DNA of 64,000 bases. Source: Pedobacter ghigonis (GTDB lineage Bacteria > Bacteroidota > Bacteroidia > Sphingobacteriales > Sphingobacteriaceae). Numbering within the stretch: the first letter of the stretch is position 1; each line of letters begins with the position of its first letter. Made by a program: the position numbers and the translations under genes. The stretch spans positions 1 to 64,000 of the forward strand of contig NZ_CAESCM010000004.1 in the NCBI RefSeq assembly GCF_903166585.1. The letters run 5' to 3'. Shown piece by piece: positions 1 to 64,000 of the stretch. Under the pieces are notes generated by a model. That model ran no database searches and was not told the origin of the DNA. It worked only from the letters and a program-made list of their open reading frames with translations.

Positions 1-286
1 AAAAATAGTCTTCTTTTGTTTTGTCTGTTAGACATCACCTTTAAAATAAAGCTCCTTAATCATGTACTTCGACCAGTACTTCATTAAACCCGCTTTCGCT
101 ACATTGACATCTCTTTTAAGAACTTATCGGCAGTACCTCGCGGTTGCCTTTCTATATATCTTCAGGTGTTGGTTTCAGCCGGTCTTTTTTGTCCAGCCTT
201 CAGTTTTCGCCTGTTTCAATCTTTTTTGTTTGCTGTCTGCGACATCCGCCGCTTTAGCTTTTTTGCCCTTCCTTTCGGTTGGGAGT
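1..286 (-). other. Probable leader of an RNA operon beyond the left edge
   Basis: This stretch lies downstream of the three leftward promoters and contains no convincing gene. A possible 86-residue plus-strand reading frame is compositionally odd, has no start signal and runs against the promoters. The most economical reading is a transcribed untranslated leader, for instance of a 16S-23S-5S operon starting left of base 1. The 16S start itself is not in the window, so this is an inference. Confidence 0.35.
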
Positions 287-319
287 GCAAAGGTAGGAAT
301 CTTTTTTTTAACTTCCAAA
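287..319 (-). promoter_or_regulatory. Tandem promoter 1 of 3 (leftward)
   Basis: Reading the minus strand, TTTG (319-316), 20 bp, then TACCTTTG (295-288) matches the Bacteroidota vegetative promoter TTTG / TAnnTTTG. It is the most downstream of three similar leftward promoters, each followed by a GA-rich stretch. No minus-strand coding region follows within the window, which fits a stable-RNA operon beyond the left edge. Confidence 0.65.
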
Positions 320-414
320 TAAAATAATTTTTATTTTTTCGTTTCCCTTTTTCCTTTCTTCGCTATTTCAATATGCTAATTTTATTTAGCTTCCTTTTCC
401 TTCAGGAGCGGGCT

Positions 415-445
415 GCAAAGGTAACAATCTTTTTCCTTCCTGCAA
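415..445 (-). promoter_or_regulatory. Tandem promoter 2 of 3 (leftward)
   Basis: On the minus strand, TTG (445-443), 19 bp, then TACCTTTGC (423-415). The bases around the -7 box and the GC-rich start region (CCCGCTC) are shared with promoter 3, so the two look like duplicated copies of one promoter cassette. Confidence 0.65.
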
Positions 446-524
446 GCTTTATTTTAAAATAAATCCTGCCCCATCTTCACCATTGTACGCTTTTCAATTA
501 ACTTCCTCTCCTTCCGAGCGGGTT

Positions 525-556
525 GCAAAGGTAGGAAAAATCACAACACCCACAAA
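525..556 (-). promoter_or_regulatory. Tandem promoter 3 of 3 (leftward)
   Basis: On the minus strand, TTTG (556-553), 19 bp, then TACCTTTGC (533-525), the best consensus match of the three. It is the most upstream promoter of the series. Its start region CCCGCTC and the following GGAAGG stretch repeat those of promoter 2. Confidence 0.65.
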
Positions 557-599
557 TGGATTTGCAGGTTTTTTGAGGGAATTCGGCTAAATAATTGGT

Positions 600-926
600 T
601 TACAGCAGGAAATAATATTTCACTACCACCAAATAGCTATGAACCTCAAGCGTCTAGAGGTATAATCATTATCTTATAACTGAGATAAAATAATATCAAG
701 AGGGCCTGGAGACATGGAATTGGCTATGGCAATCGCATTTTATTATGTACAAAATGAAACCTAAGAATTTCTAGACAGATTTCGAATAAACTCATTTCAT
801 TTGAAAAAGGCATAGTAATTAACAGAAAAACTTGAGCCACGGCAAACGCGCTTTTTAATTCTGTTATGGAAAAGACTACGACTGTAGCTTTTGCCTAATA
901 AAGGCAGCTATTATTTTTGAGCATTG
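600..926. other. Non-coding stretch, nothing recognised
   Basis: About 330 bp between the leftward promoter cluster and the promoter of the lipoprotein gene. I see no reading frame of note, no tRNA fold and no clear hairpin terminator. Confidence 0.5.
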
Positions 927-957
927 TTGTAACTCCTCGAACATTTTTATAAGTTTG
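927..957 (+). promoter_or_regulatory. Promoter of the lipoprotein gene
   Basis: TTG (927-929), 20 bp, TAAGTTTG (950-957) is a full match to the Bacteroidota promoter. The ATG at 962 begins only five bases after the -7 box, so transcription should start at or next to the start codon, giving a leaderless or nearly leaderless mRNA. Confidence 0.65.
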
Positions 958-961
958 ATTT

Positions 962-2335
962 ATGCGTTTTAATATTGGCCTGATGTTATTGGTTATTTTC
1001 ATAGTATCGGCCTGCCGGAAAGGAGAGCATATAACCACTGATCCAAACGCCAAACTAAGTATTTCTAATCCCGAAATTTTATTCGATACCATTTTTACTT
1101 CAGTAGGATCGGTTACGAAAAAAATAAAAATTGCCAATAAGAATAACAATGCGGTTAGAATAACAGAAATAAAATTGGCAGGAGGCAACACTTCTCCATT
1201 TACCATTAATATTAATGGAGAAAGCCTGTTAAATAAAAATGACCTAATTTTAAATGGCCAGGATTCGATTAACCTTTTTGTAAAAGTTACCATTAATCCC
1301 AACATCCAAAACCTTGCTTTTTTAGTGCAGGATTCGATTATTTTAAACACCAATGGAAACCGGCAGGTAGTGCAACTTTTGGCTTACGGTCAGAATGCCA
1401 TATTTATAAACAATGCGGTTATTGGCTCCAATACCATTTGGGCAAAAGCCTTGCCTTATATTATTAATGGTACGCTGACTGTTAAAAGCGGTAATTCTCT
1501 TACCATCCAACCCGGCACCAAAATTTATTTCCATAAAGACGCCAACCTAAACGTAGAGGGGACACTAACTGTTAACGGAACGGTTAACGAACCGGTGCTG
1601 TTTTGCAGTGATAGGCTGGAAAAAGTATATCATGATGAACCCGGACAATGGAAAGGAATTTTTATAAAAAGAAATGGAAATGGGTTAATTAAATATGCTA
1701 TTATCAAAAATGCATCAGTTGGCATCACTTCCGATTCCTTATCGTTGAACTCGAACCCAAAATTGATTTTAAGCAGCAGTGTTATTAAAAATATGCAGGT
1801 TGCAGCGTACATAGGCTACCATTCGGAGCTTTTGGCATTTAACAATCTAATGTACAATTGTGGCAATTACCTTATTTATGCCGTAGGGGGCGGAAATTAT
1901 AACCTTAAGCACAATACTTTTGCAGGCTATAACCTCAATTTCCCACGAAAGACCGCAGCTTTGAGCTTTTCCGATTATTTATCAGTTAATGCTTATAATG
2001 AACTTCAATTAGATTTAGTCAATAATATCGTTTGGGGCAGTTTAACTAATGAGCTCGATATCCAAAGAAAAACTTCGGCAGCGCTGCAACTGAATTTATG
2101 GAACAATCTAATCAGAACCACCAACAGCAGCTACAACAATAACGGCAACATTCTAAATGCAGATCCACTTTTTGTTGATAGGACATTGGAGAATTTTGAA
2201 TTGCAAACCAGCAGTCCTGCTATAAAAAAGGGGAAAGAACTAAGCACAGACCTCTATTTCAGCAGTTACCTGAATAAAGACCTTAAAGAAAATGCAAGAT
2301 TTTTTCCCTCAACCTTAGGCTGTTACGAAAAATAA
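962..2335 (+). CDS. Predicted lipoprotein with right-handed beta-helix
   Basis: A 457-residue secreted lipoprotein. A short basic N-terminus and hydrophobic core end in the lipobox VSAC with Cys18 as the acylation site. After about residue 155 come strand-turn repeats rich in G, N and T (GTLTV, NLNVEGTLTV, then V/I-rich rungs) typical of parallel beta-helix proteins; residues 25-150 look like an immunoglobulin-like N-terminal domain. Such proteins are common in Bacteroidota envelopes but usually have no known substrate. ATG at 962 is preferred over the internal Met8 because it keeps the basic signal-peptide end. It is a single-gene unit with its own promoter and a hairpin about 80 bp after the stop. 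Function unknown. Confidence 0.8.
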   Translation: MRFNIGLMLLVIFIVSACRKGEHITTDPNAKLSISNPEILFDTIFTSVGSVTKKIKIANKNNNAVRITEIKLAGGNTSPFTININGESLLNKNDLILNGQDSINLFVKVTINPNIQNLAFLVQDSIILNTNGNRQVVQLLAYGQNAIFINNAVIGSNTIWAKALPYIINGTLTVKSGNSLTIQPGTKIYFHKDANLNVEGTLTVNGTVNEPVLFCSDRLEKVYHDEPGQWKGIFIKRNGNGLIKYAIIKNASVGITSDSLSLNSNPKLILSSSVIKNMQVAAYIGYHSELLAFNNLMYNCGNYLIYAVGGGNYNLKHNTFAGYNLNFPRKTAALSFSDYLSVNAYNELQLDLVNNIVWGSLTNELDIQRKTSAALQLNLWNNLIRTTNSSYNNNGNILNADPLFVDRTLENFELQTSSPAIKKGKELSTDLYFSSYLNKDLKENARFFPSTLGCYEK

Positions 2336-2363
2336 TCACTTTTTTTCACCTCATCGAAAACAA

Positions 2364-2392
2364 TTTGACATAAATTCTCGTTTATATATTCG
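2364..2392 (+). promoter_or_regulatory. Possible promoter between lipoprotein gene and hairpin
   Basis: TTTG (2364-2367), 17 bp, TATATTCG (2385-2392) matches the -33/-7 pattern with one mismatch. It lies just after the lipoprotein gene and about 25 bp before a hairpin with a T-tract, so it could drive a very short RNA. Chance occurrence is quite possible in this AT-rich sequence. Confidence 0.25.
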
Positions 2393-2414
2393 AGAGCGTT
2401 AATTTAGATGGTAA

Positions 2415-2456
2415 GGGTCGATATTTCACATAAGAATATCGGCCCTTTACTTTTTA
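2415..2456 (+). terminator. Hairpin terminator after the lipoprotein gene
   Basis: GGGTCGATATT (2415-2425) pairs with AATATCGGCCC (2435-2445), 11 bp including one G-T pair, with a 9-nt loop, followed by TTTACTTTTT. It is a typical intrinsic terminator for rightward transcription. Confidence 0.7.
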
Positions 2457-2543
2457 CCTCACTTTATGTTTAAATAGGATTCCAGAAAAATCCGCACAAA
2501 AAAAAAGCCATTAACAGTTTAGCCCTGCACCACCTATAAAAAT

Positions 2544-2576
2544 AAAGAGCCTTGCACACATCGTGCAAGGCTCTTT
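2544..2576 (-). terminator. glyA terminator
   Basis: A perfect 14-bp stem (AAAGAGCCTTGCAC at 2544-2557 with its complement at 2563-2576) around a 5-nt loop. On the minus strand it is followed by TTTATTTTTAT. It sits 25 bp beyond the glyA stop codon. Confidence 0.85.
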
Positions 2577-2600
2577 CTGTAAAAATCCGTTAAAGCGATA

Positions 2601-3872
2601 TTATTTATACAATGGAAATGCGCTAACCAGGTTAATTACCTCAGCTTTTACCGCATTAATATTGGCTTCATCGTCTGGATTTGTTAATACCTGATCAATT
2701 AAATCAACAATTTTCTCCATTTCAGCTTCTTTTAAACCTCTTGTGGTAATTGCCGCAGTACCAACACGGATACCTGAAGTTACAAATGGCGATTTATCAT
2801 CAAATGGCACCATGTTTTTGTTTACTGTAATTTCAGCTCTTTCCAAAGCATTTTCAGCAACTTTACCGGTAATGTTTTTATTGCGAAGGTCGATTAACAT
2901 CAAGTGGTTATCGGTACCGCCAGAAATAATTCCGTATCCTTTAGCCACAAATGCTTTGGCCATAGCCTGTGCATTGGCAGCAACTTGTTTAATATAAGTT
3001 CCGTACTCCTCACTTAAAGCCTCGCCAAAAGCAATTGCTTTAGCAGCAATAATGTGCTCTAACGGACCGCCTTGCGTACCTGGGAAAACAGCCATATCCA
3101 ATAAGTTGCTCATCATACGGATTTCGCCTTTAGGTGTTTTTAATCCCCATGGGTTTTCGAAATCCTGTCCCATCATAATCATACCACCACGCGGGCCACG
3201 TAAAGTTTTGTGGGTAGTAGTAGTTACAATATGACAATGAGGAAGCGGGTTAGCCAACAAACCTTTGGCAATTAAACCAGCTGGGTGAGAAATATCAGCT
3301 AAAACCAATGCACCAATTTTATCAGCTACCGAACGGATAAATGCATAGTCCCACTCGCGCGAGTAAGCAGATGCACCGCAGATAATTAATTTTGGTTTTT
3401 CAGCTAAGGCAACTTCTTCTAGTTTTTTATAATCGATTAATCCGGTTTCTTTTTCAACACCATAAAATAATGGCTGATATAATTTACCAGAAAAGTTTAC
3501 CGGCGAACCGTGAGTTAAGTGACCACCGTGAGAAAGATCAAAACCTAATATTTTATCGCCTGGCTGAAGGATAGCAAGCATAACCGCTGCATTGGCCTGC
3601 GCACCAGAGTGTGGCTGAACGTTAACCCATGCTGCACCAAATAGTTGTTTTGCCCTATCGATAGCAATTTGCTCTACTACATCCACTACCTGGCAACCGC
3701 CATAGTAACGTTTTCCTGGTAAACCTTCAGCATATTTATTGGTTAATACTGAACCAGCAGCTTCCATTACCTGCTTGCTTACAAAGTTTTCTGATGCAAT
3801 AAGCTCTAAACCATGCTCCTGGCGGTTTAACTCCTTATCAATAAGTTCAAAAATTTGGTTGTCGCGTGTCAT
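2601..3872 (-). CDS. glyA: Serine hydroxymethyltransferase
   Basis: Interconverts serine plus tetrahydrofolate with glycine plus 5,10-methylene-tetrahydrofolate; PLP-dependent and cytosolic. The family signature is plain: [13 protein letters not shown] (residues 48-59), HSGAQAN around 88-94, DISHPAGL at 193-200, and the PLP-binding lysine in [14 protein letters not shown] (Lys222). I chose the ATG at 3872 (423 residues, the usual Bacteroidota length) over an upstream in-frame ATG at 3917, whose 15 extra residues lie over the predicted promoter. A minus-strand TACTTTTG (3907-3900) fits the -7 box, although the -33 box is poor. It forms a one-gene unit with its own terminator. Confidence 0.97.
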
Positions 3873-3899
3873 CGTTATATTAGGTTTGTATTTTTTTTG

Positions 3900-3907
3900 C
3901 AAAAGTA
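3900..3907 (-). promoter_or_regulatory. glyA -7 element
   Basis: TACTTTTG on the minus strand matches TAnnTTTG and lies 27 bp upstream of the glyA ATG. No TTG is found 19-20 bp further upstream, so the promoter is only half supported. Confidence 0.45.
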
Positions 3908-3934
3908 AGAAATTCAAAGCTAATTTAAGCGGTA

Positions 3935-4678
3935 TTACGATAATGCTTTCACATTAAAGTTGTTAAAGCCGCTTCCGATGGTTATCTCTACGATTTGTTG
4001 TTGCAACATTTCTAAAATAGCCAGGAAATTGTACACAAAATGCACCTTATTTTCTGAATTTTTAAGCACCAGTGCAAAATCTATCTGCTTATTGATATCT
4101 AACAGATTGGCAATAAAATGTTTTTGCTGCTCAATAGTATAGGGATATTGAACTACGGTATGTTTAACTTCTTCGCTCCGCAGCTCATACTTCTGCATGG
4201 TACGATGATAAACTGTTAAAAGTTTATATAAATCGAGGGAAAGGAGTTCATCCTGGTGAGATGAAGAAGCAGCTGCCAAACTTAAGTCGAAAGCTATATT
4301 ACCCCGCTGATCCTGTTTCATCCGGCCATCTTCCAAAACTTTCATTTCTTCGGCAGCCGATTTAAACTGCTTATAGGCGATAAGCCGCGCAATCAGATCC
4401 TGTTCTGCATTGATTTCGTTTCCGGCTTCGTCAATTTCAATCCTGGGCAAAAGCATTTTCGATTTAATGCGCATTAAAGTTGCTGCTACCAGAATGAATT
4501 CGCTGGCCACTTCTACATTCAGCGCCAATAGCTGATGGATATAGGCCAGGAAATCGTTGGTAATCTTGGCAATCTCCACATCCTGAATATTGAGTTCATC
4601 GCGTTCTATAAAGAACAACAATAAATCGAAGGGACCTTCGAAAACCGGAAGTTTTATTTCAAAATTCTCTGCCTGCAT
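3935..4678 (-). CDS. scpA: Segregation and condensation protein A
   Basis: Kleisin subunit of the SMC-ScpA-ScpB complex that compacts and separates chromosomes. The N-terminal signature [19 protein letters not shown] is near residues 6-24 and is followed by the helical region that contacts the SMC neck; the C-terminal winged-helix region carries the [11 protein letters not shown]-like end. The start is set at the ATG at 4678 (247 residues); an in-frame TTG at 4690 would lie inside the promoter's -7 box. No scpB is in the window. It is a single gene, 62 bp upstream of glyA and with its own promoter. Confidence 0.92.
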
Positions 4679-4687
4679 GCGTAGGGG

Positions 4688-4718
4688 CAAACATAACGAA
4701 AATTTCAGGTCTTAACAA
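4688..4718 (-). promoter_or_regulatory. scpA promoter
   Basis: On the minus strand, TTG (4718-4716), 20 bp, TATGTTTG (4695-4688). The scpA ATG at 4678 lies nine bases after the box, so the mRNA leader would be only about five nucleotides. Confidence 0.65.
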
Positions 4719-4889
4719 TCTGGCCGCTAATAGCAATAAAAAGATATCTTTAACGCAATCCGCCAAACGCTTACTGCTAAACAGCTAATCACTAATCGCT
4801 TAACCGTCAATAATAAACCATTATTTTTCTCTTCTATATTAAAACAAATTTCCCTTACTTTGTATCTTGTTTTTTACCATAAATTTCGA

Positions 4890-6818
4890 ATGCAAGTAAA
4901 AGCTGGCCCCCTGCTTTCCAAAATCAACTACCCTGCTGATTTAAAGCAATATAACGAAGCTGACTTAGAACAAATAAGTCAGGAATTACGACAATACATT
5001 ATCGATGTAGTGAGTGTGAATGGTGGCCATTTTGGTGCCAGTTTAGGTGTTGTCGAACTCACGGTAGCACTACACTATGCGTTAAATACACCATATGATA
5101 AACTGGTTTGGGATGTAGGTCACCAGGCTTACGGACATAAAATCCTTACCGGTCGAAGAGATTTATTTCACACCAACCGCGTATATGGAGGCATTAGTGG
5201 TTTCCCAAAAATTTCGGAAAGCGAGTACGACACCTTTGGTGTGGGCCACTCATCTACTTCTATTTCTGCCGCCTTGGGTATGGCTGTTGCCTCGCAGCTA
5301 AAAGGCGAGACCGACAGACAACATGTCGCCGTAATTGGCGATGGTGCCATGACAGCCGGTTTAGCTTTTGAAGGTTTAAACCACGCCGGGATCGAAAACA
5401 GCAATGTACTGGTTATCTTAAACGACAACTGTATGTCTATCGACCCGAATGTTGGTGCGCTGAAAGAATACTTAACCAGTATTACCATTTCAAAATCATA
5501 CAACCGCTTTCGCGATGATATTTCTCATGTACTTGCAGGGCTTTCTAAATTAGGGCCAAATGCACATAAGTATGTGAAGAAAATAGAGAAGAGTATTAAA
5601 GGTACCCTGCTTAAACAAAGCAATTTATTTGAGGCCTTAAATTTCAGGTATTTTGGCCCGGTAGATGGTCATGATGTAAAACGCCTTGCACAAACAATAA
5701 AAGACCTTTCTGCAATTCCAGGCCCGAAACTGTTACACTGTGTTACAGTAAAAGGTAAAGGTTTTGCATTAGCCGAAAAAGACCAGACCAAGTGGCATGC
5801 ACCAGGCCTTTTCGATAAAATTACCGGAGAAATTAAAAAAAGTACGCCAGATAAACCTCAGCCTCCCAAATACCAGGATGTTTTCGGACATACCATGGTC
5901 GAACTGGCCGAGGCAAACGATAAAATTGTAGGAATTACGCCAGCAATGCCTTCCGGCTCATCATTAAACATCATGATGAAAGCCATGCCTAAGCGCGCCT
6001 TCGATGTGGGTATAGCCGAACAGCATGCTGTAACTTTCTCTGCAGGTTTAGCAGCGCAAGGTCTGGTTCCTTTCTGTAATATATATTCCAGCTTTATGCA
6101 AAGGGCTTACGATCAGGTAATTCATGATGTAGCCATTCAAAAACTCAATGTTGTTTTTTGTCTGGATAGGGCAGGATTAGCAGGTGCAGATGGAGCAACC
6201 CACCACGGCGCTTATGATATTGCCTATATGCGCTGTATTCCAAACCTGGTGGTTTCTTCGCCTATGAACGAAGAAGAATTGCGCAATTTGATGTTTACGG
6301 CTCAACAAGAAAACATCGGTCCTTTTGTAATTCGCTACCCACGTGGTAATGGCGTAATGCCCGATTGGAAAAGACCATTTAAAGCGTTAGAAATTGGTAA
6401 AGGCCGTAAAATATGTGATGGAGAAGATGTTGCACTATTAACCATTGGTCATGTAGGTAATTTTGCAGTAGAAGCCCGTGCCGAACTGAATACCGAAGGA
6501 TTTTATCCTGCACACTACGATTTGCGTTTTGTTAAACCTTTAGATGAGCAAATGCTGCATGAGGTATTTACCAAATATAAACATGTAATTACTGTAGAAG
6601 ATGGTTCACTGCAAGGCGGCGTAGGTTCTGCAGTTTTAGAATTCATGGCCGATCATGGTTACCAGGCCAACGTAATCCGCTTAGGCATTCCCGATCAGTT
6701 TATCGAACATGGCGAACAGCCCGAGCTTTGGGCCGAATGCGGATACGATAAAAACGCCATTGTACAGGCAGTAAGAAAAGTTGCTGTAAAAAGAACAACC
6801 GATAGTATGGCTGGTTAA
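4890..6818 (+). CDS. dxs: 1-deoxy-D-xylulose-5-phosphate synthase
   Basis: First and committed step of the MEP isoprenoid pathway: pyruvate plus glyceraldehyde 3-phosphate give DXP and CO2, using thiamine diphosphate. Visible motifs are GGHFG with the active-site His (about residue 47), the ThDP-binding GDGAMTAG (150-157) followed by LNDN, and [15 protein letters not shown] in the second domain. The ATG at 4890 gives 642 residues, a normal length; an upstream TTG at 4860 would add ten residues across a promoter-like region (TTACTTTG, 4855-4862). It is convergent with nothing and ends in a strong terminator. Confidence 0.97.
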
Positions 6819-6846
6819 AAGCAAAAAGCCTCAATACACCGATATA

Positions 6847-6880
6847 AATCCCATTGCAAAAAATGCAATGGGATTTTTTT
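6847..6880 (+). terminator. dxs terminator
   Basis: AATCCCATTGCA (6847-6858) pairs perfectly with TGCAATGGGATT (6864-6875) around a 5-nt loop of A residues, followed by a T-tract to 6880. Confidence 0.9.
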
Positions 6881-7072
6881 ATGTCAATAGCTGTATTATA
6901 TAAAAGTAAACCTTGATAGATAAATTAGGTACTTAACCCATGTTGATCAGATGAGTTAATATTGTAAACTCATGTAAAGGCCGTAACAATTACGCTACCA
7001 TAATTAACCAAATAATATTAAACAAACGTTTGATTTGCTATATTAGCTGCCTAATTAAAATCTAAATTTATT

Positions 7073-8911
7073 ATGTGTGGAATAGTAGGCTACATAGGCT
7101 TTAGAGAAGCCTGGCCAATTGTATTAAAAGGCCTTAAAAGATTAGAGTACCGCGGTTATGATAGCGCTGGCATTGCATTAATGAATGATAGTGGGCAGCA
7201 CATTTACAAAAAGGCAGGTAAAGTTGCCGTTTTAGAAGAATTTGCAGCTTCTCAGGATAAATCTGGCACTATCGGAATAGGCCATACCCGCTGGGCAACG
7301 CATGGTGTACCATCTGACCGGAATTCACACCCACATACCTCAAACAACAATAAACTTTCCATCATACATAACGGTATTATCGAAAACTACGCCACTTTAA
7401 AAGAAGAATTATTGGAACGTGGCCATGAGTTTAAAAGTGATACCGATACAGAGGTACTCATCCACCTGATTGAAGAAATTCAGAAAATTGAGCAAATCGA
7501 CCTGATGGAAGCGGTACGTTTGGCACTCCAGGAAGTGAGCGGCGCCTATGCCATTGTAATTATGGATAGAGAAAATCCCGATCGCTTAATTGCAGCACGT
7601 AAAGGAAGTCCGATGGTTATTGGTGTTGGTGCAGGCGAATATTTTATTGCATCAGATGCCACACCGATTATCGAATACACCAAAAATGTAATCTACCTGA
7701 AAGATGGCGAAATTGCATTAATTACAAAAAGTGATCTTTTAATTAAGCAGCTCGACAATGTGGTGCAAACCCCATTAATTCAGGAACTGGAACTAAAACT
7801 AGAGATGCTTGAAAAAGGAGGTTTCGATCACTTCATGTTAAAAGAAATATACGAACAGCCGAGATCGATTAAGGATTGTATGCGTGGGCGCATATACCCG
7901 CAAGAAGGCAAAGTTCAGTTGGGTGGAATAAAAGAGTTTGCAGATAAACTAAAAAATATCGACCGGATTATCATTGTAGCTTGTGGCACTTCATGGCATG
8001 CCGGTTTGGTAGGGGAATACCTGATTGAAGAATATGCCCGTATACCGGTTGAGGTAGAGTATGCATCAGAATTCAGATACCGCAACCCCATCATCACCGA
8101 AAAAGATGTGGTAATCGCCATTTCGCAATCAGGCGAAACTGCCGATACCATGGCTGCTATCGAAATGGCCAAAGAGCGCGGCGCAACCATTTTTGGCATC
8201 TGTAATGTTGCTGGTGCATCCATCCCGCGTTTAACACATGCCGGTGTTTACACACATGCAGGTCCGGAGATTGGCGTAGCTTCTACAAAAGCATTTACAG
8301 CCCAGGTAACCGTGCTAACGCTAATGGCCTTTTACATGGCCCAGCAAAAAGGCTCCATTACCACTTCAAAGTTAATTGAGCTGTTAACCGAACTAGACCA
8401 TATTCCTGAAAAAATCCAGGTAGCTTTAGAATCGAATGAGTTAATCAAAGAAGTTGCCGAAAAAATCAAAGATTCCAGGAACTGTTTATTCTTAGGTAGG
8501 GGAAGTGGTTTCCCGGTGGCCTTAGAAGGCGCACTAAAACTAAAGGAAATTTCTTATATCCACGCAGAGGGTTATCCAGCAGCCGAAATGAAACACGGCC
8601 CAATTGCGCTTATTGACGAGGAAATGCCGGTGGTATTCATCGCTACGCAAAATTCATCTTACGAAAAGGTAATCAGCAACATCCAGGAAGTAAAAGCCCG
8701 TAAAGGTAAAGTAATTGCCATTGTAACAGAAGGCGATACTGAAGTGAAGAAAATGGCCGACTACTGTATCGAGATTCCTGATGCAAACGAAGCTTTCTTA
8801 CCACTATTAGCCACCATACCACTTCAGTTACTTTCTTACCACATTGCGGTAATGAGAGGCTGTAATGTAGATCAGCCAAGAAATCTGGCTAAATCCGTAA
8901 CAGTTGAGTAG
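7073..8911 (+). CDS. glmS: Glutamine-fructose-6-phosphate aminotransferase (isomerizing)
   Basis: Makes glucosamine 6-phosphate from fructose 6-phosphate and glutamine, the entry to UDP-GlcNAc for peptidoglycan, LPS and the amino sugars of the surface-polysaccharide genes to the right. MCGIVGYIG exposes the catalytic Cys2 of the class II glutaminase domain (about 1-220), with GHTRWATHG near residue 75. Two SIS sugar-isomerase domains follow (about 290-430 and 460-600; GTSWHAG, SQSGETADT), and the end LAKSVTVE is typical. It is 612 residues long and monocistronic, with no visible glmS ribozyme in the roughly 190-bp upstream region. Confidence 0.97.
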   Translation: MCGIVGYIGFREAWPIVLKGLKRLEYRGYDSAGIALMNDSGQHIYKKAGKVAVLEEFAASQDKSGTIGIGHTRWATHGVPSDRNSHPHTSNNNKLSIIHNGIIENYATLKEELLERGHEFKSDTDTEVLIHLIEEIQKIEQIDLMEAVRLALQEVSGAYAIVIMDRENPDRLIAARKGSPMVIGVGAGEYFIASDATPIIEYTKNVIYLKDGEIALITKSDLLIKQLDNVVQTPLIQELELKLEMLEKGGFDHFMLKEIYEQPRSIKDCMRGRIYPQEGKVQLGGIKEFADKLKNIDRIIIVACGTSWHAGLVGEYLIEEYARIPVEVEYASEFRYRNPIITEKDVVIAISQSGETADTMAAIEMAKERGATIFGICNVAGASIPRLTHAGVYTHAGPEIGVASTKAFTAQVTVLTLMAFYMAQQKGSITTSKLIELLTELDHIPEKIQVALESNELIKEVAEKIKDSRNCLFLGRGSGFPVALEGALKLKEISYIHAEGYPAAEMKHGPIALIDEEMPVVFIATQNSSYEKVISNIQEVKARKGKVIAIVTEGDTEVKKMADYCIEIPDANEAFLPLLATIPLQLLSYHIAVMRGCNVDQPRNLAKSVTVE

Positions 8912-8920
8912 TTAAAAAAT

Positions 8921-8957
8921 AAAGCGCTGATTAAAAAAATCAGCGCTTTATTTTTTA
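8921..8957 (+). terminator. glmS terminator
   Basis: AAAGCGCTGATT (8921-8932) pairs with AATCAGCGCTTT (8938-8949), a perfect 12-bp stem around five A residues, followed by ATTTTTT. Confidence 0.9.
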
Positions 8958-9233
8958 TTTAGCCAGTATAAAATCTTTCTCCATCAACGTCAAAAAGCAA
9001 TCTACTTTAAAACCTGATAAATCTACTTCAATTTTAAAACAATTTTATCTTCCATATGTTTAACATCGCAAACAAGGTTTTGTTTTCGAATAAAATGAAC
9101 TAAATTATGACTGCTATTAGAAAAACGATTGTATTTAGTAAACTAATTTTCAATTTTGTCGGTTACATGGTTAACCAATTTAGAGGAAAATAAAAAATTA
9201 GTTAGGTTCATCAATCAAATTAACACTTCACTG

Positions 9234-9270
9234 AAATATTTATCACGGTTAAAAATCGTGATAAATATTT
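9234..9270 (-). terminator. Long hairpin spanning the stop codon of the RemB-like gene
   Basis: AAATATTTATCACG (9234-9247) pairs perfectly with CGTGATAAATATTT (9257-9270) around a 9-nt loop that contains the TAA stop of the outer-membrane gene. The AT-rich 14-bp stem has only a weak T-run after it (TATTTC on the minus strand), so it may be a poor terminator or a 3'-end stability element. Confidence 0.5.
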
Positions 9271-10865
9271 CTAAATGAACTTCTCAAACCAATGGTTAAC
9301 AAACCTGTTCTGTTCAAACCCAATGCGTTGCTTTCTCTCCGGTAAGTACCGGCAACTTCTATCCTTAAATTATATTTCGGGTTTAATAAATAAGCTACCT
9401 GCCCCTTTACATAATATAAATCGGTGCCAATCCCCTGACCAATATGGCTGCCATACTGTACCGATCTGGTATCATAACTTTTAAAAATATCACCGCCATA
9501 ATTCATATCAGCAGGATCCAAGCCATACCGCGAGTACAATGCTTGCCCTTGTAAGTCAAATCTATTATAACTGTAATTTAAAATCCCTAAAAACTCCCTA
9601 AAGTTTGCGCCTCGAGGGTGTGCTAATGATTGATTATAATTGGCATAATTAGATATTCGGTCAAAATGGGCATAAGTATAAGGCCTTGCGGTATTAAATT
9701 CAGCAAGATAGTTTAAACCTGGCACCTTAAATAAATCCGATCCACGTACCCCAAACTGTACAGCAAACTTATTGGCCCAATAACCATTCCCCTTAAAAAA
9801 TTCTTTTGCAGTAAATTCGTCAAACATAAACTGGCCATATAATGCTGTTTTTTCTAATAGTTCATATTTCAGGTTAATCCCTAAGCGCATTTTATCTGGT
9901 GAGGTCGTATTCGTATTCTCAACTGGGCGCAAAAACATAAAAGGGTGGATATAATTAAAATCAAACCCACGTTTGCCTTCTGGTTGCGCATCAGCCCAGG
10001 TTACAGCCTGAAAAAAGCCTACCGAAAAACGTTTCGTAGCATTCCAGTCTACATAATGCGCAGCCATCCACTTTCCTCTGTCTCCAAGTCTTCTATCTGC
10101 AGTAAACCGCTCTGCTCCCGGATCCAGCATATAGGCAAATATGGTCTGGTATTGAACACTTCCTAAAGTGGCACGTACACGGAAAAAAGAATAGTTTGAT
10201 GACACATCAGATAACAGCATCGAACGGTATCCATCACCTATAAAGTTCTTGTCGTAGCCTAAAGCAAAATTCAAATGCTTATTCGGCGTATAAGATAAGA
10301 GTGCCGTTACGTACGACCAGTCTTGCTTGTCTACCCCCAATTTACCATAACCTTGCCCAGGCACAACCTGATTGGCTACAATAAAATTATTTATATAATT
10401 GGCAAATTTCCCCTGGTTCTCGAAACCATTTAAATAGAAAGAAAATTGCTTACCAACATTCCCACCTACCTGAAAGCCTCTCGTGTTTAACCAGGTTGTA
10501 CGATCACTGGCAACATCTCGGCCAATTTGAAAATCAGGCAAAAAGTCGGCATAAATGCTATAATCGTCATCCTTAAATTCTAAAAGGTGTTCCTGAAACA
10601 ATTTACGGTGTACCCACCTTCTTTTGTTCAAACTATCAGTACCGGCATTCATCAAAGAATCATATTGCTTTTGCAAAGCGCTATCATCTGCATAAAAGCC
10701 TTTAATAGCCGAGTGAAATTTCGATTGGCGATCATATACCGATGTACTTAGCTTTTGGTAAAACTGATAATCGTAAGGGATAATATTATTGGGAGTAGGA
10801 TTTTGTGCTTTCGTACTTAAAGCAAAAATGGCCATAAAGGCCATAAAGAGGATTTTTTTCGTCAT
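9249..10865 (-). CDS. RemB/Wzi-like outer-membrane beta-barrel protein
   Basis: 538 residues with a cleavable signal peptide ending at STKAQ (about residue 21). The rest is alternating aromatic/polar strands with turns, the pattern of an outer-membrane barrel. GYDKNFIGDGYRSMLLSD (about 215-232) resembles the conserved core of the gliding-motility protein RemB of Flavobacterium, and the overall plan also resembles capsule-assembly Wzi proteins, which hold capsule at the surface. It begins 3 bp after the stop of the CapD-like gene at the tail of the polysaccharide operon, which favours a role in surface attachment of the polymer. RemB and Wzi cannot be separated by eye. Confidence 0.65.
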   Translation of the reverse strand: MTKKILFMAFMAIFALSTKAQNPTPNNIIPYDYQFYQKLSTSVYDRQSKFHSAIKGFYADDSALQKQYDSLMNAGTDSLNKRRWVHRKLFQEHLLEFKDDDYSIYADFLPDFQIGRDVASDRTTWLNTRGFQVGGNVGKQFSFYLNGFENQGKFANYINNFIVANQVVPGQGYGKLGVDKQDWSYVTALLSYTPNKHLNFALGYDKNFIGDGYRSMLLSDVSSNYSFFRVRATLGSVQYQTIFAYMLDPGAERFTADRRLGDRGKWMAAHYVDWNATKRFSVGFFQAVTWADAQPEGKRGFDFNYIHPFMFLRPVENTNTTSPDKMRLGINLKYELLEKTALYGQFMFDEFTAKEFFKGNGYWANKFAVQFGVRGSDLFKVPGLNYLAEFNTARPYTYAHFDRISNYANYNQSLAHPRGANFREFLGILNYSYNRFDLQGQALYSRYGLDPADMNYGGDIFKSYDTRSVQYGSHIGQGIGTDLYYVKGQVAYLLNPKYNLRIEVAGTYRRESNALGLNRTGLLTIGLRSSFRNIYHDF

Positions 10866-10868
10866 TTT

Positions 10869-12809
10869 CTAATCGTTAATAATTTGATCTAATTCTTCAA
10901 ATACCGAATTTTTACTTTTGAACTCCGGGACAAGCTTTTTCATGTTGATTACCACTTGTCTATCATTACCTGATCTTGCTGAGGCAACCAGCTCATAAAT
11001 CTGTTTTTCTACATCAGCAAATATATATTCACGCACCTTGCCAATCATAATTTTTTCGTGGTGGGTGGGCATGGTATTCTCGTTATCATTCAAGAGCTCT
11101 TCGTAAAGTTTTTCTCCCGGTCGTAAACCAGAATATTCAATCTTCACATCAACATTGGGTTCTAAACCAGCTAATCTGATCATTTTTTTGGCCAATTCTA
11201 CAATCTTAACCGATTTACCCATATCGAAAACGAAAATCTCACCACCTTTACCCATGCACCCTGCTTCCAGCACCAAACGGCAAGCCTCAGGTATGGTCAT
11301 AAAATAGCGGGTAATTTCAGGGTGCGTAACCGTTAATGGTCCACCTTTTTCAATCTGCTGCCTGAAGCGGGGAATTACAGATCCGTTTGATCCTAAAACA
11401 TTGCCAAACCTCGTAGTAATAAATTTGGTAATAGGTTTGACATTTAGCTCGTTAATGTATTGTAAACCATTACTAAAAATAAAGCCTTCTGTACTTAACG
11501 AATTGTTTAATGATTGAACATAAATTTCGGCAATCCTTTTAGAAGCCCCCATAATATTAGTGGGGTTTACTGCCTTATCGGTAGAAATCATCACGAACTT
11601 TTGCACACCAAATTTAACAGCTTTATCCGCAATAGTTTTGGTACCCAAAACATTAGCCTTAATCGCCTCTGCCGGATTATCCTCCATCAAAGGCACATGT
11701 TTATAGGCCGCAGCATGATACACATAATGTGGTTTATAAGTATCAAATAACTTATCCATACGTTGTTCATCTCTAACATCACCTACAAAGGCATGAAAAT
11801 TCTTATTCTTATTGTTTTCTTCTAATTCAAGATACAGTTCGTGTAAAGCTGTTTCCAATTGATCACAAAGAATAATCAAACCCACCTCGAATTTAGATAG
11901 CTGCCGCACAATTTCACTACCAATAGATCCGGCCGCGCCAGTAATCAGGATTCGCTTTTTATTCAGCATTTCACCAATGCCTTCTATATCAATCTTAATA
12001 GATTTACGATTTAATAGATCCTCAATATTCAGCTTTTGAATCTGCGCAGACTTTAACTGTCCATTGGTCCAAACATCAAGTGGCGGGATATTTAAAACCT
12101 TTATATCATTTTCTAAACATAAATCTACAATCGCATCTTTTTTATCATCGGGAATAGTGTAAGAGGCAAAGATAATTTCATCCAGCTCATGCTCACCAAT
12201 CAAATAGGCCAGGTTCGCAGCGTCCAAAATTTTCACACCATCTATGGTCTTGCCCACCTTGCGCTGATCATCATCAACAAAGGCAACAATATTTTTATTT
12301 ACACTTCCATCATGATCAAAAGTTCGTTTAGTGGCCAGGCCAGCTTCACCAGCTCCGTAAATAATTACCTTTTTCTTATCCAGGTTAAGGTTCTTCACAT
12401 AAATAAAGAAGTATTTAATCAGCACTCGATAAGTCATCAACAGCAAAAAGCTGGCTAAACCATTGGTGATTAATATAGTAAAAGAAATTAAGGGGTATTG
12501 GAAAAAAGTAATTGAAATTAGATTTAGAACAAAAAAAGTTCCGTTACAAATAATTACTGATAACAAAATGCGGAATGAATCCTGAGCGCTGGTATAACGA
12601 ATAATGCCCGTAAAGGTCTTAATATGAAAAAAAACAGCAATATTTATGGTTCCGAGAATCAAAAGATTCCGGGCCAACTCTGGCAATTCAATTGCAGTTA
12701 AATCTAAGTTATTCTTAAGTGAATAAGCAAATATTAAAGAACAGGTGCATATAGTCAAATCTAATAAGAAAATGACCCAGCGGGGAACAATATTAATTTG
12801 TGTAAACAA
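10869..12809 (-). CDS. CapD/WbpM-type nucleotide-sugar 4,6-dehydratase (membrane)
   Basis: 646 residues. Four N-terminal membrane helices (about 10-125) are followed by a first Rossmann-like domain (IIYGAGEAG, about 148-156) and a second SDR domain with the NAD motif ITGAAGSIGS (about 290). The catalytic segment STDKAVNPTNIMGASKR has Met in place of the usual Tyr, the S-M-K triad of WbpM/PglF, which convert UDP-GlcNAc to UDP-4-keto-6-deoxy-GlcNAc. No in-frame ATG precedes the first helix; the likely start is TTG at 12809. It lies downstream of NeuD-like and WecA-like genes but without the aminotransferase such groups usually carry. Confidence 0.88.
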   Translation of the reverse strand: MFTQINIVPRWVIFLLDLTICTCSLIFAYSLKNNLDLTAIELPELARNLLILGTINIAVFFHIKTFTGIIRYTSAQDSFRILLSVIICNGTFFVLNLISITFFQYPLISFTILITNGLASFLLLMTYRVLIKYFFIYVKNLNLDKKKVIIYGAGEAGLATKRTFDHDGSVNKNIVAFVDDDQRKVGKTIDGVKILDAANLAYLIGEHELDEIIFASYTIPDDKKDAIVDLCLENDIKVLNIPPLDVWTNGQLKSAQIQKLNIEDLLNRKSIKIDIEGIGEMLNKKRILITGAAGSIGSEIVRQLSKFEVGLIILCDQLETALHELYLELEENNKNKNFHAFVGDVRDEQRMDKLFDTYKPHYVYHAAAYKHVPLMEDNPAEAIKANVLGTKTIADKAVKFGVQKFVMISTDKAVNPTNIMGASKRIAEIYVQSLNNSLSTEGFIFSNGLQYINELNVKPITKFITTRFGNVLGSNGSVIPRFRQQIEKGGPLTVTHPEITRYFMTIPEACRLVLEAGCMGKGGEIFVFDMGKSVKIVELAKKMIRLAGLEPNVDVKIEYSGLRPGEKLYEELLNDNENTMPTHHEKIMIGKVREYIFADVEKQIYELVASARSGNDRQVVINMKKLVPEFKSKNSVFEELDQIIND

Positions 12810-12854
12810 AATACAATAGGCTAAATTTTAGTAAAGATACACATTATAACAATC

Positions 12855-13403
12855 CTAATACAAATCTAATGCGATAACTTCATCGTTTTCAAAAGCATCC
12901 GGAATCTCTGTTAGTCTTGCCACGCTACTACAGCCCTCAATACTTACCCCCTTGCCAATCTTAGCACCGCCACCAATATATGAATTAGGATATATACTGC
13001 AAAAATCTCCGATGAACGCATCATGATCAATAGTTACGTTAGCATTAATCACTACGTGCTTACCAATAATTGCTCCCGACTGAATCACAGCACCGGCTAA
13101 AATTACACTTCCTTCTCCAATTACAACATCGGCTGCAACCGTAGCTTTAGGATGCACTATAGTGCCAAATTCATGTACAATATATTTGGAAATATTTCGC
13201 CTGATCTCATTATTACCTATTCCAATAATAAGCTTTGCCTGTTGCTCAATACTTTCGTGATAAGAAGAAACAGGAACACCGTTGATTACTGATAAATCTT
13301 GATTATCATCAAAATAGGTGACTAACTGATCATCATTTAATTTAATCGTATCTCCAATCACCCTTGCGTGGCCTCCACCACCATAAATTACCCAATCACT
13401 CAT
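12855..13403 (-). CDS. NeuD/PglD-type sugar acyltransferase
   Basis: 182 residues. A small N-terminal Rossmann-like domain (VIYGGGGHARVI, about 4-15) binds the nucleotide sugar, followed by left-handed beta-helix hexapeptide repeats (about 85-165) that bind acetyl-CoA; the His in VTIDHDAFIGD matches the catalytic base of PglD. Relatives N-acetylate 4-amino sugars (PglD, LegH) or O-acetylate sialic acid (NeuD). It overlaps the end of the WecA-like gene by 8 bp (ATGAGTGA), so it is translationally coupled. It is a candidate to supply the N-acetylation step missing from the nonulosonic-acid block 14 kb away. Confidence 0.82.
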   Translation of the reverse strand: MSDWVIYGGGGHARVIGDTIKLNDDQLVTYFDDNQDLSVINGVPVSSYHESIEQQAKLIIGIGNNEIRRNISKYIVHEFGTIVHPKATVAADVVIGEGSVILAGAVIQSGAIIGKHVVINANVTIDHDAFIGDFCSIYPNSYIGGGAKIGKGVSIEGCSSVARLTEIPDAFENDEVIALDLY

Positions 13404-14376
13404 TACTTAACTTTAAGTTAAACAAATGTTCTCTACCCTCAATTTTAAATCTTAAGGTTACGAAAACAACCAGGCACATTGCCAACAAGAATAATGCCGA
13501 TAAAAAATTAGCCTGTATAACAAAGATAATAAGGAGGTTAATAACCAATTGAACAGCCAAATAAAGCGCTACAACAGCCAGTTGTGGCCATTTTTTCTCA
13601 TTAGCTAAATATTGATAAAAATGTGAGCGGTGTGCTTTAAAAATATTTTCCTTCCGCATTACCCTGAAGAAAATTGTAGTCACTGTATCCAATCCGTATA
13701 CCAGTAAAAATAAAATGTAAACTGGATTCTGTGTTTTAAAAATCAACTGTCCTAAAAGAAAAACAATAATAAAGGCAATACTTACACTCCCTACATCCCC
13801 CGCAAAGCATTTGGCTTTTTTTCTAAAGTTGAAAAAGTTAAATACCAATACAGATATAATTATCATAAGCAATAGTTGTACAGATGTAAAATCAACAACA
13901 TACTGATCGATATAATAAAGGGTGCCTAAAAGCAATAAACTATATCCACCTGTAATCCCGTTAATGCCATCCATAAAATTATAGGCATTAATAGTACCTA
14001 TTACTACAACAGCTCCTATTGCCGTAAAATACCAGGGGAAATAAATTACATCCAGTTGTGTAAAGAGCAATAGCACCGATAAACCATGTACTATCAATCT
14101 CACTTTGTTATTAAGCGTATGCATATCATCCAGAAAGCTGATAAGCGCAATGAGAAACAAACCGATACTGAAAAACAGATAGTGAAAGTCAAAAAGAAAA
14201 AAAGCAAGCAAGCCTGCCAGGCTAAAAATAATCCCTCCTCCACGTATAGTAACACTAGAATGAGAACTTCGATGGTTAGGTTTATCAATGATATTAAATC
14301 GATCTGCTATTTTGAAATAGGTTATTTCAAGAAAAAATAGTGCCGAAATAATTAGAGTAGTTTCTAAAAATGTCAT
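13396..14376 (-). CDS. WecA/WbpL-type undecaprenyl-phosphate sugar-1-phosphate transferase
   Basis: 326 residues with about ten membrane helices. It transfers a HexNAc-1-phosphate to undecaprenyl phosphate and so starts the lipid-linked repeat unit. Family motifs are present: FLDDMHTL (DD pair, about 84), NAYNFMDGINGITGG (about 131-145, the NxxNxxDG core) and the HRSHFYQYL segment with paired histidines (about 246). It belongs to the MraY/WecA superfamily; WbpL-type enzymes use 6-deoxy-HexNAc donors such as UDP-FucNAc or UDP-QuiNAc, which fits the neighbouring CapD-like dehydratase. Confidence 0.88.
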   Translation of the reverse strand: MTFLETTLIISALFFLEITYFKIADRFNIIDKPNHRSSHSSVTIRGGGIIFSLAGLLAFFLFDFHYLFFSIGLFLIALISFLDDMHTLNNKVRLIVHGLSVLLLFTQLDVIYFPWYFTAIGAVVVIGTINAYNFMDGINGITGGYSLLLLGTLYYIDQYVVDFTSVQLLLMIIISVLVFNFFNFRKKAKCFAGDVGSVSIAFIIVFLLGQLIFKTQNPVYILFLLVYGLDTVTTIFFRVMRKENIFKAHRSHFYQYLANEKKWPQLAVVALYLAVQLVINLLIIFVIQANFLSALFLLAMCLVVFVTLRFKIEGREHLFNLKLSNE

Positions 14377-14416
14377 AAGTAAAATACAATTTTCGATTCT
14401 TCAGTTATGAATATAT

Positions 14417-15241
14417 TTATTTTTGCTCCTTTATTTTAGATATTGTCCTCTTATTAGTTATCGACCTTTCTTTATCAAAAATCCAGCCCCATTTATTAAA
14501 ATAGTACACCGCAGATGTAAGATACATTTTAAGATTTCTCCAATCACTTATGGACTTAAAAAGATGATCATGGAAAACTACACTATTTGGATAAAAAACA
14601 TTTTTAAACCCTGCAGCAATACATCTTCTACTTATATCTAGATCTTCCATATGCATAAAAATTTTCTCATCAAATCCTTGTATTTTTTTAAGTGCTTCTG
14701 AAGAAAAAACCATAAAGCATCCGGAAAGATATGGGACTTCCATTATTTGATTATATCCACTAAACTTTAATTCAAAATTGTTAGTAATTTTTTCCTTAAT
14801 GGATTGAACTGGCATAAATCTTCTAATAAAGAAATCTATGGGGCTTGGAATTAATTTAGCTAGATATTGAACATTTCCATTTGGATACAATATTTTTGGC
14901 ATAATTAGCCCAATTGATTTATCTCTTACCATAAAATCAATAATATTTTCTAAAACACCTTCGTCATAGTAAATATCAGGGTTTAGCACCAAATGGTATT
15001 TTGTATCATCTATATACTTAAAAATACCAATATTATGTGAGGTGCCATAACCAGGATTTTGGGGGTTAGAAATATATTCCACCCTGCTATCTATTATGAT
15101 ATTCTTTAACTCGTCAGTGGGAGAATTGTCAATCAATACTAATCTAACATTTAAATTAGTATTGAGAAAACTATTAATTGCGTTTAAAAGCTGAGTTCTT
15201 TCATTTTTATAAATTACTAAACTACAAACAATATCAAACAT
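14417..15241 (-). CDS. Family 2 glycosyltransferase (WbbL-like)
   Basis: 274 residues. The GT-A fold is seen from CSLVIYKN, LVLIDNSPTD (about 36-44) and the metal-binding LNPDIYYD (about 87), followed by a partner-specific region and IHLED-like MHMEDLDISRR (about 193-203). The overall pattern resembles WbbL and other rhamnosyltransferases that use dTDP-L-rhamnose, which rfbBCDA of this locus provide. It is a cytoplasmic, membrane-associated enzyme extending the undecaprenyl-linked unit. The gene is much richer in AT than the flanking core genes, as is the stretch up to about 17.5 kb. Confidence 0.8.
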   Translation of the reverse strand: MFDIVCSLVIYKNERTQLLNAINSFLNTNLNVRLVLIDNSPTDELKNIIIDSRVEYISNPQNPGYGTSHNIGIFKYIDDTKYHLVLNPDIYYDEGVLENIIDFMVRDKSIGLIMPKILYPNGNVQYLAKLIPSPIDFFIRRFMPVQSIKEKITNNFELKFSGYNQIMEVPYLSGCFMVFSSEALKKIQGFDEKIFMHMEDLDISRRCIAAGFKNVFYPNSVVFHDHLFKSISDWRNLKMYLTSAVYYFNKWGWIFDKERSITNKRTISKIKEQK

Positions 15242-15258
15242 CTTTTTTTGATTTACAG

Positions 15259-15966
15259 TTAATCATAAATAATAATATTAAGTAATGCCTTTATTAAATT
15301 TAATCTAAAAAATATCTTTTCCTTAAAATTAAATTTACTTTTACCACTCGATGTATCCGAAGTATTTTTATCATGCTTCCTATGGAATAACAAAATATTT
15401 GGTAAAAATTTCACTTTGAATTTAAGTTCTGCTACTAAGCCAATATACGAATCGTGCATTGGTAAATCTTTTGGAAAAGGTAAGCATTTATTTAAAACCT
15501 CTTTATTAAAGGCCATACAACATCCTATATAACTATTTCGGTAAAGATTTTTTATGATGCCCTTTTTTGAATTATTAAACTTAAAAAATGATGGTATGAT
15601 AGTTTCAAATTTATCGTTTACAACCTCACAATCTGACAACACAAGATCGTGATCGATTAAATATTCACACATGATTTTTACTTTATCTGGGGCCCAAACA
15701 TCATCTTGATCTGCTAAAAAAATAACATTACCACTTGCATTTTTTAAGCAATTTTCAAAATTATATATCGGACTATAAAATTTTTGACCTTCAAGTATTC
15801 TAATTCTCGAGTCCTTTAATGATTTTATTTTTGTAATAGTACCATCTGTCGAAGAGTCATCGGATATTATTATTTCATCATTTGGATTGATTTGGTTCAA
15901 AATTGATTTTATTTGATCAATAATATATTTTTCACCATTATAGGTTGCAATGCAGATAGAAATCAT
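15259..15966 (-). CDS. Family 2 glycosyltransferase
   Basis: 235 residues with a classic GT2 start (ISICIATYNGEKYI), IISDDSSTDGT (about 33-43) and LADQDDVWAPDK (about 85-96), the DQDD(V/I)W form of the DxD metal site seen in rhamnosyl- and galactosyltransferases of O-antigen loci. The C-terminal third is basic and lacks membrane helices. It lies 17 bp upstream of the next GT2 gene and 6 bp downstream of wzy. The donor sugar cannot be told from sequence. Confidence 0.8.
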   Translation of the reverse strand: MISICIATYNGEKYIIDQIKSILNQINPNDEIIISDDSSTDGTITKIKSLKDSRIRILEGQKFYSPIYNFENCLKNASGNVIFLADQDDVWAPDKVKIMCEYLIDHDLVLSDCEVVNDKFETIIPSFFKFNNSKKGIIKNLYRNSYIGCCMAFNKEVLNKCLPFPKDLPMHDSYIGLVAELKFKVKFLPNILLFHRKHDKNTSDTSSGKSKFNFKEKIFFRLNLIKALLNIIIYD

Positions 15967-15972
15967 AAAAAA

Positions 15973-17166
15973 TTATTCTAATTTTTTGTTATATTGAACA
16001 AAATCCATACGAATGTAGGAATACATTATAATCATTACTAGCATCCCTGTTGAACTAACCAATAATGGATTGGTCCCACAAATAAATAAATAAGTCGCAA
16101 AAGCAGGAATAATATATCGATTGTAAGTATTAATTTTTTTATTAACGATAATATTAATCATTGGATAAATAATCAATACTAAAAAAAATAACCCTAGAGG
16201 AATTCCAAAATAACGTATTAACTCGATATAAGTAAGTTCAACTTGAGAAGTAAACCCATTTTTACCAATTGAATAAAACCTACTGCCAAGCCCTTGACCC
16301 CATAATAAATATTGTGGATGTTCTTCAAAATTATCCATTAGAGATACATAGTGACCATGTTTAGTCTCCGCTGATGCTTCCTTTTTTTCAAATGATAAAC
16401 TCAAAGCAAACATTGTTATGGCTGTAAACAATAATGTTAGAGTAACTAAGGAGTAAAAGGCGTTTTTTCTTTCTTTCAGAAATATATAAATCCAATATAT
16501 AAGAACACAGATGGCTGAAATCATGTTTGCCCTCGTACCAGATATAATCAAACAAATAAAAAATGTTGATATTAAAATTATTTTTTTCACTGAGAAACCC
16601 TCTCTTACAATTACCGAGCAATAATAAGACAAAGGAAAAACTAGCATTGGGCTTGTTTTATAATAAATCATCGAAACAGTATATCCATAAAAATCCCTGT
16701 TGGCTATCATCATCGTTTCTGTTCCTATAACTAGATAATTATATACTTGTCCAAAAAGAGCTACATTATAAATCGGTAAGAAATAGATAAAAATTGTAAT
16801 TAAGGGTATAAGAATCGAACAGTTCGTTATATACTTTCCAATATCAATATTCATATCCACTACAACTATCAATAAAAATAAAATGGAAATAGATTTTAAA
16901 AATCCAAATGCAAATGCAAAATCAGTATATCCCCCCCCCTGAGCAATGGCAGTAAAAATTCCGAAAACAGTAATAAATATCAAAAAGAATATAATTATTA
17001 TATTTTCTTTATAATATTTTATTTTAGATGTTAATTTTAAAATCAACCATCCAAATATTACTAATATAAATGCTGGTATTTTTAAATGAAAAATGCGGTC
17101 GCTTGGATCTATTAATAGAATCAATACAAGAAGTGACAATAAAAATTTAACAATCCGAACAATCAT
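15973..17166 (-). CDS. wzy: O-antigen/capsule polymerase Wzy
   Basis: 397 residues with about eleven hydrophobic segments and a large soluble loop (about 265-320: KKEASAETKHGHYVSLMDNFEEHP, here cited only by position and composition), the usual layout of Wzy polymerases, which join repeat units on the periplasmic side. Wzy proteins share little sequence, so the call rests on topology and position beside wzx and glycosyltransferases. Codons 76-79 (Gln-Gly-Gly-Gly) are encoded by nine consecutive G residues, a slippage-prone tract that would truncate the protein near residue 80 if one base were gained or lost. Confidence 0.75.
   Translation of the reverse strand: MIVRIVKFLLSLLVLILLIDPSDRIFHLKIPAFILVIFGWLILKLTSKIKYYKENIIIIFFLIFITVFGIFTAIAQGGGYTDFAFAFGFLKSISILFLLIVVVDMNIDIGKYITNCSILIPLITIFIYFLPIYNVALFGQVYNYLVIGTETMMIANRDFYGYTVSMIYYKTSPMLVFPLSYYCSVIVREGFSVKKIILISTFFICLIISGTRANMISAICVLIYWIYIFLKERKNAFYSLVTLTLLFTAITMFALSLSFEKKEASAETKHGHYVSLMDNFEEHPQYLLWGQGLGSRFYSIGKNGFTSQVELTYIELIRYFGIPLGLFFLVLIIYPMINIIVNKKINTYNRYIIPAFATYLFICGTNPLLVSSTGMLVMIIMYSYIRMDFVQYNKKLE
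16931..16939 (-). repeat. Poly-G tract (9 G) inside wzy
   Basis: Nine C residues on the plus strand, nine G in the sense strand of wzy, at codons 76-79. The surrounding gene is strongly AT-rich, so a run of nine G is unexpected. Tracts of this kind drive slipped-strand phase variation in Campylobacter and Neisseria glycan genes. In this sequence the frame is open (ON). Confidence 0.8.
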
Positions 17167-17511
17167 ATTTTAGTTTTAAAAAAACATTCTAAAAATAGAG
17201 CTTTTATATTTTATATCGAGTTTTACATATCCTCAAAAACTGCGACATCTTACAGTCTTCCATTTTTAGACACTTAAAAAGGATTAAAGCCTCTCAAGCG
17301 TGTTTTATAGTATAAAGGAGTATACAAATCTTTAATACTATATAATACTTCCTATTACGATAACTATTGCGCTATTATAATTCAATACATCAAGAAATTT
17401 TCCTTTTACAGGAATATTAAAACAAACTTTGCTTAAAATCAACGGATTTATTTAATTACAAATGTTTTTGTTAAACATATTATACTATATAACAAAAATA
17501 TTCATAAACTA
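17167..17511. other. 345-bp AT-rich gap inside the polysaccharide locus
   Basis: The only long gap among otherwise touching genes. No reading frame is recognisable. A minus-strand TATTTTTG (17500-17493) fits a -7 box but lacks a -33 partner; if used it would give a 320-nt leader for wzy. It may be the scar of a lost gene or the join between two gene blocks; the genes to its left are the most AT-rich in the window. Confidence 0.35.
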
Positions 17512-18486
17512 TTAAAGCATTCGCTTGAGCCATTCATTTATAGAATACTTGTGCAATATTTGTTCAGGAGTTGGATTAAATTCGGCTTTAAAAAAAGCAG
17601 TGTCAAAATGTGGATTTTCCCTATCTATTACTAATATATTTTGTGAATCGTAAAAATCATAATTTACAATATCGCTATTTGTTGTAATTATTTTCTTTTG
17701 CGCGCCCAGCAGCTCTATTGTTCTCATGGTCAAACCAGTCTGTTGCGAATGAGCCATATCAAGAGTGGCCTTTGACTTCATAATTAAATCCAAATTCATT
17801 TTTGTGGTGATAGGTTTAAAGATAAGGTACTCTTTATTACCTTTTAGTTCTTTACCTACAAGCTTATGTAAAAGATAATTCATGTACCCTGTATAGAGAA
17901 TTACCTTATAGCGTAATCCTTCCTTTTTGCAAAAATTCACAATTTTTTTTACTAGTCTCAGCCTGTCTGAATGATACCAACCTAAGGAATAAAGATCATA
18001 TTTGACCTCCATCCCACCATATTGCCTTTTATCATACTCTCTCCTAAAAAAAAGAGGATTAAAAATAAATTCTTTGTTTTCGAGACAATCCGCCTTGTCA
18101 AATGAATAGACATTGTCAAAATTTTTAGCTGTTATTTTACTTTGCGGTATCCTAACAATAGAATCCCAGAGGTATAGAACCCATTTGCTATTCGGATTCT
18201 TGCTTTTGATTTTATCTATAGCATTCTGCGAAAGACATTCTCCTTTTATTACAAAGACAAGATCATAGTCAGATTTCGAGGAATTTGCTATATGCATACT
18301 TGTCTTTTCCCTATATGATTTTATCTTATCCCAATTATTTCTCCTTAGATAATACCTGTAAGGGATTCCTGCGGGAAATTCCGAAAAATAATCAACATCA
18401 TAACCTAATAAATTGAATTCATTGATTATAGCCTGATCATAATCATAAAAACCGATGCCTATAAATAAAACTTTTTTCCTATCCAT
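17512..18486 (-). CDS. CgeB-like glycosyltransferase
   Basis: 324 residues. Rossmann-like start KVLFIGIGFYDYD, then YDLVFVIKGE (about 81-90) and a C-terminal region TMRTIELLGAQKKIITTN (about 247-264) followed by FYDSQNILVI, the pattern of the CgeB / Glyco_trans_1 family found in capsule and spore-coat loci (GT-B fold, donor site in the C-terminal half). No membrane segment. It shares one base with the stop of the upstream epimerase gene (TAATG), so the two are coupled. Acceptor and donor are unknown. Confidence 0.6.
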   Translation of the reverse strand: MDRKKVLFIGIGFYDYDQAIINEFNLLGYDVDYFSEFPAGIPYRYYLRRNNWDKIKSYREKTSMHIANSSKSDYDLVFVIKGECLSQNAIDKIKSKNPNSKWVLYLWDSIVRIPQSKITAKNFDNVYSFDKADCLENKEFIFNPLFFRREYDKRQYGGMEVKYDLYSLGWYHSDRLRLVKKIVNFCKKEGLRYKVILYTGYMNYLLHKLVGKELKGNKEYLIFKPITTKMNLDLIMKSKATLDMAHSQQTGLTMRTIELLGAQKKIITTNSDIVNYDFYDSQNILVIDRENPHFDTAFFKAEFNPTPEQILHKYSINEWLKRML

Positions 18487-19625
18487 TATTTAAACAACCC
18501 TTTTTCTTTCATTTCAGTAATACTCGCTTCGTATTTACTTTCTTTAATTTCTTGTGTAAGTACCCATTCAGTAAATTTCTTAATACCATTTTCAAAATTG
18601 TACTCAGGCTCAAATCCAAGCAGTGCTTTTATCTTGGTAAGATCGGCATAGTTATGACGGATGTCACCCAGCCTGTAGTTTCCCGATATTTTTACATTTG
18701 TATCAGCACCATAATTTTTTATAAGCGTGTCAGCTACAGTAATAACATCGGTAGCTTCACCTGTACCTACATTAAATACTTCACTATTTGCTTCTTCTTT
18801 TTCAAGGCCAAGAATTGTAGCAGCAACTACGTCATCTATATATACAAAATCACGTGTTTCTTTACCGTCTTCAAAAATATTGATGTCTTTACCATTCTTG
18901 ATAAGCGTTGAGAAAATAGACAGGATGCCTGTATAAGGATTTGATAATGATTGACCCGGACCATAAACATTCTGATACCTAAAAGCTACGGGAGCAATTC
19001 CTATTGTAGGGCAAACAGTCATGATCATTTGTTCCTGGTTCTGTTTTGTAATACCATATACAGAAGATGGGTGAATTTTAGACTCCTCATCTGTCGCAAC
19101 CAGCTGTAGAGGTTTTGTTGCTCCTTTGTATTTCACTTCAAAATCTCCTGAAGTCATATATTCATCAGTCCTATGTTTAGGATAAACATAAGCATTTAAG
19201 TCTTCAGACCAATATCTGCCCTCTCCATAAATAGACCTTGAAGAAGCAATAACAACTTTTTTAACCGAATGCTTTCCATTGGCAAGCAGGTCAAGCATTA
19301 ATGCAGTACCACCAATATTAACATCGGTATACTTCTGAATTTCATACATAGACTGGCCTGTACCTGTTTCGGCAGCAAAATGTACTATAGCATCCTGGCC
19401 TGCTAGGGCCTGATTCCAGTCTTCTTTTGAGGTAACTGTCCCCTTGATAAACTTTACTTTTCCTTTTATTTTCAAAAATAAAAAAGAATTCTCTTCGGCA
19501 TTCTCACCATGAATTTGTGGCGACAAAGTATCAAGTACAGTTACATTATATCCTTTATCAATTAATTGCAAAGACAGGTTAGAGCCTATAAATCCGGCAC
19601 CGCCGGTAATTAGAATGTTTTTCAT
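18486..19625 (-). CDS. Extended-SDR epimerase, dTDP-L-rhamnose 4-epimerase-like
   Basis: 379 residues. NAD-binding ITGGAGFIGS (5-14), HFAAETGTGQSMYEI (about 82-96), Ser-Ser-Arg then YGITK (about 190) giving the S-Y-K triad, and RDFVYIDDV near residue 255. The GxGQSMYEI signature, the insertion after SIYGEG and the NVYGPGQ(S/A)LSNPYTG segment are those of dTDP-L-rhamnose 4-epimerases, which form dTDP-6-deoxy-L-talose. With rfbBCDA in the same locus this is plausible, though other NDP-sugar epimerases cannot be excluded. The C-terminal 20 residues form a charged extension. Confidence 0.65.
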   Translation of the reverse strand: MKNILITGGAGFIGSNLSLQLIDKGYNVTVLDTLSPQIHGENAEENSFLFLKIKGKVKFIKGTVTSKEDWNQALAGQDAIVHFAAETGTGQSMYEIQKYTDVNIGGTALMLDLLANGKHSVKKVVIASSRSIYGEGRYWSEDLNAYVYPKHRTDEYMTSGDFEVKYKGATKPLQLVATDEESKIHPSSVYGITKQNQEQMIMTVCPTIGIAPVAFRYQNVYGPGQSLSNPYTGILSIFSTLIKNGKDINIFEDGKETRDFVYIDDVVAATILGLEKEEANSEVFNVGTGEATDVITVADTLIKNYGADTNVKISGNYRLGDIRHNYADLTKIKALLGFEPEYNFENGIKKFTEWVLTQEIKESKYEASITEMKEKGLFK

Positions 19626-19636
19626 TTTATCTTATT

Positions 19637-20239
19637 TTATTTTAAAAAATCGCCTTTTTCATCTGTTTTAAGCCACTCGCCCCTCTCAAAACAATATCGC
19701 TTAATAATTTTTGCCGGAGCACCCACAACAATACAAAAATCAGGAATAATTCCCGAAACTATGCTATTAGCCCCTATAGTACAATGTTTGCCAATATTAC
19801 TTCCTGGCAAAATTACCGAATTATTATAAATTTTGCAGTCATCACCTATTGATACAGGTTTTACTTTTATCTTCTGCCTTTCAATGGGAAGGTTTATATC
19901 TTCATAAGGATGATGAATATCTGTTATAGTAACATTTGCAGCTATTCCAGTGTTTTTACCTATATATATACTTCCTGCGCAGGTCAAATGCAGGTTTTGT
20001 TGTATTGTACAAAAGTCATCTAATATAATATGAGGTGTAAAAACTTCCCCTTCATAACTTCTAAATCCTTCAATCCTTGCATGATAATTTATAGATACAT
20101 TATTATGAATCGAAATAAAACCAGGCGTAATTATTAACGGCTTTCTAACAATTACATTTCTCCCTAAATCTTTAAATGCAGGTTTATTCAAAACATACCA
20201 TATACGTCTGTACAGAGCCAAATAAATCCTTTCAAGCAT
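19637..20239 (-). CDS. Hexapeptide-repeat O-acyltransferase
   Basis: 200 residues. Left-handed beta-helix repeats (about 35-185), ending with the acetyltransferase signature IGANSIVSG and VVGAPAKIIKRY (about 150-185), with ITDIHHPYED (about 110-119) carrying the likely catalytic His. It resembles CapG/WcaF-type enzymes that O-acetylate sugars during capsule assembly, with acetyl-CoA as donor. It is nearly contiguous with the upstream glycosyltransferase gene. Confidence 0.75.
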   Translation of the reverse strand: MLERIYLALYRRIWYVLNKPAFKDLGRNVIVRKPLIITPGFISIHNNVSINYHARIEGFRSYEGEVFTPHIILDDFCTIQQNLHLTCAGSIYIGKNTGIAANVTITDIHHPYEDINLPIERQKIKVKPVSIGDDCKIYNNSVILPGSNIGKHCTIGANSIVSGIIPDFCIVVGAPAKIIKRYCFERGEWLKTDEKGDFLK

Positions 20240-20240
20240 A

Positions 20241-21605
20241 TTACATTTTTTTTATAAAGTCATTAAACATTCCTTCCTTAAACGGCTCAAACATAATACA
20301 TTCCTCAGAATCTATAAAATCATTCTTATCCAACTCACTTACATCAACTGCATTTTCAACAAGGTATACATTCGGATTATCTATAACATCCTGATGTGTC
20401 AGATAATCTTTAATTTTATAAAGATAGACCTTAACCTTATAATGTAGTGCTTCATATACCGCGGTAGACTGTATCGCAAAAATTGCTCTTGAAACGGAAA
20501 GTATTTCGCCCATAGATCTCTGAGATGCTATTACTTCGATTGTATCATAAGCTTCATACAATGATGTAATTATATTAAACTCCTCAAACTGGTTGGGATG
20601 TAGTTTTATACATATCGTGCCTTTATAGTCGTCTTTCAATAAGCTGTCTATAAAATACAGTAAATCATTGCTGTAAATATTTGCGAATATAATTGTAAGA
20701 TCATATTCTTTTGATTCATTGACTGTTCTCTTTGCATAAAAATTATTCCCCATTGGAATGATATTCTTTACCGGATAGTTTAAATTGCCGGTCCAGAAAT
20801 CTGAAAAAGAGAAAAACGTATTAGGGAAAGTTTTCAATTCTCCCGATTGAATAGTATCTGGATACGAATACGCAGGATGCACATATCCTATGAGTCCATG
20901 CTGAAGTTCAATAACCGGAATATTCAATTTATTAGCCGCCAAAAACAATCCTTTCTGGATTCCATTCTGAACAATAAATATAGCTTTAGGTCTTATCCTC
21001 CTGAACAAACGCCAATAATAGGCATTGGAAATCTTATAGCTAATAATTAAAGCAGCTATATCATTTGTAAGATTGAGATCAATGTTAAACTCGCAATTTA
21101 ATATCTCTACAATTTTAAAAGATTCGGAAGTCTTTTTAGTAAACTTTTGCTTTATTCGCCATTTGTATGTCGCCATCAGTAGTCCAAAATCAAAAACCGA
21201 CTTATAACGACTATTAGCAGTATCTTTATTAAAACTCTCAATCATTAAAGAATCATTATAGATAATGCTTAATATGTCATCAGATATAACATCTGAATCT
21301 TTTTTATTAACATCCTTATTTCTTGAGGCCGTAAAGCAAATGTACTTGTATTTCTGTAGGGTTTTTAGATAAAAATTGATGTATCCCAAAACATTGCCAA
21401 ACAAAATAGAGAGCATGGTCAGTTTAGATCTTTTCGCATTTACAATAGGTAAAAGCTTAGTATCGCAAACCTTAAAATACAGTAAGTAAAAAACATCGTG
21501 CCTTACAATATCCCAATACAATATCCCCTCACTGTTTTTCTCTTCAAAAAAACTATTGGCGGTTTCAATCTTCTGAAATTTATCTGTAAACTCTATTATA
21601 TCCAT
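20241..21605 (-). CDS. GT-B-type glycosyltransferase, possible CMP-nonulosonate transferase
   Basis: 454 residues, no close family recognised. It looks like a two-domain GT-B protein: an all-alpha/beta N-terminal half, IELQHGLIG (about 232-240), then IKLHPNQ (about 333-339) and AIQSTAVYEAL (about 377-387). A His-Pro pair followed by a Ser/Thr-rich loop is typical of enzymes using CMP- or CDP-activated donors (bacterial sialyltransferases, Kdo transferases, TagF). As the locus makes a CMP-nonulosonic acid and no other gene suits its transfer, this is the best candidate. It could also be another capsule transferase. It abuts the acyltransferase gene with no gap. Confidence 0.5.
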   Translation of the reverse strand: MDIIEFTDKFQKIETANSFFEEKNSEGILYWDIVRHDVFYLLYFKVCDTKLLPIVNAKRSKLTMLSILFGNVLGYINFYLKTLQKYKYICFTASRNKDVNKKDSDVISDDILSIIYNDSLMIESFNKDTANSRYKSVFDFGLLMATYKWRIKQKFTKKTSESFKIVEILNCEFNIDLNLTNDIAALIISYKISNAYYWRLFRRIRPKAIFIVQNGIQKGLFLAANKLNIPVIELQHGLIGYVHPAYSYPDTIQSGELKTFPNTFFSFSDFWTGNLNYPVKNIIPMGNNFYAKRTVNESKEYDLTIIFANIYSNDLLYFIDSLLKDDYKGTICIKLHPNQFEEFNIITSLYEAYDTIEVIASQRSMGEILSVSRAIFAIQSTAVYEALHYKVKVYLYKIKDYLTHQDVIDNPNVYLVENAVDVSELDKNDFIDSEECIMFEPFKEGMFNDFIKKM

Positions 21606-22115
21606 TTAAATATCATAATTCTTATACCTTAAGATCTTAGCAGGTATACCTCCTACTATTGCATTCTCAGGGACATCTTTAGTTACTACTGAATTCGCTC
21701 CGACTATTGCATTACTCCCTATAGTAACACCTGGGGAAACTAGAACATTAACGCCAATCCAAACCGCGTCTTTAATTATAACATTTCCAAGCTTAGGTTT
21801 TATCTCATCTTTTAGATTGTAATCGCAATCAACTTCTGAGGATTGTGTCCAAATGCTAAAGAAAGGACCAATGCTACAATTTTTACCAATGTTAATCTCA
21901 CATCCTTCAGATGCCTGCAACACAGAGTATCTGCCTACATAACTATCTCTCCCCAAATCTATTTTGCCTGCGCCATACATCAAAACCCCTTCTCCATTAA
22001 AGTAAAAAGATGGATGTATGGTATATATAGACCGGTAACTATCATATACATTTTGCTGATAGCTCTCTTTGAATAAGGAGAATATTTTAGCAATTATTTT
22101 TTTTACAATACCCAT
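21606..22115 (-). CDS. Hexapeptide-repeat acyltransferase
   Basis: 169 residues from ATG 22115, the start 4 bp after the wzx stop; an earlier in-frame ATG at 22187 would overlap wzx by 68 bp and add an unrelated hydrophobic stretch. The repeats (IGKNCSIGPFF, IKDAVWIGVNVLVSPGVTIGSNAIVGANSVVTKD, the latter given here in part: IGVNVLVSPGVTIG) and the end VGGIPAKILRYK are classic for acetyl-CoA-dependent sugar O-acetyltransferases. The first codons hold a run of eight A (GTAAAAAAAATAATT), a possible slippage site. Confidence 0.72.
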   Translation of the reverse strand: MGIVKKIIAKIFSLFKESYQQNVYDSYRSIYTIHPSFYFNGEGVLMYGAGKIDLGRDSYVGRYSVLQASEGCEINIGKNCSIGPFFSIWTQSSEVDCDYNLKDEIKPKLGNVIIKDAVWIGVNVLVSPGVTIGSNAIVGANSVVTKDVPENAIVGGIPAKILRYKNYDI

Positions 22116-22119
22116 ACTA

Positions 22120-23382
22120 TCAGTGTTGTTTTTTTGAAAAAGCACTAAACCAAGGCAAAGGATAAATGCTGTGACAATAAATCGCAATAGAAGAGAAAAA
22201 GACCAGATAACTTACAGCAAGCGTAATGGCCGCACCAATTGGGCCAAATTTAGGAACAAGTAAAAAGTTCAATCCTAGATTTATGGCAACATTTGCAAAT
22301 GACATATAAAAAAGGATTTTTGTCTTTTTTAGGTAGAAAATTATATTTGCAAATAGCAGATACATACCCTGAAAAAAATATCCTAACGTAATCCATATCA
22401 CATACTTAGAGCCTTCTGCAAATTTAGCATCTACAAACCATTCAAAAATAAATGGTGTAAGTATCCAAAGAGACAGAACAGTAACTACCATAAGACCAAT
22501 AAAACCGAAGTAAACCTTTACAACTTTTGACTTTGACTCATGTGTGTTTTGAGTAAACAATTCATAACTAAATGGTATAATTGCATTAGCAAAGGCTCCG
22601 CATAAGATTGATATCGCTGAACCTATAACGTATCCTATATTATAAATACCCAAAACGTCTTTCCCGTAAAAATGATCTATAAACATCCTGTCAGACATAT
22701 TTATTACCATGCATCCAAAAATATGGGGAACAAGGGGTAAACCAAACATCAAGGAATCTTTCATATTAAAGGAGCTGATTTTTTTCGTCAGCAAATTCCT
22801 TTTTTTCAGCATTATGTACAATGCTATAACCGAAAAAATAGCAATTGATAAATATTGTCCAATAAATCTACCCTCATATCCGTATTTAAATACAATAACA
22901 AGTAAAATTGATAGTGCAACATTTAGCATTGAAGAGGATAAGCTAAACGTTATATATTTAGCAGCTTCATCTTTAATCTGATAATCAATAAGCAATAACG
23001 AATTAAAAAACGATAAAAAACAGGAAATAGGTATTGCAAGTACCCATATAGCGGGAACATCGAAGTAATGCTCTATTTGTGTGTGGAAAATAGCTGTTAC
23101 TAAAGTTAAAAAGAAGGCAATAAAAAATGGAGGTATAATAGAAGAAGTAAAATAACTCGAATAATTTTCTTTTTCACCTTTAAAATAAGCAACAGATATT
23201 GCCCCTTGAATACCTAGTGTAACCAAGGGTAATACAAAACTCGAAATTGATGCTAATAATGCTAAAATACCGAAGTCTTTAGGCACAAGATAAAATGTGA
23301 AAACTGGCAGTAAAAAAAAAGCTATGCCCCTTTCTATGAAAGAGGCAATGGTATAAAGGGAAAAAGACTTTAATAATTTCAT
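22120..23382 (-). CDS. wzx: Flippase Wzx (polysaccharide transporter)
   Basis: 420 residues with about twelve membrane helices. It belongs to the MOP superfamily polysaccharide transporters that move undecaprenyl-linked repeat units across the inner membrane. The N-terminal SFSLYTIASFIERGIAFF and FGILALLASISSF segments are characteristic. It is 47 bp downstream of the amidotransferase gene and is followed by an acyltransferase 4 bp later. Confidence 0.9.
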   Translation of the reverse strand: MKLLKSFSLYTIASFIERGIAFFLLPVFTFYLVPKDFGILALLASISSFVLPLVTLGIQGAISVAYFKGEKENYSSYFTSSIIPPFFIAFFLTLVTAIFHTQIEHYFDVPAIWVLAIPISCFLSFFNSLLLIDYQIKDEAAKYITFSLSSSMLNVALSILLVIVFKYGYEGRFIGQYLSIAIFSVIALYIMLKKRNLLTKKISSFNMKDSLMFGLPLVPHIFGCMVINMSDRMFIDHFYGKDVLGIYNIGYVIGSAISILCGAFANAIIPFSYELFTQNTHESKSKVVKVYFGFIGLMVVTVLSLWILTPFIFEWFVDAKFAEGSKYVIWITLGYFFQGMYLLFANIIFYLKKTKILFYMSFANVAINLGLNFLLVPKFGPIGAAITLAVSYLVFFSSIAIYCHSIYPLPWFSAFSKKQH

Positions 23383-23429
23383 CTAATAGCGTTCTTGAAA
23401 AATTACAAAAAAATATCTGCTATTTTTCT

Positions 23430-24659
23430 CTAATCGTCAAGCCCTTTCCCAGCAACATTATGTCTTAATTTCCACTCCCCGTTTTCACCCTTGCCCCATA
23501 AGTGCGGAGATCTGAATTTATCACATAGCTCGTGGAAATGCTCCGACTCCATGCCTATATATTCCATAACGTCGTTGAAGTAACGATCCGGGAATTCACC
23601 GTCAAAACGGTTTACGAGCGCAACGCCTTCTTCTCTGGTAAGGTGTCTGTTCCTGATTTCCTGAGAAGCATCATATGTAGCTCTTCCTATACCAAATTTA
23701 ATATAAGTAGTATAGAAGTGAAGATCATCGATCTTATCATCAATACCACTATATTTACTAAAAGTACCCTGAGTCCTGTGAGGCCTTGCTTTAAAACCTG
23801 TATTTTCAACAGCATAATAATACACTTCCTGAGGAGTCCATTTCAAATAATAACCTAAATAATGAACCTCAATATTAGCTCTTTCAAGATCTTCTGCCCT
23901 TGGAGGAAGATATGCCATAAGGTCACTTAACTTCACATCATATTTTTCCATAAGTTCTTTAATAGAAACACCTGCAAGGTAAATCTCGTCAAGTTTATCA
24001 AAACTGTGGTATGACTTATCTCTTAGAGATGTCATGTTATCAGCTATAGGATTACCATATTCTGCTTCATTTTCTCCATAAAAAATAAGGCTTATACCAT
24101 GTTGTGCAGCAATTTTTGGAGCAAGGTTTTTTTGCCCTAATATAAAAGTCTGGAAAGGGTGCATTAAATTTTCTATAGACAGCTTGGTAAGCAATTTCAT
24201 TACTTTACCATTACGGTAAAATGAAATGTTATCAAAGCCACTATCTAACCAGTTTCTCCAGTTTTGTAGACCATAATCAGTATATAAAATTGGGGGCCAG
24301 GTAACTGTCAAAGGATTCATTCCGTACTTATATTTAAGTACGTGTGCCTGGTATGCACTGTCTTTACCTCCACTGCCCGGTACAAGGCAGTCATAAGAAC
24401 CATCATTTTTTCTGTGCTTATCAAGAAGTTTTATAAGCTCCTCTTCACGCATTCCCCAATTAATATTATCCTTAATCTCTGCAGTTCTACAAGCATCACA
24501 AATCCCTTCCTCATCAAAGTTCATAGTTACTTTTTTACTATCAATGGTATGCTTAAACTCAACCGTAGACGCCGGCCTTTGATTAGACATTACACATTTT
24601 GTACAGAACTTTACATCATGCGGCAGACCATAGTAGGTCTCAAATTTATTCTCTGACAT
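23430..24659 (-). CDS. N-acetyl sugar amidotransferase (WbuX/PseA family)
   Basis: 409 residues. An N-terminal zinc-ribbon-like pair CTKC (19-22) and CDAC (54-57) is followed by the ATP-pyrophosphatase P-loop PGSGGKDS (94-101). The family converts an N-acetyl group on a sugar to N-acetimidoyl (acetamidino), with ammonia from a HisH/HisF-like pair, as in WbpG-HisH2-HisF2 of Pseudomonas and PseA of Campylobacter. The HisH-like gene overlaps it by one base and the HisF-like gene lies next, forming an intact cassette. The likely substrate is the nonulosonic acid or its CMP form. Confidence 0.88.
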   Translation of the reverse strand: MSENKFETYYGLPHDVKFCTKCVMSNQRPASTVEFKHTIDSKKVTMNFDEEGICDACRTAEIKDNINWGMREEELIKLLDKHRKNDGSYDCLVPGSGGKDSAYQAHVLKYKYGMNPLTVTWPPILYTDYGLQNWRNWLDSGFDNISFYRNGKVMKLLTKLSIENLMHPFQTFILGQKNLAPKIAAQHGISLIFYGENEAEYGNPIADNMTSLRDKSYHSFDKLDEIYLAGVSIKELMEKYDVKLSDLMAYLPPRAEDLERANIEVHYLGYYLKWTPQEVYYYAVENTGFKARPHRTQGTFSKYSGIDDKIDDLHFYTTYIKFGIGRATYDASQEIRNRHLTREEGVALVNRFDGEFPDRYFNDVMEYIGMESEHFHELCDKFRSPHLWGKGENGEWKLRHNVAGKGLDD

Positions 24660-25315
24660 TATAATAAGTTATTGGTTATTGCCCAGTTTTTATAAATTGA
24701 AACGCCTTTGTCGGCGCTTTTCTCAGGATGAAATTGTGTTGCAAAAATATTATCCTTTATAACCGATGAACAAAATTCAATATCATCATAATTGGTTAAA
24801 GTTAATCTAATTGCATTATCATCAGGTTTTACATAATAAGAATGCACAAAATACATGAAATCGTTATTATCAAGCTCATGCAGTGGTGTTTTACTCCAGT
24901 CATAATTATCTGCATAGATCCTATTCCATGCAATGTGCGGAACTTTTATCTTTCTGTCTTCGAATTGCTCGGGAAATCTTTTTATTATTCCCGGGATAAG
25001 ATCAAGGCCTTTACCCGTTCCAAATTCTTCACTTTCAGTAAAGAGTAATTGCTGTCCAAGGCATATCCCAAACAATGGCTTACCCGCATTAACCATATCT
25101 TTAATGGGGTTTTCTATATCCAGGTTCTTAAGATTATTCATAGCCTCATTAAAAGCTCCTACACCTGGTAATATAAGCGCATCAGCATTAAGAATATCTT
25201 CTTTATCAGAAGATATTTTCGCATTCATTCCTACAGTATCACATGCCTGTTTAACACTGAACAAATTACCTAGCTGATAGTCTATTATAACTACTTTTTT
25301 CTTACTGTTATCCAT
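24659..25315 (-). CDS. hisH: HisH-like glutaminase subunit (sugar-amidation type)
   Basis: 218 residues from ATG 25315, which shares one base with the hisF-like stop (TAATG); an ATG 12 bp upstream is less likely. Class I glutaminase with the full Cys-His-Glu triad: GICLGQQ (Cys85) and QFHPEKS (His196, Glu198). It should release ammonia from glutamine and pass it through the HisF-like barrel. Since no other his genes are nearby and the amidotransferase follows, it serves amidino-group formation and not histidine synthesis. Confidence 0.85.
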   Translation of the reverse strand: MDNSKKKVVIIDYQLGNLFSVKQACDTVGMNAKISSDKEDILNADALILPGVGAFNEAMNNLKNLDIENPIKDMVNAGKPLFGICLGQQLLFTESEEFGTGKGLDLIPGIIKRFPEQFEDRKIKVPHIAWNRIYADNYDWSKTPLHELDNNDFMYFVHSYYVKPDDNAIRLTLTNYDDIEFCSSVIKDNIFATQFHPEKSADKGVSIYKNWAITNNLL

Positions 25316-26160
25316 TATAATCTGCACTCTATTTCGTTAGCCAATAACTCTTTCTTCACATCGGTAATACTACAAGGTTCAAATGTATGGAAATTTCTTT
25401 TTTGTTTCAAAAACTCAACATTCCCTTCCAGATCTGATGCTGTAGATTCGTTTTCTTTTATAAAATCATAATGAAACAAAGATGATATCATTACCGCGTC
25501 CGGATTGCTCTGTTTTAAAACATCAACCACATGTCGCTTATTGCCGGCACCACCATGAGCAATTACAGGTATACTCACCAAACTAGTTATTTTAGATATA
25601 AGGTCATTATCAAAGCCCTGGCCGGTTCCTTCCTTATCTACGGAGGTAATAACAATTTCTCCAGCTCCAAGCTCATCAACTTTCTGGGCCCATTCAAAAA
25701 CATCTACACCGGTATACTCACGTCCATTATCGGTATAAGCAAGATATTTGCCTTCAGACTCTTTTATGGCTTCAATTGCGACAACAATAGTAGAAGAGCC
25801 AAACATTCTTGAAGCCTCTTTGATAAGCTGTGGGTTCTTGATTGCAGCCGTATTAAGGCATACTTTATCTGCGCCTACACGAAGTACTTCTTTAATATCA
25901 GAAATTGACCTTAGGCCTCCTCCAACAGTAATGGGAATAAATATCTTTTTTGCTGTTTCAGTTATTATGTCATGAAGGCTGTTTCTTTCATATAAAGATG
26001 CTACAACATCCATGAACATTAATTCATCTGCCCCCTGTTCGTAATAATATTTGGCAAAATCTGATGGCTTACCTAACACCCTTAATCCTTCAAGATGTAT
26101 ACCCTTAACTAGATTAGGTCCTTTAATGTCTAATCGGGGTATTATTCTGGTTGTTTTCAT
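25315..26160 (-). CDS. hisF: HisF-like ammonia-channel protein (sugar-amidation type)
   Basis: 281 residues, a TIM barrel. Against the well-known Thermotoga HisF, Asp11 is kept (IIPRLDIKG) and the ammonia-gate residues Arg5, Glu46 and Lys99 are present, but the second catalytic acid Asp130 is Glu130 (VVAIEAIK). This fits a barrel that retains the ammonia tunnel while losing the ImGP synthase chemistry. The C-terminus is about 25 residues longer than true HisF. The gene overlaps legF by 4 bp and hisH by 1 bp. Confidence 0.85.
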   Translation of the reverse strand: MKTTRIIPRLDIKGPNLVKGIHLEGLRVLGKPSDFAKYYYEQGADELMFMDVVASLYERNSLHDIITETAKKIFIPITVGGGLRSISDIKEVLRVGADKVCLNTAAIKNPQLIKEASRMFGSSTIVVAIEAIKESEGKYLAYTDNGREYTGVDVFEWAQKVDELGAGEIVITSVDKEGTGQGFDNDLISKITSLVSIPVIAHGGAGNKRHVVDVLKQSNPDAVMISSLFHYDFIKENESTASDLEGNVEFLKQKRNFHTFEPCSITDVKKELLANEIECRL

Positions 26161-26843
26161 TTACTATTGTTTAAATAAAATTCTGCTAAATTCCAGTCTG
26201 CAAAAGTATCAATATCAATACTTCTTTCTTCAGGCATTATGATTTTTTTTATTTTTTTAAATTCACTAAGAGGTGATTTTTTAACAGCCTCCGCATTTAT
26301 AAGGTACATTGAGCCGTTCAACGCAAAAACCTGAGGACAGTCCTGCCTTCTTTCAAAATTTCCTTCTTTACTTTTTTTAAGGTAACCGTCGTCGTTTTCT
26401 TCAAAAAGCGTAAAGTAAGGATTCTCTTTTGAATACTTAACACTTACAACCATATCAGTATCTCCACTATAGTCTGCAATCAGATTTTTAAAATCTTCTT
26501 GGCTCCTAAAAGGAGATGTAGGCTGTAAAAGCAATATTGCATCAAAGCAGCAACCCTGATTTTCATAAAATTTCAGGGCATGCATAATAACATCATAAGA
26601 CGATGCTTTGTCTGTTGCGAGTTCTTCTGGTCTCTTAAAAGGAATCTTGACACCCATCCTATCTGCTATTGCAAAAACATCATCATCGTTGGTTGTGACA
26701 CAAATCATATCATCCCCCTTCATGTTTTCCAACGCAAATTCAATGCTATATGCAATAAGAGGCTTGTTTCCTAACAACTTTGTATTTTTGCCAGGCACCC
26801 CCTTTGAGCCTGCCCGTGCAGGAATCAGGTAAAGAATCCTCAT
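26157..26843 (-). CDS. legF: CMP-nonulosonic acid synthetase (LegF/NeuA family)
   Basis: 228 residues. N-terminal LIPARAGSKGVPGKN (about 6-20) is the CMP-sugar synthetase signature that binds CTP, followed by LLLQPTSPFR (about 103-112) and the conserved SIDIDTFADWNLAE end (about 210-223). It activates a sialic-acid-like sugar as its CMP derivative in the cytosol. It overlaps ptmE by 4 bp at its start and hisF by 4 bp at its end. LegF is preferred over NeuA or PseF because of the LegB, LegC, LegG, LegI and PtmE neighbours. Confidence 0.85.
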   Translation of the reverse strand: MRILYLIPARAGSKGVPGKNTKLLGNKPLIAYSIEFALENMKGDDMICVTTNDDDVFAIADRMGVKIPFKRPEELATDKASSYDVIMHALKFYENQGCCFDAILLLQPTSPFRSQEDFKNLIADYSGDTDMVVSVKYSKENPYFTLFEENDDGYLKKSKEGNFERRQDCPQVFALNGSMYLINAEAVKKSPLSEFKKIKKIIMPEERSIDIDTFADWNLAEFYLNNSK

Positions 26844-27886
26844 AAGGTTATATGTTTTATATCAACCTGAGCTTTTTCAAAATCTTCATGCTTGCCTACA
26901 TCCAGCCAATAGCCTGCAAAAGGATATGAAATCACCTTAAAGTTGTTTTTTATAAGGCTCTCCATTAAGTCTGTAGCATTAAAGAAAGTATTGTTCGGGA
27001 TGTTTTGCAGCACTTTCTTTTTCATCAGATAAATGCCTCCATTAGAGTAATAAGTATAGGTAGGTTTTTCTTTAAAACTTTTTACCTGCCTGTGGTTAGT
27101 TTCAAGAACAGCATAAGGGATACTCACTTGATAAGGAATACTTAGCACGGCAAGGTCTGCGTCTTCTTCTATAAACTCTAAAAAAAACTGTTCATAATCT
27201 ATATTGGTCAAAAGGTCAGAATTGGTCACCAGTATATAATCGTGTTTAAAATTCTTTATTTTTGAAACCGCTCCAATTGTTCCAAGAGGTTCATCTTCCC
27301 AAATATATTCAATTTCAACATTCTTATTTTTACCTTGTCCAAAATGTTCTTCAATCTGTTTTCCAAGGTATTTGATACAAACCCAGAAATCATCAATGCC
27401 ATATAAAGCCAAGCGATCCAGATTATGTTCCATAATAGCTTTGTCCCCCACTTTTAAAAGAGGTTTTGGAACTGTATCTGTAAGTGGCTGCAGCCTTTGT
27501 CCTCTACCACCTGCCATAATTACAGCATCTACAGGAAGATAAGATCTTATATTCCTAAAGTTAATTATATTTACAACTTTATGATTCTCATCAACTACAG
27601 GCAATATCCTAAAATCCCCTTTTCTATATTCTATTATCTTTTTTATATCGTTCTCACCTTTTGTAATATATCTGGGATTCTTTTGAATGATCTCATCAAC
27701 AATACTATCAGTACTGATTCCTTTTATCAGTCCCCTTCTTACATCACCATCAGTAAGTGCACCCAAAAGTTTGTCCTCTGCATCCACAACAAACAGTATA
27801 GCATCATGTGATAACATCTCCAATACTATCAATGCTTGCTTTACTGTACTCCCCAAAGGGATTAAATGGTCACTATATACCCTCAT
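26840..27886 (-). CDS. ptmE: CBS-domain sugar-1-phosphate nucleotidyltransferase (PtmE-like)
   Basis: 348 residues. Two CBS motifs (about 1-115: HDAILFVVDAEDKLLGALTDGD cited by position, then FRILPVVDENHKVVNIINFR) are fused to a nucleotidyltransferase domain beginning AVIMAGGRGQRL (about 119) with VPKPLL at about 138. The same architecture is found in Campylobacter PtmE, which makes GDP-GlcN/GDP-GlcNAc for legionaminic acid. This suggests that the pathway here uses GDP-linked intermediates. CBS pairs often bind adenine nucleotides, so the entry step may be allosterically controlled. It overlaps legG by 14 bp. Confidence 0.82.
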   Translation of the reverse strand: MRVYSDHLIPLGSTVKQALIVLEMLSHDAILFVVDAEDKLLGALTDGDVRRGLIKGISTDSIVDEIIQKNPRYITKGENDIKKIIEYRKGDFRILPVVDENHKVVNIINFRNIRSYLPVDAVIMAGGRGQRLQPLTDTVPKPLLKVGDKAIMEHNLDRLALYGIDDFWVCIKYLGKQIEEHFGQGKNKNVEIEYIWEDEPLGTIGAVSKIKNFKHDYILVTNSDLLTNIDYEQFFLEFIEEDADLAVLSIPYQVSIPYAVLETNHRQVKSFKEKPTYTYYSNGGIYLMKKKVLQNIPNNTFFNATDLMESLIKNNFKVISYPFAGYWLDVGKHEDFEKAQVDIKHITL

Positions 27887-28985
27887 AGAACTTTTTTATA
27901 ATATTAATTATAACACTTACAGCACCACTTTTATAATACACATTATTTCCATTATAGTTCCCTTTAGCCATTGCATTTTGTATTGTGTCATAAAGTGCAT
28001 CTTCATTAAATGGACTATTTAGAATATTAAGGCTCTGAGCGCGCCCCTTCTGCCTGTCGCCTACATTCACTACATATTTTCCAAAAGAAGCTGCTTCGAT
28101 AATTCCGCTTGAAGTATTTCCTAGTAGTATTTTAGCATAATACATTGCCGAAAAATAATTGGCTTTACCAAAATTTTCTATCAGTAAAATCCTCTCCGGC
28201 ATTTCTTCTTTTAATTTTATAATCTCTTCCCTGAATATCGAGCCGAGGGTATCTGCATTAGGCATCGTTATAACTAAAAACATCTCTTCAGCTATTTTAG
28301 CCATTGCCTTTTTCATGATTCTTGCATAGATAAGGTTATCTGCAGGTGAAACAGTTTCCGGATGAAAAGTCACAAGCGCATACCCTTCATCCGGAATAGC
28401 AAATTTATCAAAGAAAGCCCTTTTCTCTATGGGCTTGAAAGAAGGCATATTATCAAGGCTCAGCGAGCCTACACTATAAATGCCGTAATTACTGTCCAAT
28501 AAATTAATTATTTTTTCTTTAAAGTTGTCTGCTGCTGTAAAGTGAAGAACAGATGCTAAAGTAATCTGATGCCGGTAAATATTATCTATTGCCCCCAAGG
28601 TTGTTTCTCCTCCGTGGATATGGCCAAATTTTACCCCAAAGGGTATACCTGCCTGCACGGCAGCACTCATTTCAAATCTGTCTCCCAGACATAAAACCAA
28701 GTCATATTTATGTACTGCCCAAAAGTCAGCAAATTTCAGGACAGTAAGTCCGTAGGATGTTGTTATTGATTGTTCATCATCATTTGATACAAGTGATGAT
28801 ACTTTATGAATACATCCATATCCATCTTTTATTATATCGTCTATAGTATACCCATGGCTTTTTGATAGATGCGTGCCAAAAGCAATTATTTCTAAAGAAA
28901 AAAAACTATCTGCTTTTAATTTCTCTAAAAGTGGGAGATAAATTCCATAATCAGCTCTTGAGCTTGTTAGTACACCTAATCTCAT
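27873..28985 (-). CDS. legG: Hydrolysing NDP-sugar 2-epimerase (LegG/NeuC family)
   Basis: 370 residues with a GT-B-like fold. LTSSRADYGIYLPLL at the N-terminus, LGDRFEM (about 100-106), GHIHGGE (about 121-127) and the C-terminal GNTSSGIIEAASFG (about 293-306) are family signatures. It removes GDP (or UDP) from the 2,4-diamino-trideoxyhexose and inverts C2, giving the free mannose-configured sugar used by LegI. It overlaps legI by 4 bp and ptmE by 14 bp. Confidence 0.88.
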   Translation of the reverse strand: MRLGVLTSSRADYGIYLPLLEKLKADSFFSLEIIAFGTHLSKSHGYTIDDIIKDGYGCIHKVSSLVSNDDEQSITTSYGLTVLKFADFWAVHKYDLVLCLGDRFEMSAAVQAGIPFGVKFGHIHGGETTLGAIDNIYRHQITLASVLHFTAADNFKEKIINLLDSNYGIYSVGSLSLDNMPSFKPIEKRAFFDKFAIPDEGYALVTFHPETVSPADNLIYARIMKKAMAKIAEEMFLVITMPNADTLGSIFREEIIKLKEEMPERILLIENFGKANYFSAMYYAKILLGNTSSGIIEAASFGKYVVNVGDRQKGRAQSLNILNSPFNEDALYDTIQNAMAKGNYNGNNVYYKSGAVSVIINIIKKFYEGI

Positions 28986-30007
28986 ATGATATCCGTCAAC
29001 AATAATTTATCAAATTTATTTTTATCAACGGTTAACTTTCTGCCTACAACATTATTCCATTCCATAGGAGATATACCATCACCCGGCCTCAGTGCTATTA
29101 TATCATTATCAGTAATAATATGACCTTTAGGCAAATCATTATTTAGATGTATGCTTTTGCGAGCTATAGCTATATTTTTCAATTCACTTTCACTTGGCTC
29201 TTTTATCCCGTTGCCGCCAATTGCCAGCTCAATATTGCGAATAGCTTTGACCATCTGTATTAATTCACCAGGCTCAAGTGAGGCGACATGGTCAGGTCCC
29301 GGCAATGTACGGTCAAGCGTAAAATGTTTTTCAATAATTACAGCACCCATAGCTACTGCAGCGATGGGAATTTCTATTCCTAATGTGTGGTCAGAATAAC
29401 CAACTTCCACACCAAAATCTTTCTTAATAGACAGCATTGCCTTTAAGTTCACATCTTTCATAGGAGTAGGATATTCAGTATTACAATGCAATATTGATAT
29501 TTTATCTTTTGTAAGCCCGTATTCAGTCAGAACATCTGTAGCTTGTTTAATATCAGATTCTGCACACATTCCAGTAGATAAAATAACAGGTTTTCCAAAA
29601 GAGGCCACAGCTCTTAGGTAGGGGAAATTTGTTACCTCACCGCTGGGAATTTTAAATAATGGAAGTCCAAGGTCATTAAGATAATACAGTCCATCGACAT
29701 CAAAAGCTGTAGAAAAAAAATGTATTCCTTTTTCTTTACAATACTTAATCAGTTCTATATGATTCTCATGGCTTAATTCAAGCTTTTTAAGCATATTAAA
29801 TTGAGAATCATCGCCATCACCTATGTTCTTATTTTGATACTCTGCCTTTTTCGCATTAGGACTAACAAGTTTCTCTGCTACAAAGGACTGGAATTTAATA
29901 TAATCAACTCCAGCAACAACAGCAGCATCAATAAGCTGTTTTGCCATATTCATATCGCCATTGTGATTTACCCCTGCCTCGGCAATAATTATTGTATGCT
30001 TTATCAT
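28982..30007 (-). CDS. legI: Nonulosonic acid synthase (LegI/NeuB family)
   Basis: 341 residues. The TIM-barrel NeuB domain shows IIAEAGVNHNGD (about 6-17), KFQSF (about 38-42), FFSTAFD, KIPSGE (about 118-123) and GYSDHT (about 204-209). The C-terminal SAF (antifreeze-like) domain, about 280-341, caps the neighbouring subunit's active site. It condenses the 2,4-diacylamido hexose with phosphoenolpyruvate. It overlaps the formyltransferase gene by 4 bp at its start and legG by 4 bp. Confidence 0.9.
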   Translation of the reverse strand: MIKHTIIIAEAGVNHNGDMNMAKQLIDAAVVAGVDYIKFQSFVAEKLVSPNAKKAEYQNKNIGDGDDSQFNMLKKLELSHENHIELIKYCKEKGIHFFSTAFDVDGLYYLNDLGLPLFKIPSGEVTNFPYLRAVASFGKPVILSTGMCAESDIKQATDVLTEYGLTKDKISILHCNTEYPTPMKDVNLKAMLSIKKDFGVEVGYSDHTLGIEIPIAAVAMGAVIIEKHFTLDRTLPGPDHVASLEPGELIQMVKAIRNIELAIGGNGIKEPSESELKNIAIARKSIHLNNDLPKGHIITDNDIIALRPGDGISPMEWNNVVGRKLTVDKNKFDKLLLTDII

Positions 30008-30900
30008 AAACCTAATTTATCTCCAACTTTTAATGTAGCTTCAGATTCTATTTCTAATATTTCAAGAAAATTATCAGCCGTCTTAACTAAAAAGCCTTGT
30101 TCTGTTTTTGCTAAAAGCTGTCCATTTGTACCGATATAACATGGAGCATTTTTAACTATTCTTGCTCTGTTGATTTTAACCTCATTGCCTCTTATATTTG
30201 TAGTAGCCATAGGCCCTGGTTTATCTATTGATCGTACGAAATTGAAAATGGCCCTAGATGTTTGATTCCAGTTAATAATCTCATCTCCAGCCCCCCTCCT
30301 TCCGCAATAAAAGCCTATCGGATGAATTGTATTTTGTACAATTCTTTTAGAGGTGCCATTCTGTATTTCCTTTATTGCATCGTACAAAATATTCGCGCAC
30401 TCAGTATAAGCTATGTTTAAAAGTGAACTATAAGTATCTTCATCGCTAATCGTATAGCTTCTTTGCAAAAGGATATCTCCAGTATCTATTCCTTCATCAA
30501 CATAATGAACAGTTATTCCAAATTCCTTTTCATCGTTAATTAATGCCCAATTTAGAATATTTCTTCCTCGATAAAATGGCAGCTTGCCCGCGTGGCAATT
30601 GATTACTCCGAATTTTGGCACCTTAAGTATAGTAGATCTGAAGATTTGGTTAAAGCTCATTGAAACTAACAAATCTAACTTGTAAGAATTTGCCTTAACA
30701 ATAAATTCTTCTGTATTTATTTTAACAGGAAATAGATAATCAATATTATATTTTTCAGCAAATTCCTTTAATGTGCTATCATTTGTATCTGAACGTGGTA
30801 CTATAAAAGCTATTTCTATAGTTTCATCACTAATCAATTTCTCAAACGCTAAATGAGACCAAGGCCCATCAGCTAAATATCCTATTTTTATTTTTTCCAT
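30004..30900 (-). CDS. Sugar N-formyltransferase (Fmt-like)
   Basis: 298 residues. A formyl-transferase Rossmann domain with the catalytic set Asn101, His103 (INCHAGKLP) and Asp139 (DEGIDTGDI) that uses N10-formyl-tetrahydrofolate, followed by a C-terminal beta domain like that of methionyl-tRNA formyltransferase. Relatives in O-antigen loci formylate 4-amino sugars. It is embedded between legC and legI (3-bp gap and 4-bp overlap), at the very step where LegH would N-acetylate the 4-amino group. It should therefore give a 4-formamido intermediate, and a 7-N-formyl nonulosonic acid. Confidence 0.82.
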   Translation of the reverse strand: MEKIKIGYLADGPWSHLAFEKLISDETIEIAFIVPRSDTNDSTLKEFAEKYNIDYLFPVKINTEEFIVKANSYKLDLLVSMSFNQIFRSTILKVPKFGVINCHAGKLPFYRGRNILNWALINDEKEFGITVHYVDEGIDTGDILLQRSYTISDEDTYSSLLNIAYTECANILYDAIKEIQNGTSKRIVQNTIHPIGFYCGRRGAGDEIINWNQTSRAIFNFVRSIDKPGPMATTNIRGNEVKINRARIVKNAPCYIGTNGQLLAKTEQGFLVKTADNFLEILEIESEATLKVGDKLGL

Positions 30901-30903
30901 TAA

Positions 30904-32070
30904 TTACTTCAAATTATTTATCGCCTGCAATCTTACCCCACTAGGTATATTAACTAGGCGATCTGCAACGAAAATACTATTTATAAGACTATCCGTTTGG
31001 CAATCTTTAAACATAGGCAATCGATTCAGTAATTCCCATACTGGTCTGGTCATTATCCCATTTGCATTTGTAAATTCCAAAAACTTATTTCTATGGTTCA
31101 GGTCTTCTAAAAGAATTGCATTAAGCCAGTAGTTAGCCTTTGAGTCTACAGGTTCGTTAATAAAAGAGATATTTGAACCGTTAAAAAACCCTTTATATAG
31201 CGAAGCAAGATTTCTTTTGTTTTCAACAAATAGGTCTAGTTGTTCTAATTGAGCGCACGCTAAAGCCGCATTTAAATTCGGCATTCGATAATTGTAGCCT
31301 ATTTGATCATGTACGAATTCCCATCTATGGGGCACTTTGGCTTGGGTAGTTAAGTGCTTTGCTTTTTTTGCAATGGCCTCATCATCTGTGACTAATGCAC
31401 CTCCGCCACCGCAAGTAACTGTTTTATTTCCATTGAAGCTAAATACGCCTACCTTCCCAAAAACACCAGTATGTTTACCTTTGTAATGACTACCTAATGA
31501 CTCGGCTGCATCCTCAACTAAATCAATTTTCCATTGCTTACAAATCGCTGCTATTTCATCAATTTTACATGGAAGTCCAAAAGTATGCATAGGTACACAA
31601 GCGGCAATCCGTTTACCAGTTACCTTATTATAGCTACCATCGGCTCGCAATTCTGCATTTCCTTCTAAAAAGTTCCTTAAGGCTGTAGGCGACATCCCTA
31701 ATGTTTCTTTATCTATATCAATAAAAACAGGTGTTGCACCAATGTATGAAATAGCATTTGCAGTTGCAATAAAAGTCAAGGCCTGTGAGAGCACTTCATC
31801 ATCTCTTTCAACGTCAACAAGCAATAAGCCTAAATGTAAGGCATTAGTACCATTTACAATAGCTATGGCATACTTGGCTCCCGTAATTTTTGTCATCATT
31901 TCTTCGAAGCGATTGACATAAACTCCAACTGAAGAAACAAAAGTAGAGTCTATAGCATCTAAAACATATTTACGCTCATTTCCTATAAATACAGGTTCGT
32001 GCAAGGAAACAAAGTCTTTATCAGGGTATTGTTCTTTTACAAAATCAACGATTTTCTGAAATCTCTCCAT
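30904..32070 (-). CDS. legC: LegC-type PLP aminotransferase
   Basis: 388 residues of the DegT/DnrJ/EryC1 fold-type I family. VNGTNALHL (about 72-80), VEDAAESLG (about 185-193, Asp for the PLP ring nitrogen) and SFNGNKTVTCGGGG with the PLP lysine Lys216. FVSSVGVYVNRFE near residue 45 is typical of the LegC subgroup, which aminates C4 of the 4-keto-6-deoxy HexNAc nucleotide with glutamate. It sits 3 bp after legB. Confidence 0.9.
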   Translation of the reverse strand: MERFQKIVDFVKEQYPDKDFVSLHEPVFIGNERKYVLDAIDSTFVSSVGVYVNRFEEMMTKITGAKYAIAIVNGTNALHLGLLLVDVERDDEVLSQALTFIATANAISYIGATPVFIDIDKETLGMSPTALRNFLEGNAELRADGSYNKVTGKRIAACVPMHTFGLPCKIDEIAAICKQWKIDLVEDAAESLGSHYKGKHTGVFGKVGVFSFNGNKTVTCGGGGALVTDDEAIAKKAKHLTTQAKVPHRWEFVHDQIGYNYRMPNLNAALACAQLEQLDLFVENKRNLASLYKGFFNGSNISFINEPVDSKANYWLNAILLEDLNHRNKFLEFTNANGIMTRPVWELLNRLPMFKDCQTDSLINSIFVADRLVNIPSGVRLQAINNLK

Positions 32071-32073
32071 CTC

Positions 32074-33261
32074 TTACATTTTTGCGTCTAAATATTTCCC
32101 AGTTTCCTTGTGTCCAAAATCAGGAATCATTTGGTGGAATAAGTTAATTATTTGATCTTTGGACCATTTCTTTTCGGCCTTGTAGCTTGAAATAGTAGTT
32201 GCAAAATTGTTTAGTTTATCATTATCAAAATGAAGTTCATTTTTAATGATTCCCAAATTCTCGAATTTTGCTATATCCAAAACTTCATTTGAAGTAAAAA
32301 ATTCTTCAAAATCTTTTTCTCCTGTGGTATCACTAGCGGTGAATAAACAAGGCCATTTTTTGTCTTGTGGTAATGTACTCATCAATGCTCTTGCTTCTTC
32401 TTCAGTTTCACAGAGATAAGGCTCATAGCCCAACTCTTTCAAGTATTTAACCGCGATATCAGCAAAAGTAATTAAATGCAGCTCTTCACTTAACTTGGGA
32501 AAAAAAACATCTCTATTTTCCCCAAAAATACATGACATTAAACATAATTCACCAGATTCTTTGGGAATAACGAAATACCTTTTAATGTCATTTGGAGCTA
32601 CGATGGGTTGTTTTTTTTGAATTCGCTGATTAAATCCATGTAATAAAGAACCATCTGAAAATGCCACATTAGCAAAGCGAGCTGTAGATATGACGATTTT
32701 CTCACTTTTGCGCATTAAAAACATCTCCATGATCCGTTTTGATGCCCCCATCATGTTTACTGGATTAGCAGCCTTATCTGTTGAAACGCAAAAATATTTC
32801 TTAACGCCTTTTGCTATAGATTGATCGATGGTCTTAACTGTATTGAATACATTCACATCAATCATTCTCATTAAGGTAAACGGGTCCTTTTCACTTCGCA
32901 CATGCTTCAATGCAGATAAATTAAGTACATAGTCAAACTCACCATCTGCTTCAATAAAGGCATCATATTCTATAGATCCAATGTCTAAAGCAAAAGTTTG
33001 AAAATCACCCTCCATATAGCCAAATGAGCTCCTGATATCTCTTACCAGCTCAACCATATTATTTTCACTGATATCTACAACATGAAGCTTTAATGGATTT
33101 CTTTTAAATATTTCCTTGGTTACAGCCTGTCCGATAGAACCTGCTCCACCCAAAACCAAGAATTTAGATTGTGACACTTTTTCATTAAGGGCCATTGCGT
33201 GTTGAGCAATATCAACCTCAAACAATTCTTTTTCACGTCCTATTAAGTTAAGAATATTCAT
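32074..33261 (-). CDS. legB: LegB-type NDP-GlcNAc 4,6-dehydratase
   Basis: 395 residues. The SDR domain shows LGGAGSIGQ (about 38-45), NLSALKHVRSE (about 112) and STDKAANPVNMMGASKR (about 160-176), with Met in the place of Tyr, as in inverting and retaining HexNAc 4,6-dehydratases. There are no N-terminal membrane helices, unlike the CapD-like protein of this locus, which marks it as the soluble LegB type. The C-terminal 110 residues are specific to LegB. It opens the nonulosonic block, 6 bp after the Wzz-like gene. Confidence 0.88.
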   Translation of the reverse strand: MNILNLIGREKELFEVDIAQHAMALNEKVSQSKFLVLGGAGSIGQAVTKEIFKRNPLKLHVVDISENNMVELVRDIRSSFGYMEGDFQTFALDIGSIEYDAFIEADGEFDYVLNLSALKHVRSEKDPFTLMRMIDVNVFNTVKTIDQSIAKGVKKYFCVSTDKAANPVNMMGASKRIMEMFLMRKSEKIVISTARFANVAFSDGSLLHGFNQRIQKKQPIVAPNDIKRYFVIPKESGELCLMSCIFGENRDVFFPKLSEELHLITFADIAVKYLKELGYEPYLCETEEEARALMSTLPQDKKWPCLFTASDTTGEKDFEEFFTSNEVLDIAKFENLGIIKNELHFDNDKLNNFATTISSYKAEKKWSKDQIINLFHQMIPDFGHKETGKYLDAKM

Positions 33262-33267
33262 AGATTT

Positions 33268-34368
33268 TTAAGCGAGAATTATTTTAAGCATTCTACGTAA
33301 GATTAAGTAAATACAAACCAAAATTCCCCCAATAAGTCCACCAAAAATAATTCCTTTCGATTTACCAAATTGCTCTTTGGTAAGTGGATAAATTGGTGAA
33401 TCGACAAGTTGGATTAATGGTGTTTCTTTGAGTAATGACATTCGCGTCATTTCCAAATTCTTAATCAACTCACTCAGCACCGCTTTATTTGTTTCTGCAG
33501 TATATTGAGACCGTTGCACTGGAACCATACGTTGCACTTGCCTAGTAGGGTTTAAGTTTGGTGTAGCATCAGTAATTGCTACTGCGGTAAAAATTGCACC
33601 ATTCATAATTGCCCTAACAGAATCTGTTTTTTCTTTCAGAATAGTTACATTTTCTAATGATTTTTTAGTCTTTGTATTTTTGTAGAACTCATTAACGGTT
33701 TTAACGATTTGATTATTGAATTCTTTAGAAAACACTTCCACTCGAGATTTAACATCAACCCGAATAATACTTAGTTCTTTATCAGGTTTTGATACCTTTA
33801 AGTAATTTTTATTGATGTCATCAACAATATTAGCTAAGATACTATCCTTTTCTCTAGAAAGTGTTGACAAACCAAGTGTATTGTTATCTTTTGTTGTAAA
33901 CTGAATGTTCTTTAGTTTAGGATTCACATCCCAATTTTTTCTTAACTTATTAAATCCAATGTAATCATTAACTAGCATTCGTTGTTTCCCATCTCTTATT
34001 ATTGGGGAAAGAAGTGCCCTTTGAATCATAGTTCTTGATTTATAAAGTTCTATGATATTATTTCCTTGAAATATCCCACTTCCGCCACCACCTAAATCTA
34101 TACCAGCCGCCGATGCCAAGCCTGCTAAATTACTTAATCCACCTCCACCTTTTTCATCTTCTAGTACAAAGGTAGTAGTTGCGGTATATATCGGTTTTTT
34201 AATAGTTGCATACAAGAAACCTAAAGCTCCCCCCAATAATCCGAATGATAAAATGATTATCCATTTAGATAAAAGGTATTGCCACCATTCACGGATTTTA
34301 AGGATAAGTTCCTTTAGTGAAAGTTCATCACTATCTGCATCTTTATATTGTTGACTTTCTGTTGTCAT
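33268..34368 (-). CDS. Wzz-type chain-length / polysaccharide co-polymerase
   Basis: 366 residues. Two membrane helices (about 36-56 and 340-358) flank a periplasmic coiled domain, and a Pro/Gly-rich second helix (PIYPLTKEQFGKSKG before it) is standard for Wzz/FepE/Wzc N-domains. No kinase domain or C-terminal tyrosine cluster follows, so it is not a Wzc-type BY-kinase. A Gly-rich insert (EKGGGG, DLGGGGSG, about 77-105) replaces part of the usual first periplasmic segment, common in Bacteroidota. It lies between wza and legB. Confidence 0.85.
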   Translation of the reverse strand: MTTESQQYKDADSDELSLKELILKIREWWQYLLSKWIIILSFGLLGGALGFLYATIKKPIYTATTTFVLEDEKGGGGLSNLAGLASAAGIDLGGGGSGIFQGNNIIELYKSRTMIQRALLSPIIRDGKQRMLVNDYIGFNKLRKNWDVNPKLKNIQFTTKDNNTLGLSTLSREKDSILANIVDDINKNYLKVSKPDKELSIIRVDVKSRVEVFSKEFNNQIVKTVNEFYKNTKTKKSLENVTILKEKTDSVRAIMNGAIFTAVAITDATPNLNPTRQVQRMVPVQRSQYTAETNKAVLSELIKNLEMTRMSLLKETPLIQLVDSPIYPLTKEQFGKSKGIIFGGLIGGILVCIYLILRRMLKIILA

Positions 34369-34407
34369 TATTTTATTAGTACCTTATTTAATAGATTGCC
34401 ACGGCTC

Positions 34408-34452
34408 ACCCCCTCCCAGGCCTCGCTATGGCGATCCTTCCTGGGGAGGGTT
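34408..34452. repeat. GC-rich palindromic (REP-like) element
   Basis: ACCCCCTCCCAGG (34408-34420) and CCTGGGGAGGG (34441-34450 with the preceding CCTT) form an imperfect outer stem with one bulge; the middle contains TCGC-tatg-GCGA, a second small stem. The GC-rich cruciform stands out in AT-rich surroundings between wzz and wza. It looks like one copy of an interspersed element, but other copies cannot be checked here. It could also attenuate transcription into wzz. Confidence 0.5.
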
Positions 34453-34458
34453 AAAGCT

Positions 34459-36924
34459 TTATCTTAATAAACTCACAATAATCGCTCCCAAAGAAGCTAC
34501 CGCAGTTCCGATCCCTATCCAGCTCTGCGCAGTCATCCTTTCTCTTTCTGCCCTTTTAGGCACCAAAATTTCTGCACCTGGCTTAATCACCGGATTATTA
34601 TTAAAAAACAAAAATTTGCTTACAGCAGCAGCTGAACCATTTGCATACTTAACATAGCCCCCTCCTTTACGAGCATTAGCTGTAAACCCGCCAGCACCGT
34701 TAATATATTGCCTTAAGCTTTTTCCAGGAAGATAAACAATACTGTTAGGATTTAAGACCTCTCCGGTTACCCGAACCGTTTGTAAGGTGCGTGGTACTCG
34801 AATGATATCACCATCTTCTACAATCAAATCAAATTTAGACTGAGGATCTTTAAGAATACGCTCTAGGTTAATCCCTACCAGATCACTTTGGATTAATTTT
34901 TGTTCAATCTCCTTAGCAACGGTGTCTTTCGCTCCAGTTTCTTGAGCCCTTTTTAAACCCAAAAATTTCTTATCTTCTTCTTCTTTATTGTTAATCGCAT
35001 TTTTATCCTTTGGATTTACCTTCTCAGCGCCAGGTCTTTTTAATGAAGCTCCATCAGCATAAGCAGATGAGGTTAAGCCCCCTGCACGGCGAATCAAATC
35101 AGAAATTCGTTCATTTTTGTTAATAATAGTATATACTCCTGGATAAACAACCTCGCCTTCCAGTTTAACTTGCTTTTGGACCGCATAGCCCTCTGCATTG
35201 CGTACCGATACAATATCAAAAGGTTTTAATACGAAAGGTTCTCCTTCCAATTTTAAATTTTCATTTACATTTACAATAAAAACCTCAGCAGTTTGTGCCG
35301 TGGCAGAAGTAGCCTCACTATTCCTTACCCTTCTCGAGATTTCAATCCTGTTAGGCGTAGCTCCCTCTTTGAACCCACCAGCCAATTGGATTACTGACTC
35401 TAAAGTCATGCCATCCGCAAACTGAAAACTTCCAGGTGCACGTACCTCTCCCTGAATACTTACCTGATATTCATCTCTTAAATCGAAGATGGATGAAATC
35501 GTAACCTTGTCTTCTCGCTGTAAAGCAATATCCGTTTGTGTACCAGCAATAATTTTAGCCACATCAAATGAAATCAGCGCCTGTGTATTATCCGGATTCA
35601 AACGGTTGATATAGCCACGATTTAAAAAAGCTTCCTCGGTTAAACCATCAGCCTTATTAATCAAACTACGGAGTGTTAAACCCTTTTCCAATTCGTAAAC
35701 GCCTGGACGGAACACTGCTCCTAAAATCTCCACACGGTTGGCAAAGCGATCTAATATCGCCTCAACCACATATTTATCTCCATTTTTTGGCACGTAAATA
35801 GGGAAATCGACAGCAGGAATATCATTGATCCGGCGATCGCGATCGGTATTTTGGAAAGCCTTGATCTTAGCGGTATAAGCTTGTGTTGTAAAACCACCTG
35901 CAAAATCGATTACATTTTGTAAGTTCTCACCTTTCACTACCTCGTAAAGTGCTGCTCTTTTTACTTCACCACTAATTTCCACACGGTCATCATATACCGG
36001 AATATTGATCACATCCTGATCCTGTAATCGGATATTAGCTTGTTGAATCCCTTTTAATAAAAAATTATAAATGTCTAAAGTTGCGATGACCCTATTGTTA
36101 CGGATAATTTGAATTTTACGGAAAGATCCGTTTTGAGCTGGTCCGCCTGAAGCGTATAAGGCATTATAAACAGTAGCCAATGAAGGTAGGGTATAAGTAC
36201 CGGGTTTAGTTACATAACCAGTCATAACCACTTTGATACTTCTGATATTACCTAAATTGATCGCCAAATTTGTCCTGCCCGATTTTAGAGAGGGGTAAGT
36301 TTTACTCATGGCCGTTCGGATTTTAGCAGTGGCCTGATCAATACTTAATCCTCCAACGGCAATTCGGCCAACATACTGCAAATTGATAATACCGTCAGGG
36401 CTTACTTCCAAATTATAACTGGCTTCATTATCTCCCGTTAAGTCGATTACCAATTTATCATCGGGTCCGATTACATAGCCTTTAGGAGTAGCCATGCGTA
36501 AATTGGGTTCAAAGGTAATATTACCATTTCTAAACAGCTCTGATCCAAATATTTTCGGCCCGATTTCGCTATCTTCTTCTTTTTTTTCGTTATTAATTTC
36601 GCCACCAGCAGTAGTTTCACTAAGCTCTCGGCCTGTAACCACAGGTTTTTGCTCTACTTGTACGGCAGAGCCTTGTTTCCTCACTTTAGCCACTCTTGCG
36701 CGCAGCTTTTGAATCTCATCGGCTTTCATGCCTTGGGCAGAAGCCATTTGTTCCAACTGGGCATCATTATAGCCTACAGATTCTGCTTTTTTAATCATTT
36801 GCAAAATCTGCGCATCCGATAGTTCATCAACCTTTACGTTCGAATAATTCTGCGCAAAAGACTGAAAATGGACAAATAAACAGAGAACAAGAAGGGATAG
36901 AAATAATTTTATGCTTTGTTTCAT
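34459..36924 (-). CDS. wza: Polysaccharide export outer-membrane protein (Wza-like, multi-SLBB)
   Basis: 821 residues from ATG 36924, which begins a good signal peptide (MKQSIKLFLSLLVLCLF, cleavage after FAQ); an ATG at 36960 would overlap gmd. A Poly_export domain (about 150-240, PDDKLVIDL) is followed by six SLBB-type repeats with the pattern PGxY/F...LxxxIxxAGG (about 250, 330, 410, 500, 600, 730). A final helix at about 800-820 (WIGIGTAVASLGAIIVSLL) may cross the outer membrane as in Wza. No lipobox. E. coli Wza has 379 residues, so this is the long Bacteroidota form. Confidence 0.85.
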   Translation of the reverse strand: MKQSIKLFLSLLVLCLFVHFQSFAQNYSNVKVDELSDAQILQMIKKAESVGYNDAQLEQMASAQGMKADEIQKLRARVAKVRKQGSAVQVEQKPVVTGRELSETTAGGEINNEKKEEDSEIGPKIFGSELFRNGNITFEPNLRMATPKGYVIGPDDKLVIDLTGDNEASYNLEVSPDGIINLQYVGRIAVGGLSIDQATAKIRTAMSKTYPSLKSGRTNLAINLGNIRSIKVVMTGYVTKPGTYTLPSLATVYNALYASGGPAQNGSFRKIQIIRNNRVIATLDIYNFLLKGIQQANIRLQDQDVINIPVYDDRVEISGEVKRAALYEVVKGENLQNVIDFAGGFTTQAYTAKIKAFQNTDRDRRINDIPAVDFPIYVPKNGDKYVVEAILDRFANRVEILGAVFRPGVYELEKGLTLRSLINKADGLTEEAFLNRGYINRLNPDNTQALISFDVAKIIAGTQTDIALQREDKVTISSIFDLRDEYQVSIQGEVRAPGSFQFADGMTLESVIQLAGGFKEGATPNRIEISRRVRNSEATSATAQTAEVFIVNVNENLKLEGEPFVLKPFDIVSVRNAEGYAVQKQVKLEGEVVYPGVYTIINKNERISDLIRRAGGLTSSAYADGASLKRPGAEKVNPKDKNAINNKEEEDKKFLGLKRAQETGAKDTVAKEIEQKLIQSDLVGINLERILKDPQSKFDLIVEDGDIIRVPRTLQTVRVTGEVLNPNSIVYLPGKSLRQYINGAGGFTANARKGGGYVKYANGSAAAVSKFLFFNNNPVIKPGAEILVPKRAERERMTAQSWIGIGTAVASLGAIIVSLLR

Positions 36925-36952
36925 AGGTTTCCGAAATAATCGGCAGGTAATG

Positions 36953-38089
36953 TTATTCAAAATAATTTAAGGTTTTAAAACCTCCTTCATTCAGGTACTC
37001 ATCTTTCTTCATTAAATGAAGATCAGACAAAGCCATCTCTTTAACTAGTGCTGGCAAATCATATTGTGGCTCCCACCCCAGCTGGGTTTTAGATTTGGTT
37101 GGGTCGCCAAGTAAAAGATCAACTTCTGTTGGCCGGTAATATTTAGGGTCTACACGAACTACTGTACTACCCAAAAATAACTTATCAGGGTCTAAGCCTA
37201 AACTACTAACCACCTCAACATCTAAACCGATGATTACACCTTTTTCGTTTTCATCCTTGCCGCTAAACTCAATAGCTATACCCAGTTCTGCAAAACTCAT
37301 GCGGACAAAATCGCGCACAGTAGTGGTTACACCTGTGGCAATAACGAAATCTTCGGGTTTTTCCTGTTGCAGAATTAACCACATGGCTTCGATATAATCT
37401 TTGGCATGTCCCCAATCGCGTTGCGCAGAAAGATTTCCCAAATATAAACACTGCTGTAGGCCTAATGCAATTTTGGCCGCTGCGCGTGTAATTTTACGAG
37501 TCACAAAAGTTTCTCCCCTTAACGGGCTTTCATGATTAAATAAAATCCCATTACTGGCAAACATGCCATAGGCTTCACGGTAGTTTACGGTAATCCAGTA
37601 AGCATACATCTTGGCAACAGCATAGGGCGAACGCGGGTAAAAAGGAGTACTTTCACTCTGTGGAACAGCCTGCACCAAACCATATAATTCAGAGGTGCTG
37701 GCCTGGTAAATTTTGGTTTTACGAGTTAAGCCCAAAATCCTGATGGCTTCGAGTAAACGCAAAGTACCAATACCATCGGCATTAGCGGTATATTCAGGCA
37801 TTTCAAAGCTCACATGCACATGGCTCATTGCTGCCAGGTTATAAATTTCATCAGGTTGTGTTTCCTGAATAATCCGGATAAGATTGGTTGAATCAGTTAA
37901 ATCGCCATAATGCAATTTAAAATTTACATGGCTTTCGTGCTGATCTTGGTAGAGATGATCAATCCGATCGGTATTAAATAATGATGAACGTCTTTTTATA
38001 CCATGCACAAAATAGCCCTTTCTAAGCAGAAATTCTGCCAGATAAGCACCGTCTTGTCCAGTAACGCCAGTGATAAGGGCAACCCTCAT
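36953..38089 (-). CDS. gmd: GDP-mannose 4,6-dehydratase
   Basis: 378 residues. [17 protein letters not shown] (5-21), the NADP-binding RRSS segment (about 34), NLAAMSHV (about 84-91), the STSE...YAVAKMYAY catalytic stretch (Ser-Glu, Tyr, Lys; about 127-160) and [14 protein letters not shown] (about 217-230) are all intact. It makes GDP-4-keto-6-deoxy-D-mannose, the precursor of GDP-L-fucose, GDP-D-rhamnose, perosamine and others. No reductase (fcl, rmd) or aminotransferase for this product is adjacent. It heads the long minus-strand run, with TATGTTTG (38121-38114) 24 bp upstream. Confidence 0.95.
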
Positions 38090-38113
38090 AAATTATCATA
38101 GGTTTTAAGCACG

Positions 38114-38121
38114 CAAACATA
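38114..38121 (-). promoter_or_regulatory. gmd -7 element (head of polysaccharide operon)
   Basis: TATGTTTG on the minus strand, a full match to TAnnTTTG, 24 bp before the gmd ATG. The -33 region holds only a run of T, so the promoter may be weak or helped by an activator. Genes from gmd to the acyltransferase end near 19.6 kb follow with little spacing, so it may drive a very long transcript. Confidence 0.5.
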
Positions 38122-38385
38122 CATAATAATTCTTTTGTAAAAAAACGAATTGATTAGCTGAATAGAATTGAAATGGATAAATGCACAATAACACTCCTGA
38201 ATCTTTTGGCAAATGAAATTAAATCTCAACAACATTTAGCTCTACCAAGCCAACAATAACACAAAATACTCATAATCAATGTATTAAAAAAAACACAAAA
38301 GAATCAAATGAGCTCCACTATTTCCATTGATAGTTCAGAATTATTTTTATTTTTACAGCTCCTTATTGTCTCGCTAAATATTTTT

Positions 38386-39048
38386 ATGAACAGAATCCCA
38401 CTGGTTATCTTTTTACTATTGATTTCATCCGGTCTTAAAGCACAAAATACAGCCGATTACAATTATTCGATTGGCATAAAAGCTTTTAGTATAATACAAT
38501 TACCTAAAATCCTGAATCAAACCAATGTGCAGGATTATACCAATGTTTACGGAAACGGTTTATTCATTAAGTTTAACGATAACCAAATCAGTTATCGCAT
38601 CAATGGAAATTATTTTAGGGATGATATCAGATTCGATAATAATTATGAAACCGCTAATGGTACCGTTACAGATTATAGCTTTAAAATCGGCTTCGAAAAA
38701 AACTTTACCTACTCCCGGATTCAGCCTTACTTTGCCTTAGACCTTGGCTACCGTTCCAATCGCTTTACAGGCACGCTACAGCCCAACGGAGTTTCATCGG
38801 TTAACAGAAATGCAGATATTTCAAAGAGTGGTTTAGTGGTCTCCCCTTCAATTGGATTAAAAATAAATATCCTCCCGCAATTACTTTTATTTGCAGAGAG
38901 TAATTTAGATTTTTATTTTTCTTATGAGCGGCAGGACATTTCAGAACCCAACAGTACTTCACGGGCGGTAAATACTTACAATAAATTAGAAAGCTTATTA
39001 AATCCAATTTCTGCTGGATTACAGTTTCAGATTAATAGAAAAAACTAA
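38386..39048 (+). CDS. Small outer-membrane beta-barrel protein
   Basis: 220 residues from ATG 38386, which starts a clean signal peptide (MNRIPLVIFLLLISSGLKAQ); an upstream in-frame ATG at 38308 adds 26 residues that weaken it. The mature part has alternating strands with aromatic ends (FKIGFEKNF, YFALDLGYRS, GLKINILPQLLLFAES) like an eight-stranded porin-type barrel, and no catalytic motif. It is the only plus-strand gene inside the polysaccharide locus, lying between divergent gmd and convergent ugd-like genes. Function unknown. Confidence 0.65.
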   Translation: MNRIPLVIFLLLISSGLKAQNTADYNYSIGIKAFSIIQLPKILNQTNVQDYTNVYGNGLFIKFNDNQISYRINGNYFRDDIRFDNNYETANGTVTDYSFKIGFEKNFTYSRIQPYFALDLGYRSNRFTGTLQPNGVSSVNRNADISKSGLVVSPSIGLKINILPQLLLFAESNLDFYFSYERQDISEPNSTSRAVNTYNKLESLLNPISAGLQFQINRKN

Positions 39049-39076
39049 GAGATAATAAGATTGCTAACCAGCCTTA

Positions 39077-40360
39077 CTATAGCCTGGCATCTGCCAAATC
39101 GCGGTCGATAAAAGATTTAGTATCAAAAATCAGTGTTCCCTTTTCCCTGAAGCGGGTGTAATCAATAGCTAAAAATTGTTGGTGTGCCACGGCTAAAATC
39201 ACCACATCATATTGCCCAAACTGGCGGCTATCAATCAACTGGATTTGATATTCAGCTTTTACGGCTGTGGTATTTGCCCAGGGGTCGTAAACGTCAACTT
39301 CCATACTGAACGATTTCAGTTCTTTATAAATATCAATCACCCGGGTATTGCGGGTATCGGGGCAATTCTCTTTAAAAGCAAAGCCCAAAATCAAGGCTTT
39401 AGCACCATTAATCACTTTGTTCTTAGCAGCGAGCATTTTAACAACCTTATTGGCCACAAATAGGCCCATATTATCATTTACCCTCCGTCCGGATAAGATC
39501 ACTTCAGGCTTATAACCCAAAGCTTCAGATTTATGGGCCAGATAATATGGATCTACCCCAATGCAATGTCCACCTACCAAACCCGGTTTATAATTCAGGA
39601 AATTCCACTTGGTAGCTGCAGCGGCTAGTACATCCGCCGTATCAATGCCCATGCGGTCGAAAATTAAGGCCAGTTCGTTTACAAAAGAGATATTAACGTC
39701 ACGCTGTGCATTTTCAATAGCTTTAGAAGCTTCTGCCACTTTAATACTGGGAGCTAAGTGCGTTCCTGCAGTGATAACCGAGGCATAAAGCTGATCGATT
39801 TCGGATGCAATGGCTGGAGTAGAGCCAGAAGTTACCTTTTTAATTTTGGTGAGGGTATTAACCTTATCGCCGGGATTAATCCGCTCAGGAGAGTAACCAC
39901 AAAAGAAATCAGTATTATATTTTAGCTTTGATTTCTTTTCCAAAACCGGTACGCAGTCTTCTTCAGTACAACCTGGATAAACGGTCGATTCGTAAATGAC
40001 AATATCACCTTTTTTAAGCACCCCACCTAACATATTGCTGGCAGCAAGTAAGGGTTGCAAATCTGGTCGTTTAAGATGATCGATAGGAGTAGGGACGGTG
40101 ACAATATAGATCGTACAAGCTTTCAGATCATTCAGCTGTGCACTTAATTTTAATCCAGCGCTTGTGTTTTCAGAATTAAGTACAAATTTCAAATCATCCA
40201 GGTTGGCTTCGTTTGTACGGTCTTCGAACTGATTAAGTTCCACTACCCGGGTTTCATTGATATCGAAACCAATTACTTTATATTTTTTAGCAAATTCGAT
40301 AGCCAATGGTAACCCCACATAACCCAAACCTATAATGGCAATCTGCTTTTTTGTATTCAT
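39077..40360 (-). CDS. UDP-HexNAc dehydrogenase (WbpO/TviB type)
   Basis: 427 residues. IIGLGYVGLPLA (about 9-20) binds NAD, VPTPID (about 90) and GYSPERINPGD (about 153-163) are typical of the WbpO/TviB branch, and GGHCIGVDPYYL (about 262-273) carries the catalytic Cys. It oxidises C6 of UDP-GlcNAc or UDP-GalNAc in two steps to the uronic acid. Such acids are frequent in acidic O-antigens and capsules. It has a -7 box TATCTTTG (40387-40380) 19 bp upstream. UDP-GlcNAc versus UDP-GalNAc cannot be decided by eye. Confidence 0.88.
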   Translation of the reverse strand: MNTKKQIAIIGLGYVGLPLAIEFAKKYKVIGFDINETRVVELNQFEDRTNEANLDDLKFVLNSENTSAGLKLSAQLNDLKACTIYIVTVPTPIDHLKRPDLQPLLAASNMLGGVLKKGDIVIYESTVYPGCTEEDCVPVLEKKSKLKYNTDFFCGYSPERINPGDKVNTLTKIKKVTSGSTPAIASEIDQLYASVITAGTHLAPSIKVAEASKAIENAQRDVNISFVNELALIFDRMGIDTADVLAAAATKWNFLNYKPGLVGGHCIGVDPYYLAHKSEALGYKPEVILSGRRVNDNMGLFVANKVVKMLAAKNKVINGAKALILGFAFKENCPDTRNTRVIDIYKELKSFSMEVDVYDPWANTTAVKAEYQIQLIDSRQFGQYDVVILAVAHQQFLAIDYTRFREKGTLIFDTKSFIDRDLADARL

Positions 40361-40379
40361 TTTTATTTCGGTAATTGGG

Positions 40380-40387
40380 CAAAGATA
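40380..40387 (-). promoter_or_regulatory. -7 element of the UDP-HexNAc dehydrogenase gene
   Basis: TATCTTTG on the minus strand, matching TAnnTTTG, 19 bp upstream of the ATG at 40360. No clear TTG at the -33 position. Confidence 0.45.
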
Positions 40388-40435
40388 AGATAAATCGGAT
40401 AAGCTGAGCGCGCTTTCAGCAATCCGTTAGTCGTC

Positions 40436-40561
40436 ACCCTGAACTCGTTTCAGGGTCTCACCTAAATTAAGTACAATGCATTAAAAGATGCTAATCACGG
40501 AGTAGCTATTAGGCATTAAAAAACAACAAAAGCACTAATAAAACAAATCCGATAGCTATCG
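40436..40561. repeat. Interspersed palindromic repeat region
   Basis: ACCCTGAA (40436-40443) pairs with TTCAGGGT (40449-40456) around a CTCGT loop; about 95 bp further is the 12-bp perfect palindrome CGATAGCTATCG (40550-40561), followed by CAGGGTGA. The bounding CACCCTGA ... GGGTGA pattern suggests one interspersed element of about 140 bp. Similar CACCCTGAAC...TTCAGGGT hairpins are frequent between genes in many environmental bacteria. It has no coding potential. Confidence 0.5.
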
Positions 40562-40615
40562 AATCAGCAGGGTGATAAGAACAGATACAGGGGATATAAA
40601 TAGACTAAAATAAAA

Positions 40616-40648
40616 AATCACCAATCAGCAATAACCTGAATGGTGATT
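40616..40648 (-). terminator. rfbA terminator
   Basis: On the minus strand, AATCACCA (40648-40641) pairs with TGGTGATT (40623-40616), with an inner CAG/CTG pairing, followed by TTTTTATTTTA. It lies 31 bp beyond the rfbA stop. Confidence 0.75.
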
Positions 40649-40678
40649 CGATATAATTTAGTTAGCCTATTAAATGGT

Positions 40679-41539
<861 letters not shown>

Positions 41540-41601
41540 ATTTTATTTAATCGGTTTTTAAATTACAGTTAACCGATTTAAACGGTTAACCCATAACAAT
41601 T

Positions 41602-42462
41602 TTATTGATCTTTAATTTTAGATATACAATCCTCCAGACTATCTCTCCAGTAGGGAATTTCGATATTAAATGTTTTCTTAATCTTCGTTTTATCCATTAC
41701 TGAAAACGGAGGACGAGTAGCTCTAGTTGGATAAGCCGATCCTGGAATCGGATTTACTTTTACCTGTGTTTTACTAATGTCAAATATAGCAGTTGCAAAA
41801 TCAAACCACGATGTTACCCCTTCATTGCTATAGTGATAAATACCATAATCCCTTTGCCCGGATTCGATGATATCATATATGGCATTAGCCAAATCGATAG
41901 CATAAGTTGGTGTACCTACCTGATCAGCAATAATATTCAGTTCATCCCGTTCCGCACCAAGTTTAAGCATGGTTTTAACAAAGTTATTGGCATATTCAGA
42001 GTACAACCAGCTGGTGCGGATAATAAAATGAGCTGGCAAATTCGCGGCAACGACCTTTTCCCCGTCCAACTTGGTTACACCATACACATTGATGGGTTTA
42101 GCTTCGTCAACCTCTTTTAACAACTTTACATCATTCCCTTCAAAAACGAAATCAGTAGAAACATGAACCAAAGCTGCATCATTTGTGGCACAAGCTGATG
42201 CCAGATAACCTGCACCGGTCTCATTGATGGCTTTAGCTAACTCAACCTCATCTTCAGCTTTATCAACAGCGGTATAAGCTGCGCAATTAATTACAAATGT
42301 TGGTTGCTCTTTTGCCAATAGCGTGTTGAGTACGGTTTCATCTAAAATATTGCCATCCTGCTCAGCTGGAAAAACAATTCCGGTAATCCCCCTACGCTCT
42401 GCAACTGTTTTTAAACATTGCCCTAGCTGTCCGCCAGCACCAATTACTAATATTTTGCTCAT
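41602..42462 (-). CDS. rfbD: dTDP-4-dehydrorhamnose reductase
   Basis: 286 residues. Short SDR-type ILVIGAGGQLGQCL (about 4-17), NCAAYTAVDKAE (about 59-70), HVSTDFVF (about 100-107) and YGVTKLDGE with the Tyr-Lys pair (about 127-135). It reduces dTDP-4-keto-L-rhamnose to dTDP-L-rhamnose with NADPH. It overlaps the rfbC stop by 4 bp. Its end lies 62 bp before rfbA. Confidence 0.95.
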   Translation of the reverse strand: MSKILVIGAGGQLGQCLKTVAERRGITGIVFPAEQDGNILDETVLNTLLAKEQPTFVINCAAYTAVDKAEDEVELAKAINETGAGYLASACATNDAALVHVSTDFVFEGNDVKLLKEVDEAKPINVYGVTKLDGEKVVAANLPAHFIIRTSWLYSEYANNFVKTMLKLGAERDELNIIADQVGTPTYAIDLANAIYDIIESGQRDYGIYHYSNEGVTSWFDFATAIFDISKTQVKVNPIPGSAYPTRATRPPFSVMDKTKIKKTFNIEIPYWRDSLEDCISKIKDQ

Positions 42463-43007
42463 ATATGCTGTAAAACTGAAAAGGGTTTTAAAAGAAGGTC
42501 CTTATCTGAAATAGCCTGATCCTCTTCTGGAATCAACCAGTCGATGTTCAGGTCGGCATCGTTGTAAATTACGCCTGTTTCAGAAGCTTTATTGAAAAAA
42601 TTATCACACTTGTATAAAAACTCAGCAGTTTCGCTCAATACCGAAAAGCCATGTACAAAGCCGCGAGGAATATACAACTGCAATTTATTTTCTGCACTTA
42701 AACGTACGGCAATATGTTTGCCGTAAGTAGGTGAGCTTGGGCGCACATCAACCGCGACATCCAATACTTCGCCTTTAGTAACGCGAACTAATTTAGCCTG
42801 TGCAAATTCTCCAGTTTGGGCATGTAGACCACGTATTACTCCATATGAAGAATAAGATTGATTATCCTGTACAAATCTACCCGATAAACCCGTTTGCTCT
42901 TCAAAGGTATTTTGATTAAAACTTTCAAAAAAATAACCCCTAGGGTCTTCAAATACCCGTGGTTTAATAATTAGACAGTCTTTTAATCCCGTTTGTTCAA
43001 TTTCCAT
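42459..43007 (-). CDS. rfbC: dTDP-4-dehydrorhamnose 3,5-epimerase
   Basis: 182 residues of the cupin fold. VFEDPRGYFFESFN (about 18-31), GVIRGLHAQ (about 57-65, His of the catalytic dyad), VLDVAVDVR (about 80-88) and PRGFVHGFSVLS (about 115-126) are diagnostic. It inverts C3 and C5 of dTDP-4-keto-6-deoxyglucose. It shares one base with rfbB's stop and 4 bp with rfbD. Confidence 0.96.
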   Translation of the reverse strand: MEIEQTGLKDCLIIKPRVFEDPRGYFFESFNQNTFEEQTGLSGRFVQDNQSYSSYGVIRGLHAQTGEFAQAKLVRVTKGEVLDVAVDVRPSSPTYGKHIAVRLSAENKLQLYIPRGFVHGFSVLSETAEFLYKCDNFFNKASETGVIYNDADLNIDWLIPEEDQAISDKDLLLKPFSVLQHI

Positions 43008-44059
43008 TATTTGCTGTTGTACTGTTGTTCGTAATAAGATTGATAATTGCCTGAAGTTACATTGTTTAACCAGTCTTCATTTTGCAGATACCAGTCTACC
43101 GTTTTAGCTAAGCCTTCTTCAAATTGTAAACTTGGTACCCAGTCTAACTGCTCCTGTAATTTAGTCGAATCGATAGCATAGCGCAAATCGTGTCCAGCAC
43201 GGTCGGTTACATAGGTAATCAGTTTAGCAGACTCCCCTTTTTCACGCCCCAATTTTTCATCCATGATGTTGCACAACAGATTAATCAGATCGATATTTTT
43301 CCATTCGTTATGGCCACCAATGTTGTAGGTATCGCCAGTTTTTGAGTTGTGGAAAATCACATCAATGGCACGGGCATGATCTTCAACCCATAACCAGTCG
43401 CGTACATTTTCGCCTTTACCATAAACAGGTACAGGCTTATTGTTTTTGATATTATTAATGGCTAACGGAATCAGTTTCTCAGGAAAATGATGCGAGCCAT
43501 AATTATTTGAACAATTGGAAATTACACAGTCCATGCCATAAGTGTCGTGATAAGCACGAACAAAATGATCAGAACTGGCTTTTGAAGCCGAATATGGGCT
43601 GTGAGGATCGTAAGCCGTAGTTTCGGTAAACATACCTATTTCACCCAAAGCACCATAAACCTCATCGGTGCTTACATGATAGAAACGTTTCTGCTCGTAG
43701 CTCCCTTTCCAGTGAGCTCTGGCTGCATTTAATAAATTTACCGTGCCAATCACATTAGTCATTACAAAAGCTGTCGGATCGGAAATAGAACGATCTACAT
43801 GGCTTTCTGCAGCCAAATGAATTACAGCATCGAAATTCTCTGTTTTGAAAAGCGCATCAATCGCGTGTGCATCGGTGATATCTTCTTTTACAAACCGGTA
43901 ATTGGGCTTATTTTCGATATCGGTTAAATTAGCAAGATTACCCGCATAGGTTAATTTGTCTAAATTTACAATCTCATATTGAGGATAATTATTAACGAAA
44001 CGGCGTACTACATGAGACCCTATAAATCCAGCACCACCAGTAATTAAGATTTTTTTCAC
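43007..44059 (-). CDS. rfbB: dTDP-glucose 4,6-dehydratase
   Basis: 350 residues. ILITGGAGFIGSHVVR (4-19) binds NAD, HLAAESHVDRS (about 80-90), STDEVYG (about 128-134: Thr, Asp, Glu catalytic residues) and YSASKASSDH (about 154-163: Tyr, Lys). It makes dTDP-4-keto-6-deoxyglucose. First gene of the rfbBCDA operon, with a recognisable promoter 25 bp upstream. Confidence 0.97.
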   Translation of the reverse strand: MKKILITGGAGFIGSHVVRRFVNNYPQYEIVNLDKLTYAGNLANLTDIENKPNYRFVKEDITDAHAIDALFKTENFDAVIHLAAESHVDRSISDPTAFVMTNVIGTVNLLNAARAHWKGSYEQKRFYHVSTDEVYGALGEIGMFTETTAYDPHSPYSASKASSDHFVRAYHDTYGMDCVISNCSNNYGSHHFPEKLIPLAINNIKNNKPVPVYGKGENVRDWLWVEDHARAIDVIFHNSKTGDTYNIGGHNEWKNIDLINLLCNIMDEKLGREKGESAKLITYVTDRAGHDLRYAIDSTKLQEQLDWVPSLQFEEGLAKTVDWYLQNEDWLNNVTSGNYQSYYEQQYNSK

Positions 44060-44083
44060 AGTTATTAAATGAATTTCAGTCAG

Positions 44084-44114
44084 CTAAATTAAGCCAGATT
44101 TAGTTGAATTACAA
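44084..44114 (-). promoter_or_regulatory. rfb operon promoter
   Basis: On the minus strand, TTG (44114-44112), 20 bp, TAATTTAG (44091-44084), one mismatch to TAnnTTTG. It would start transcription about 20 bp upstream of the rfbB ATG. Confidence 0.55.
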
Positions 44115-44293
44115 CTAATTTTGTTTTTTAGTGTCGATTATTGTTGAAGTATTTAAACATTCTCCGAAATTTAACAACCAAGGTTGTTAACACACAAGTT
44201 AATTTGCATGTTTTTAATAAGAGCTTTATTTTCAGAAAAAAATTAAAGAAGTTGTTGCCATTTCATTAGAAGGAAAGATTCAAAATATGTTTT

Positions 44294-45328
44294 TTATCGT
44301 TTCGTTTTTCTGCTAGCTTTTTCCGCATCCATTACATTAATTGAATTATCAAGTTTATTAAATACAATCTCCTCACCAACGATAAAAGCTTTCGGATTCT
44401 CAAGCGGTGCAGTTAAAATCTCAAAATTTGCGATCTCATGACCAGAGTGAACCCGCATTGTATTGTGATTAACTACCGTGTAATTAACTGGATTGAAACT
44501 CGTGTCAAGATGATAGAAGATTTCTATATTAAGCTTATGCTTTAATAGTTCACCAAGGGGAGACCGCTGAATTCTTCTCATGTGAGCATTCCAGGCTCCA
44601 GTTTGGTGGGTTGGCTGGCCAGAAGCAACATCCAAAAACAAGGAAAAAATCCTTCTAAGACTATTTAGCGCAATCTCGCTATTTTGATATTCTTTCATCC
44701 GATTTTGAATCGCATCTAAATCTATCGAAAATAACCGCTTTGTATACCGTACCATATGAATCATGTGATCCTTGAGATAAGTAAAATATCCATAGCTTTT
44801 CAAAATTGTTCTGTACTGATCAACACTAGTAAAACCGTACTGCAAAGCCCGAAAGGCAATTGCCTTAGCTTCTTCCACTCCATCCAAACCAATGAGATGG
44901 TGCAGAATGATTAAACCCCTATTTTTTTCATAAAATGAAGGAATTTTCTTTCCTTTCTTATCAACTCTGGTAGAAACAATATGCACATGATTATTAGACG
45001 TGTCACTATGGAAATATATTAAATATGGGTTTTCTCCATAGCCCATTTTATCAAGCCATTGTTCTGCGACTTCTGTCAGCTGCATTTTATTATGAGACCT
45101 ACCATTTGCTGAAATGCACAAATGCAGCTGTGCATTTAATACTCTTGGATTTAGAGATGCTATCATTTTAAAATATGCTTTAAAATGTCTTGTCTTAATA
45201 TCTCTAAATATTGACAATGAACCGAAATTTTTGACGCTCATTAGCTCCCCCTTACCAGAGGACACCTTTCTGCTGTTATAGTTTACAGCAGAAAAGCGGC
45301 TGCTTGAAGAAAGAAACACTATTTCCAT
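44294..45328 (-). CDS. Relaxase / mobilization nuclease
   Basis: 344 residues. The N-terminus VNYNSRKV holds the likely nicking Tyr17, and HSDTSNNHVHIVSTRV holds the metal-binding His107, His114 and His116, the three-histidine HUH signature of MOB_P-type relaxases of Bacteroidota mobilizable elements. It would nick oriT and pilot the strand into a helper conjugation machine. The catalytic motifs are intact. It is preceded by a MobC-like gene 25 bp upstream; no coupling protein, transfer genes or integrase is in the window. Confidence 0.88.
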   Translation of the reverse strand: MEIVFLSSSSRFSAVNYNSRKVSSGKGELMSVKNFGSLSIFRDIKTRHFKAYFKMIASLNPRVLNAQLHLCISANGRSHNKMQLTEVAEQWLDKMGYGENPYLIYFHSDTSNNHVHIVSTRVDKKGKKIPSFYEKNRGLIILHHLIGLDGVEEAKAIAFRALQYGFTSVDQYRTILKSYGYFTYLKDHMIHMVRYTKRLFSIDLDAIQNRMKEYQNSEIALNSLRRIFSLFLDVASGQPTHQTGAWNAHMRRIQRSPLGELLKHKLNIEIFYHLDTSFNPVNYTVVNHNTMRVHSGHEIANFEILTAPLENPKAFIVGEEIVFNKLDNSINVMDAEKASRKTKR

Positions 45329-45353
45329 AATTGTAAAAACGATCTACATCAAA

Positions 45354-45737
45354 TCATTTGCTTATCAGCCGCATTAGCATCAACATTGCCTTTTCTACAT
45401 TTTCTTGGGCGGCTATGCAGTTAACAATTAAGTTATATAGTTCGATACTATGATATTCGGAGATAATTTCCTTTAAAGGCTCCCCTATAAAACTACACAG
45501 AGCACTATTTGCCGATTTATATTCTATTGCAACCTCATCCAGCCATTTTACTAAATCTCGGGCATCAATAAGGGTGTGTGATTTCCTACCGGAGATGACT
45601 TGCCTTACATATTCCGCCTGGGAGAGGCCCAAGTTCGTTGATTCCTCTTTTATTCTTCGAAATTCTGTTTCAGTAAACCGGCAATGGAACGGCACATTAC
45701 AATATTGATTTCCATTTTTTGATTTTTTCATAGCCAA
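45354..45737 (-). CDS. MobC-like relaxosome accessory protein
   Basis: 127 residues. The segment PFHCRFTETEFRRIKEE ... GLSQAEYVRQVI (about 16-48) is a ribbon-helix-helix DNA-binding motif as in MobC proteins, which open and bend oriT DNA for the relaxase; the remaining 80 residues are helical. The start ATG at 45737 puts a basic tail first. It lies upstream of the relaxase gene in the usual mobC-mobA order. The 758 bp before it is the natural place for oriT. Confidence 0.75.
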   Translation of the reverse strand: MAMKKSKNGNQYCNVPFHCRFTETEFRRIKEESTNLGLSQAEYVRQVISGRKSHTLIDARDLVKWLDEVAIEYKSANSALCSFIGEPLKEIISEYHSIELYNLIVNCIAAQENVEKAMLMLMRLISK

Positions 45738-46495
45738 ACTAAATTACTCCCTTCCTGAAATAAAGGTTAGGTGGTCCGCCATAAAAATCGCAACCTAAAA
45801 ATTAATTGTTTGATGATCACTATAGTGATCTATACCGTTTTCTTTTAAAATAGTTGTCAACAAAAAAATAAGCAATCGAACATTATTCGTTTGACGAATC
45901 GTTTAAAAAGAGGCTATTAGCATGGAAATTAACTTTTCGCTGCTACTATCATTGAAGATGTGATATGCTTTATATGTTAAAATAGGAACAACTATTAGGT
46001 CACATATTTTCATTTATTAGAAGGAGTCTAGGAGATAGTAAAAAAGAAGTGGAATTTAACAATTAACCTGATATAATTTTCCTCCATACTCGGCCTATTT
46101 TAGGCGCTCGATAGGAAAATAAAATTGAATTAAAACTACATCGCTATAGTGATCACCAACGATTTTCATGTAATAAAGCTGTTAAGATAGACATCCAGCT
46201 TGCAAACGGCTACTTCACAGAAAATAAATGAATACCTATTAAGGAAGAAATTTACTAACCCTAATCCATTTTCAATAGTTATTTGCAAAAAATGAGCTTT
46301 TTAGCAAATCGTAATAAATTTGACGCAGCAAGGAAGCTCGTCCACCAAAAAAATAATCCTCAGGTAAATAAATTCACATCGTTCAGAATGCAAAAATGAG
46401 TATTGAAAATAGCCAGAGCTATACGAGTGCCAGCAGGCTGCTGTTATTTATAGATGCGAAACTTAGCTAGAATAGCTCGCCAAAATACTATATGT
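45738..46495. other. Non-coding region with palindromes, possible oriT
   Basis: 758 bp with no credible reading frame, between the mobilization pair and the DUF3109 gene. It contains a perfect 16-bp palindrome (45815-45830), an 11-bp direct repeat of its right half (46144-46154), ATTCG-TTTGA-CGAAT (45894-45908), ATTTGC ... GCAAAT (46281-46309) and CAGCA-GGC-TGCTG (46431-46443). Inverted repeats upstream of mobC are typical of oriT, but the nick site cannot be assigned. Confidence 0.45.
45815..45830. repeat. 16-bp perfect palindrome
   Basis: GATCACTATAGTGATC. Its part CTATAGTGATC recurs as a direct repeat at 46144-46154, where it is extended to GTGATCAC. It lies 78 bp upstream of the MobC-like gene and could be a repressor operator or an oriT-binding site. 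Confidence 0.7.
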
Positions 46496-47062
46496 TTACA
46501 TCGCAGCAACAGAACTCTCCAACTCCCTATACCAATCCTCGCCATACTTACGAATAAGTGGTCCTTTCAGGAAACTGTACACCGGTACCTTAAGCTCGCG
46601 GCCAAAAGTACAGGCATCGTGGCAGATGTGCCAGCGATCGTAATTCAGCACATCAAACTCCGGGTATTTCGTAATGCGGATAGGGTATAAGTGGCACGAA
46701 ATGGGTTTTTGCCAGTCTACCAAACCTTGCTCATAAGCCTTTTCTATAGCACACTTAGTAATGCCACCTTCAAAAAGCACGTAGGCACATTCTTTATTTT
46801 TATCTACACAAGGCGTAGTTAAATCGCCATCCTCATCTACTACATACACGCCTTGCTCTTCAATAGCTTTAATCCCCTTTTCGTTTAACAAATGCTTTAT
46901 CTTTGGGTAAATATCCTCCAAAATCGCCTTCTCGTCATTATCCAAAGGTGCACCCGAATCGCCTTCCACACAACAGATCCCTTTACATTTGCTTAAATTA
47001 CAAACAAAGTTTTCTTTCAATACATCTTCGTGCACAAGCACTTGTTCTACTTCTATCATCAT
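46496..47062 (-). CDS. DUF3109 family protein
   Basis: 188 residues, rich in Cys: CNLSKCKGICC (about 22-32), CVDKNKEC (about 84-91), C103, SCHLYPIR (about 121-128) and CHDAC (about 146-150). The spacing resembles the zinc or iron-sulfur binding family formerly called UPF0153 (YkgJ-like), common in Bacteroidota; no enzyme activity is established. It overlaps the DUF3108 stop by one base, so both are cotranscribed. All cysteines are present. Confidence 0.8.
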   Translation of the reverse strand: MMIEVEQVLVHEDVLKENFVCNLSKCKGICCVEGDSGAPLDNDEKAILEDIYPKIKHLLNEKGIKAIEEQGVYVVDEDGDLTTPCVDKNKECAYVLFEGGITKCAIEKAYEQGLVDWQKPISCHLYPIRITKYPEFDVLNYDRWHICHDACTFGRELKVPVYSFLKGPLIRKYGEDWYRELESSVAAM

Positions 47063-47850
47063 TACTCTTTTGCTAAAGCATATTTCAGCCCATCGGCCGA
47101 TTTTAATTCCATCGTTACTGCGCCCACCAATATTTCTACCTGTGCTTTTACCGGCACACGGTTGCCATCATCGGTTACCCAAAGGTACAATCTGCTGTCT
47201 TTTTTAAATATCCGGCCCGGCTTAATAGATGGACTAAATTTTAAACAGCGAATATTACCCAGTTTGCTCTTGATGGTTTCTTTACCTATATATTCTACTT
47301 CGAGGGCCGAAATCTCATCACCCAAAAAATAGTTTAATTTAAATTTATCGCCAACCTTAATTTTACTGATATCCAGGCTACGGGCAAAATAATAGGCCGA
47401 TACCAGATCGAAGGTTTGATTGGTTGGGGTACTAAAAGTTCCCCTGTTCGATACTACTTTCTTACCATCCTGGTTAAACCTGGCCTTATCCTGACGGCGG
47501 TAACTGGCCTCGCGGATATTTTCCTGGTAGAAGTAAGGTAACAGGTCCGTTTTATCGATATAAGAGTCGTAATGATCTCTTACCTTATAAAAGATATCGA
47601 AGGTTCCTGAGGTCTCCGCGTCAACTGTTAGCTTGTAAGTTGGCTTATTATCAAACTTTAAATCAGAATTACTAACCTTTATCGTAGCCTCTGCAGCAGT
47701 GATAAAACCATAACGTAATTTATATTTTAAAACTTCTCCCTCCTGAAATACAGGCTCTTTCTTAAGGGGCAGCTCCTGCGCCTGTGCATAAAAACTGCAT
47801 AACGCAGCCGTGACTATTAAAAACAGTTTTCTCATCGCTTTTGTATTCAT
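47062..47850 (-). CDS. DUF3108 family periplasmic protein
   Basis: 262 residues from ATG 47850, which gives a signal peptide ending in YAQAQ; the longer frame to 47931 has no such start. The mature protein is strand-rich (FQEGEVLKYKLRYG, EATIKVSN, FDIFYKVRDHYDSYID) in the manner of DUF3108 proteins, beta-sandwiches thought to bind lipid or hydrophobic ligands in the envelope. It lies 84 bp after the DUF2480 gene and is cotranscribed with DUF3109. Confidence 0.8.
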   Translation of the reverse strand: MNTKAMRKLFLIVTAALCSFYAQAQELPLKKEPVFQEGEVLKYKLRYGFITAAEATIKVSNSDLKFDNKPTYKLTVDAETSGTFDIFYKVRDHYDSYIDKTDLLPYFYQENIREASYRRQDKARFNQDGKKVVSNRGTFSTPTNQTFDLVSAYYFARSLDISKIKVGDKFKLNYFLGDEISALEVEYIGKETIKSKLGNIRCLKFSPSIKPGRIFKKDSRLYLWVTDDGNRVPVKAQVEILVGAVTMELKSADGLKYALAKE

Positions 47851-47934
47851 TTGTGTGTACTGAAAAGAAGTATAGTCTTTAAAAAAGGGAACACATTCTT
47901 TCTTGATGAAGATATACAAAAAGCAAACCAATTT

Positions 47935-48450
47935 TTAATCTTTTCGTTTATAAACCGGAACGGTAGAACAAGGCTCGCCAAACATAATGCTTTTAACCAC
48001 GGGCGTTAACAGGTTGGTTACCTCTACATAGGCCGAAACGGGCACTTCTATGTCGCCACAACCTTTTACTACTACACGTTCATTGGCATAATCCTGTGGA
48101 TTGATTTTAGCCAGTGCTTTCGAAAACAGAATAGCTTCCAAAGTATCCAGTCCGCCAAACACCACTTCGTTGGCATAAGGCTTCATTCTGTTGGCCAGCA
48201 GCATGTAGGCCCATGTGGGTACAATAGCATCGGCAGAGCAGATAATGGCTACATTCTTATCCTGATATTGCGCCCAGTCGTGGTTTTTGATAAACTCCCT
48301 GAAATCCTTCTCCTTCAGCATCAGCCCATGAAAAAGATTATCCACAATATCATACAGCACTCTTTCGCCTTTATGATAAAAGTCTTCGAGGTTTAAGGTT
48401 ACCAAACCACTGTTGGCTACTTTATTGATGATGTTTTCCTGAATTTCCAT
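47935..48450 (-). CDS. DUF2480 family protein
   Basis: 171 residues, cytosolic, with no signal or membrane segment. Conserved blocks LVTLNLEDFYHKGERVLYDI (about 16-35) and WAYMLLANRMKPY (about 80-92), ending KSIMFGEPCSTVPVYKRK, match the Bacteroidota-only family DUF2480. Function unknown. It starts 15 bp after the PpiD terminator hairpin, so it heads a new transcription unit. Confidence 0.8.
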   Translation of the reverse strand: MEIQENIINKVANSGLVTLNLEDFYHKGERVLYDIVDNLFHGLMLKEKDFREFIKNHDWAQYQDKNVAIICSADAIVPTWAYMLLANRMKPYANEVVFGGLDTLEAILFSKALAKINPQDYANERVVVKGCGDIEVPVSAYVEVTNLLTPVVKSIMFGEPCSTVPVYKRKD

Positions 48451-48460
48451 GGCCTTAAAT

Positions 48461-48494
48461 AAAAAAACCGTTCCGATAACTGATCGGAACGGTT
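48461..48494 (-). terminator. Terminator of the PpiD-like gene
   Basis: AACCGTTCCGAT (48466-48477) pairs perfectly with ATCGGAACGGTT (48483-48494) around a 5-nt loop; on the minus strand it is followed by seven T. It lies 21 bp after the stop codon. Confidence 0.9.
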
Positions 48495-48515
48495 ACAAAA
48501 TTACGTATTTTCTAA

Positions 48516-50600
48516 TTAATAGAATTTCACACGATTGTCTTTTATCTGTGCATTATCTTGTAAAGCCTGGAAAGCCGCCCCTAACGAACGCTGACCTAAG
48601 CTTAATAACATACCTTCTTTTTGTTTAAACATGTTGGCAATTGGTGCAGGGTTCGTAAATCCATCAACTGAGAATACATACACACCACGCTCACCCTGAA
48701 CAGGAGCAGACACTTTTCCTGGCTGAGAACCAAATACACTACCAACCAAAGCATTTTCTTGTGCCACACCTGGAATTACCGGGTTAGCAAATACAATGTT
48801 CTGTACTGGGCTAACCGGACGAGCTAGCTTCGCACCAACCTGATCGATATTTCCTTTACTAGCATTAGCCAGTTTTTCTTTTAACAATTTAGCTTTAACC
48901 GCATTGCGCACCATTGGCTCGATTTCCTTTTTAACATCGGCTAACGATAGGGTACCTTTAGGGCTAACATTGGTTAAACGTGCTACCACATAAGCATTGC
49001 TCATGGTATAGATTTCAGGTAACACATCTCCTTTATCAGCTGCGTAAGCATCCTGAATTAATTTACGTGGGTTATCTAAACCTGCGGCGAAACCTTGTGT
49101 AGCTGCTACTCTATCAGCAACTGCAAGTTTTAATCCTTTTTGTGTAGCCAGTTTAGCAAAATCGTTTCCTTTTACATCAGCAAGGAAATTACTTGCTGCT
49201 TTATAAGCCGCTGCCTGCGTTTTGCTACTCGCAGCTAATGTTTTCTCTACATAAGCCAGTTTAGCAACTTTCGAAGAACCAATTTGTTTTTCGATTTTGA
49301 TTACATGGTAACCGAACTGAGATTTAACTACTTTAATATCTCCGGTATTGCCATCGAAAGCAGCATTTTCAAATTCTGGCACCATAGTACCACGTGCAAA
49401 TGTACCCAGCTCACCACCTTTATCTTTCGAACCATCTACACTGTAGTTTTTAGCAAGCTCAGCAAAATTGCCGCCTTTTAAAATTAAGCCTTTTAACGAA
49501 TCGGCTAATTTACCTGCTTTATCATCACCGCCAACTTTAGCCGGATCGATTAAGATGTGGCTGGCTTTTACCGAATCAGGAGAGAAACGGCTGGCTACAA
49601 CTTTTACAATTTTATACGAGTTACCTGATAATTTAGGACCATAGAAACTGCCTGCAGGCAATGCAAATACTGCCGAATCAACAGCCGGATCTAATTTACC
49701 TTTGGTTAGGTAAGTAAAAGGAACTTTAACATCCGAATTGATAGCTGCAAAAAGCGAATCGTTTTTAGCTACCTGGAAATCAGCAGCAATTTTATCTACC
49801 TGCGCTTTAACCGCTAACGAATCGGCTTTGTTAGGGCTGATGCTGAAAGTTACATATTCAAATGCACGGGTTTCAGTTGGATTGTTGAAACGTGCTTTGT
49901 TGTTATCATAATATTCAGAATAATCGCCGTCAGTTAATTTAACCGATGCATCCGGAACAGAAGTATAATCTAAACTTACATATTTGAAGTTTGCCAGTTT
50001 GTTACGGTTGTTATATTCATCAGTAGCTTCTAACGAAGTTACATAAACCGAATTACGGATTAAGTTAGAATATTTGGTTTGTAAGGCCTGGTTTTTAATC
50101 TCCAATTGTAACATATCAGATTGTTGTAAAGCCTGAGGTTCTTTTGATTTTAAGAAGTTCATCAGGGTTACGCGGTCTAATTGTCCGGTTTGAGGATTAG
50201 AAAAATATTGTTTAACCAATGGGCTTGGGTTCTGGCCTTGCAATAAATCAAACAGCTCGTCTTCCGAAACAGTTAAACCCAAACGGTCGTACTCTTTTGT
50301 TAATAATACTTTAGCCAGTTCTGCATTCCAGGCCTGATCTACAGCCATAGCAGTCATTTGTGCATTTGCACTACCGCCGTATTGTTGTTTCATTTGGTTT
50401 ACACCCTGATCAACCTTTGGACCGAACTCATCGATACTGATTTCGTTACCATCAATAGATCCGACAACTTTTTGATTTGCAGACCAAAAAGGTTTACCTA
50501 CGTTAATTGCATCACCTACTAAAAATGCAACAATTGCAAAACCGATTGCAAAGACCAGGATATAGCCTGCACGGTTACGCAAAAATGTCATTAATCCCAT
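48516..50600 (-). CDS. PpiD/SurA-like periplasmic peptidyl-prolyl isomerase
   Basis: 694 residues. One N-terminal membrane anchor (about 12-32, LVFAIGFAIVAFLVGDAI), a SurA_N-type chaperone region (about 40-240), a parvulin PpiC domain (about 345-440: VKASHILI, DGSKDKGGELGTFARGTMVPEFE cited by position, GYHVIKIEK) and a second degenerate parvulin-like region. PpiD helps fold proteins leaving the Sec translocon on the way to the outer membrane. It is monocistronic, with its own terminator. Confidence 0.9.
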   Translation of the reverse strand: MGLMTFLRNRAGYILVFAIGFAIVAFLVGDAINVGKPFWSANQKVVGSIDGNEISIDEFGPKVDQGVNQMKQQYGGSANAQMTAMAVDQAWNAELAKVLLTKEYDRLGLTVSEDELFDLLQGQNPSPLVKQYFSNPQTGQLDRVTLMNFLKSKEPQALQQSDMLQLEIKNQALQTKYSNLIRNSVYVTSLEATDEYNNRNKLANFKYVSLDYTSVPDASVKLTDGDYSEYYDNNKARFNNPTETRAFEYVTFSISPNKADSLAVKAQVDKIAADFQVAKNDSLFAAINSDVKVPFTYLTKGKLDPAVDSAVFALPAGSFYGPKLSGNSYKIVKVVASRFSPDSVKASHILIDPAKVGGDDKAGKLADSLKGLILKGGNFAELAKNYSVDGSKDKGGELGTFARGTMVPEFENAAFDGNTGDIKVVKSQFGYHVIKIEKQIGSSKVAKLAYVEKTLAASSKTQAAAYKAASNFLADVKGNDFAKLATQKGLKLAVADRVAATQGFAAGLDNPRKLIQDAYAADKGDVLPEIYTMSNAYVVARLTNVSPKGTLSLADVKKEIEPMVRNAVKAKLLKEKLANASKGNIDQVGAKLARPVSPVQNIVFANPVIPGVAQENALVGSVFGSQPGKVSAPVQGERGVYVFSVDGFTNPAPIANMFKQKEGMLLSLGQRSLGAAFQALQDNAQIKDNRVKFY

Positions 50601-50861
50601 ATTGTAATTATAAATTTATTTAGTTCTTTTTTAAGAGGGCGCAAGATACAAATTTGCGTTAAAAAAGAAAACACAAAATTTTATTTATCAAACGCTTAAT
50701 TATAAGGAGGATGTAGGCGCTAAAATGGCTGATGGACGTTGGCGGGATTTGCCTGTAAAACTGACTTCAAAACCACTGTATTTTAATAGAATCAATCCAT
50801 CATCCCTTTTACCTCTTCCATTTTACATGAAGTCAAAGTGCCACTACTAGTCTATATCCAG

Positions 50862-51428
50862 CTATAAAGTTCCCTTCGAATTAATTTCACCGGTTCCGGG
50901 GCCCATCTCGTAAGTACTGAAATCCTGAGGGGCCTTAAAATCCCTTGCCCTTGTAAAATCACCGTTTACACTCAAAATATCAACAGTTTGATTTGAATAG
51001 AAAATCTTCTTCGATTCATCCCAGATCAATTCCTGAGAAGAAAAAGTATCGCCCTTGCTATTTTTTACCACTACATTTTTCCGGAATTCGGTTTTGAGCT
51101 CAGTATCTTTCCTGATCGCGTAATCGCATACCAGATTCCCATCAACTGTGCCTTGTGGATTATAAAAATCGATGTTTACGCCTTTAATCATTTCTTGGTA
51201 AGAACTCCCGTTAGAAGGTGTAATCTTATCCAGTATTGGCGCATAGCCTTTTGCCTTTACCCTGGCCGAATCGCTGTAAATAATCTCAACCCCGGTAGTA
51301 CGGTCGCGGGTTAGCGTTATTTTGCCGGCTGAAACTGAATTGGCTTTTTTTAGATCGTCGTCTCCACAGGAAGCCAAAAACAATGGCAACGCCAGAAACA
51401 AACCATATAAAAATGTTTTCAATTTCAT
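50862..51428 (-). CDS. lptC: LPS export protein LptC (lipoprotein)
   Basis: 188 residues with a lipoprotein signal, lipobox LASC and acylated Cys21. The rest is a strand-rich OstA-like domain (VEIIYSDSARVKAKGYAP, KNVVVKNSKGDTFSSQELIWDE cited by position and IFYSNQTVDI), the LptC form found in Bacteroidota. LptC takes LPS from LptB2FG to LptA at the inner membrane. It shares one base with the stop of the upstream barrel gene (TAATG). Confidence 0.85.
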   Translation of the reverse strand: MKLKTFLYGLFLALPLFLASCGDDDLKKANSVSAGKITLTRDRTTGVEIIYSDSARVKAKGYAPILDKITPSNGSSYQEMIKGVNIDFYNPQGTVDGNLVCDYAIRKDTELKTEFRKNVVVKNSKGDTFSSQELIWDESKKIFYSNQTVDILSVNGDFTRARDFKAPQDFSTYEMGPGTGEINSKGTL

Positions 51429-52726
51429 TAGTCTACGCGGTACTTACGGAACCAGGTATCATTTAAGGTAAAGCCAAGGTGGAAATTAATATACTGTTCT
51501 TTAACCAGGTTATTGTTTAAAGTACCTCTTTGTCCAACCTCGGTTGTAAAGTTGATTTTATAAAATGCAGTACCTCCGTTTGCTGATGGTAGCGGGAAAC
51601 CAAAACCCAACGAAGCGCCCATTTGTTTAATATTCTGATTGTTTACCTGAATATACGTTTTATCGTAATTAAAACCTAAGCGGTAATCAACACGTTTCAT
51701 GTAACTGTTGTAAGAATAGGCATCAGGAGTCCACTGTCCACCTAATGATGCTCCCCAGCTATCTTGCAAACCCTGGCTAACATTATTAATGGTGGTTTCC
51801 GACCATTTGCTCATTCTAAAATCAGCACCAATCATCCATTTATCATTTTGCTGAATAGCGATACCAAAGTTATGTGTTAGCGGTAAGGTCAGGTTAGATT
51901 TTCCTTTATCAATACGGCTCAAAGTATCTAAAGCCGGCTGCTCATTTCCATTGGCATCTCTAAGGTAACGGGTTGCAAAAAAGGTTTGGCTCGAGTTTAC
52001 TTTACCAGAAGTGCTACCCGAATAACCCAGGGTTACTAAGGTTTTCTTACCTACGTTAAAATCATATTGAATACCGTATGAATAAGCTAAACCACCTACA
52101 CTGTTTTTATTTTGAAGCTTAGCATTATAGGCACCCACAATGGCGTTGCTGTATTCGGTTGAACGCGTAGTTTGCAGGTTACCAAAAATGTATTCCAAGT
52201 TGGCACCAACTCTTAAATGATCGCCAAAACGATAGCCATAACCAAAGTACGCTTTCGATAAACCACCTTCACCTTCGTAAACCTGATCAACCGAAGTAGT
52301 ATCAATTTTAACGGAGTTTCTGTAAGTATAACCCAAATCAGAATAGGGCAAAATACCAAAGCTCAAAGCTGATTTTCTACCTACTGGTGCAGCAAAAGCC
52401 AAATGGCTAAAAGTAGAGTTGAAAGTATTCTCGCTTAAATTTCCCCTGCTTAAGTTATTGATACTGGCACTCATACCAATATCGATAGTGGTTAACGAAA
52501 TACCGGCGTACGATGCAGGGTTCTGCATGTTGATATAGTTAAAACCGCTTACTTTATTTACAGCAGTAGAAATTCCACCCATTGCCCGCAATTGTGGCAA
52601 CAAAGAGCCTTTTATATTACCAAGCCCATATCTTGAATATGGCGATGATGTAGTAACCTGTGCCTGAGCACTTAAACCACCAACTAAAACGAGTATGGCT
52701 GCAATATAATTTATTCTTTTGTACAT
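51428..52726 (-). CDS. Conserved outer-membrane beta-barrel protein (FadL-like)
   Basis: 432 residues from ATG 52726, one base after the coaX stop; an ATG at 52747 would overlap coaX. Signal peptide ends at GLSAQAQ. Repeated amphipathic strands (SALSFGILPYSDLGYTYR, KAYFGYGYRFGDHLRVGANLEYI cited by position) indicate a 12-14-strand barrel related to FadL/OmpP1. The gene order coaX - barrel - lptC is conserved in the phylum in my recollection, suggesting an envelope biogenesis role. Function not established. Confidence 0.75.
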   Translation of the reverse strand: MYKRINYIAAILVLVGGLSAQAQVTTSSPYSRYGLGNIKGSLLPQLRAMGGISTAVNKVSGFNYINMQNPASYAGISLTTIDIGMSASINNLSRGNLSENTFNSTFSHLAFAAPVGRKSALSFGILPYSDLGYTYRNSVKIDTTSVDQVYEGEGGLSKAYFGYGYRFGDHLRVGANLEYIFGNLQTTRSTEYSNAIVGAYNAKLQNKNSVGGLAYSYGIQYDFNVGKKTLVTLGYSGSTSGKVNSSQTFFATRYLRDANGNEQPALDTLSRIDKGKSNLTLPLTHNFGIAIQQNDKWMIGADFRMSKWSETTINNVSQGLQDSWGASLGGQWTPDAYSYNSYMKRVDYRLGFNYDKTYIQVNNQNIKQMGASLGFGFPLPSANGGTAFYKINFTTEVGQRGTLNNNLVKEQYINFHLGFTLNDTWFRKYRVD

Positions 52727-52727
52727 T

Positions 52728-53462
52728 TTAATCTGCAATAGCTTCATTTAATCCTTTTAATACCAAGTAGGGATCTTTTATAATTTGAGGCGCAAAGATG
52801 CTGTTTTGTAATTGCTTATACAAAAAATTAGCATCGCCACCGGTTATAATTACCTTCAAAGCACTTTCTTTTTTATTATTTAGGGCAATAAAGCCTTCAA
52901 TTTCATTTATTACTCCTTGTAAAACGCCGTTTTTAATTGCCGATTGTGTATCCGTCCCCTCTGTTATCTCTTCGCGCTCATTCCATTCCACTAAAGGCAG
53001 GCGGCCGGTAAATTCGTGTACAGCCCTGAAACGCATATTAATTCCCGGACTGATGCTCCCACCAAAATATGCTTTCGACTGGCTTAAAACATCATAGGTG
53101 ATGCATGTGCCCGCATCTACAATTAAACTGGCACCTGCCGGAAATAATCCATTTGCACCCAAAACAGCTGCCCATCTGTCTAATCCCAAAGTCGCAGGCG
53201 TTTTATATTTGTTCTGCACGCCATTCGTTAATAAGGCCGAAAAACGCGTATATTCAGTATGCTTCTTTAAAAACCCTTCAAGCTGGCTAATTTCCTGATT
53301 AACACTGCTTATAATTGATTTATTGGGTGAAAATTTTTCTATCAGCTGAGCCAGATCAATAATCCCAAGTTTATTAAAACGCTGATGGTGAACGATTTCT
53401 TTATTTGAAAAAACAGCTACTTTAGCAGCAGAATTTCCAATATCAATGCTTAACGTGCGCAT
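52728..53462 (-). CDS. coaX: Type III pantothenate kinase
   Basis: 244 residues of the ASKHA fold. LSIDIGNSAAK (4-14) is the phosphate-1 loop, GLDRWAAVLGA (about 97-107) the Asp that acts as base, IVDAGTCITYD (about 118-128) phosphate 2, and GGSISPGINMR (about 137-147) the pantothenate site. It phosphorylates pantothenate, the first step to coenzyme A. First gene of the coaX-barrel-lptC operon. Confidence 0.95.
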   Translation of the reverse strand: MRTLSIDIGNSAAKVAVFSNKEIVHHQRFNKLGIIDLAQLIEKFSPNKSIISSVNQEISQLEGFLKKHTEYTRFSALLTNGVQNKYKTPATLGLDRWAAVLGANGLFPAGASLIVDAGTCITYDVLSQSKAYFGGSISPGINMRFRAVHEFTGRLPLVEWNEREEITEGTDTQSAIKNGVLQGVINEIEGFIALNNKKESALKVIITGGDANFLYKQLQNSIFAPQIIKDPYLVLKGLNEAIAD

Positions 53463-53613
53463 TTAAAATTTCCTTTTATCAAATTATACCTTAGAAATTC
53501 CGAAGATCCCAATTCTATCCATCAAATTAAAACTAAAAAAGCTTTAACGCTAAAATCATGCACAAAGCTATTAATCTTTGTCAAGTTTCACTCCGGTTAT
53601 TTGTTAAAAAAGG

Positions 53614-54594
53614 TTAAACAAACAGAAAGTACTGCACCGAAAGCACGAACAAAAGAAACAAAGTTTCGTAAAACCAACGCTTTTTGGCATTGCTAAAATA
53701 GTATGCTAACAGTACTGCACCCGGCGGCACGCAAAGCAGAAAATGCCAGGTACGGAAATTGGGTTTGAGGTAAAAACTGACAATAGCCACAATAAACATG
53801 AAAAAAAGCAATTGAAAACTCTTCCGCGTACTGATAAAACTCCTGAAGAAATTTTCGCGCAGCTGTAATGATGCAAGGATAATGATAATAGCTACTGGAA
53901 TAAGAACCAAATAATCATTATAGTTGATTTTAAACACCGATGGAAACTTATTACCCAATGGTTTCCAGATCTGGTAAAAAGAACTCAAATTATCTTTCCA
54001 GTAATAAAACACGGCCAGGAAAAAGAATACAGTAATAAAACCGATTAACCCGGCTACCCACTCGCGCCAATTAAATGACCTGAAAAGCATTAAGGCTAAA
54101 AAAATCATGAGCAGCATGCCCATAAAAGGAAAATAAACCAGGGTACCAATGGCAATGATCATCCCGATATCGAAAACAGTAGTAATAGAATTGGCGCTTT
54201 TTCCGAGTTTTAAAAACTTATCGATAATCCAGATGAGCAGGAAATTACAAATCAGCGCCGGATTTAAAGTCATAAAGGGCATAAACAAACTCGTTCCGGT
54301 TACCAGCATTAAACCAGGCAAAAAGCTCGGTTTCCCCAACAGGTTATGATTGTTTACCACCCGGTTAAAGATCAGAGCCTGTATATAAACCAAAACCGCC
54401 GCAATAAAAATATTGGTCTGTGCAGTAAAGGCATTATCGAGATCTACATTGATCAATAAGCGGGCAAAAGGCTCCAGGAAATCGAAGTTTAACTGCGATG
54501 GTGTTTCATAAAAGATAGCCATACGCATAAAAAATGTGTACGCCAGCAAAAATATGAGGTTAACTGGATTTAGCTTTCTAAACTGATTAATCAT
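53614..54594 (-). CDS. DUF6427 family membrane protein
   Basis: 326 residues with about nine to ten membrane helices; the N-terminus INQFRKLNPVNLIFLLAY and FRSFNWREWVAGLIG (about 187-201) are characteristic of this Bacteroidota family. Function unknown. A -7-like TTACTTTG lies just upstream of the gene (complement of the CAAAGTAA at about 54613). Monocistronic as far as can be seen. Confidence 0.7.
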   Translation of the reverse strand: MINQFRKLNPVNLIFLLAYTFFMRMAIFYETPSQLNFDFLEPFARLLINVDLDNAFTAQTNIFIAAVLVYIQALIFNRVVNNHNLLGKPSFLPGLMLVTGTSLFMPFMTLNPALICNFLLIWIIDKFLKLGKSANSITTVFDIGMIIAIGTLVYFPFMGMLLMIFLALMLFRSFNWREWVAGLIGFITVFFFLAVFYYWKDNLSSFYQIWKPLGNKFPSVFKINYNDYLVLIPVAIIIILASLQLRENFFRSFISTRKSFQLLFFMFIVAIVSFYLKPNFRTWHFLLCVPPGAVLLAYYFSNAKKRWFYETLFLLFVLSVQYFLFV

Positions 54595-54681
54595 GCCTTT
54601 TTAACGATTAGGCAAAGTAAAGAAAATAATTTAACACCAGAGCAGAAAGCTGAAAGACTAAATTTACCTAAACTCGAAAGG

Positions 54682-55671
54682 CTAAACCCTCGCGTATTTT
54701 TTCACCATATCGTCGATAATTTTCGCAGTTTCGTCAGGGAAATCAAATTCGTGCTTTTGAGGGTTTTCGACCCAGTTTTTGATAATGGGTAACCAGTTGC
54801 GTGTGCTTCCCCAGATCACGGGCAAACCAAATTGCTTTAAAGCGTAAGCATTACATTGCTGCTCAAACTGGAAACGCATGGGAGCAACCAGCAGCTTTTT
54901 CTTTAAATAAAGTGCTTCAGCTGGTCCTTCAAAACCGCCTCCGGTAAACAGCCCTTCGCAGGTAGCCAAGCTTTTATTGAATTTCTCGTTGTTTACAGGC
55001 TCTACAAAAACATTGCCTTCCTGATAAGCTACCTTACTGTGTTTAGAAAAAACTTCCCATTTCACATTCGGGATTTGGGTAAAAAGCTTTACCAAACGTT
55101 TATCATCAATAGCCGGAAGGTACACGGTGTAATGACCTAAATTTACACTTTCCAAGTTTCTGATTTCGGCCCTGATTACCGGCGTATGGATAAAAGTATC
55201 GTAACGATCGAAATGGAAACCAATATGATATTTAGTAGGGGCGTAACGGCTTAAAATCAGCTTACCCCAGTCTAATGTTTTAGGTCGTGGTACTTTTTTC
55301 GATTTAAACGCTGCCTGATGGCTTAGAGAAACACATTCAATACCCTGCAGTTTACAGGCCCAGGCGCTTACCGGTTCAAAATCATTAATAATCAGGTTAT
55401 AATCTTTCAGGGGAAGCTGTTTCATATCTTTTCTAAAACGGAAAAGATTCATGTTTAACCAGGTTTTATAATGATCTACACCACCTTTCTTGCCAAAAAT
55501 AAAGCTAAAACCGTGCAACTGGTATTTTACCGGTTGACTGAGTTTAACATCGGCCTGTGTGCCACTCACTAAAATATCCAGTTCACCATATTTTTGAAGC
55601 AATGGAATAATTTCCCTGGCCCTGCTAATATGTCCGTTACCGGTTCCCTGTATCGCGTAAAGTATCTTCAT
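54682..55671 (-). CDS. MurG-like glycosyltransferase (Glyco_trans_1_3)
   Basis: 329 residues, GT-B fold. IQGTGNGHISRAREI (7-21) is the N-terminal Gly-rich loop as in MurG, DFEPVSAWACKLQG (about 97-110), and GGGFEGPAEALYLKKKLL (about 242-259) is the donor-binding end. The family (related to archaeal MJ1255) is of unknown specificity. It lies 20 bp after an LpxH-like phosphoesterase gene, and the two are commonly paired in Bacteroidota, pointing to a role in glycolipid or lipid A-related metabolism. Confidence 0.72.
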   Translation of the reverse strand: MKILYAIQGTGNGHISRAREIIPLLQKYGELDILVSGTQADVKLSQPVKYQLHGFSFIFGKKGGVDHYKTWLNMNLFRFRKDMKQLPLKDYNLIINDFEPVSAWACKLQGIECVSLSHQAAFKSKKVPRPKTLDWGKLILSRYAPTKYHIGFHFDRYDTFIHTPVIRAEIRNLESVNLGHYTVYLPAIDDKRLVKLFTQIPNVKWEVFSKHSKVAYQEGNVFVEPVNNEKFNKSLATCEGLFTGGGFEGPAEALYLKKKLLVAPMRFQFEQQCNAYALKQFGLPVIWGSTRNWLPIIKNWVENPQKHEFDFPDETAKIIDDMVKKYARV

Positions 55672-55691
55672 TTGTGCCCGAATATCTAAAA

Positions 55692-56546
55692 TTATTGGGC
55701 AATTTCATATTTTATATTCTGTAAAAGAATATTTATGTCCAGTTTACTCTTTAAATCTTCGGCATCAGACAGCAGTCCTTCATCCAGTTCATCTTTGGTA
55801 AAATGCTGGTGTTCATATTTAAAAATCGTCCAGTTTTGGTTTTCATATTCTAAAGCGGTTAAACTTTCCACCCAATCGCCACTGTTTAAATAAGTAACAC
55901 TTCCTTCATCGGTAGCAATTTCCCTTTTTTCGGCCTGGTGGATATGCCCGCAAACCACATATTGATAGCCCTTTTCAATTGCCAGCTCGGCCGCTGTTTG
56001 CTCGAAACTATTGATGAATTTAACTGCATCTTTAAATTTCGCCTTTACTTTTTTAGAGAAACTCATCTTCTCCCTCCCGAAAGCCGTAAGCACCCAGTTC
56101 ACAAAACTATTGATCAAAATTAAGGTATCGTAACCCACAGCCCCCAGTTTGGCCAGCCATTTAGAATGTTGCATCGTTACATCAAAAACATCTCCATGAA
56201 AAAACCAGGCTTTTCTGCCATCAAGCTCTAAAATCAATTTATTCTGCAGATGGAAGGTACCCATTTCCATGCCATCGAACTTGCGCAGCATTTCATCGTG
56301 GTTGCCGGTTAAATAATGCACCTGCACCCCCTCCGAAACGAATTTCATCAGCTTGCGGATGACTTTCATATGCGATTCGGGCCAGTAACTTTTGCTGAAC
56401 TGCCAGATATCAATGATATCGCCATTTAAAATCAATGTTTTGGGTTTAATGCTTTTAAGATACTTCAAAAGCTCTTTAGCATGGCAGCCATAGGTGCCCA
56501 AATGCACGTCGGAGATTACGACTACATCGACATTTCTTTTATCCAT
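55692..56546 (-). CDS. LpxH-like metallophosphoesterase
   Basis: 284 residues with all calcineurin-type motifs: DVH (Asp13, His15), GDIID (about 42-46), GNHDE (about 81-85), FHGDVFD (about 115-121) and GHIHQ (about 200-204). It is longer than E. coli LpxH (240 residues), with an insert at about 125-170 holding a hydrophobic stretch that may dock on the membrane. Probable role: UDP-2,3-diacylglucosamine diphosphatase of lipid A synthesis or a related phospholipid phosphoesterase. Upstream is the microprotein gene. Confidence 0.8.
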   Translation of the reverse strand: MDKRNVDVVVISDVHLGTYGCHAKELLKYLKSIKPKTLILNGDIIDIWQFSKSYWPESHMKVIRKLMKFVSEGVQVHYLTGNHDEMLRKFDGMEMGTFHLQNKLILELDGRKAWFFHGDVFDVTMQHSKWLAKLGAVGYDTLILINSFVNWVLTAFGREKMSFSKKVKAKFKDAVKFINSFEQTAAELAIEKGYQYVVCGHIHQAEKREIATDEGSVTYLNSGDWVESLTALEYENQNWTIFKYEHQHFTKDELDEGLLSDAEDLKSKLDINILLQNIKYEIAQ

Positions 56547-56617
56547 AAACGGGAAATTTTAGGGGGAAGAATCTTATTACCGCCCGGTGTAGGCAGTTCC
56601 TGCATAATTTAGATTTG

Positions 56618-56713
56618 TTACCACTCTTCTTCCTCATCGAGTTTTACCTCAAAAGGGCTAAAGAAATAAAGTACAACAATTAACAAACACACGGCAAAGA
56701 AAGACTCTAACAT
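56618..56713 (-). CDS. 31-residue membrane microprotein
   Basis: A short reading frame starting MLESFFAVCL and ending LDEEEEW. Residues 5-19 form one hydrophobic helix (AVCLLIVVLYFF), followed by a Pro turn and an acidic tail. An exact -7 box TATCTTTG with a -33 TTTG lies 20 bp before the ATG, so it has its own promoter. The LpxH-like gene begins 71 bp after its stop, so both may be cotranscribed. There is no known family I can name. A chance ORF cannot be excluded, but the promoter, the coherent topology and the ordered composition argue for a real gene. Confidence 0.6.
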   Translation of the reverse strand: MLESFFAVCLLIVVLYFFSPFEVKLDEEEEW

Positions 56714-56732
56714 ATCATCTGATTTTACAACA

Positions 56733-56761
56733 CAAAGATAAGACGCTGTTTATCAAACAAA
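56733..56761 (-). promoter_or_regulatory. Promoter of the microprotein / LpxH-like unit
   Basis: On the minus strand, TTTG (56761-56758), 17 bp, TATCTTTG (56740-56733). Transcription would start about 13-15 bp before the microprotein ATG at 56713. Confidence 0.6.
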
Positions 56762-56873
56762 TGTTACGACATTGTTAAATTATTATTCAATCTGATAATG
56801 TATGTTAAAAGAGGTGAATGGTATAAACCGGTTAATTGTAAAACGGCCTATTTGGCAAGATTGATAAAAATAA

Positions 56874-56905
56874 AAGCCCCATAAGATCTGAATCCTATGG
56901 GGCTT
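56874..56905 (-). terminator. yfhO terminator
   Basis: AAGCCCCATA (56874-56883) pairs with TATGGGGCTT (56896-56905), with a further GAT/ATC pairing inside; on the minus strand TTATTTTTATC follows. Confidence 0.85.
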
Positions 56906-56922
56906 GCATATCAAAGCGCAAC

Positions 56923-59436
56923 TTAAGCTTTAACCTTAACTGCTTTCTTTTTTTTCTTTTCTTCGTTGTAAAAACCAAAACCCAATCCGGCCAACAACAG
57001 GATTGAGCCTGCCAGCGAGATTTTCTCACCTGCATAATAGGCTGTTGGGTGGAAAATGAATTCAAGTTTGTGATTACCTGCTTCCAGCTGAGCTGCACGC
57101 AAAACATAATCAGCTCTGAAATAAGGTTTTTCAACACCGTCGATATACATTTTCCAGCCTTCTTTGTAGTAAATCTCTGAGAAAACTGCAATTACATCTT
57201 TGGCAGAAGAATATTCGTAGGTTAAATGATCGGGATTGTAAGTAGTTAAACGAATAAAACCTTCCTGACCAGTACCTAAACGTTTGGTATCAATTAAATC
57301 CTTATAGCTTTCATCTACAATGGCTTCTTTTTTAGCATCAAAACTACTGATGGCTTTCATTTCTTCATCAGCATTTTTAGCAAACTGTACACTTTGTACA
57401 AACCAGGCATTACCGGCAGCGGTTGCATTACGCTGCATTTTATACGATCCGTTTTGAGGATCTTGTGTAATGATGTATTTGGTATTTAACATATCCAGCA
57501 CATCCTGGTTGATGCTTTTGGTCATTTGATTCTGAATCAATTCATCATAACGCTTCAACTTAGCAGCATGGTACCCCCCAATTGTTTTATGATAATTTGA
57601 TGTGCTGGCATCACTAAAAGTATTTATCGAAGCATCAAACACTCTAAAATTTGGATCCTTATCTGCGGCGATAAAATTATCCACATCTCTTGGTTTGAAG
57701 AAATCTGAAGCCGTTTTTTTAAATTCGAAATTCTGATTATTTAAATACCTGCGATCTACTTGCCACATGTCAATCAGCACTGCCAGCGCTAACAAACCTA
57801 AAGCAAACTGTGTATTTAATTTTTTAGTTATTAGCGCCCAAATAATTCCAAATCCGATAATTACAAAGAAAAACGAACGCAAAGCATCTGCGCGCCCTAT
57901 AGCAATTCTATCCTCAACCAATCCATTTGCAATTTTGTGGGCGATAGAAGCATTGTTTTGTAAAGTCTGAGTTAAAGCTTCAACAATTTGGTTATGATTT
58001 GAAGCCTTAAAACTAAAAAACAATGTAGGTACAATTGCTACAATTAGAGCAAAACCACCTGTGATTCCAGCAGACCAGGTTAATTTTTTAATCAACACCT
58101 TTTGATCTGTATTTCCCTCCTGCACCTCTTTAACGGCTAAAACCGCTAAAATTGGAACCATTAATCCAACAACGGCCAAAATAGACTCAACTGCACGGAA
58201 CTTATTGTACAGTGGGAAATAATCAAAAAACAAGTTACTAACAAAAGGAAGGTGACGGCCGAATGAAAGCAAGATAAATAATGTAGTTGTCGCTAATATC
58301 CACCATTTTAATTGACTCCGAACAATGAATAATCCAAAAACAAACAGGAAACAGATAATAGCACCAAAATAATATCCACCTTGCGTGAAAGGTTTTTCGC
58401 CCCAATACTGTTGCATATTTAATTGTCCACCCAATTGTTGAATGGCTTGTGAAGTTTGAGTTGGATCACCACCAGTGATTTCAGCAACTGCTTTATACAT
58501 ATTGCCTTCTGGTTTTACCAGTTCCTCTACACCAGACGGTCCTCCATATAAATCAGGAATCAAAAATGTAAAGCTTTCTCCAACCCCCTGACTCCACTGG
58601 TAAGCATATTCTTTCGACATCCCGCTCTCTTTTTCTGTGGATGCAGTCTCTGTTGAGGTTAAATTAGATTTACCACGATTTGTTTCTTTGGCATATTCTG
58701 CTGTCGACCATAGTAAACTTGCATTGATCATTATCGCGATTACTATAGAAAAAGCAAGAAACCCAAATGACTTTAAGAGATTCGAAACAGTCTTATTTTT
58801 AACGGCCTGATAGATTTCGATAACAACAAAAATAAATATAGCCAACATCAGATAATAAGTCATCTGAACGTGGTTTGTTCTTATTTCGAGGGCTAAAAAC
58901 AATGCGGTTAAACTTGCTCCATACCAATATTTTCCCCTAAGGGTTAATAATATACTTGCTATTATGGGCGCAAAAAAGCCAATTGCAAGCGCCTTGCTGC
59001 TATGCCCGCTGGCAATTAAAACAAAATTATACATTGTGAATGTAAAGGCTATTGCACCCGCAGCTGCCAGCCAGGGATTGACTTTTAGTACAATGAATAA
59101 GAAATAAGCGCCAAAAAGCAATAAAAGAACCGTTCCAGTAGGGTTTGGTAGCGCTTTAGTAATTAAAGCAATTCCATAAGTTGCACCGTTATAAGCATAG
59201 GGTACCCAAATTTGATAGGCGGGCATACCGCCAAACATCTGGTTAGTCCAAAGTGGTGCCTTACCATCTTTTTCTTTAAATTCCATAATTTCCTTTTGCA
59301 TAGCTTGTGATTGAATCACATCGCTCTGCGCAGGAGCTTTACCTACCAAAACAGGACTGAAGTAGGCAAATGTAATGACTACAAAAAATGCAATAATGGC
59401 CAGGTGTATGCCATTTTTATTAAACCAGTTATTCAT
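56923..59436 (-). CDS. YfhO family membrane protein
   Basis: 837 residues, about 13 membrane helices in the first 560 residues, then a periplasmic beta-rich domain (about 590-800) and a last helix near 810-830 ahead of a Lys-rich tail. The start HLAIIAFFVVITFAYFSPVL and DVIQSQAMQKE and FGGMPAYQIW are typical of YfhO proteins, GT-C-like enzymes that decorate teichoic acids in Firmicutes; the Bacteroidota role is unknown. A -7-like TATTTTTG lies at 59472-59465. It is monocistronic with its own terminator. Confidence 0.85.
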   Translation of the reverse strand: MNNWFNKNGIHLAIIAFFVVITFAYFSPVLVGKAPAQSDVIQSQAMQKEIMEFKEKDGKAPLWTNQMFGGMPAYQIWVPYAYNGATYGIALITKALPNPTGTVLLLLFGAYFLFIVLKVNPWLAAAGAIAFTFTMYNFVLIASGHSSKALAIGFFAPIIASILLTLRGKYWYGASLTALFLALEIRTNHVQMTYYLMLAIFIFVVIEIYQAVKNKTVSNLLKSFGFLAFSIVIAIMINASLLWSTAEYAKETNRGKSNLTSTETASTEKESGMSKEYAYQWSQGVGESFTFLIPDLYGGPSGVEELVKPEGNMYKAVAEITGGDPTQTSQAIQQLGGQLNMQQYWGEKPFTQGGYYFGAIICFLFVFGLFIVRSQLKWWILATTTLFILLSFGRHLPFVSNLFFDYFPLYNKFRAVESILAVVGLMVPILAVLAVKEVQEGNTDQKVLIKKLTWSAGITGGFALIVAIVPTLFFSFKASNHNQIVEALTQTLQNNASIAHKIANGLVEDRIAIGRADALRSFFFVIIGFGIIWALITKKLNTQFALGLLALAVLIDMWQVDRRYLNNQNFEFKKTASDFFKPRDVDNFIAADKDPNFRVFDASINTFSDASTSNYHKTIGGYHAAKLKRYDELIQNQMTKSINQDVLDMLNTKYIITQDPQNGSYKMQRNATAAGNAWFVQSVQFAKNADEEMKAISSFDAKKEAIVDESYKDLIDTKRLGTGQEGFIRLTTYNPDHLTYEYSSAKDVIAVFSEIYYKEGWKMYIDGVEKPYFRADYVLRAAQLEAGNHKLEFIFHPTAYYAGEKISLAGSILLLAGLGFGFYNEEKKKKKAVKVKA

Positions 59437-59525
59437 TAAGGTTTGTTTAAGTTTAAACGAACGTCAAAAATAAAAAAATGGGCGGTATAAAAAAGTAATA
59501 AATTAAATGCAACGCAATAAAAACT

Positions 59526-59533
59526 AGATTTGT
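59526..59533 (+). promoter_or_regulatory. -7 element of the alginate-lyase-like gene
   Basis: TAGATTTG, a full match to TAnnTTTG, 31 bp before the ATG at 59565. No TTG at the -33 position. Confidence 0.4.
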
Positions 59534-59564
59534 AGAAGAGAATAAAAATTCAATCTATTTAAAG

Positions 59565-60665
59565 ATGAGAAAGTTTGCTGTTACAATCGCATTACTGAGT
59601 CTGGCTTTAACTGCTTTTTCGCAAGTGGTTAGCCTAAATACCAATGAAATTAAAAAACTTAAAGCCCAGCTTAAAAACAACTCAGAAACTCAAAAATTAT
59701 ATGCAGGCTTCGCAAAAAATGCATTAAATTACCTCGAAGAGCAGCCTAATGCTGTTGATACCATCCGCACTGAAGGTTTATTAAAAGGTAATCCTAAAAA
59801 AGAACGTACGCGGCAGGCACTGGCCGATATGAACAAAATGTTTGCACTGGCTTTGCAGTACCGTTTAAGTGATGATGAAAAATATCTCCACAAATGTGTA
59901 GAGTTTCTTGAAGCCTGGGCAAAAACAAACCAGCCCAACGGCGATCCAATTGATGACACCAACCTGGATAAAGCCATAGAAGCTTACGACCTGATTAAGG
60001 CTGATATCAATCCTGCAGCTAAAAACACAATTAAAAAGTGGCTTGCTGAAACTGCACTAACTGAAATTAACAGCAAGCGGATGAAAGCGGGAAGGGCCAC
60101 CGCCATTAACAACTGGAATGCCCACCGCTTAAAAGTAGTTGGCGAAATTGGCTACGCATTAAACAACCTTGATTTTATTAACTGGACTATCGATAACCTC
60201 AAAAGCCACATTAACATTAATTTATATGCCGATGGCACCAGCCTGGATTTTAAAGAACGTGATGCCATGCATTACCACATTTACGATTTGGAGCCTATGT
60301 TAAGGTTGGCGATCATGATTGACCATGCAAAAGGAATCAATTTTTATAGCTACGAATCGCCCAGGGGTTCATCGATTCAAAAGTCAGTCAATTGGTTAAT
60401 CCCATACATTAAAGGCGAAAAACAGCACGAAGAATATGTAAATACCACTGTAAAGTTCGACCGGGACCGGGCGAAAAATAATGAAGCAGGATTTGCCCCA
60501 GGAACCATGTTTAAACCAGAGCTGGCATTACCCGTATTAAAATTAGCCGTCTATTTTGACCCTGGCTTAGTCGAGGTGCTCCAATCAGTTAATGGTAAAG
60601 AAAAAAGCTGGTCGGGTATTTTAGATCAATTGCAACAGGATAGTAACAAAATTCAGAACAAATAA
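59565..60665 (+). CDS. Alginate lyase family protein (secreted)
   Basis: 366 residues, signal peptide ending at LTAFSQ (about residue 19). The all-alpha fold of PL5-like alginate lyases is suggested by ALQYRLSDDEKYLHKCVEFLEAWA (about 104-127, cited by position), NNWNAHRLKVVGEIG (about 184-198, Asn and His near the active site) and RDAMHYHIYDLEPMLR (about 222-237). In such proteins a His and Tyr do the beta-elimination; YHIYDLEP carries suitable residues. The true substrate (alginate or another uronic polymer) is unclear. It is a single gene; its stop overlaps the operator before the next gene. Confidence 0.75.
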   Translation: MRKFAVTIALLSLALTAFSQVVSLNTNEIKKLKAQLKNNSETQKLYAGFAKNALNYLEEQPNAVDTIRTEGLLKGNPKKERTRQALADMNKMFALALQYRLSDDEKYLHKCVEFLEAWAKTNQPNGDPIDDTNLDKAIEAYDLIKADINPAAKNTIKKWLAETALTEINSKRMKAGRATAINNWNAHRLKVVGEIGYALNNLDFINWTIDNLKSHININLYADGTSLDFKERDAMHYHIYDLEPMLRLAIMIDHAKGINFYSYESPRGSSIQKSVNWLIPYIKGEKQHEEYVNTTVKFDRDRAKNNEAGFAPGTMFKPELALPVLKLAVYFDPGLVEVLQSVNGKEKSWSGILDQLQQDSNKIQNK

Positions 60666-60689
60666 ACTTTCAATAATTTTTGAAAGTTT
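60664..60689. promoter_or_regulatory. Palindromic operator at the regulator gene
   Basis: AAACTTTCA (60664-60672) and TGAAAGTTT (60681-60689) are perfect 9-bp inverted repeats with an 8-bp spacer. The core TTTCAATAATTTTTGAAA (60668-60685) matches 16 of 18 bases with a site before the next gene (61332-61349). It overlaps the -33 box of the regulator's promoter, as expected for autorepression. Confidence 0.65.
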
Positions 60690-60709
60690 AATAAAATATT
60701 TTATATTTG
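60680..60709 (+). promoter_or_regulatory. Promoter of the GbsR/MarR-type regulator
   Basis: TTG (60680-60682, within TTTTTG), 19 bp, TATATTTG (60702-60709). The ATG at 60713 begins three bases after the -7 box, so the RNA would begin at or inside the start codon: a leaderless mRNA. Confidence 0.7.
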
Positions 60710-60712
60710 TTT

Positions 60713-61219
60713 ATGGAATTAGCAGCAGCAAAATTAAAGTTTATAGAAGCCTGGGGCAAACTTGGCTCAGAATGGGGCATTAACCGTACCATGGCACAGG
60801 TTCATGCTTTACTGTTAATTTCTGCAGAAGCACTTACCACTGAAGAGATTATGGAAACGCTGAGTATCTCTCGGGGAAATGCCAACATGACCCTCCGCGA
60901 TTTGATTGGCTGGGGATTAATTGAAAAACAACACAAAGCCGGTGAGCGTAAAGAGTACTTCTTTGCCGATAAAGACGTGTGGAACATTGCACGCCAAGTA
61001 GCTAAAGAACGCAAAAAAAGAGAACTTGAACCTGTTTTAAAGGTATTAAACGAGCTCTCGAACGTTGAAGGCGATGATAAAGACCCTGAGTTTAAGACTT
61101 TCAAAAAATCGATTAGCGATATAAACAAATTGGCTGGCAATGTTGATAAAACCCTCGAAACCATGCTTAAAGCAGAAGAAAACTGGTTCTGGGGATCAAT
61201 ATTGAAAGTGTTTAAGTAA
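60713..61219 (+). CDS. GbsR/MarR-type transcriptional regulator
   Basis: 168 residues from ATG 60713; a TTG six bases upstream lies inside the promoter. A winged-helix domain occupies about 15-100: MAQVHALLLIS (helix 2), LTTEEIMETLSISRGNANMTLRDLIGWGLI (about 43-72, cited by position; recognition helix SRGNANMTL) and GERKEYFF as the wing. A C-terminal coiled region (about 100-168) would make a dimer. The family includes the glycine-betaine regulator GbsR, but effectors differ. Its promoter carries a palindrome that recurs before the next gene, so it likely represses itself and that gene. Confidence 0.82.
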   Translation: MELAAAKLKFIEAWGKLGSEWGINRTMAQVHALLLISAEALTTEEIMETLSISRGNANMTLRDLIGWGLIEKQHKAGERKEYFFADKDVWNIARQVAKERKKRELEPVLKVLNELSNVEGDDKDPEFKTFKKSISDINKLAGNVDKTLETMLKAEENWFWGSILKVFK

Positions 61220-61331
61220 ATAGGAGAATAGTAAGGTATCGAGTAGGAAGCAAAGAATAAGAACTAAGTAGTAAGTATCAAAAAAAAGCTAAGCTAGTGT
61301 ATTAAACCTGGCTTTATTTTTTAACCACATG

Positions 61332-61349
61332 TTTCAATATTTATTGAAA
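61332..61349. promoter_or_regulatory. Second copy of the regulator's palindrome
   Basis: TTTCAAT (61332-61338), 4 bp, ATTGAAA (61343-61349): an 18-bp palindrome differing at two central positions from the core at 60668-60685. It lies 20 bp before the ATG of the DCC-type gene, where a repressor would block transcription. Confidence 0.6.
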
Positions 61350-61368
61350 ATACTAAAATTTAAATAAA

Positions 61369-62184
61369 ATGAAAACACTTCAAAATCATGTTATCCTGTT
61401 CGATGATGAATGCCCCATGTGTTATGCCTATACCAAAACATTTATCAAAACCGGTATGCTCGATAAAAATGGGCGTGAAGCTTATCAAAACATGCCCGCA
61501 AATATTTGCCCGCTGGTTGATCGTCGGCGGGCAGCCAATGAAATTGCACTGGTAAATACCCTAACAGGCGAGGTAACTTATGGCATACAAAGCTTGTTTA
61601 AAATTATTGGCCATGCCTTACCTATCTTCAAAACGCTTTTTTCATTTGGGTCCTTTGTTTATTTCATGCAAAAATTTTATGCTTTTATATCTTACAACAG
61701 AAAAGTTATCATTCCTGTAAGACCCAAAACGAATGCAATTCAGCCAGATTTCAAAATACAATACCGCCTGATTTATTTACTTTTTACCTGGCTGGTTACG
61801 GCTTATATTTTAACGGCTTATGCTCATCTGCTAACCCGCTTTGTACCCTTGGGTACTAGCTATAGGGAATATTTGATTTGTGGTGGACAGATGTTATTTC
61901 AAGGCATAATTATCCTTATTTACCGAAAAGATAAACTCTGGGATTACCTCGGTAACATGATGACCATCTCTTTCGCCGGAGCAATCTTGCTTTTACCCGT
62001 ACTTACAGCTGCTCATTACTTTCATCTCGATCCTATTTTATTTATTCTCTATTTTTTAATCGTAGCAGGGCTCATGTTGCTGGAGCATTTGCGCCGAAGC
62101 AAAATTTTAAACCTCGGCTGGGCCATGAGTATTAGCTGGGTACTTTATCGTTTAATTGTTTTAATACTAATCCTATTATTTTAA
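61369..62184 (+). CDS. DCC-type thiol-disulfide protein with membrane domain
   Basis: 271 residues. The first 60 carry FDDECPMCYAYTKTF (Asp/Cys-x-x-Cys: Cys16 and Cys19 region), the DUF393/DCC signature of thioredoxin-like proteins. From about residue 120 to the end six membrane helices follow (LIYLLFTWLVTAYILTAYA, and others). The combination is seen in Bacteroidota but no role is established. It is preceded by the shared palindrome, and the epimerase gene starts 4 bp after its stop, so the two form an operon under the GbsR-like regulator. Confidence 0.7.
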   Translation: MKTLQNHVILFDDECPMCYAYTKTFIKTGMLDKNGREAYQNMPANICPLVDRRRAANEIALVNTLTGEVTYGIQSLFKIIGHALPIFKTLFSFGSFVYFMQKFYAFISYNRKVIIPVRPKTNAIQPDFKIQYRLIYLLFTWLVTAYILTAYAHLLTRFVPLGTSYREYLICGGQMLFQGIIILIYRKDKLWDYLGNMMTISFAGAILLLPVLTAAHYFHLDPILFILYFLIVAGLMLLEHLRRSKILNLGWAMSISWVLYRLIVLILILLF

Positions 62185-62188
62185 AATC

Positions 62189-63106
62189 ATGAAGTTTAGA
62201 AAAATTGTCCTGGCAGGTGGAAACGGCTATTTGGGTGGCGTACTGGCCAAACATTTCAGTCCAATAACCGATGAAATTATTATCCTTTCGAGGAAAGCAC
62301 AACCCAAAAACGGCAATATTGAAACTGTGGTTTGGGATGGAAAAACAACAAACGAGTGGACTAAAGCACTCAACAATGCCGACCTGCTTGTAAATCTCTG
62401 CGGTAAAAACGTAAACTGCAGGTACACCACCAAAAACAGGAAAGAAATTATTCAATCAAGACTACAACCTACGGCTTTGTTGGGAAAGGTTCTACAGAAA
62501 ATGGATAACCCACCTAAACTCTGGATCAATGTTACTTCTGCTACGATATATCGCCATGCCGAAGACCGGTATCAGGATGAAATAAACGGAGAAATCGGTA
62601 CAGGTTTTTCTGTCGAGGTATGTAAAGCCTGGGAAAGCAGCTTTTTTGAGAATAATACCTCGCATACCCGGAAAATTGCTTTAAGAATGGGCATAGTACT
62701 CGGTAAAAAAGATGGTGCCTTTCCACGGCTCCTAAATCTTGCAAAAGCAGGTATGGGCGGCAAGCAGGGCAATGGCGAGCAATATGTAAGCTGGGTGCAC
62801 GAGCAGGATGCTGCCCTCAGTATCCAATGGTTGCTCGAACAGGAAAAAATTAGCGGGGTTATTAACTGTACGGCTCCTGAACCGGTTAAAAATTACCTGC
62901 TAATGTCCGCCATCCGAAAAACCTGTGGAATAACCTTTGGTTTTCCAGCACCCGCATGGTTCCTGGCAATAGGTGCTAAAATTATAGGCACTGAGACTGA
63001 ACTGATTTTAAAAAGCAGGTGGGTTAAACCTACAATCTTGTTAAATACCGGATTTGAGTTTAAATACCCAAGCATTGAATGTGCGGTTGAAGCTATTTTA
63101 AAATAA
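62189..63106 (+). CDS. TIGR01777 family epimerase (SDR)
   Basis: 305 residues. KIVLAGGNGYLGGVLA (about 5-20) is the NAD(P)-binding turn; LVNLCGKNVNCRYTTKNRKEI (about 67-87, cited by position) and VTSATIYRH (about 113-121) followed by AWESSF are the typical TIGR01777 motifs, and FPRLLNLAKAGMGGKQGNG with the W-V-H (about 176-205) completes it. The family (human SDR39U1, E. coli YfcH) has no proven substrate. It lies 4 bp after the DCC gene, cotranscribed, with the SRPBCC gene following. Confidence 0.85.
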   Translation: MKFRKIVLAGGNGYLGGVLAKHFSPITDEIIILSRKAQPKNGNIETVVWDGKTTNEWTKALNNADLLVNLCGKNVNCRYTTKNRKEIIQSRLQPTALLGKVLQKMDNPPKLWINVTSATIYRHAEDRYQDEINGEIGTGFSVEVCKAWESSFFENNTSHTRKIALRMGIVLGKKDGAFPRLLNLAKAGMGGKQGNGEQYVSWVHEQDAALSIQWLLEQEKISGVINCTAPEPVKNYLLMSAIRKTCGITFGFPAPAWFLAIGAKIIGTETELILKSRWVKPTILLNTGFEFKYPSIECAVEAILK

Positions 63107-63154
63107 GTTTTTGCATGCATAACCGAATCCATTAAAAATCTCAAAACAGACGTG

Positions 63155-63607
63155 ATGCCCACCTTATTGTTAAAAACAAGAATTTATGCACCAGTAGAAA
63201 AGTGCTTCGATTTAGCCAGAAATTTAGACCTGCACATGGAGTCGATGAAAGGTACTAAAGAAAAAGTGATAGCTGGAAAATTGAGTGGTTTAATCGGACT
63301 TGGCGAGAACGTTACCTGGCAGGCCAGGCATTTTGGGTTAAGTTTTAAGATGACAAACAAAATTACGGCAATGAAACCTCCGTTTTATTTTGTTGATGAA
63401 ATGCTAAGCGGACCTTTTAAAAAACTGCACCATCAGCACCATTTTACTTTAACAAATGCATATACCGAAATGACGGATATTTTTGCATTCCAATCGCCCG
63501 TGGGTTTACTTGGTCGTTTGGTCGATCTGTTATTTTTGAAGCGTTATATGTGTAAATTACTAATTGCCCGAAATCAAGTCATAAAGTTAGCAGCAGAACT
63601 CCCTTAA
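63155..63607 (+). CDS. SRPBCC family protein
   Basis: 150 residues from ATG 63155 (a GTG lies three bases upstream). The sequence KTRIYAPVEKCFDLARNLDLHMESM, cited by position 7-31, and VTWQARHFGLSFKMTNKITAMKPPFYFVDEM (about 53-83) followed by HHFT match the START-like ligand-binding fold that often accompanies TIGR01777 epimerases, sometimes even fused to them. It probably binds a hydrophobic ligand. Likely in the same operon as the epimerase gene (48 bp gap). Confidence 0.75.
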   Translation: MPTLLLKTRIYAPVEKCFDLARNLDLHMESMKGTKEKVIAGKLSGLIGLGENVTWQARHFGLSFKMTNKITAMKPPFYFVDEMLSGPFKKLHHQHHFTLTNAYTEMTDIFAFQSPVGLLGRLVDLLFLKRYMCKLLIARNQVIKLAAELP

Positions 63608-63616
63608 AACAAAAAA

Positions 63617-63634
63617 CCCTGAACAAGTTCAGGG
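63617..63634. terminator. Terminator between convergent genes
   Basis: CCCTGAAC (63617-63624) pairs with GTTCAGGG (63627-63634). On the minus strand TTTTTTG follows, serving the DUF4834 gene; in the plus direction no T-run follows, so termination there would be weaker. Confidence 0.75.
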
Positions 63635-63640
63635 CTAGAA

Positions 63641-63889
63641 TTATTTTACTTCTTCGTAATCGACAAAATCGCCGAGTTTATCTGTTTTACTCTGATCGGG
63701 CCGTGGCGGCATATAATCTATTGAAATAGAACCTTCGGGTTTAGATCTTCTTTGTTGCTGCTGACCTGTGGCCTGACTTTGCATCTTGCTTGCCAGGTTA
63801 TTAAACAGCATAGGTAGTATCAACCTGATCAACATTCTGATCAGCCAGAGCACCAATATTGTTATGAAAATGAATTTTATTAATGTCAT
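63641..63889 (-). CDS. DUF4834 family protein
   Basis: 82 residues. A single N-terminal membrane helix (about 3-30, FIFITILVLWLIRMLIRLILP) is followed by a Gln/Arg-rich linker and an acidic end with the conserved YMPPRPD and KTDKLGDFVDYEEVK motifs. It is a small inner-membrane protein restricted to Bacteroidota, function unknown. A minus-strand TATATTTG lies at 63918-63911, 21 bp before the ATG. Confidence 0.8.
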   Translation of the reverse strand: MTLIKFIFITILVLWLIRMLIRLILPMLFNNLASKMQSQATGQQQQRRSKPEGSISIDYMPPRPDQSKTDKLGDFVDYEEVK

Positions 63890-63910
63890 GTTAATAATTT
63901 ACGCTTATTA

Positions 63911-63918
63911 CAAATATA
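63911..63918 (-). promoter_or_regulatory. -7 element of the DUF4834 gene
   Basis: TATATTTG on the minus strand, 21 bp before the ATG. A second TATATTTG lies at 63980-63973. Neither has a clear -33 partner within the window. Confidence 0.45.
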
Positions 63919-64000
63919 GACGACACAAAATTTATTTTGTTACTTTTTAGGTCTTTAATTGCAATTTGATTACAAATATAATACGTATAAAGCGCTATAA

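Follow-up and report, generated by a model that had tools for sequence, protein, structure and literature searches.

A predicted sugar N-formyltransferase gene in the LegH slot of a legionaminic-type operon of Pedobacter ghigonis

The 64,000-nucleotide stretch of Pedobacter ghigonis DNA analysed here (the window) carries an operon that likely specifies a legionaminic-type pathway, probably GDP-linked, in which a sugar N-formyltransferase (FT) would N-formylate the 4-amine made by LegC in place of a NeuD/PglD-type LegH. The operon is a genuine variant of a pathway already known, and FT1, the formyltransferase family of this enzyme, is widespread. Gene content, gene order, protein families, catalytic residues, fold and the one-for-one exchange of the slot gene in other genomes were observed directly.

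An open reading frame check of the window recovered all seven predicted genes on the minus strand, at the coordinates originally assigned. In order, they encode an NDP-sugar 4,6-dehydratase where legB would be expected (32074..33261), the LegC aminotransferase, which makes the 4-amine (30904..32070; TIGR04181, 545.8 bits, cut-off 420), the formyltransferase (30004..30900), the NeuB-type nonulosonate synthase LegI (28982..30007; TIGR03569, 470 bits, cut-off 399.65), the NeuC-type hydrolysing 2-epimerase LegG (27873..28985; TIGR03568, 343 bits, cut-off 235.9), a PtmE-like protein with CBS and nucleotidyltransferase parts (26840..27886) and a LegF-like CMP-nonulosonate synthetase (26157..26843). 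LegC, LegI (NeuB model) and LegG (NeuC model) exceeded their NCBIfam cut-offs, and the best match of the LegF-like protein was TIGR03584 (132 bits), under the cut-off of 205.7. The PtmE-like protein was recognised from domain and profile matches; its substrate is assigned by inference, and the gene suggests a GDP-linked route. There was a 6 bp gap ahead of the first gene, followed by two gaps of 3 bp and then overlaps of 4, 4, 14 and 4 bp, as predicted originally (gaps of 3–6 bp, overlaps of 4–14 bp); the predicted gene order, with a formyltransferase between legC and legI, also agreed with coordinates and profiles, except for the identity of legB. No operon protein reached a Pse-type cut-off in the NCBIfam profile scan, and the PseI model gave LegI 283.9 bits against a cut-off of 340.25, indicating a NeuB-type synthase rather than PseI; a pseudaminic pathway was rejected on these cut-offs. 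The GDP route of Campylobacter has equivalents of LegC, LegI, LegG, PtmE and LegF. All five are shared by the window, which differs in having FT for LegH and a dehydratase of another family.

The name legB for the first gene had to be abandoned, as TIGR04180, the curated LegB model, gave no match at E 0.001; the model does score other proteins. The dehydratase scored 705 bits to PDB 3pvz, which is labelled 'UDP-N-acetylglucosamine 4,6-dehydratase'. Of 92 loci, 46 had a dehydratase of the 3pvz-like type no further than 8 kb from legC, and 36 had a TIGR04180-like one, probed with the dehydratase of locus L142 (530 bits to TIGR04180). Against the PseB and FnlA models, which bear on C5 and do not settle retention or inversion, the protein scored 70.5 of 407.75 bits and 88 of 730 bits, respectively. 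Because the dehydratase falls outside the curated LegB family, the configuration of the sugar is not fixed by gene content.

The formyltransferase was assigned from its residues, domains and fold and from the slot comparison below. It matched Formyl_trans_N and Formyl_trans_C and passed no named NCBIfam cut-off. The intact Asn-His-Asp set described originally was found as Asn101-His103-Asp139, which lined up with the N/H/D of the genome's Fmt and was conserved without exception across an alignment of 50 sequences (the window and 49 of 80 FT loci). The predicted model had a formyltransferase fold (pLDDT 93.4), with Fmt (Z 31.1) and ArnA (Z 29.9) as best fold matches and FdtF, QdtF, WbkC, WlaRD and VioF also listed. 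PseJ, which takes the place of PseH in making pseudaminic acid, is likewise a sugar N-formyltransferase; its chains of 192 and 217 residues (PDB 6ci2, 6ci4) are shorter than the window protein, to which they gave a weak phmmer match (residues 73–159, E 5e-12). PseJ was absent among the 50 fold matches listed, which excludes nothing. The enzyme is not Fmt itself, since TIGR00460 gave 133.2 bits against a cut-off of 201.5 and a separate fmt-like gene is present on contig 5. A purine enzyme was rejected likewise: besides the fmt-like gene the genome has two weaker formyl-domain genes, and FT1 was separate in the tree, where its 93 rows formed one starred group against 20 FT2 sequences and Fmt. 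Searched with blastn, E. coli genomes contained no match to the FT gene.

To compare the slot elsewhere, 112 LegC loci were fetched after legC searches in three bacterial groups (32 from Bacteroidota, plus 56 and 24; 25 of the 27 LegC places of one search set were fetched). By the thresholds used, two had no LegC and 20 had no LegI within 8 kb, leaving 90 legC + legI loci, a set that already excludes the window and two FT-selected loci. A gene counted as NeuD-type if it scored at least 75 bits against any of 12 references, and as FT1 at 240 bits and at least 40%. A NeuD/PglD-type gene only was present in 63 loci, FT1 only in 12, both in one and neither in 14 (Fisher p 3.8e-7, for loci that are not phylogenetically independent). 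Among 92 loci, where a single gene lay between legC and legI, it was NeuD-type 39 times, legG 12 times and FT1 8 times. The most frequent gene in this position is thus a NeuD/PglD-family sugar acetyltransferase, which FT replaces one for one. Three NeuD-type occupants were scanned and all passed TIGR03570, and one that was searched was nearest to perosamine N-acetyltransferase, then to PglB/PglD-type enzymes.

Eight chosen pairs of loci were compared. The L190 and L196 DNAs were 92.9% identical up to the legC end and 98.0% identical from the legI start, with FT1 in one and a NeuD-type gene in the other. Five further pairs broke cleanly at the same slot gene, and the pairs L219/L222 and L142/L140 differed elsewhere too. 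Near-identical flanks with only the slot gene differing over the compared stretch are a natural swap. In a FastTree tree of LegC, in which 33 of 90 inner branches were weak, the slot has to change state 13 or more times to account for the 14 FT1-only rows (window included), which suggests repeated exchange of the slot gene. Bacteria of several phyla thus appear to swap formyltransferase and acetyltransferase genes, judging from these sequences. The original argument that FT sits where LegH belongs holds on these other loci, near-identical operons included.

Several observations count against the proposed replacement. Of the 80 FT-selected loci, 77 were scored (L075, L081 and L083 had no scored FT1 frame and were dropped), and in 16 of the 77 a NeuD-type gene was also present no more than 8 kb away, frequently next to FT1; among those with LegC of at least 40% and LegI the fraction was 3 of 33. 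Locus L201 had a NeuD-type gene and FT1, each apparently intact, as well as a protein of 567 aa, part of which is FT1-like. In loci with both genes, FT is no simple LegH replacement. FT1 followed legI, outside the slot, in L133, L134 and L237. The 14 of 90 loci with neither gene also count against the replacement view, as do a NeuD/PglD-family gene in the window, a NeuD-like one elsewhere in the genome and a dehydratase outside the curated LegB family. No chemistry for this organism was found in the literature.

LegC was the sole DegT-type aminotransferase found in the window, and most likely its product is what FT formylates, giving a 7-formamido acid. The 7-formamido assignment is a prediction from pathway logic; we infer the substrate, the formyl donor, the formyl position, the configuration and the target of the amidino cassette. 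As proposed, the 4-amine would be N-formylated by FT rather than N-acetylated by a NeuD/PglD-type LegH, LegG would remove the nucleotide and epimerise C2, LegI would condense the resulting 2-acetamido-4-formamido-2,4,6-trideoxy sugar with phosphoenolpyruvate, whereby N4 of the sugar becomes N7, and LegF would activate the acid with CMP. The expected product is a legionaminic-series acid with 5-acetamido and 7-formamido groups; should the dehydratase invert C5, it would be the C8 epimer instead.

Downstream on the same strand, an amidotransferase cassette might convert the 5-acetamido to a 5-acetamidino group, making a 5-acetamidino-7-formamido product plausible. It consists of a HisF-like subunit (25315..26160; best match WbuZ, 275.3 bits, under the cut-off of 299.7), a HisH-like glutaminase subunit (24659..25327; TIGR01855, 205.7 bits, cut-off 105.4) and a WbuX-type N-acetyl sugar amidotransferase (23430..24659; TIGR03573, 355 bits, cut-off 203.2). 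The fullest reading, namely this product in the legionaminic series together with a general two-allele FT1/NeuD cassette that switches N7 between formyl and acetyl by one-gene exchange in several phyla, is put forward tentatively, at somewhat less than an even chance. A competing reading, compatible with the proposed pathway and at odds with its amidino part alone, lets FT formylate N7 and has the cassette act on some other sugar in the polymer, leaving a plain 5-acetamido-7-formamido residue; we regard this as a serious though rather doubtful alternative. Such cassettes also act on other acetamido sugars, and the full cassette occurred in only 13 of 90 LegC loci (2/12 FT1-only, 8/63 NeuD-only, 3/14 with neither). 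Against it, legF and the cassette share 4 bp in the window, the cassette genes overlap one another, and L145, L149 and L153 repeat the arrangement legF-hisF2-hisH2-wbuX.

An improbable alternative is that LegH acts in trans, the acid being di-N-acetylated and FT acting on a different amino sugar. The original statement that LegH is missing holds for the operon: the window encodes a NeuD/PglD-family protein at 12855–13403 (PglD_N and Hexapep; TIGR03570 140 bits, cut-off 160.8) with no dedicated aminotransferase gene beside it, and a NeuD-like orphan lies on another contig. However, the block around 12855–13403 (a GT, the PglD-like protein, a dehydratase and a 538-aa protein) is also present in a genus-mate, at 86.8, 55.8, 83.6 and 82.8% identity, respectively. 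This genus-mate had no FT match at 1e-50, and the 34 kb read there contained no LegC relative and LegB only at 28%, in the block's dehydratase. The 12855–13403 protein itself shared only 28% with a slot-type LegH query. A GDP-sugar from gmd (36953–38089; TIGR01472, 593 bits, cut-off 415) as FT substrate, as for Brucella WbkC on GDP-perosamine, is very improbable: gmd lies about 6 kb from FT and WbkC is among its PDB sequence and fold matches, but no perosamine-synthase-like DegT gene adjoins gmd (the contig's only DegT match is LegC, the others being on contig 3), gmd has a 68.7% homologue in the genus-mate, which gave no FT match, and 64 of 77 FT-selected loci had LegI within 8 kb.

To our knowledge, legionaminic-type acids are usually assumed to carry acetyl at N7. 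If FT1 works as we propose, N7 would be formylated in many operons across phyla, which could alter the antigen and its recognition by hosts, phages and lectins; one-gene swaps in near-identical operons offer a clean natural experiment on the role of FT.

In Halorubrum sp. PV6, mass spectrometry is reported to have shown N-formyl-legionaminic acid, with the formyl assigned to N5, on the S-layer glycoprotein, and the legionaminic pathway has a candidate N-formyltransferase gene between legG and a neuD (PMC6137143). Like the window, it combines a legionaminic pathway with a formyltransferase gene; unlike it, the formyl is reported at N5 and neuD is also present. Judged by layout rather than sequences, this arrangement seems to resemble that of FT2 more than the FT1 slot. 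When plasmids were searched at the nucleotide level around FT2, nothing matched, and among the matches listed in plasmid searches for FT relatives, all were below 60% identity and none was from a haloarchaeon. The product had originally been called one not known as described; N-formyl-legionaminic acid is in print for this archaeon, at N5 (PMC6137143), and the 5-acetamidino-7-formamido combination in the legionaminic series was not found in the literature searched. The Campylobacter CMP-legionaminic acid pathway, by the GDP route, is cited in PMC6388019 and PMC6137143. In Geobacillus flagellin glycosylation islands, a formyltransferase in the place of an acetyltransferase was read as formylation instead of acetylation (PMC5109656); that case concerns one strain and another, dTDP-linked sugar (fdtC position), not legionaminic acid. 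Legionella pneumophila has a 5-acetamidino-7-acetamido nonulosonic acid (D-glycero-D-talo isomer in the title of a reference within PMC3210612), with acetamidino at C5 as proposed here and acetyl, not formyl, at N7. Pseudoalteromonas distincta has a 5-acetamido-7-formamido acid of L-glycero-L-manno configuration (PMC3210612, PMC7281560), a 5,7-diamino nonulosonic acid that bears formamido at C7, as proposed here, but belongs to the pseudaminic series.

The operon in the window is encoded on the minus strand and comprises a gene for a 4,6-dehydratase at the legB position (33261-32074), then legC (32070-30904), the formyltransferase gene FT (30900-30004), legI (30007-28982), legG (28985-27873), ptmE (27886-26840), legF (26843-26157), and genes for a HisF-like protein, a HisH-like protein and a WbuX-type amidotransferase (26160-23430). 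After the amidotransferase gene, on the same strand, lies a flippase-like gene, recognized by eye and with only weak model matches. The junctions from the dehydratase gene through the amidotransferase gene were each a 3-bp gap or a 1-14-bp overlap, and 6 bp precede the dehydratase gene. In a model scan, LegC, LegI, LegG, the HisH-like protein and the amidotransferase exceeded curated cut-offs, and the dehydratase, PtmE, LegF and the HisF-like protein exceeded none. The gene order and tight junctions of the original prediction were borne out; its assignment of the dehydratase to the LegB family was not, as the NCBIfam LegB model (TIGR04180) gave no match. The reading in which FT takes the place of the acetyltransferase LegH, as a variation on an established pathway, is supported. 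The G+C content was 28-36% across about 12-34 kb of the window, compared to mostly 37-41% in the surroundings. A MobA/VirD2-type relaxase gene (44294-45328) adjoins the polysaccharide region.

FT contains both formyltransferase Pfam domains. The predicted intact Asn-His-Asp set was confirmed: N101, H103 and D139 were invariant in all 50 aligned sequences (the window and 49 of 80 loci) and correspond to the same residues in the genome's own Fmt. The AlphaFold model of FT (mean pLDDT 93.4) matched Fmt best by Z among PDB folds (Z 31.1, rmsd 2.2, 288 residues), followed by ArnA (Z 29.9), and then by 10-formyl-THF dehydrogenase domains and the sugar N-formyltransferases FdtF, QdtF, WbkC and WlaRD.

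We searched for LegC (TIGR04181) in 296 Bacteroidota genomes, in 200 from the phylum to which an Aliarcobacter locus belongs and in 369 from the class that includes a Halochromatium locus, took the surroundings of matches over the cut-off, and counted the loci with LegI within 8 kb (n = 90). Of these loci, 63 had only a NeuD-type (NeuD/PglD-family) acetyltransferase gene, 12 only a member of the FT family (FT1), one both, and 14 neither. All three NeuD-type occupants scanned exceeded the TIGR03570 cut-off, and the nearest PDB entry to the single one searched was a perosamine N-acetyltransferase, followed by pilin-glycosylation and PglD enzymes, which acetylate 4-amino sugars.

We then aligned eight chosen locus pairs. 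Identity between L190 (FT1) and L196 (NeuD-type) was 92.9% through legC and 98.0% from legI onwards, the slot gene being the sole difference across about 6.6 kb. Five other pairs broke at the slot gene, including L145/L137 and L144/L139 from Bacteroidota, at lower identity; two of the eight differed at further places as well. In L181, L184, L188, L190 and L219, LegC shared 98% identity with its counterpart in a NeuD-type locus, and the LegC tree, many branches of which are weak, required at least 13 state changes for 14 FT1-only rows (the window and L054 counted). For a substrate common to FT1 and the NeuD-type enzymes, we regard these exchanges as the strongest evidence. In the literature, a Geobacillus formyltransferase occupies an acetyltransferase position for another sugar (PMC5109656), and Pectobacterium strains differ by a formyl- or O-acetyltransferase within one island.

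FT relatives were collected by scanning one-per-species genomes, and the best 80 of 81 were retained; their titles included Bacteroidota, Lachnospiraceae and other clostridia, Campylobacter/Helicobacter kin, several proteobacteria, Prochlorococcus, a Heimdallarchaeota bin and others. LegI was within 8 kb of FT in 64 of the 77 loci with a scored FT, and adjoined it in 55. At E 1e-50, FT had no match in any of 40 genomes related to that of the window, of which 24 belong to its genus. In six loci (L060, L063, L064, L213, L214 and L224), a protein about 650-740 aa long gave a weak formyltransferase-like match; three are titled Helicobacter and three came from the LegC search of the Aliarcobacter-locus phylum.

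Several results count against a simple replacement. A NeuD-type gene was also nearby, frequently adjoining, in 16 of the 77 FT-selected loci, and at L201:4482-7032 a full FT1 precedes a 567-aa protein, part of which is FT1-like, with a NeuD-type gene alongside; in such loci FT may work alongside the NeuD-type enzyme or on something else. FT1 lies outside the slot, downstream of legI, in L133, L134 and L237, and 14 of the 90 loci had neither gene. Separately, at L127:8804-10055, ATP-grasp-like and HAD-like genes (by eye) stand between legC and legI with no acyltransferase, which perhaps indicates a different N7 substituent. Also counting against it, a NeuD/PglD-family gene is present in the window (12855-13403), in a block (9249-14376) of a glycosyltransferase, this PglD-like protein, a dehydratase and a 538-aa protein without a Pfam match; since a genus-mate that has no FT match at E 1e-50 keeps the block (locus L254; PglD-like protein 56% identical, compared to 83-87% for its neighbours), with no legC-like gene in the 34 kb examined, we think that the protein and its block probably serve a different sugar.

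The window dehydratase was very near PDB 3pvz (705 bits), deposited as a UDP-N-acetylglucosamine 4,6-dehydratase, and the one adjoining legC in L142 (L142:9145-10155) scored 530 bits to TIGR04180 (cut-off 475). Within 8 kb of legC in 92 loci, 46 had the window type, 36 relatives of the L142 protein and 10 neither. The type does not track the slot gene, because the 13 FT1-only loci split into 7, 3 and 3, respectively. The difference between the two families could matter for the acid's configuration: C5 inversion by the window dehydratase, if true, would give the C8 epimer.

The full amidino cassette occurred in 2 of 12 FT1-only loci, 8 of 63 NeuD-only loci and 3 of the 14 with neither slot gene. 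Should the cassette act on the nonulosonic acid, we would expect a target common to both kinds of locus, which points to the N5 acetamido group, as in the Legionella pneumophila 5-acetamidino-7-acetamido acid (a reference cited in PMC3210612). The cassette could instead modify a different residue of the polymer. In the open-licence literature searched, neither a tested formyltransferase in the LegH position nor a 5-acetamidino-7-formamido legionaminic acid was found, which is weak evidence of absence; a 7-formamido acid is on record for the pseudaminic series (PMC3210612, PMC7281560), and N-formyl appears in a published list of known substituents.

FT2, a second formyltransferase-like gene about 26-30% identical to FT1, was present in 9 of 92 loci (L142:4047-4925, L152:12062-12949, also L186, L191, L246 and others). 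A PIG-L-type deacetylase gene accompanied it in all nine LegC loci and occurred without it in nine more; neither gene was seen in the window operon. The catalytic Asn position of FT2 was Gly in 20 of 20 aligned sequences, with His and Asp retained, and FT2 could replace the acetyl at N5 with a different acyl group. N-formyl-legionaminic acid has been reported from Halorubrum (PMC6137143), where the order legG-FT-neuD looks closer to the FT2/PIG-L arrangement.
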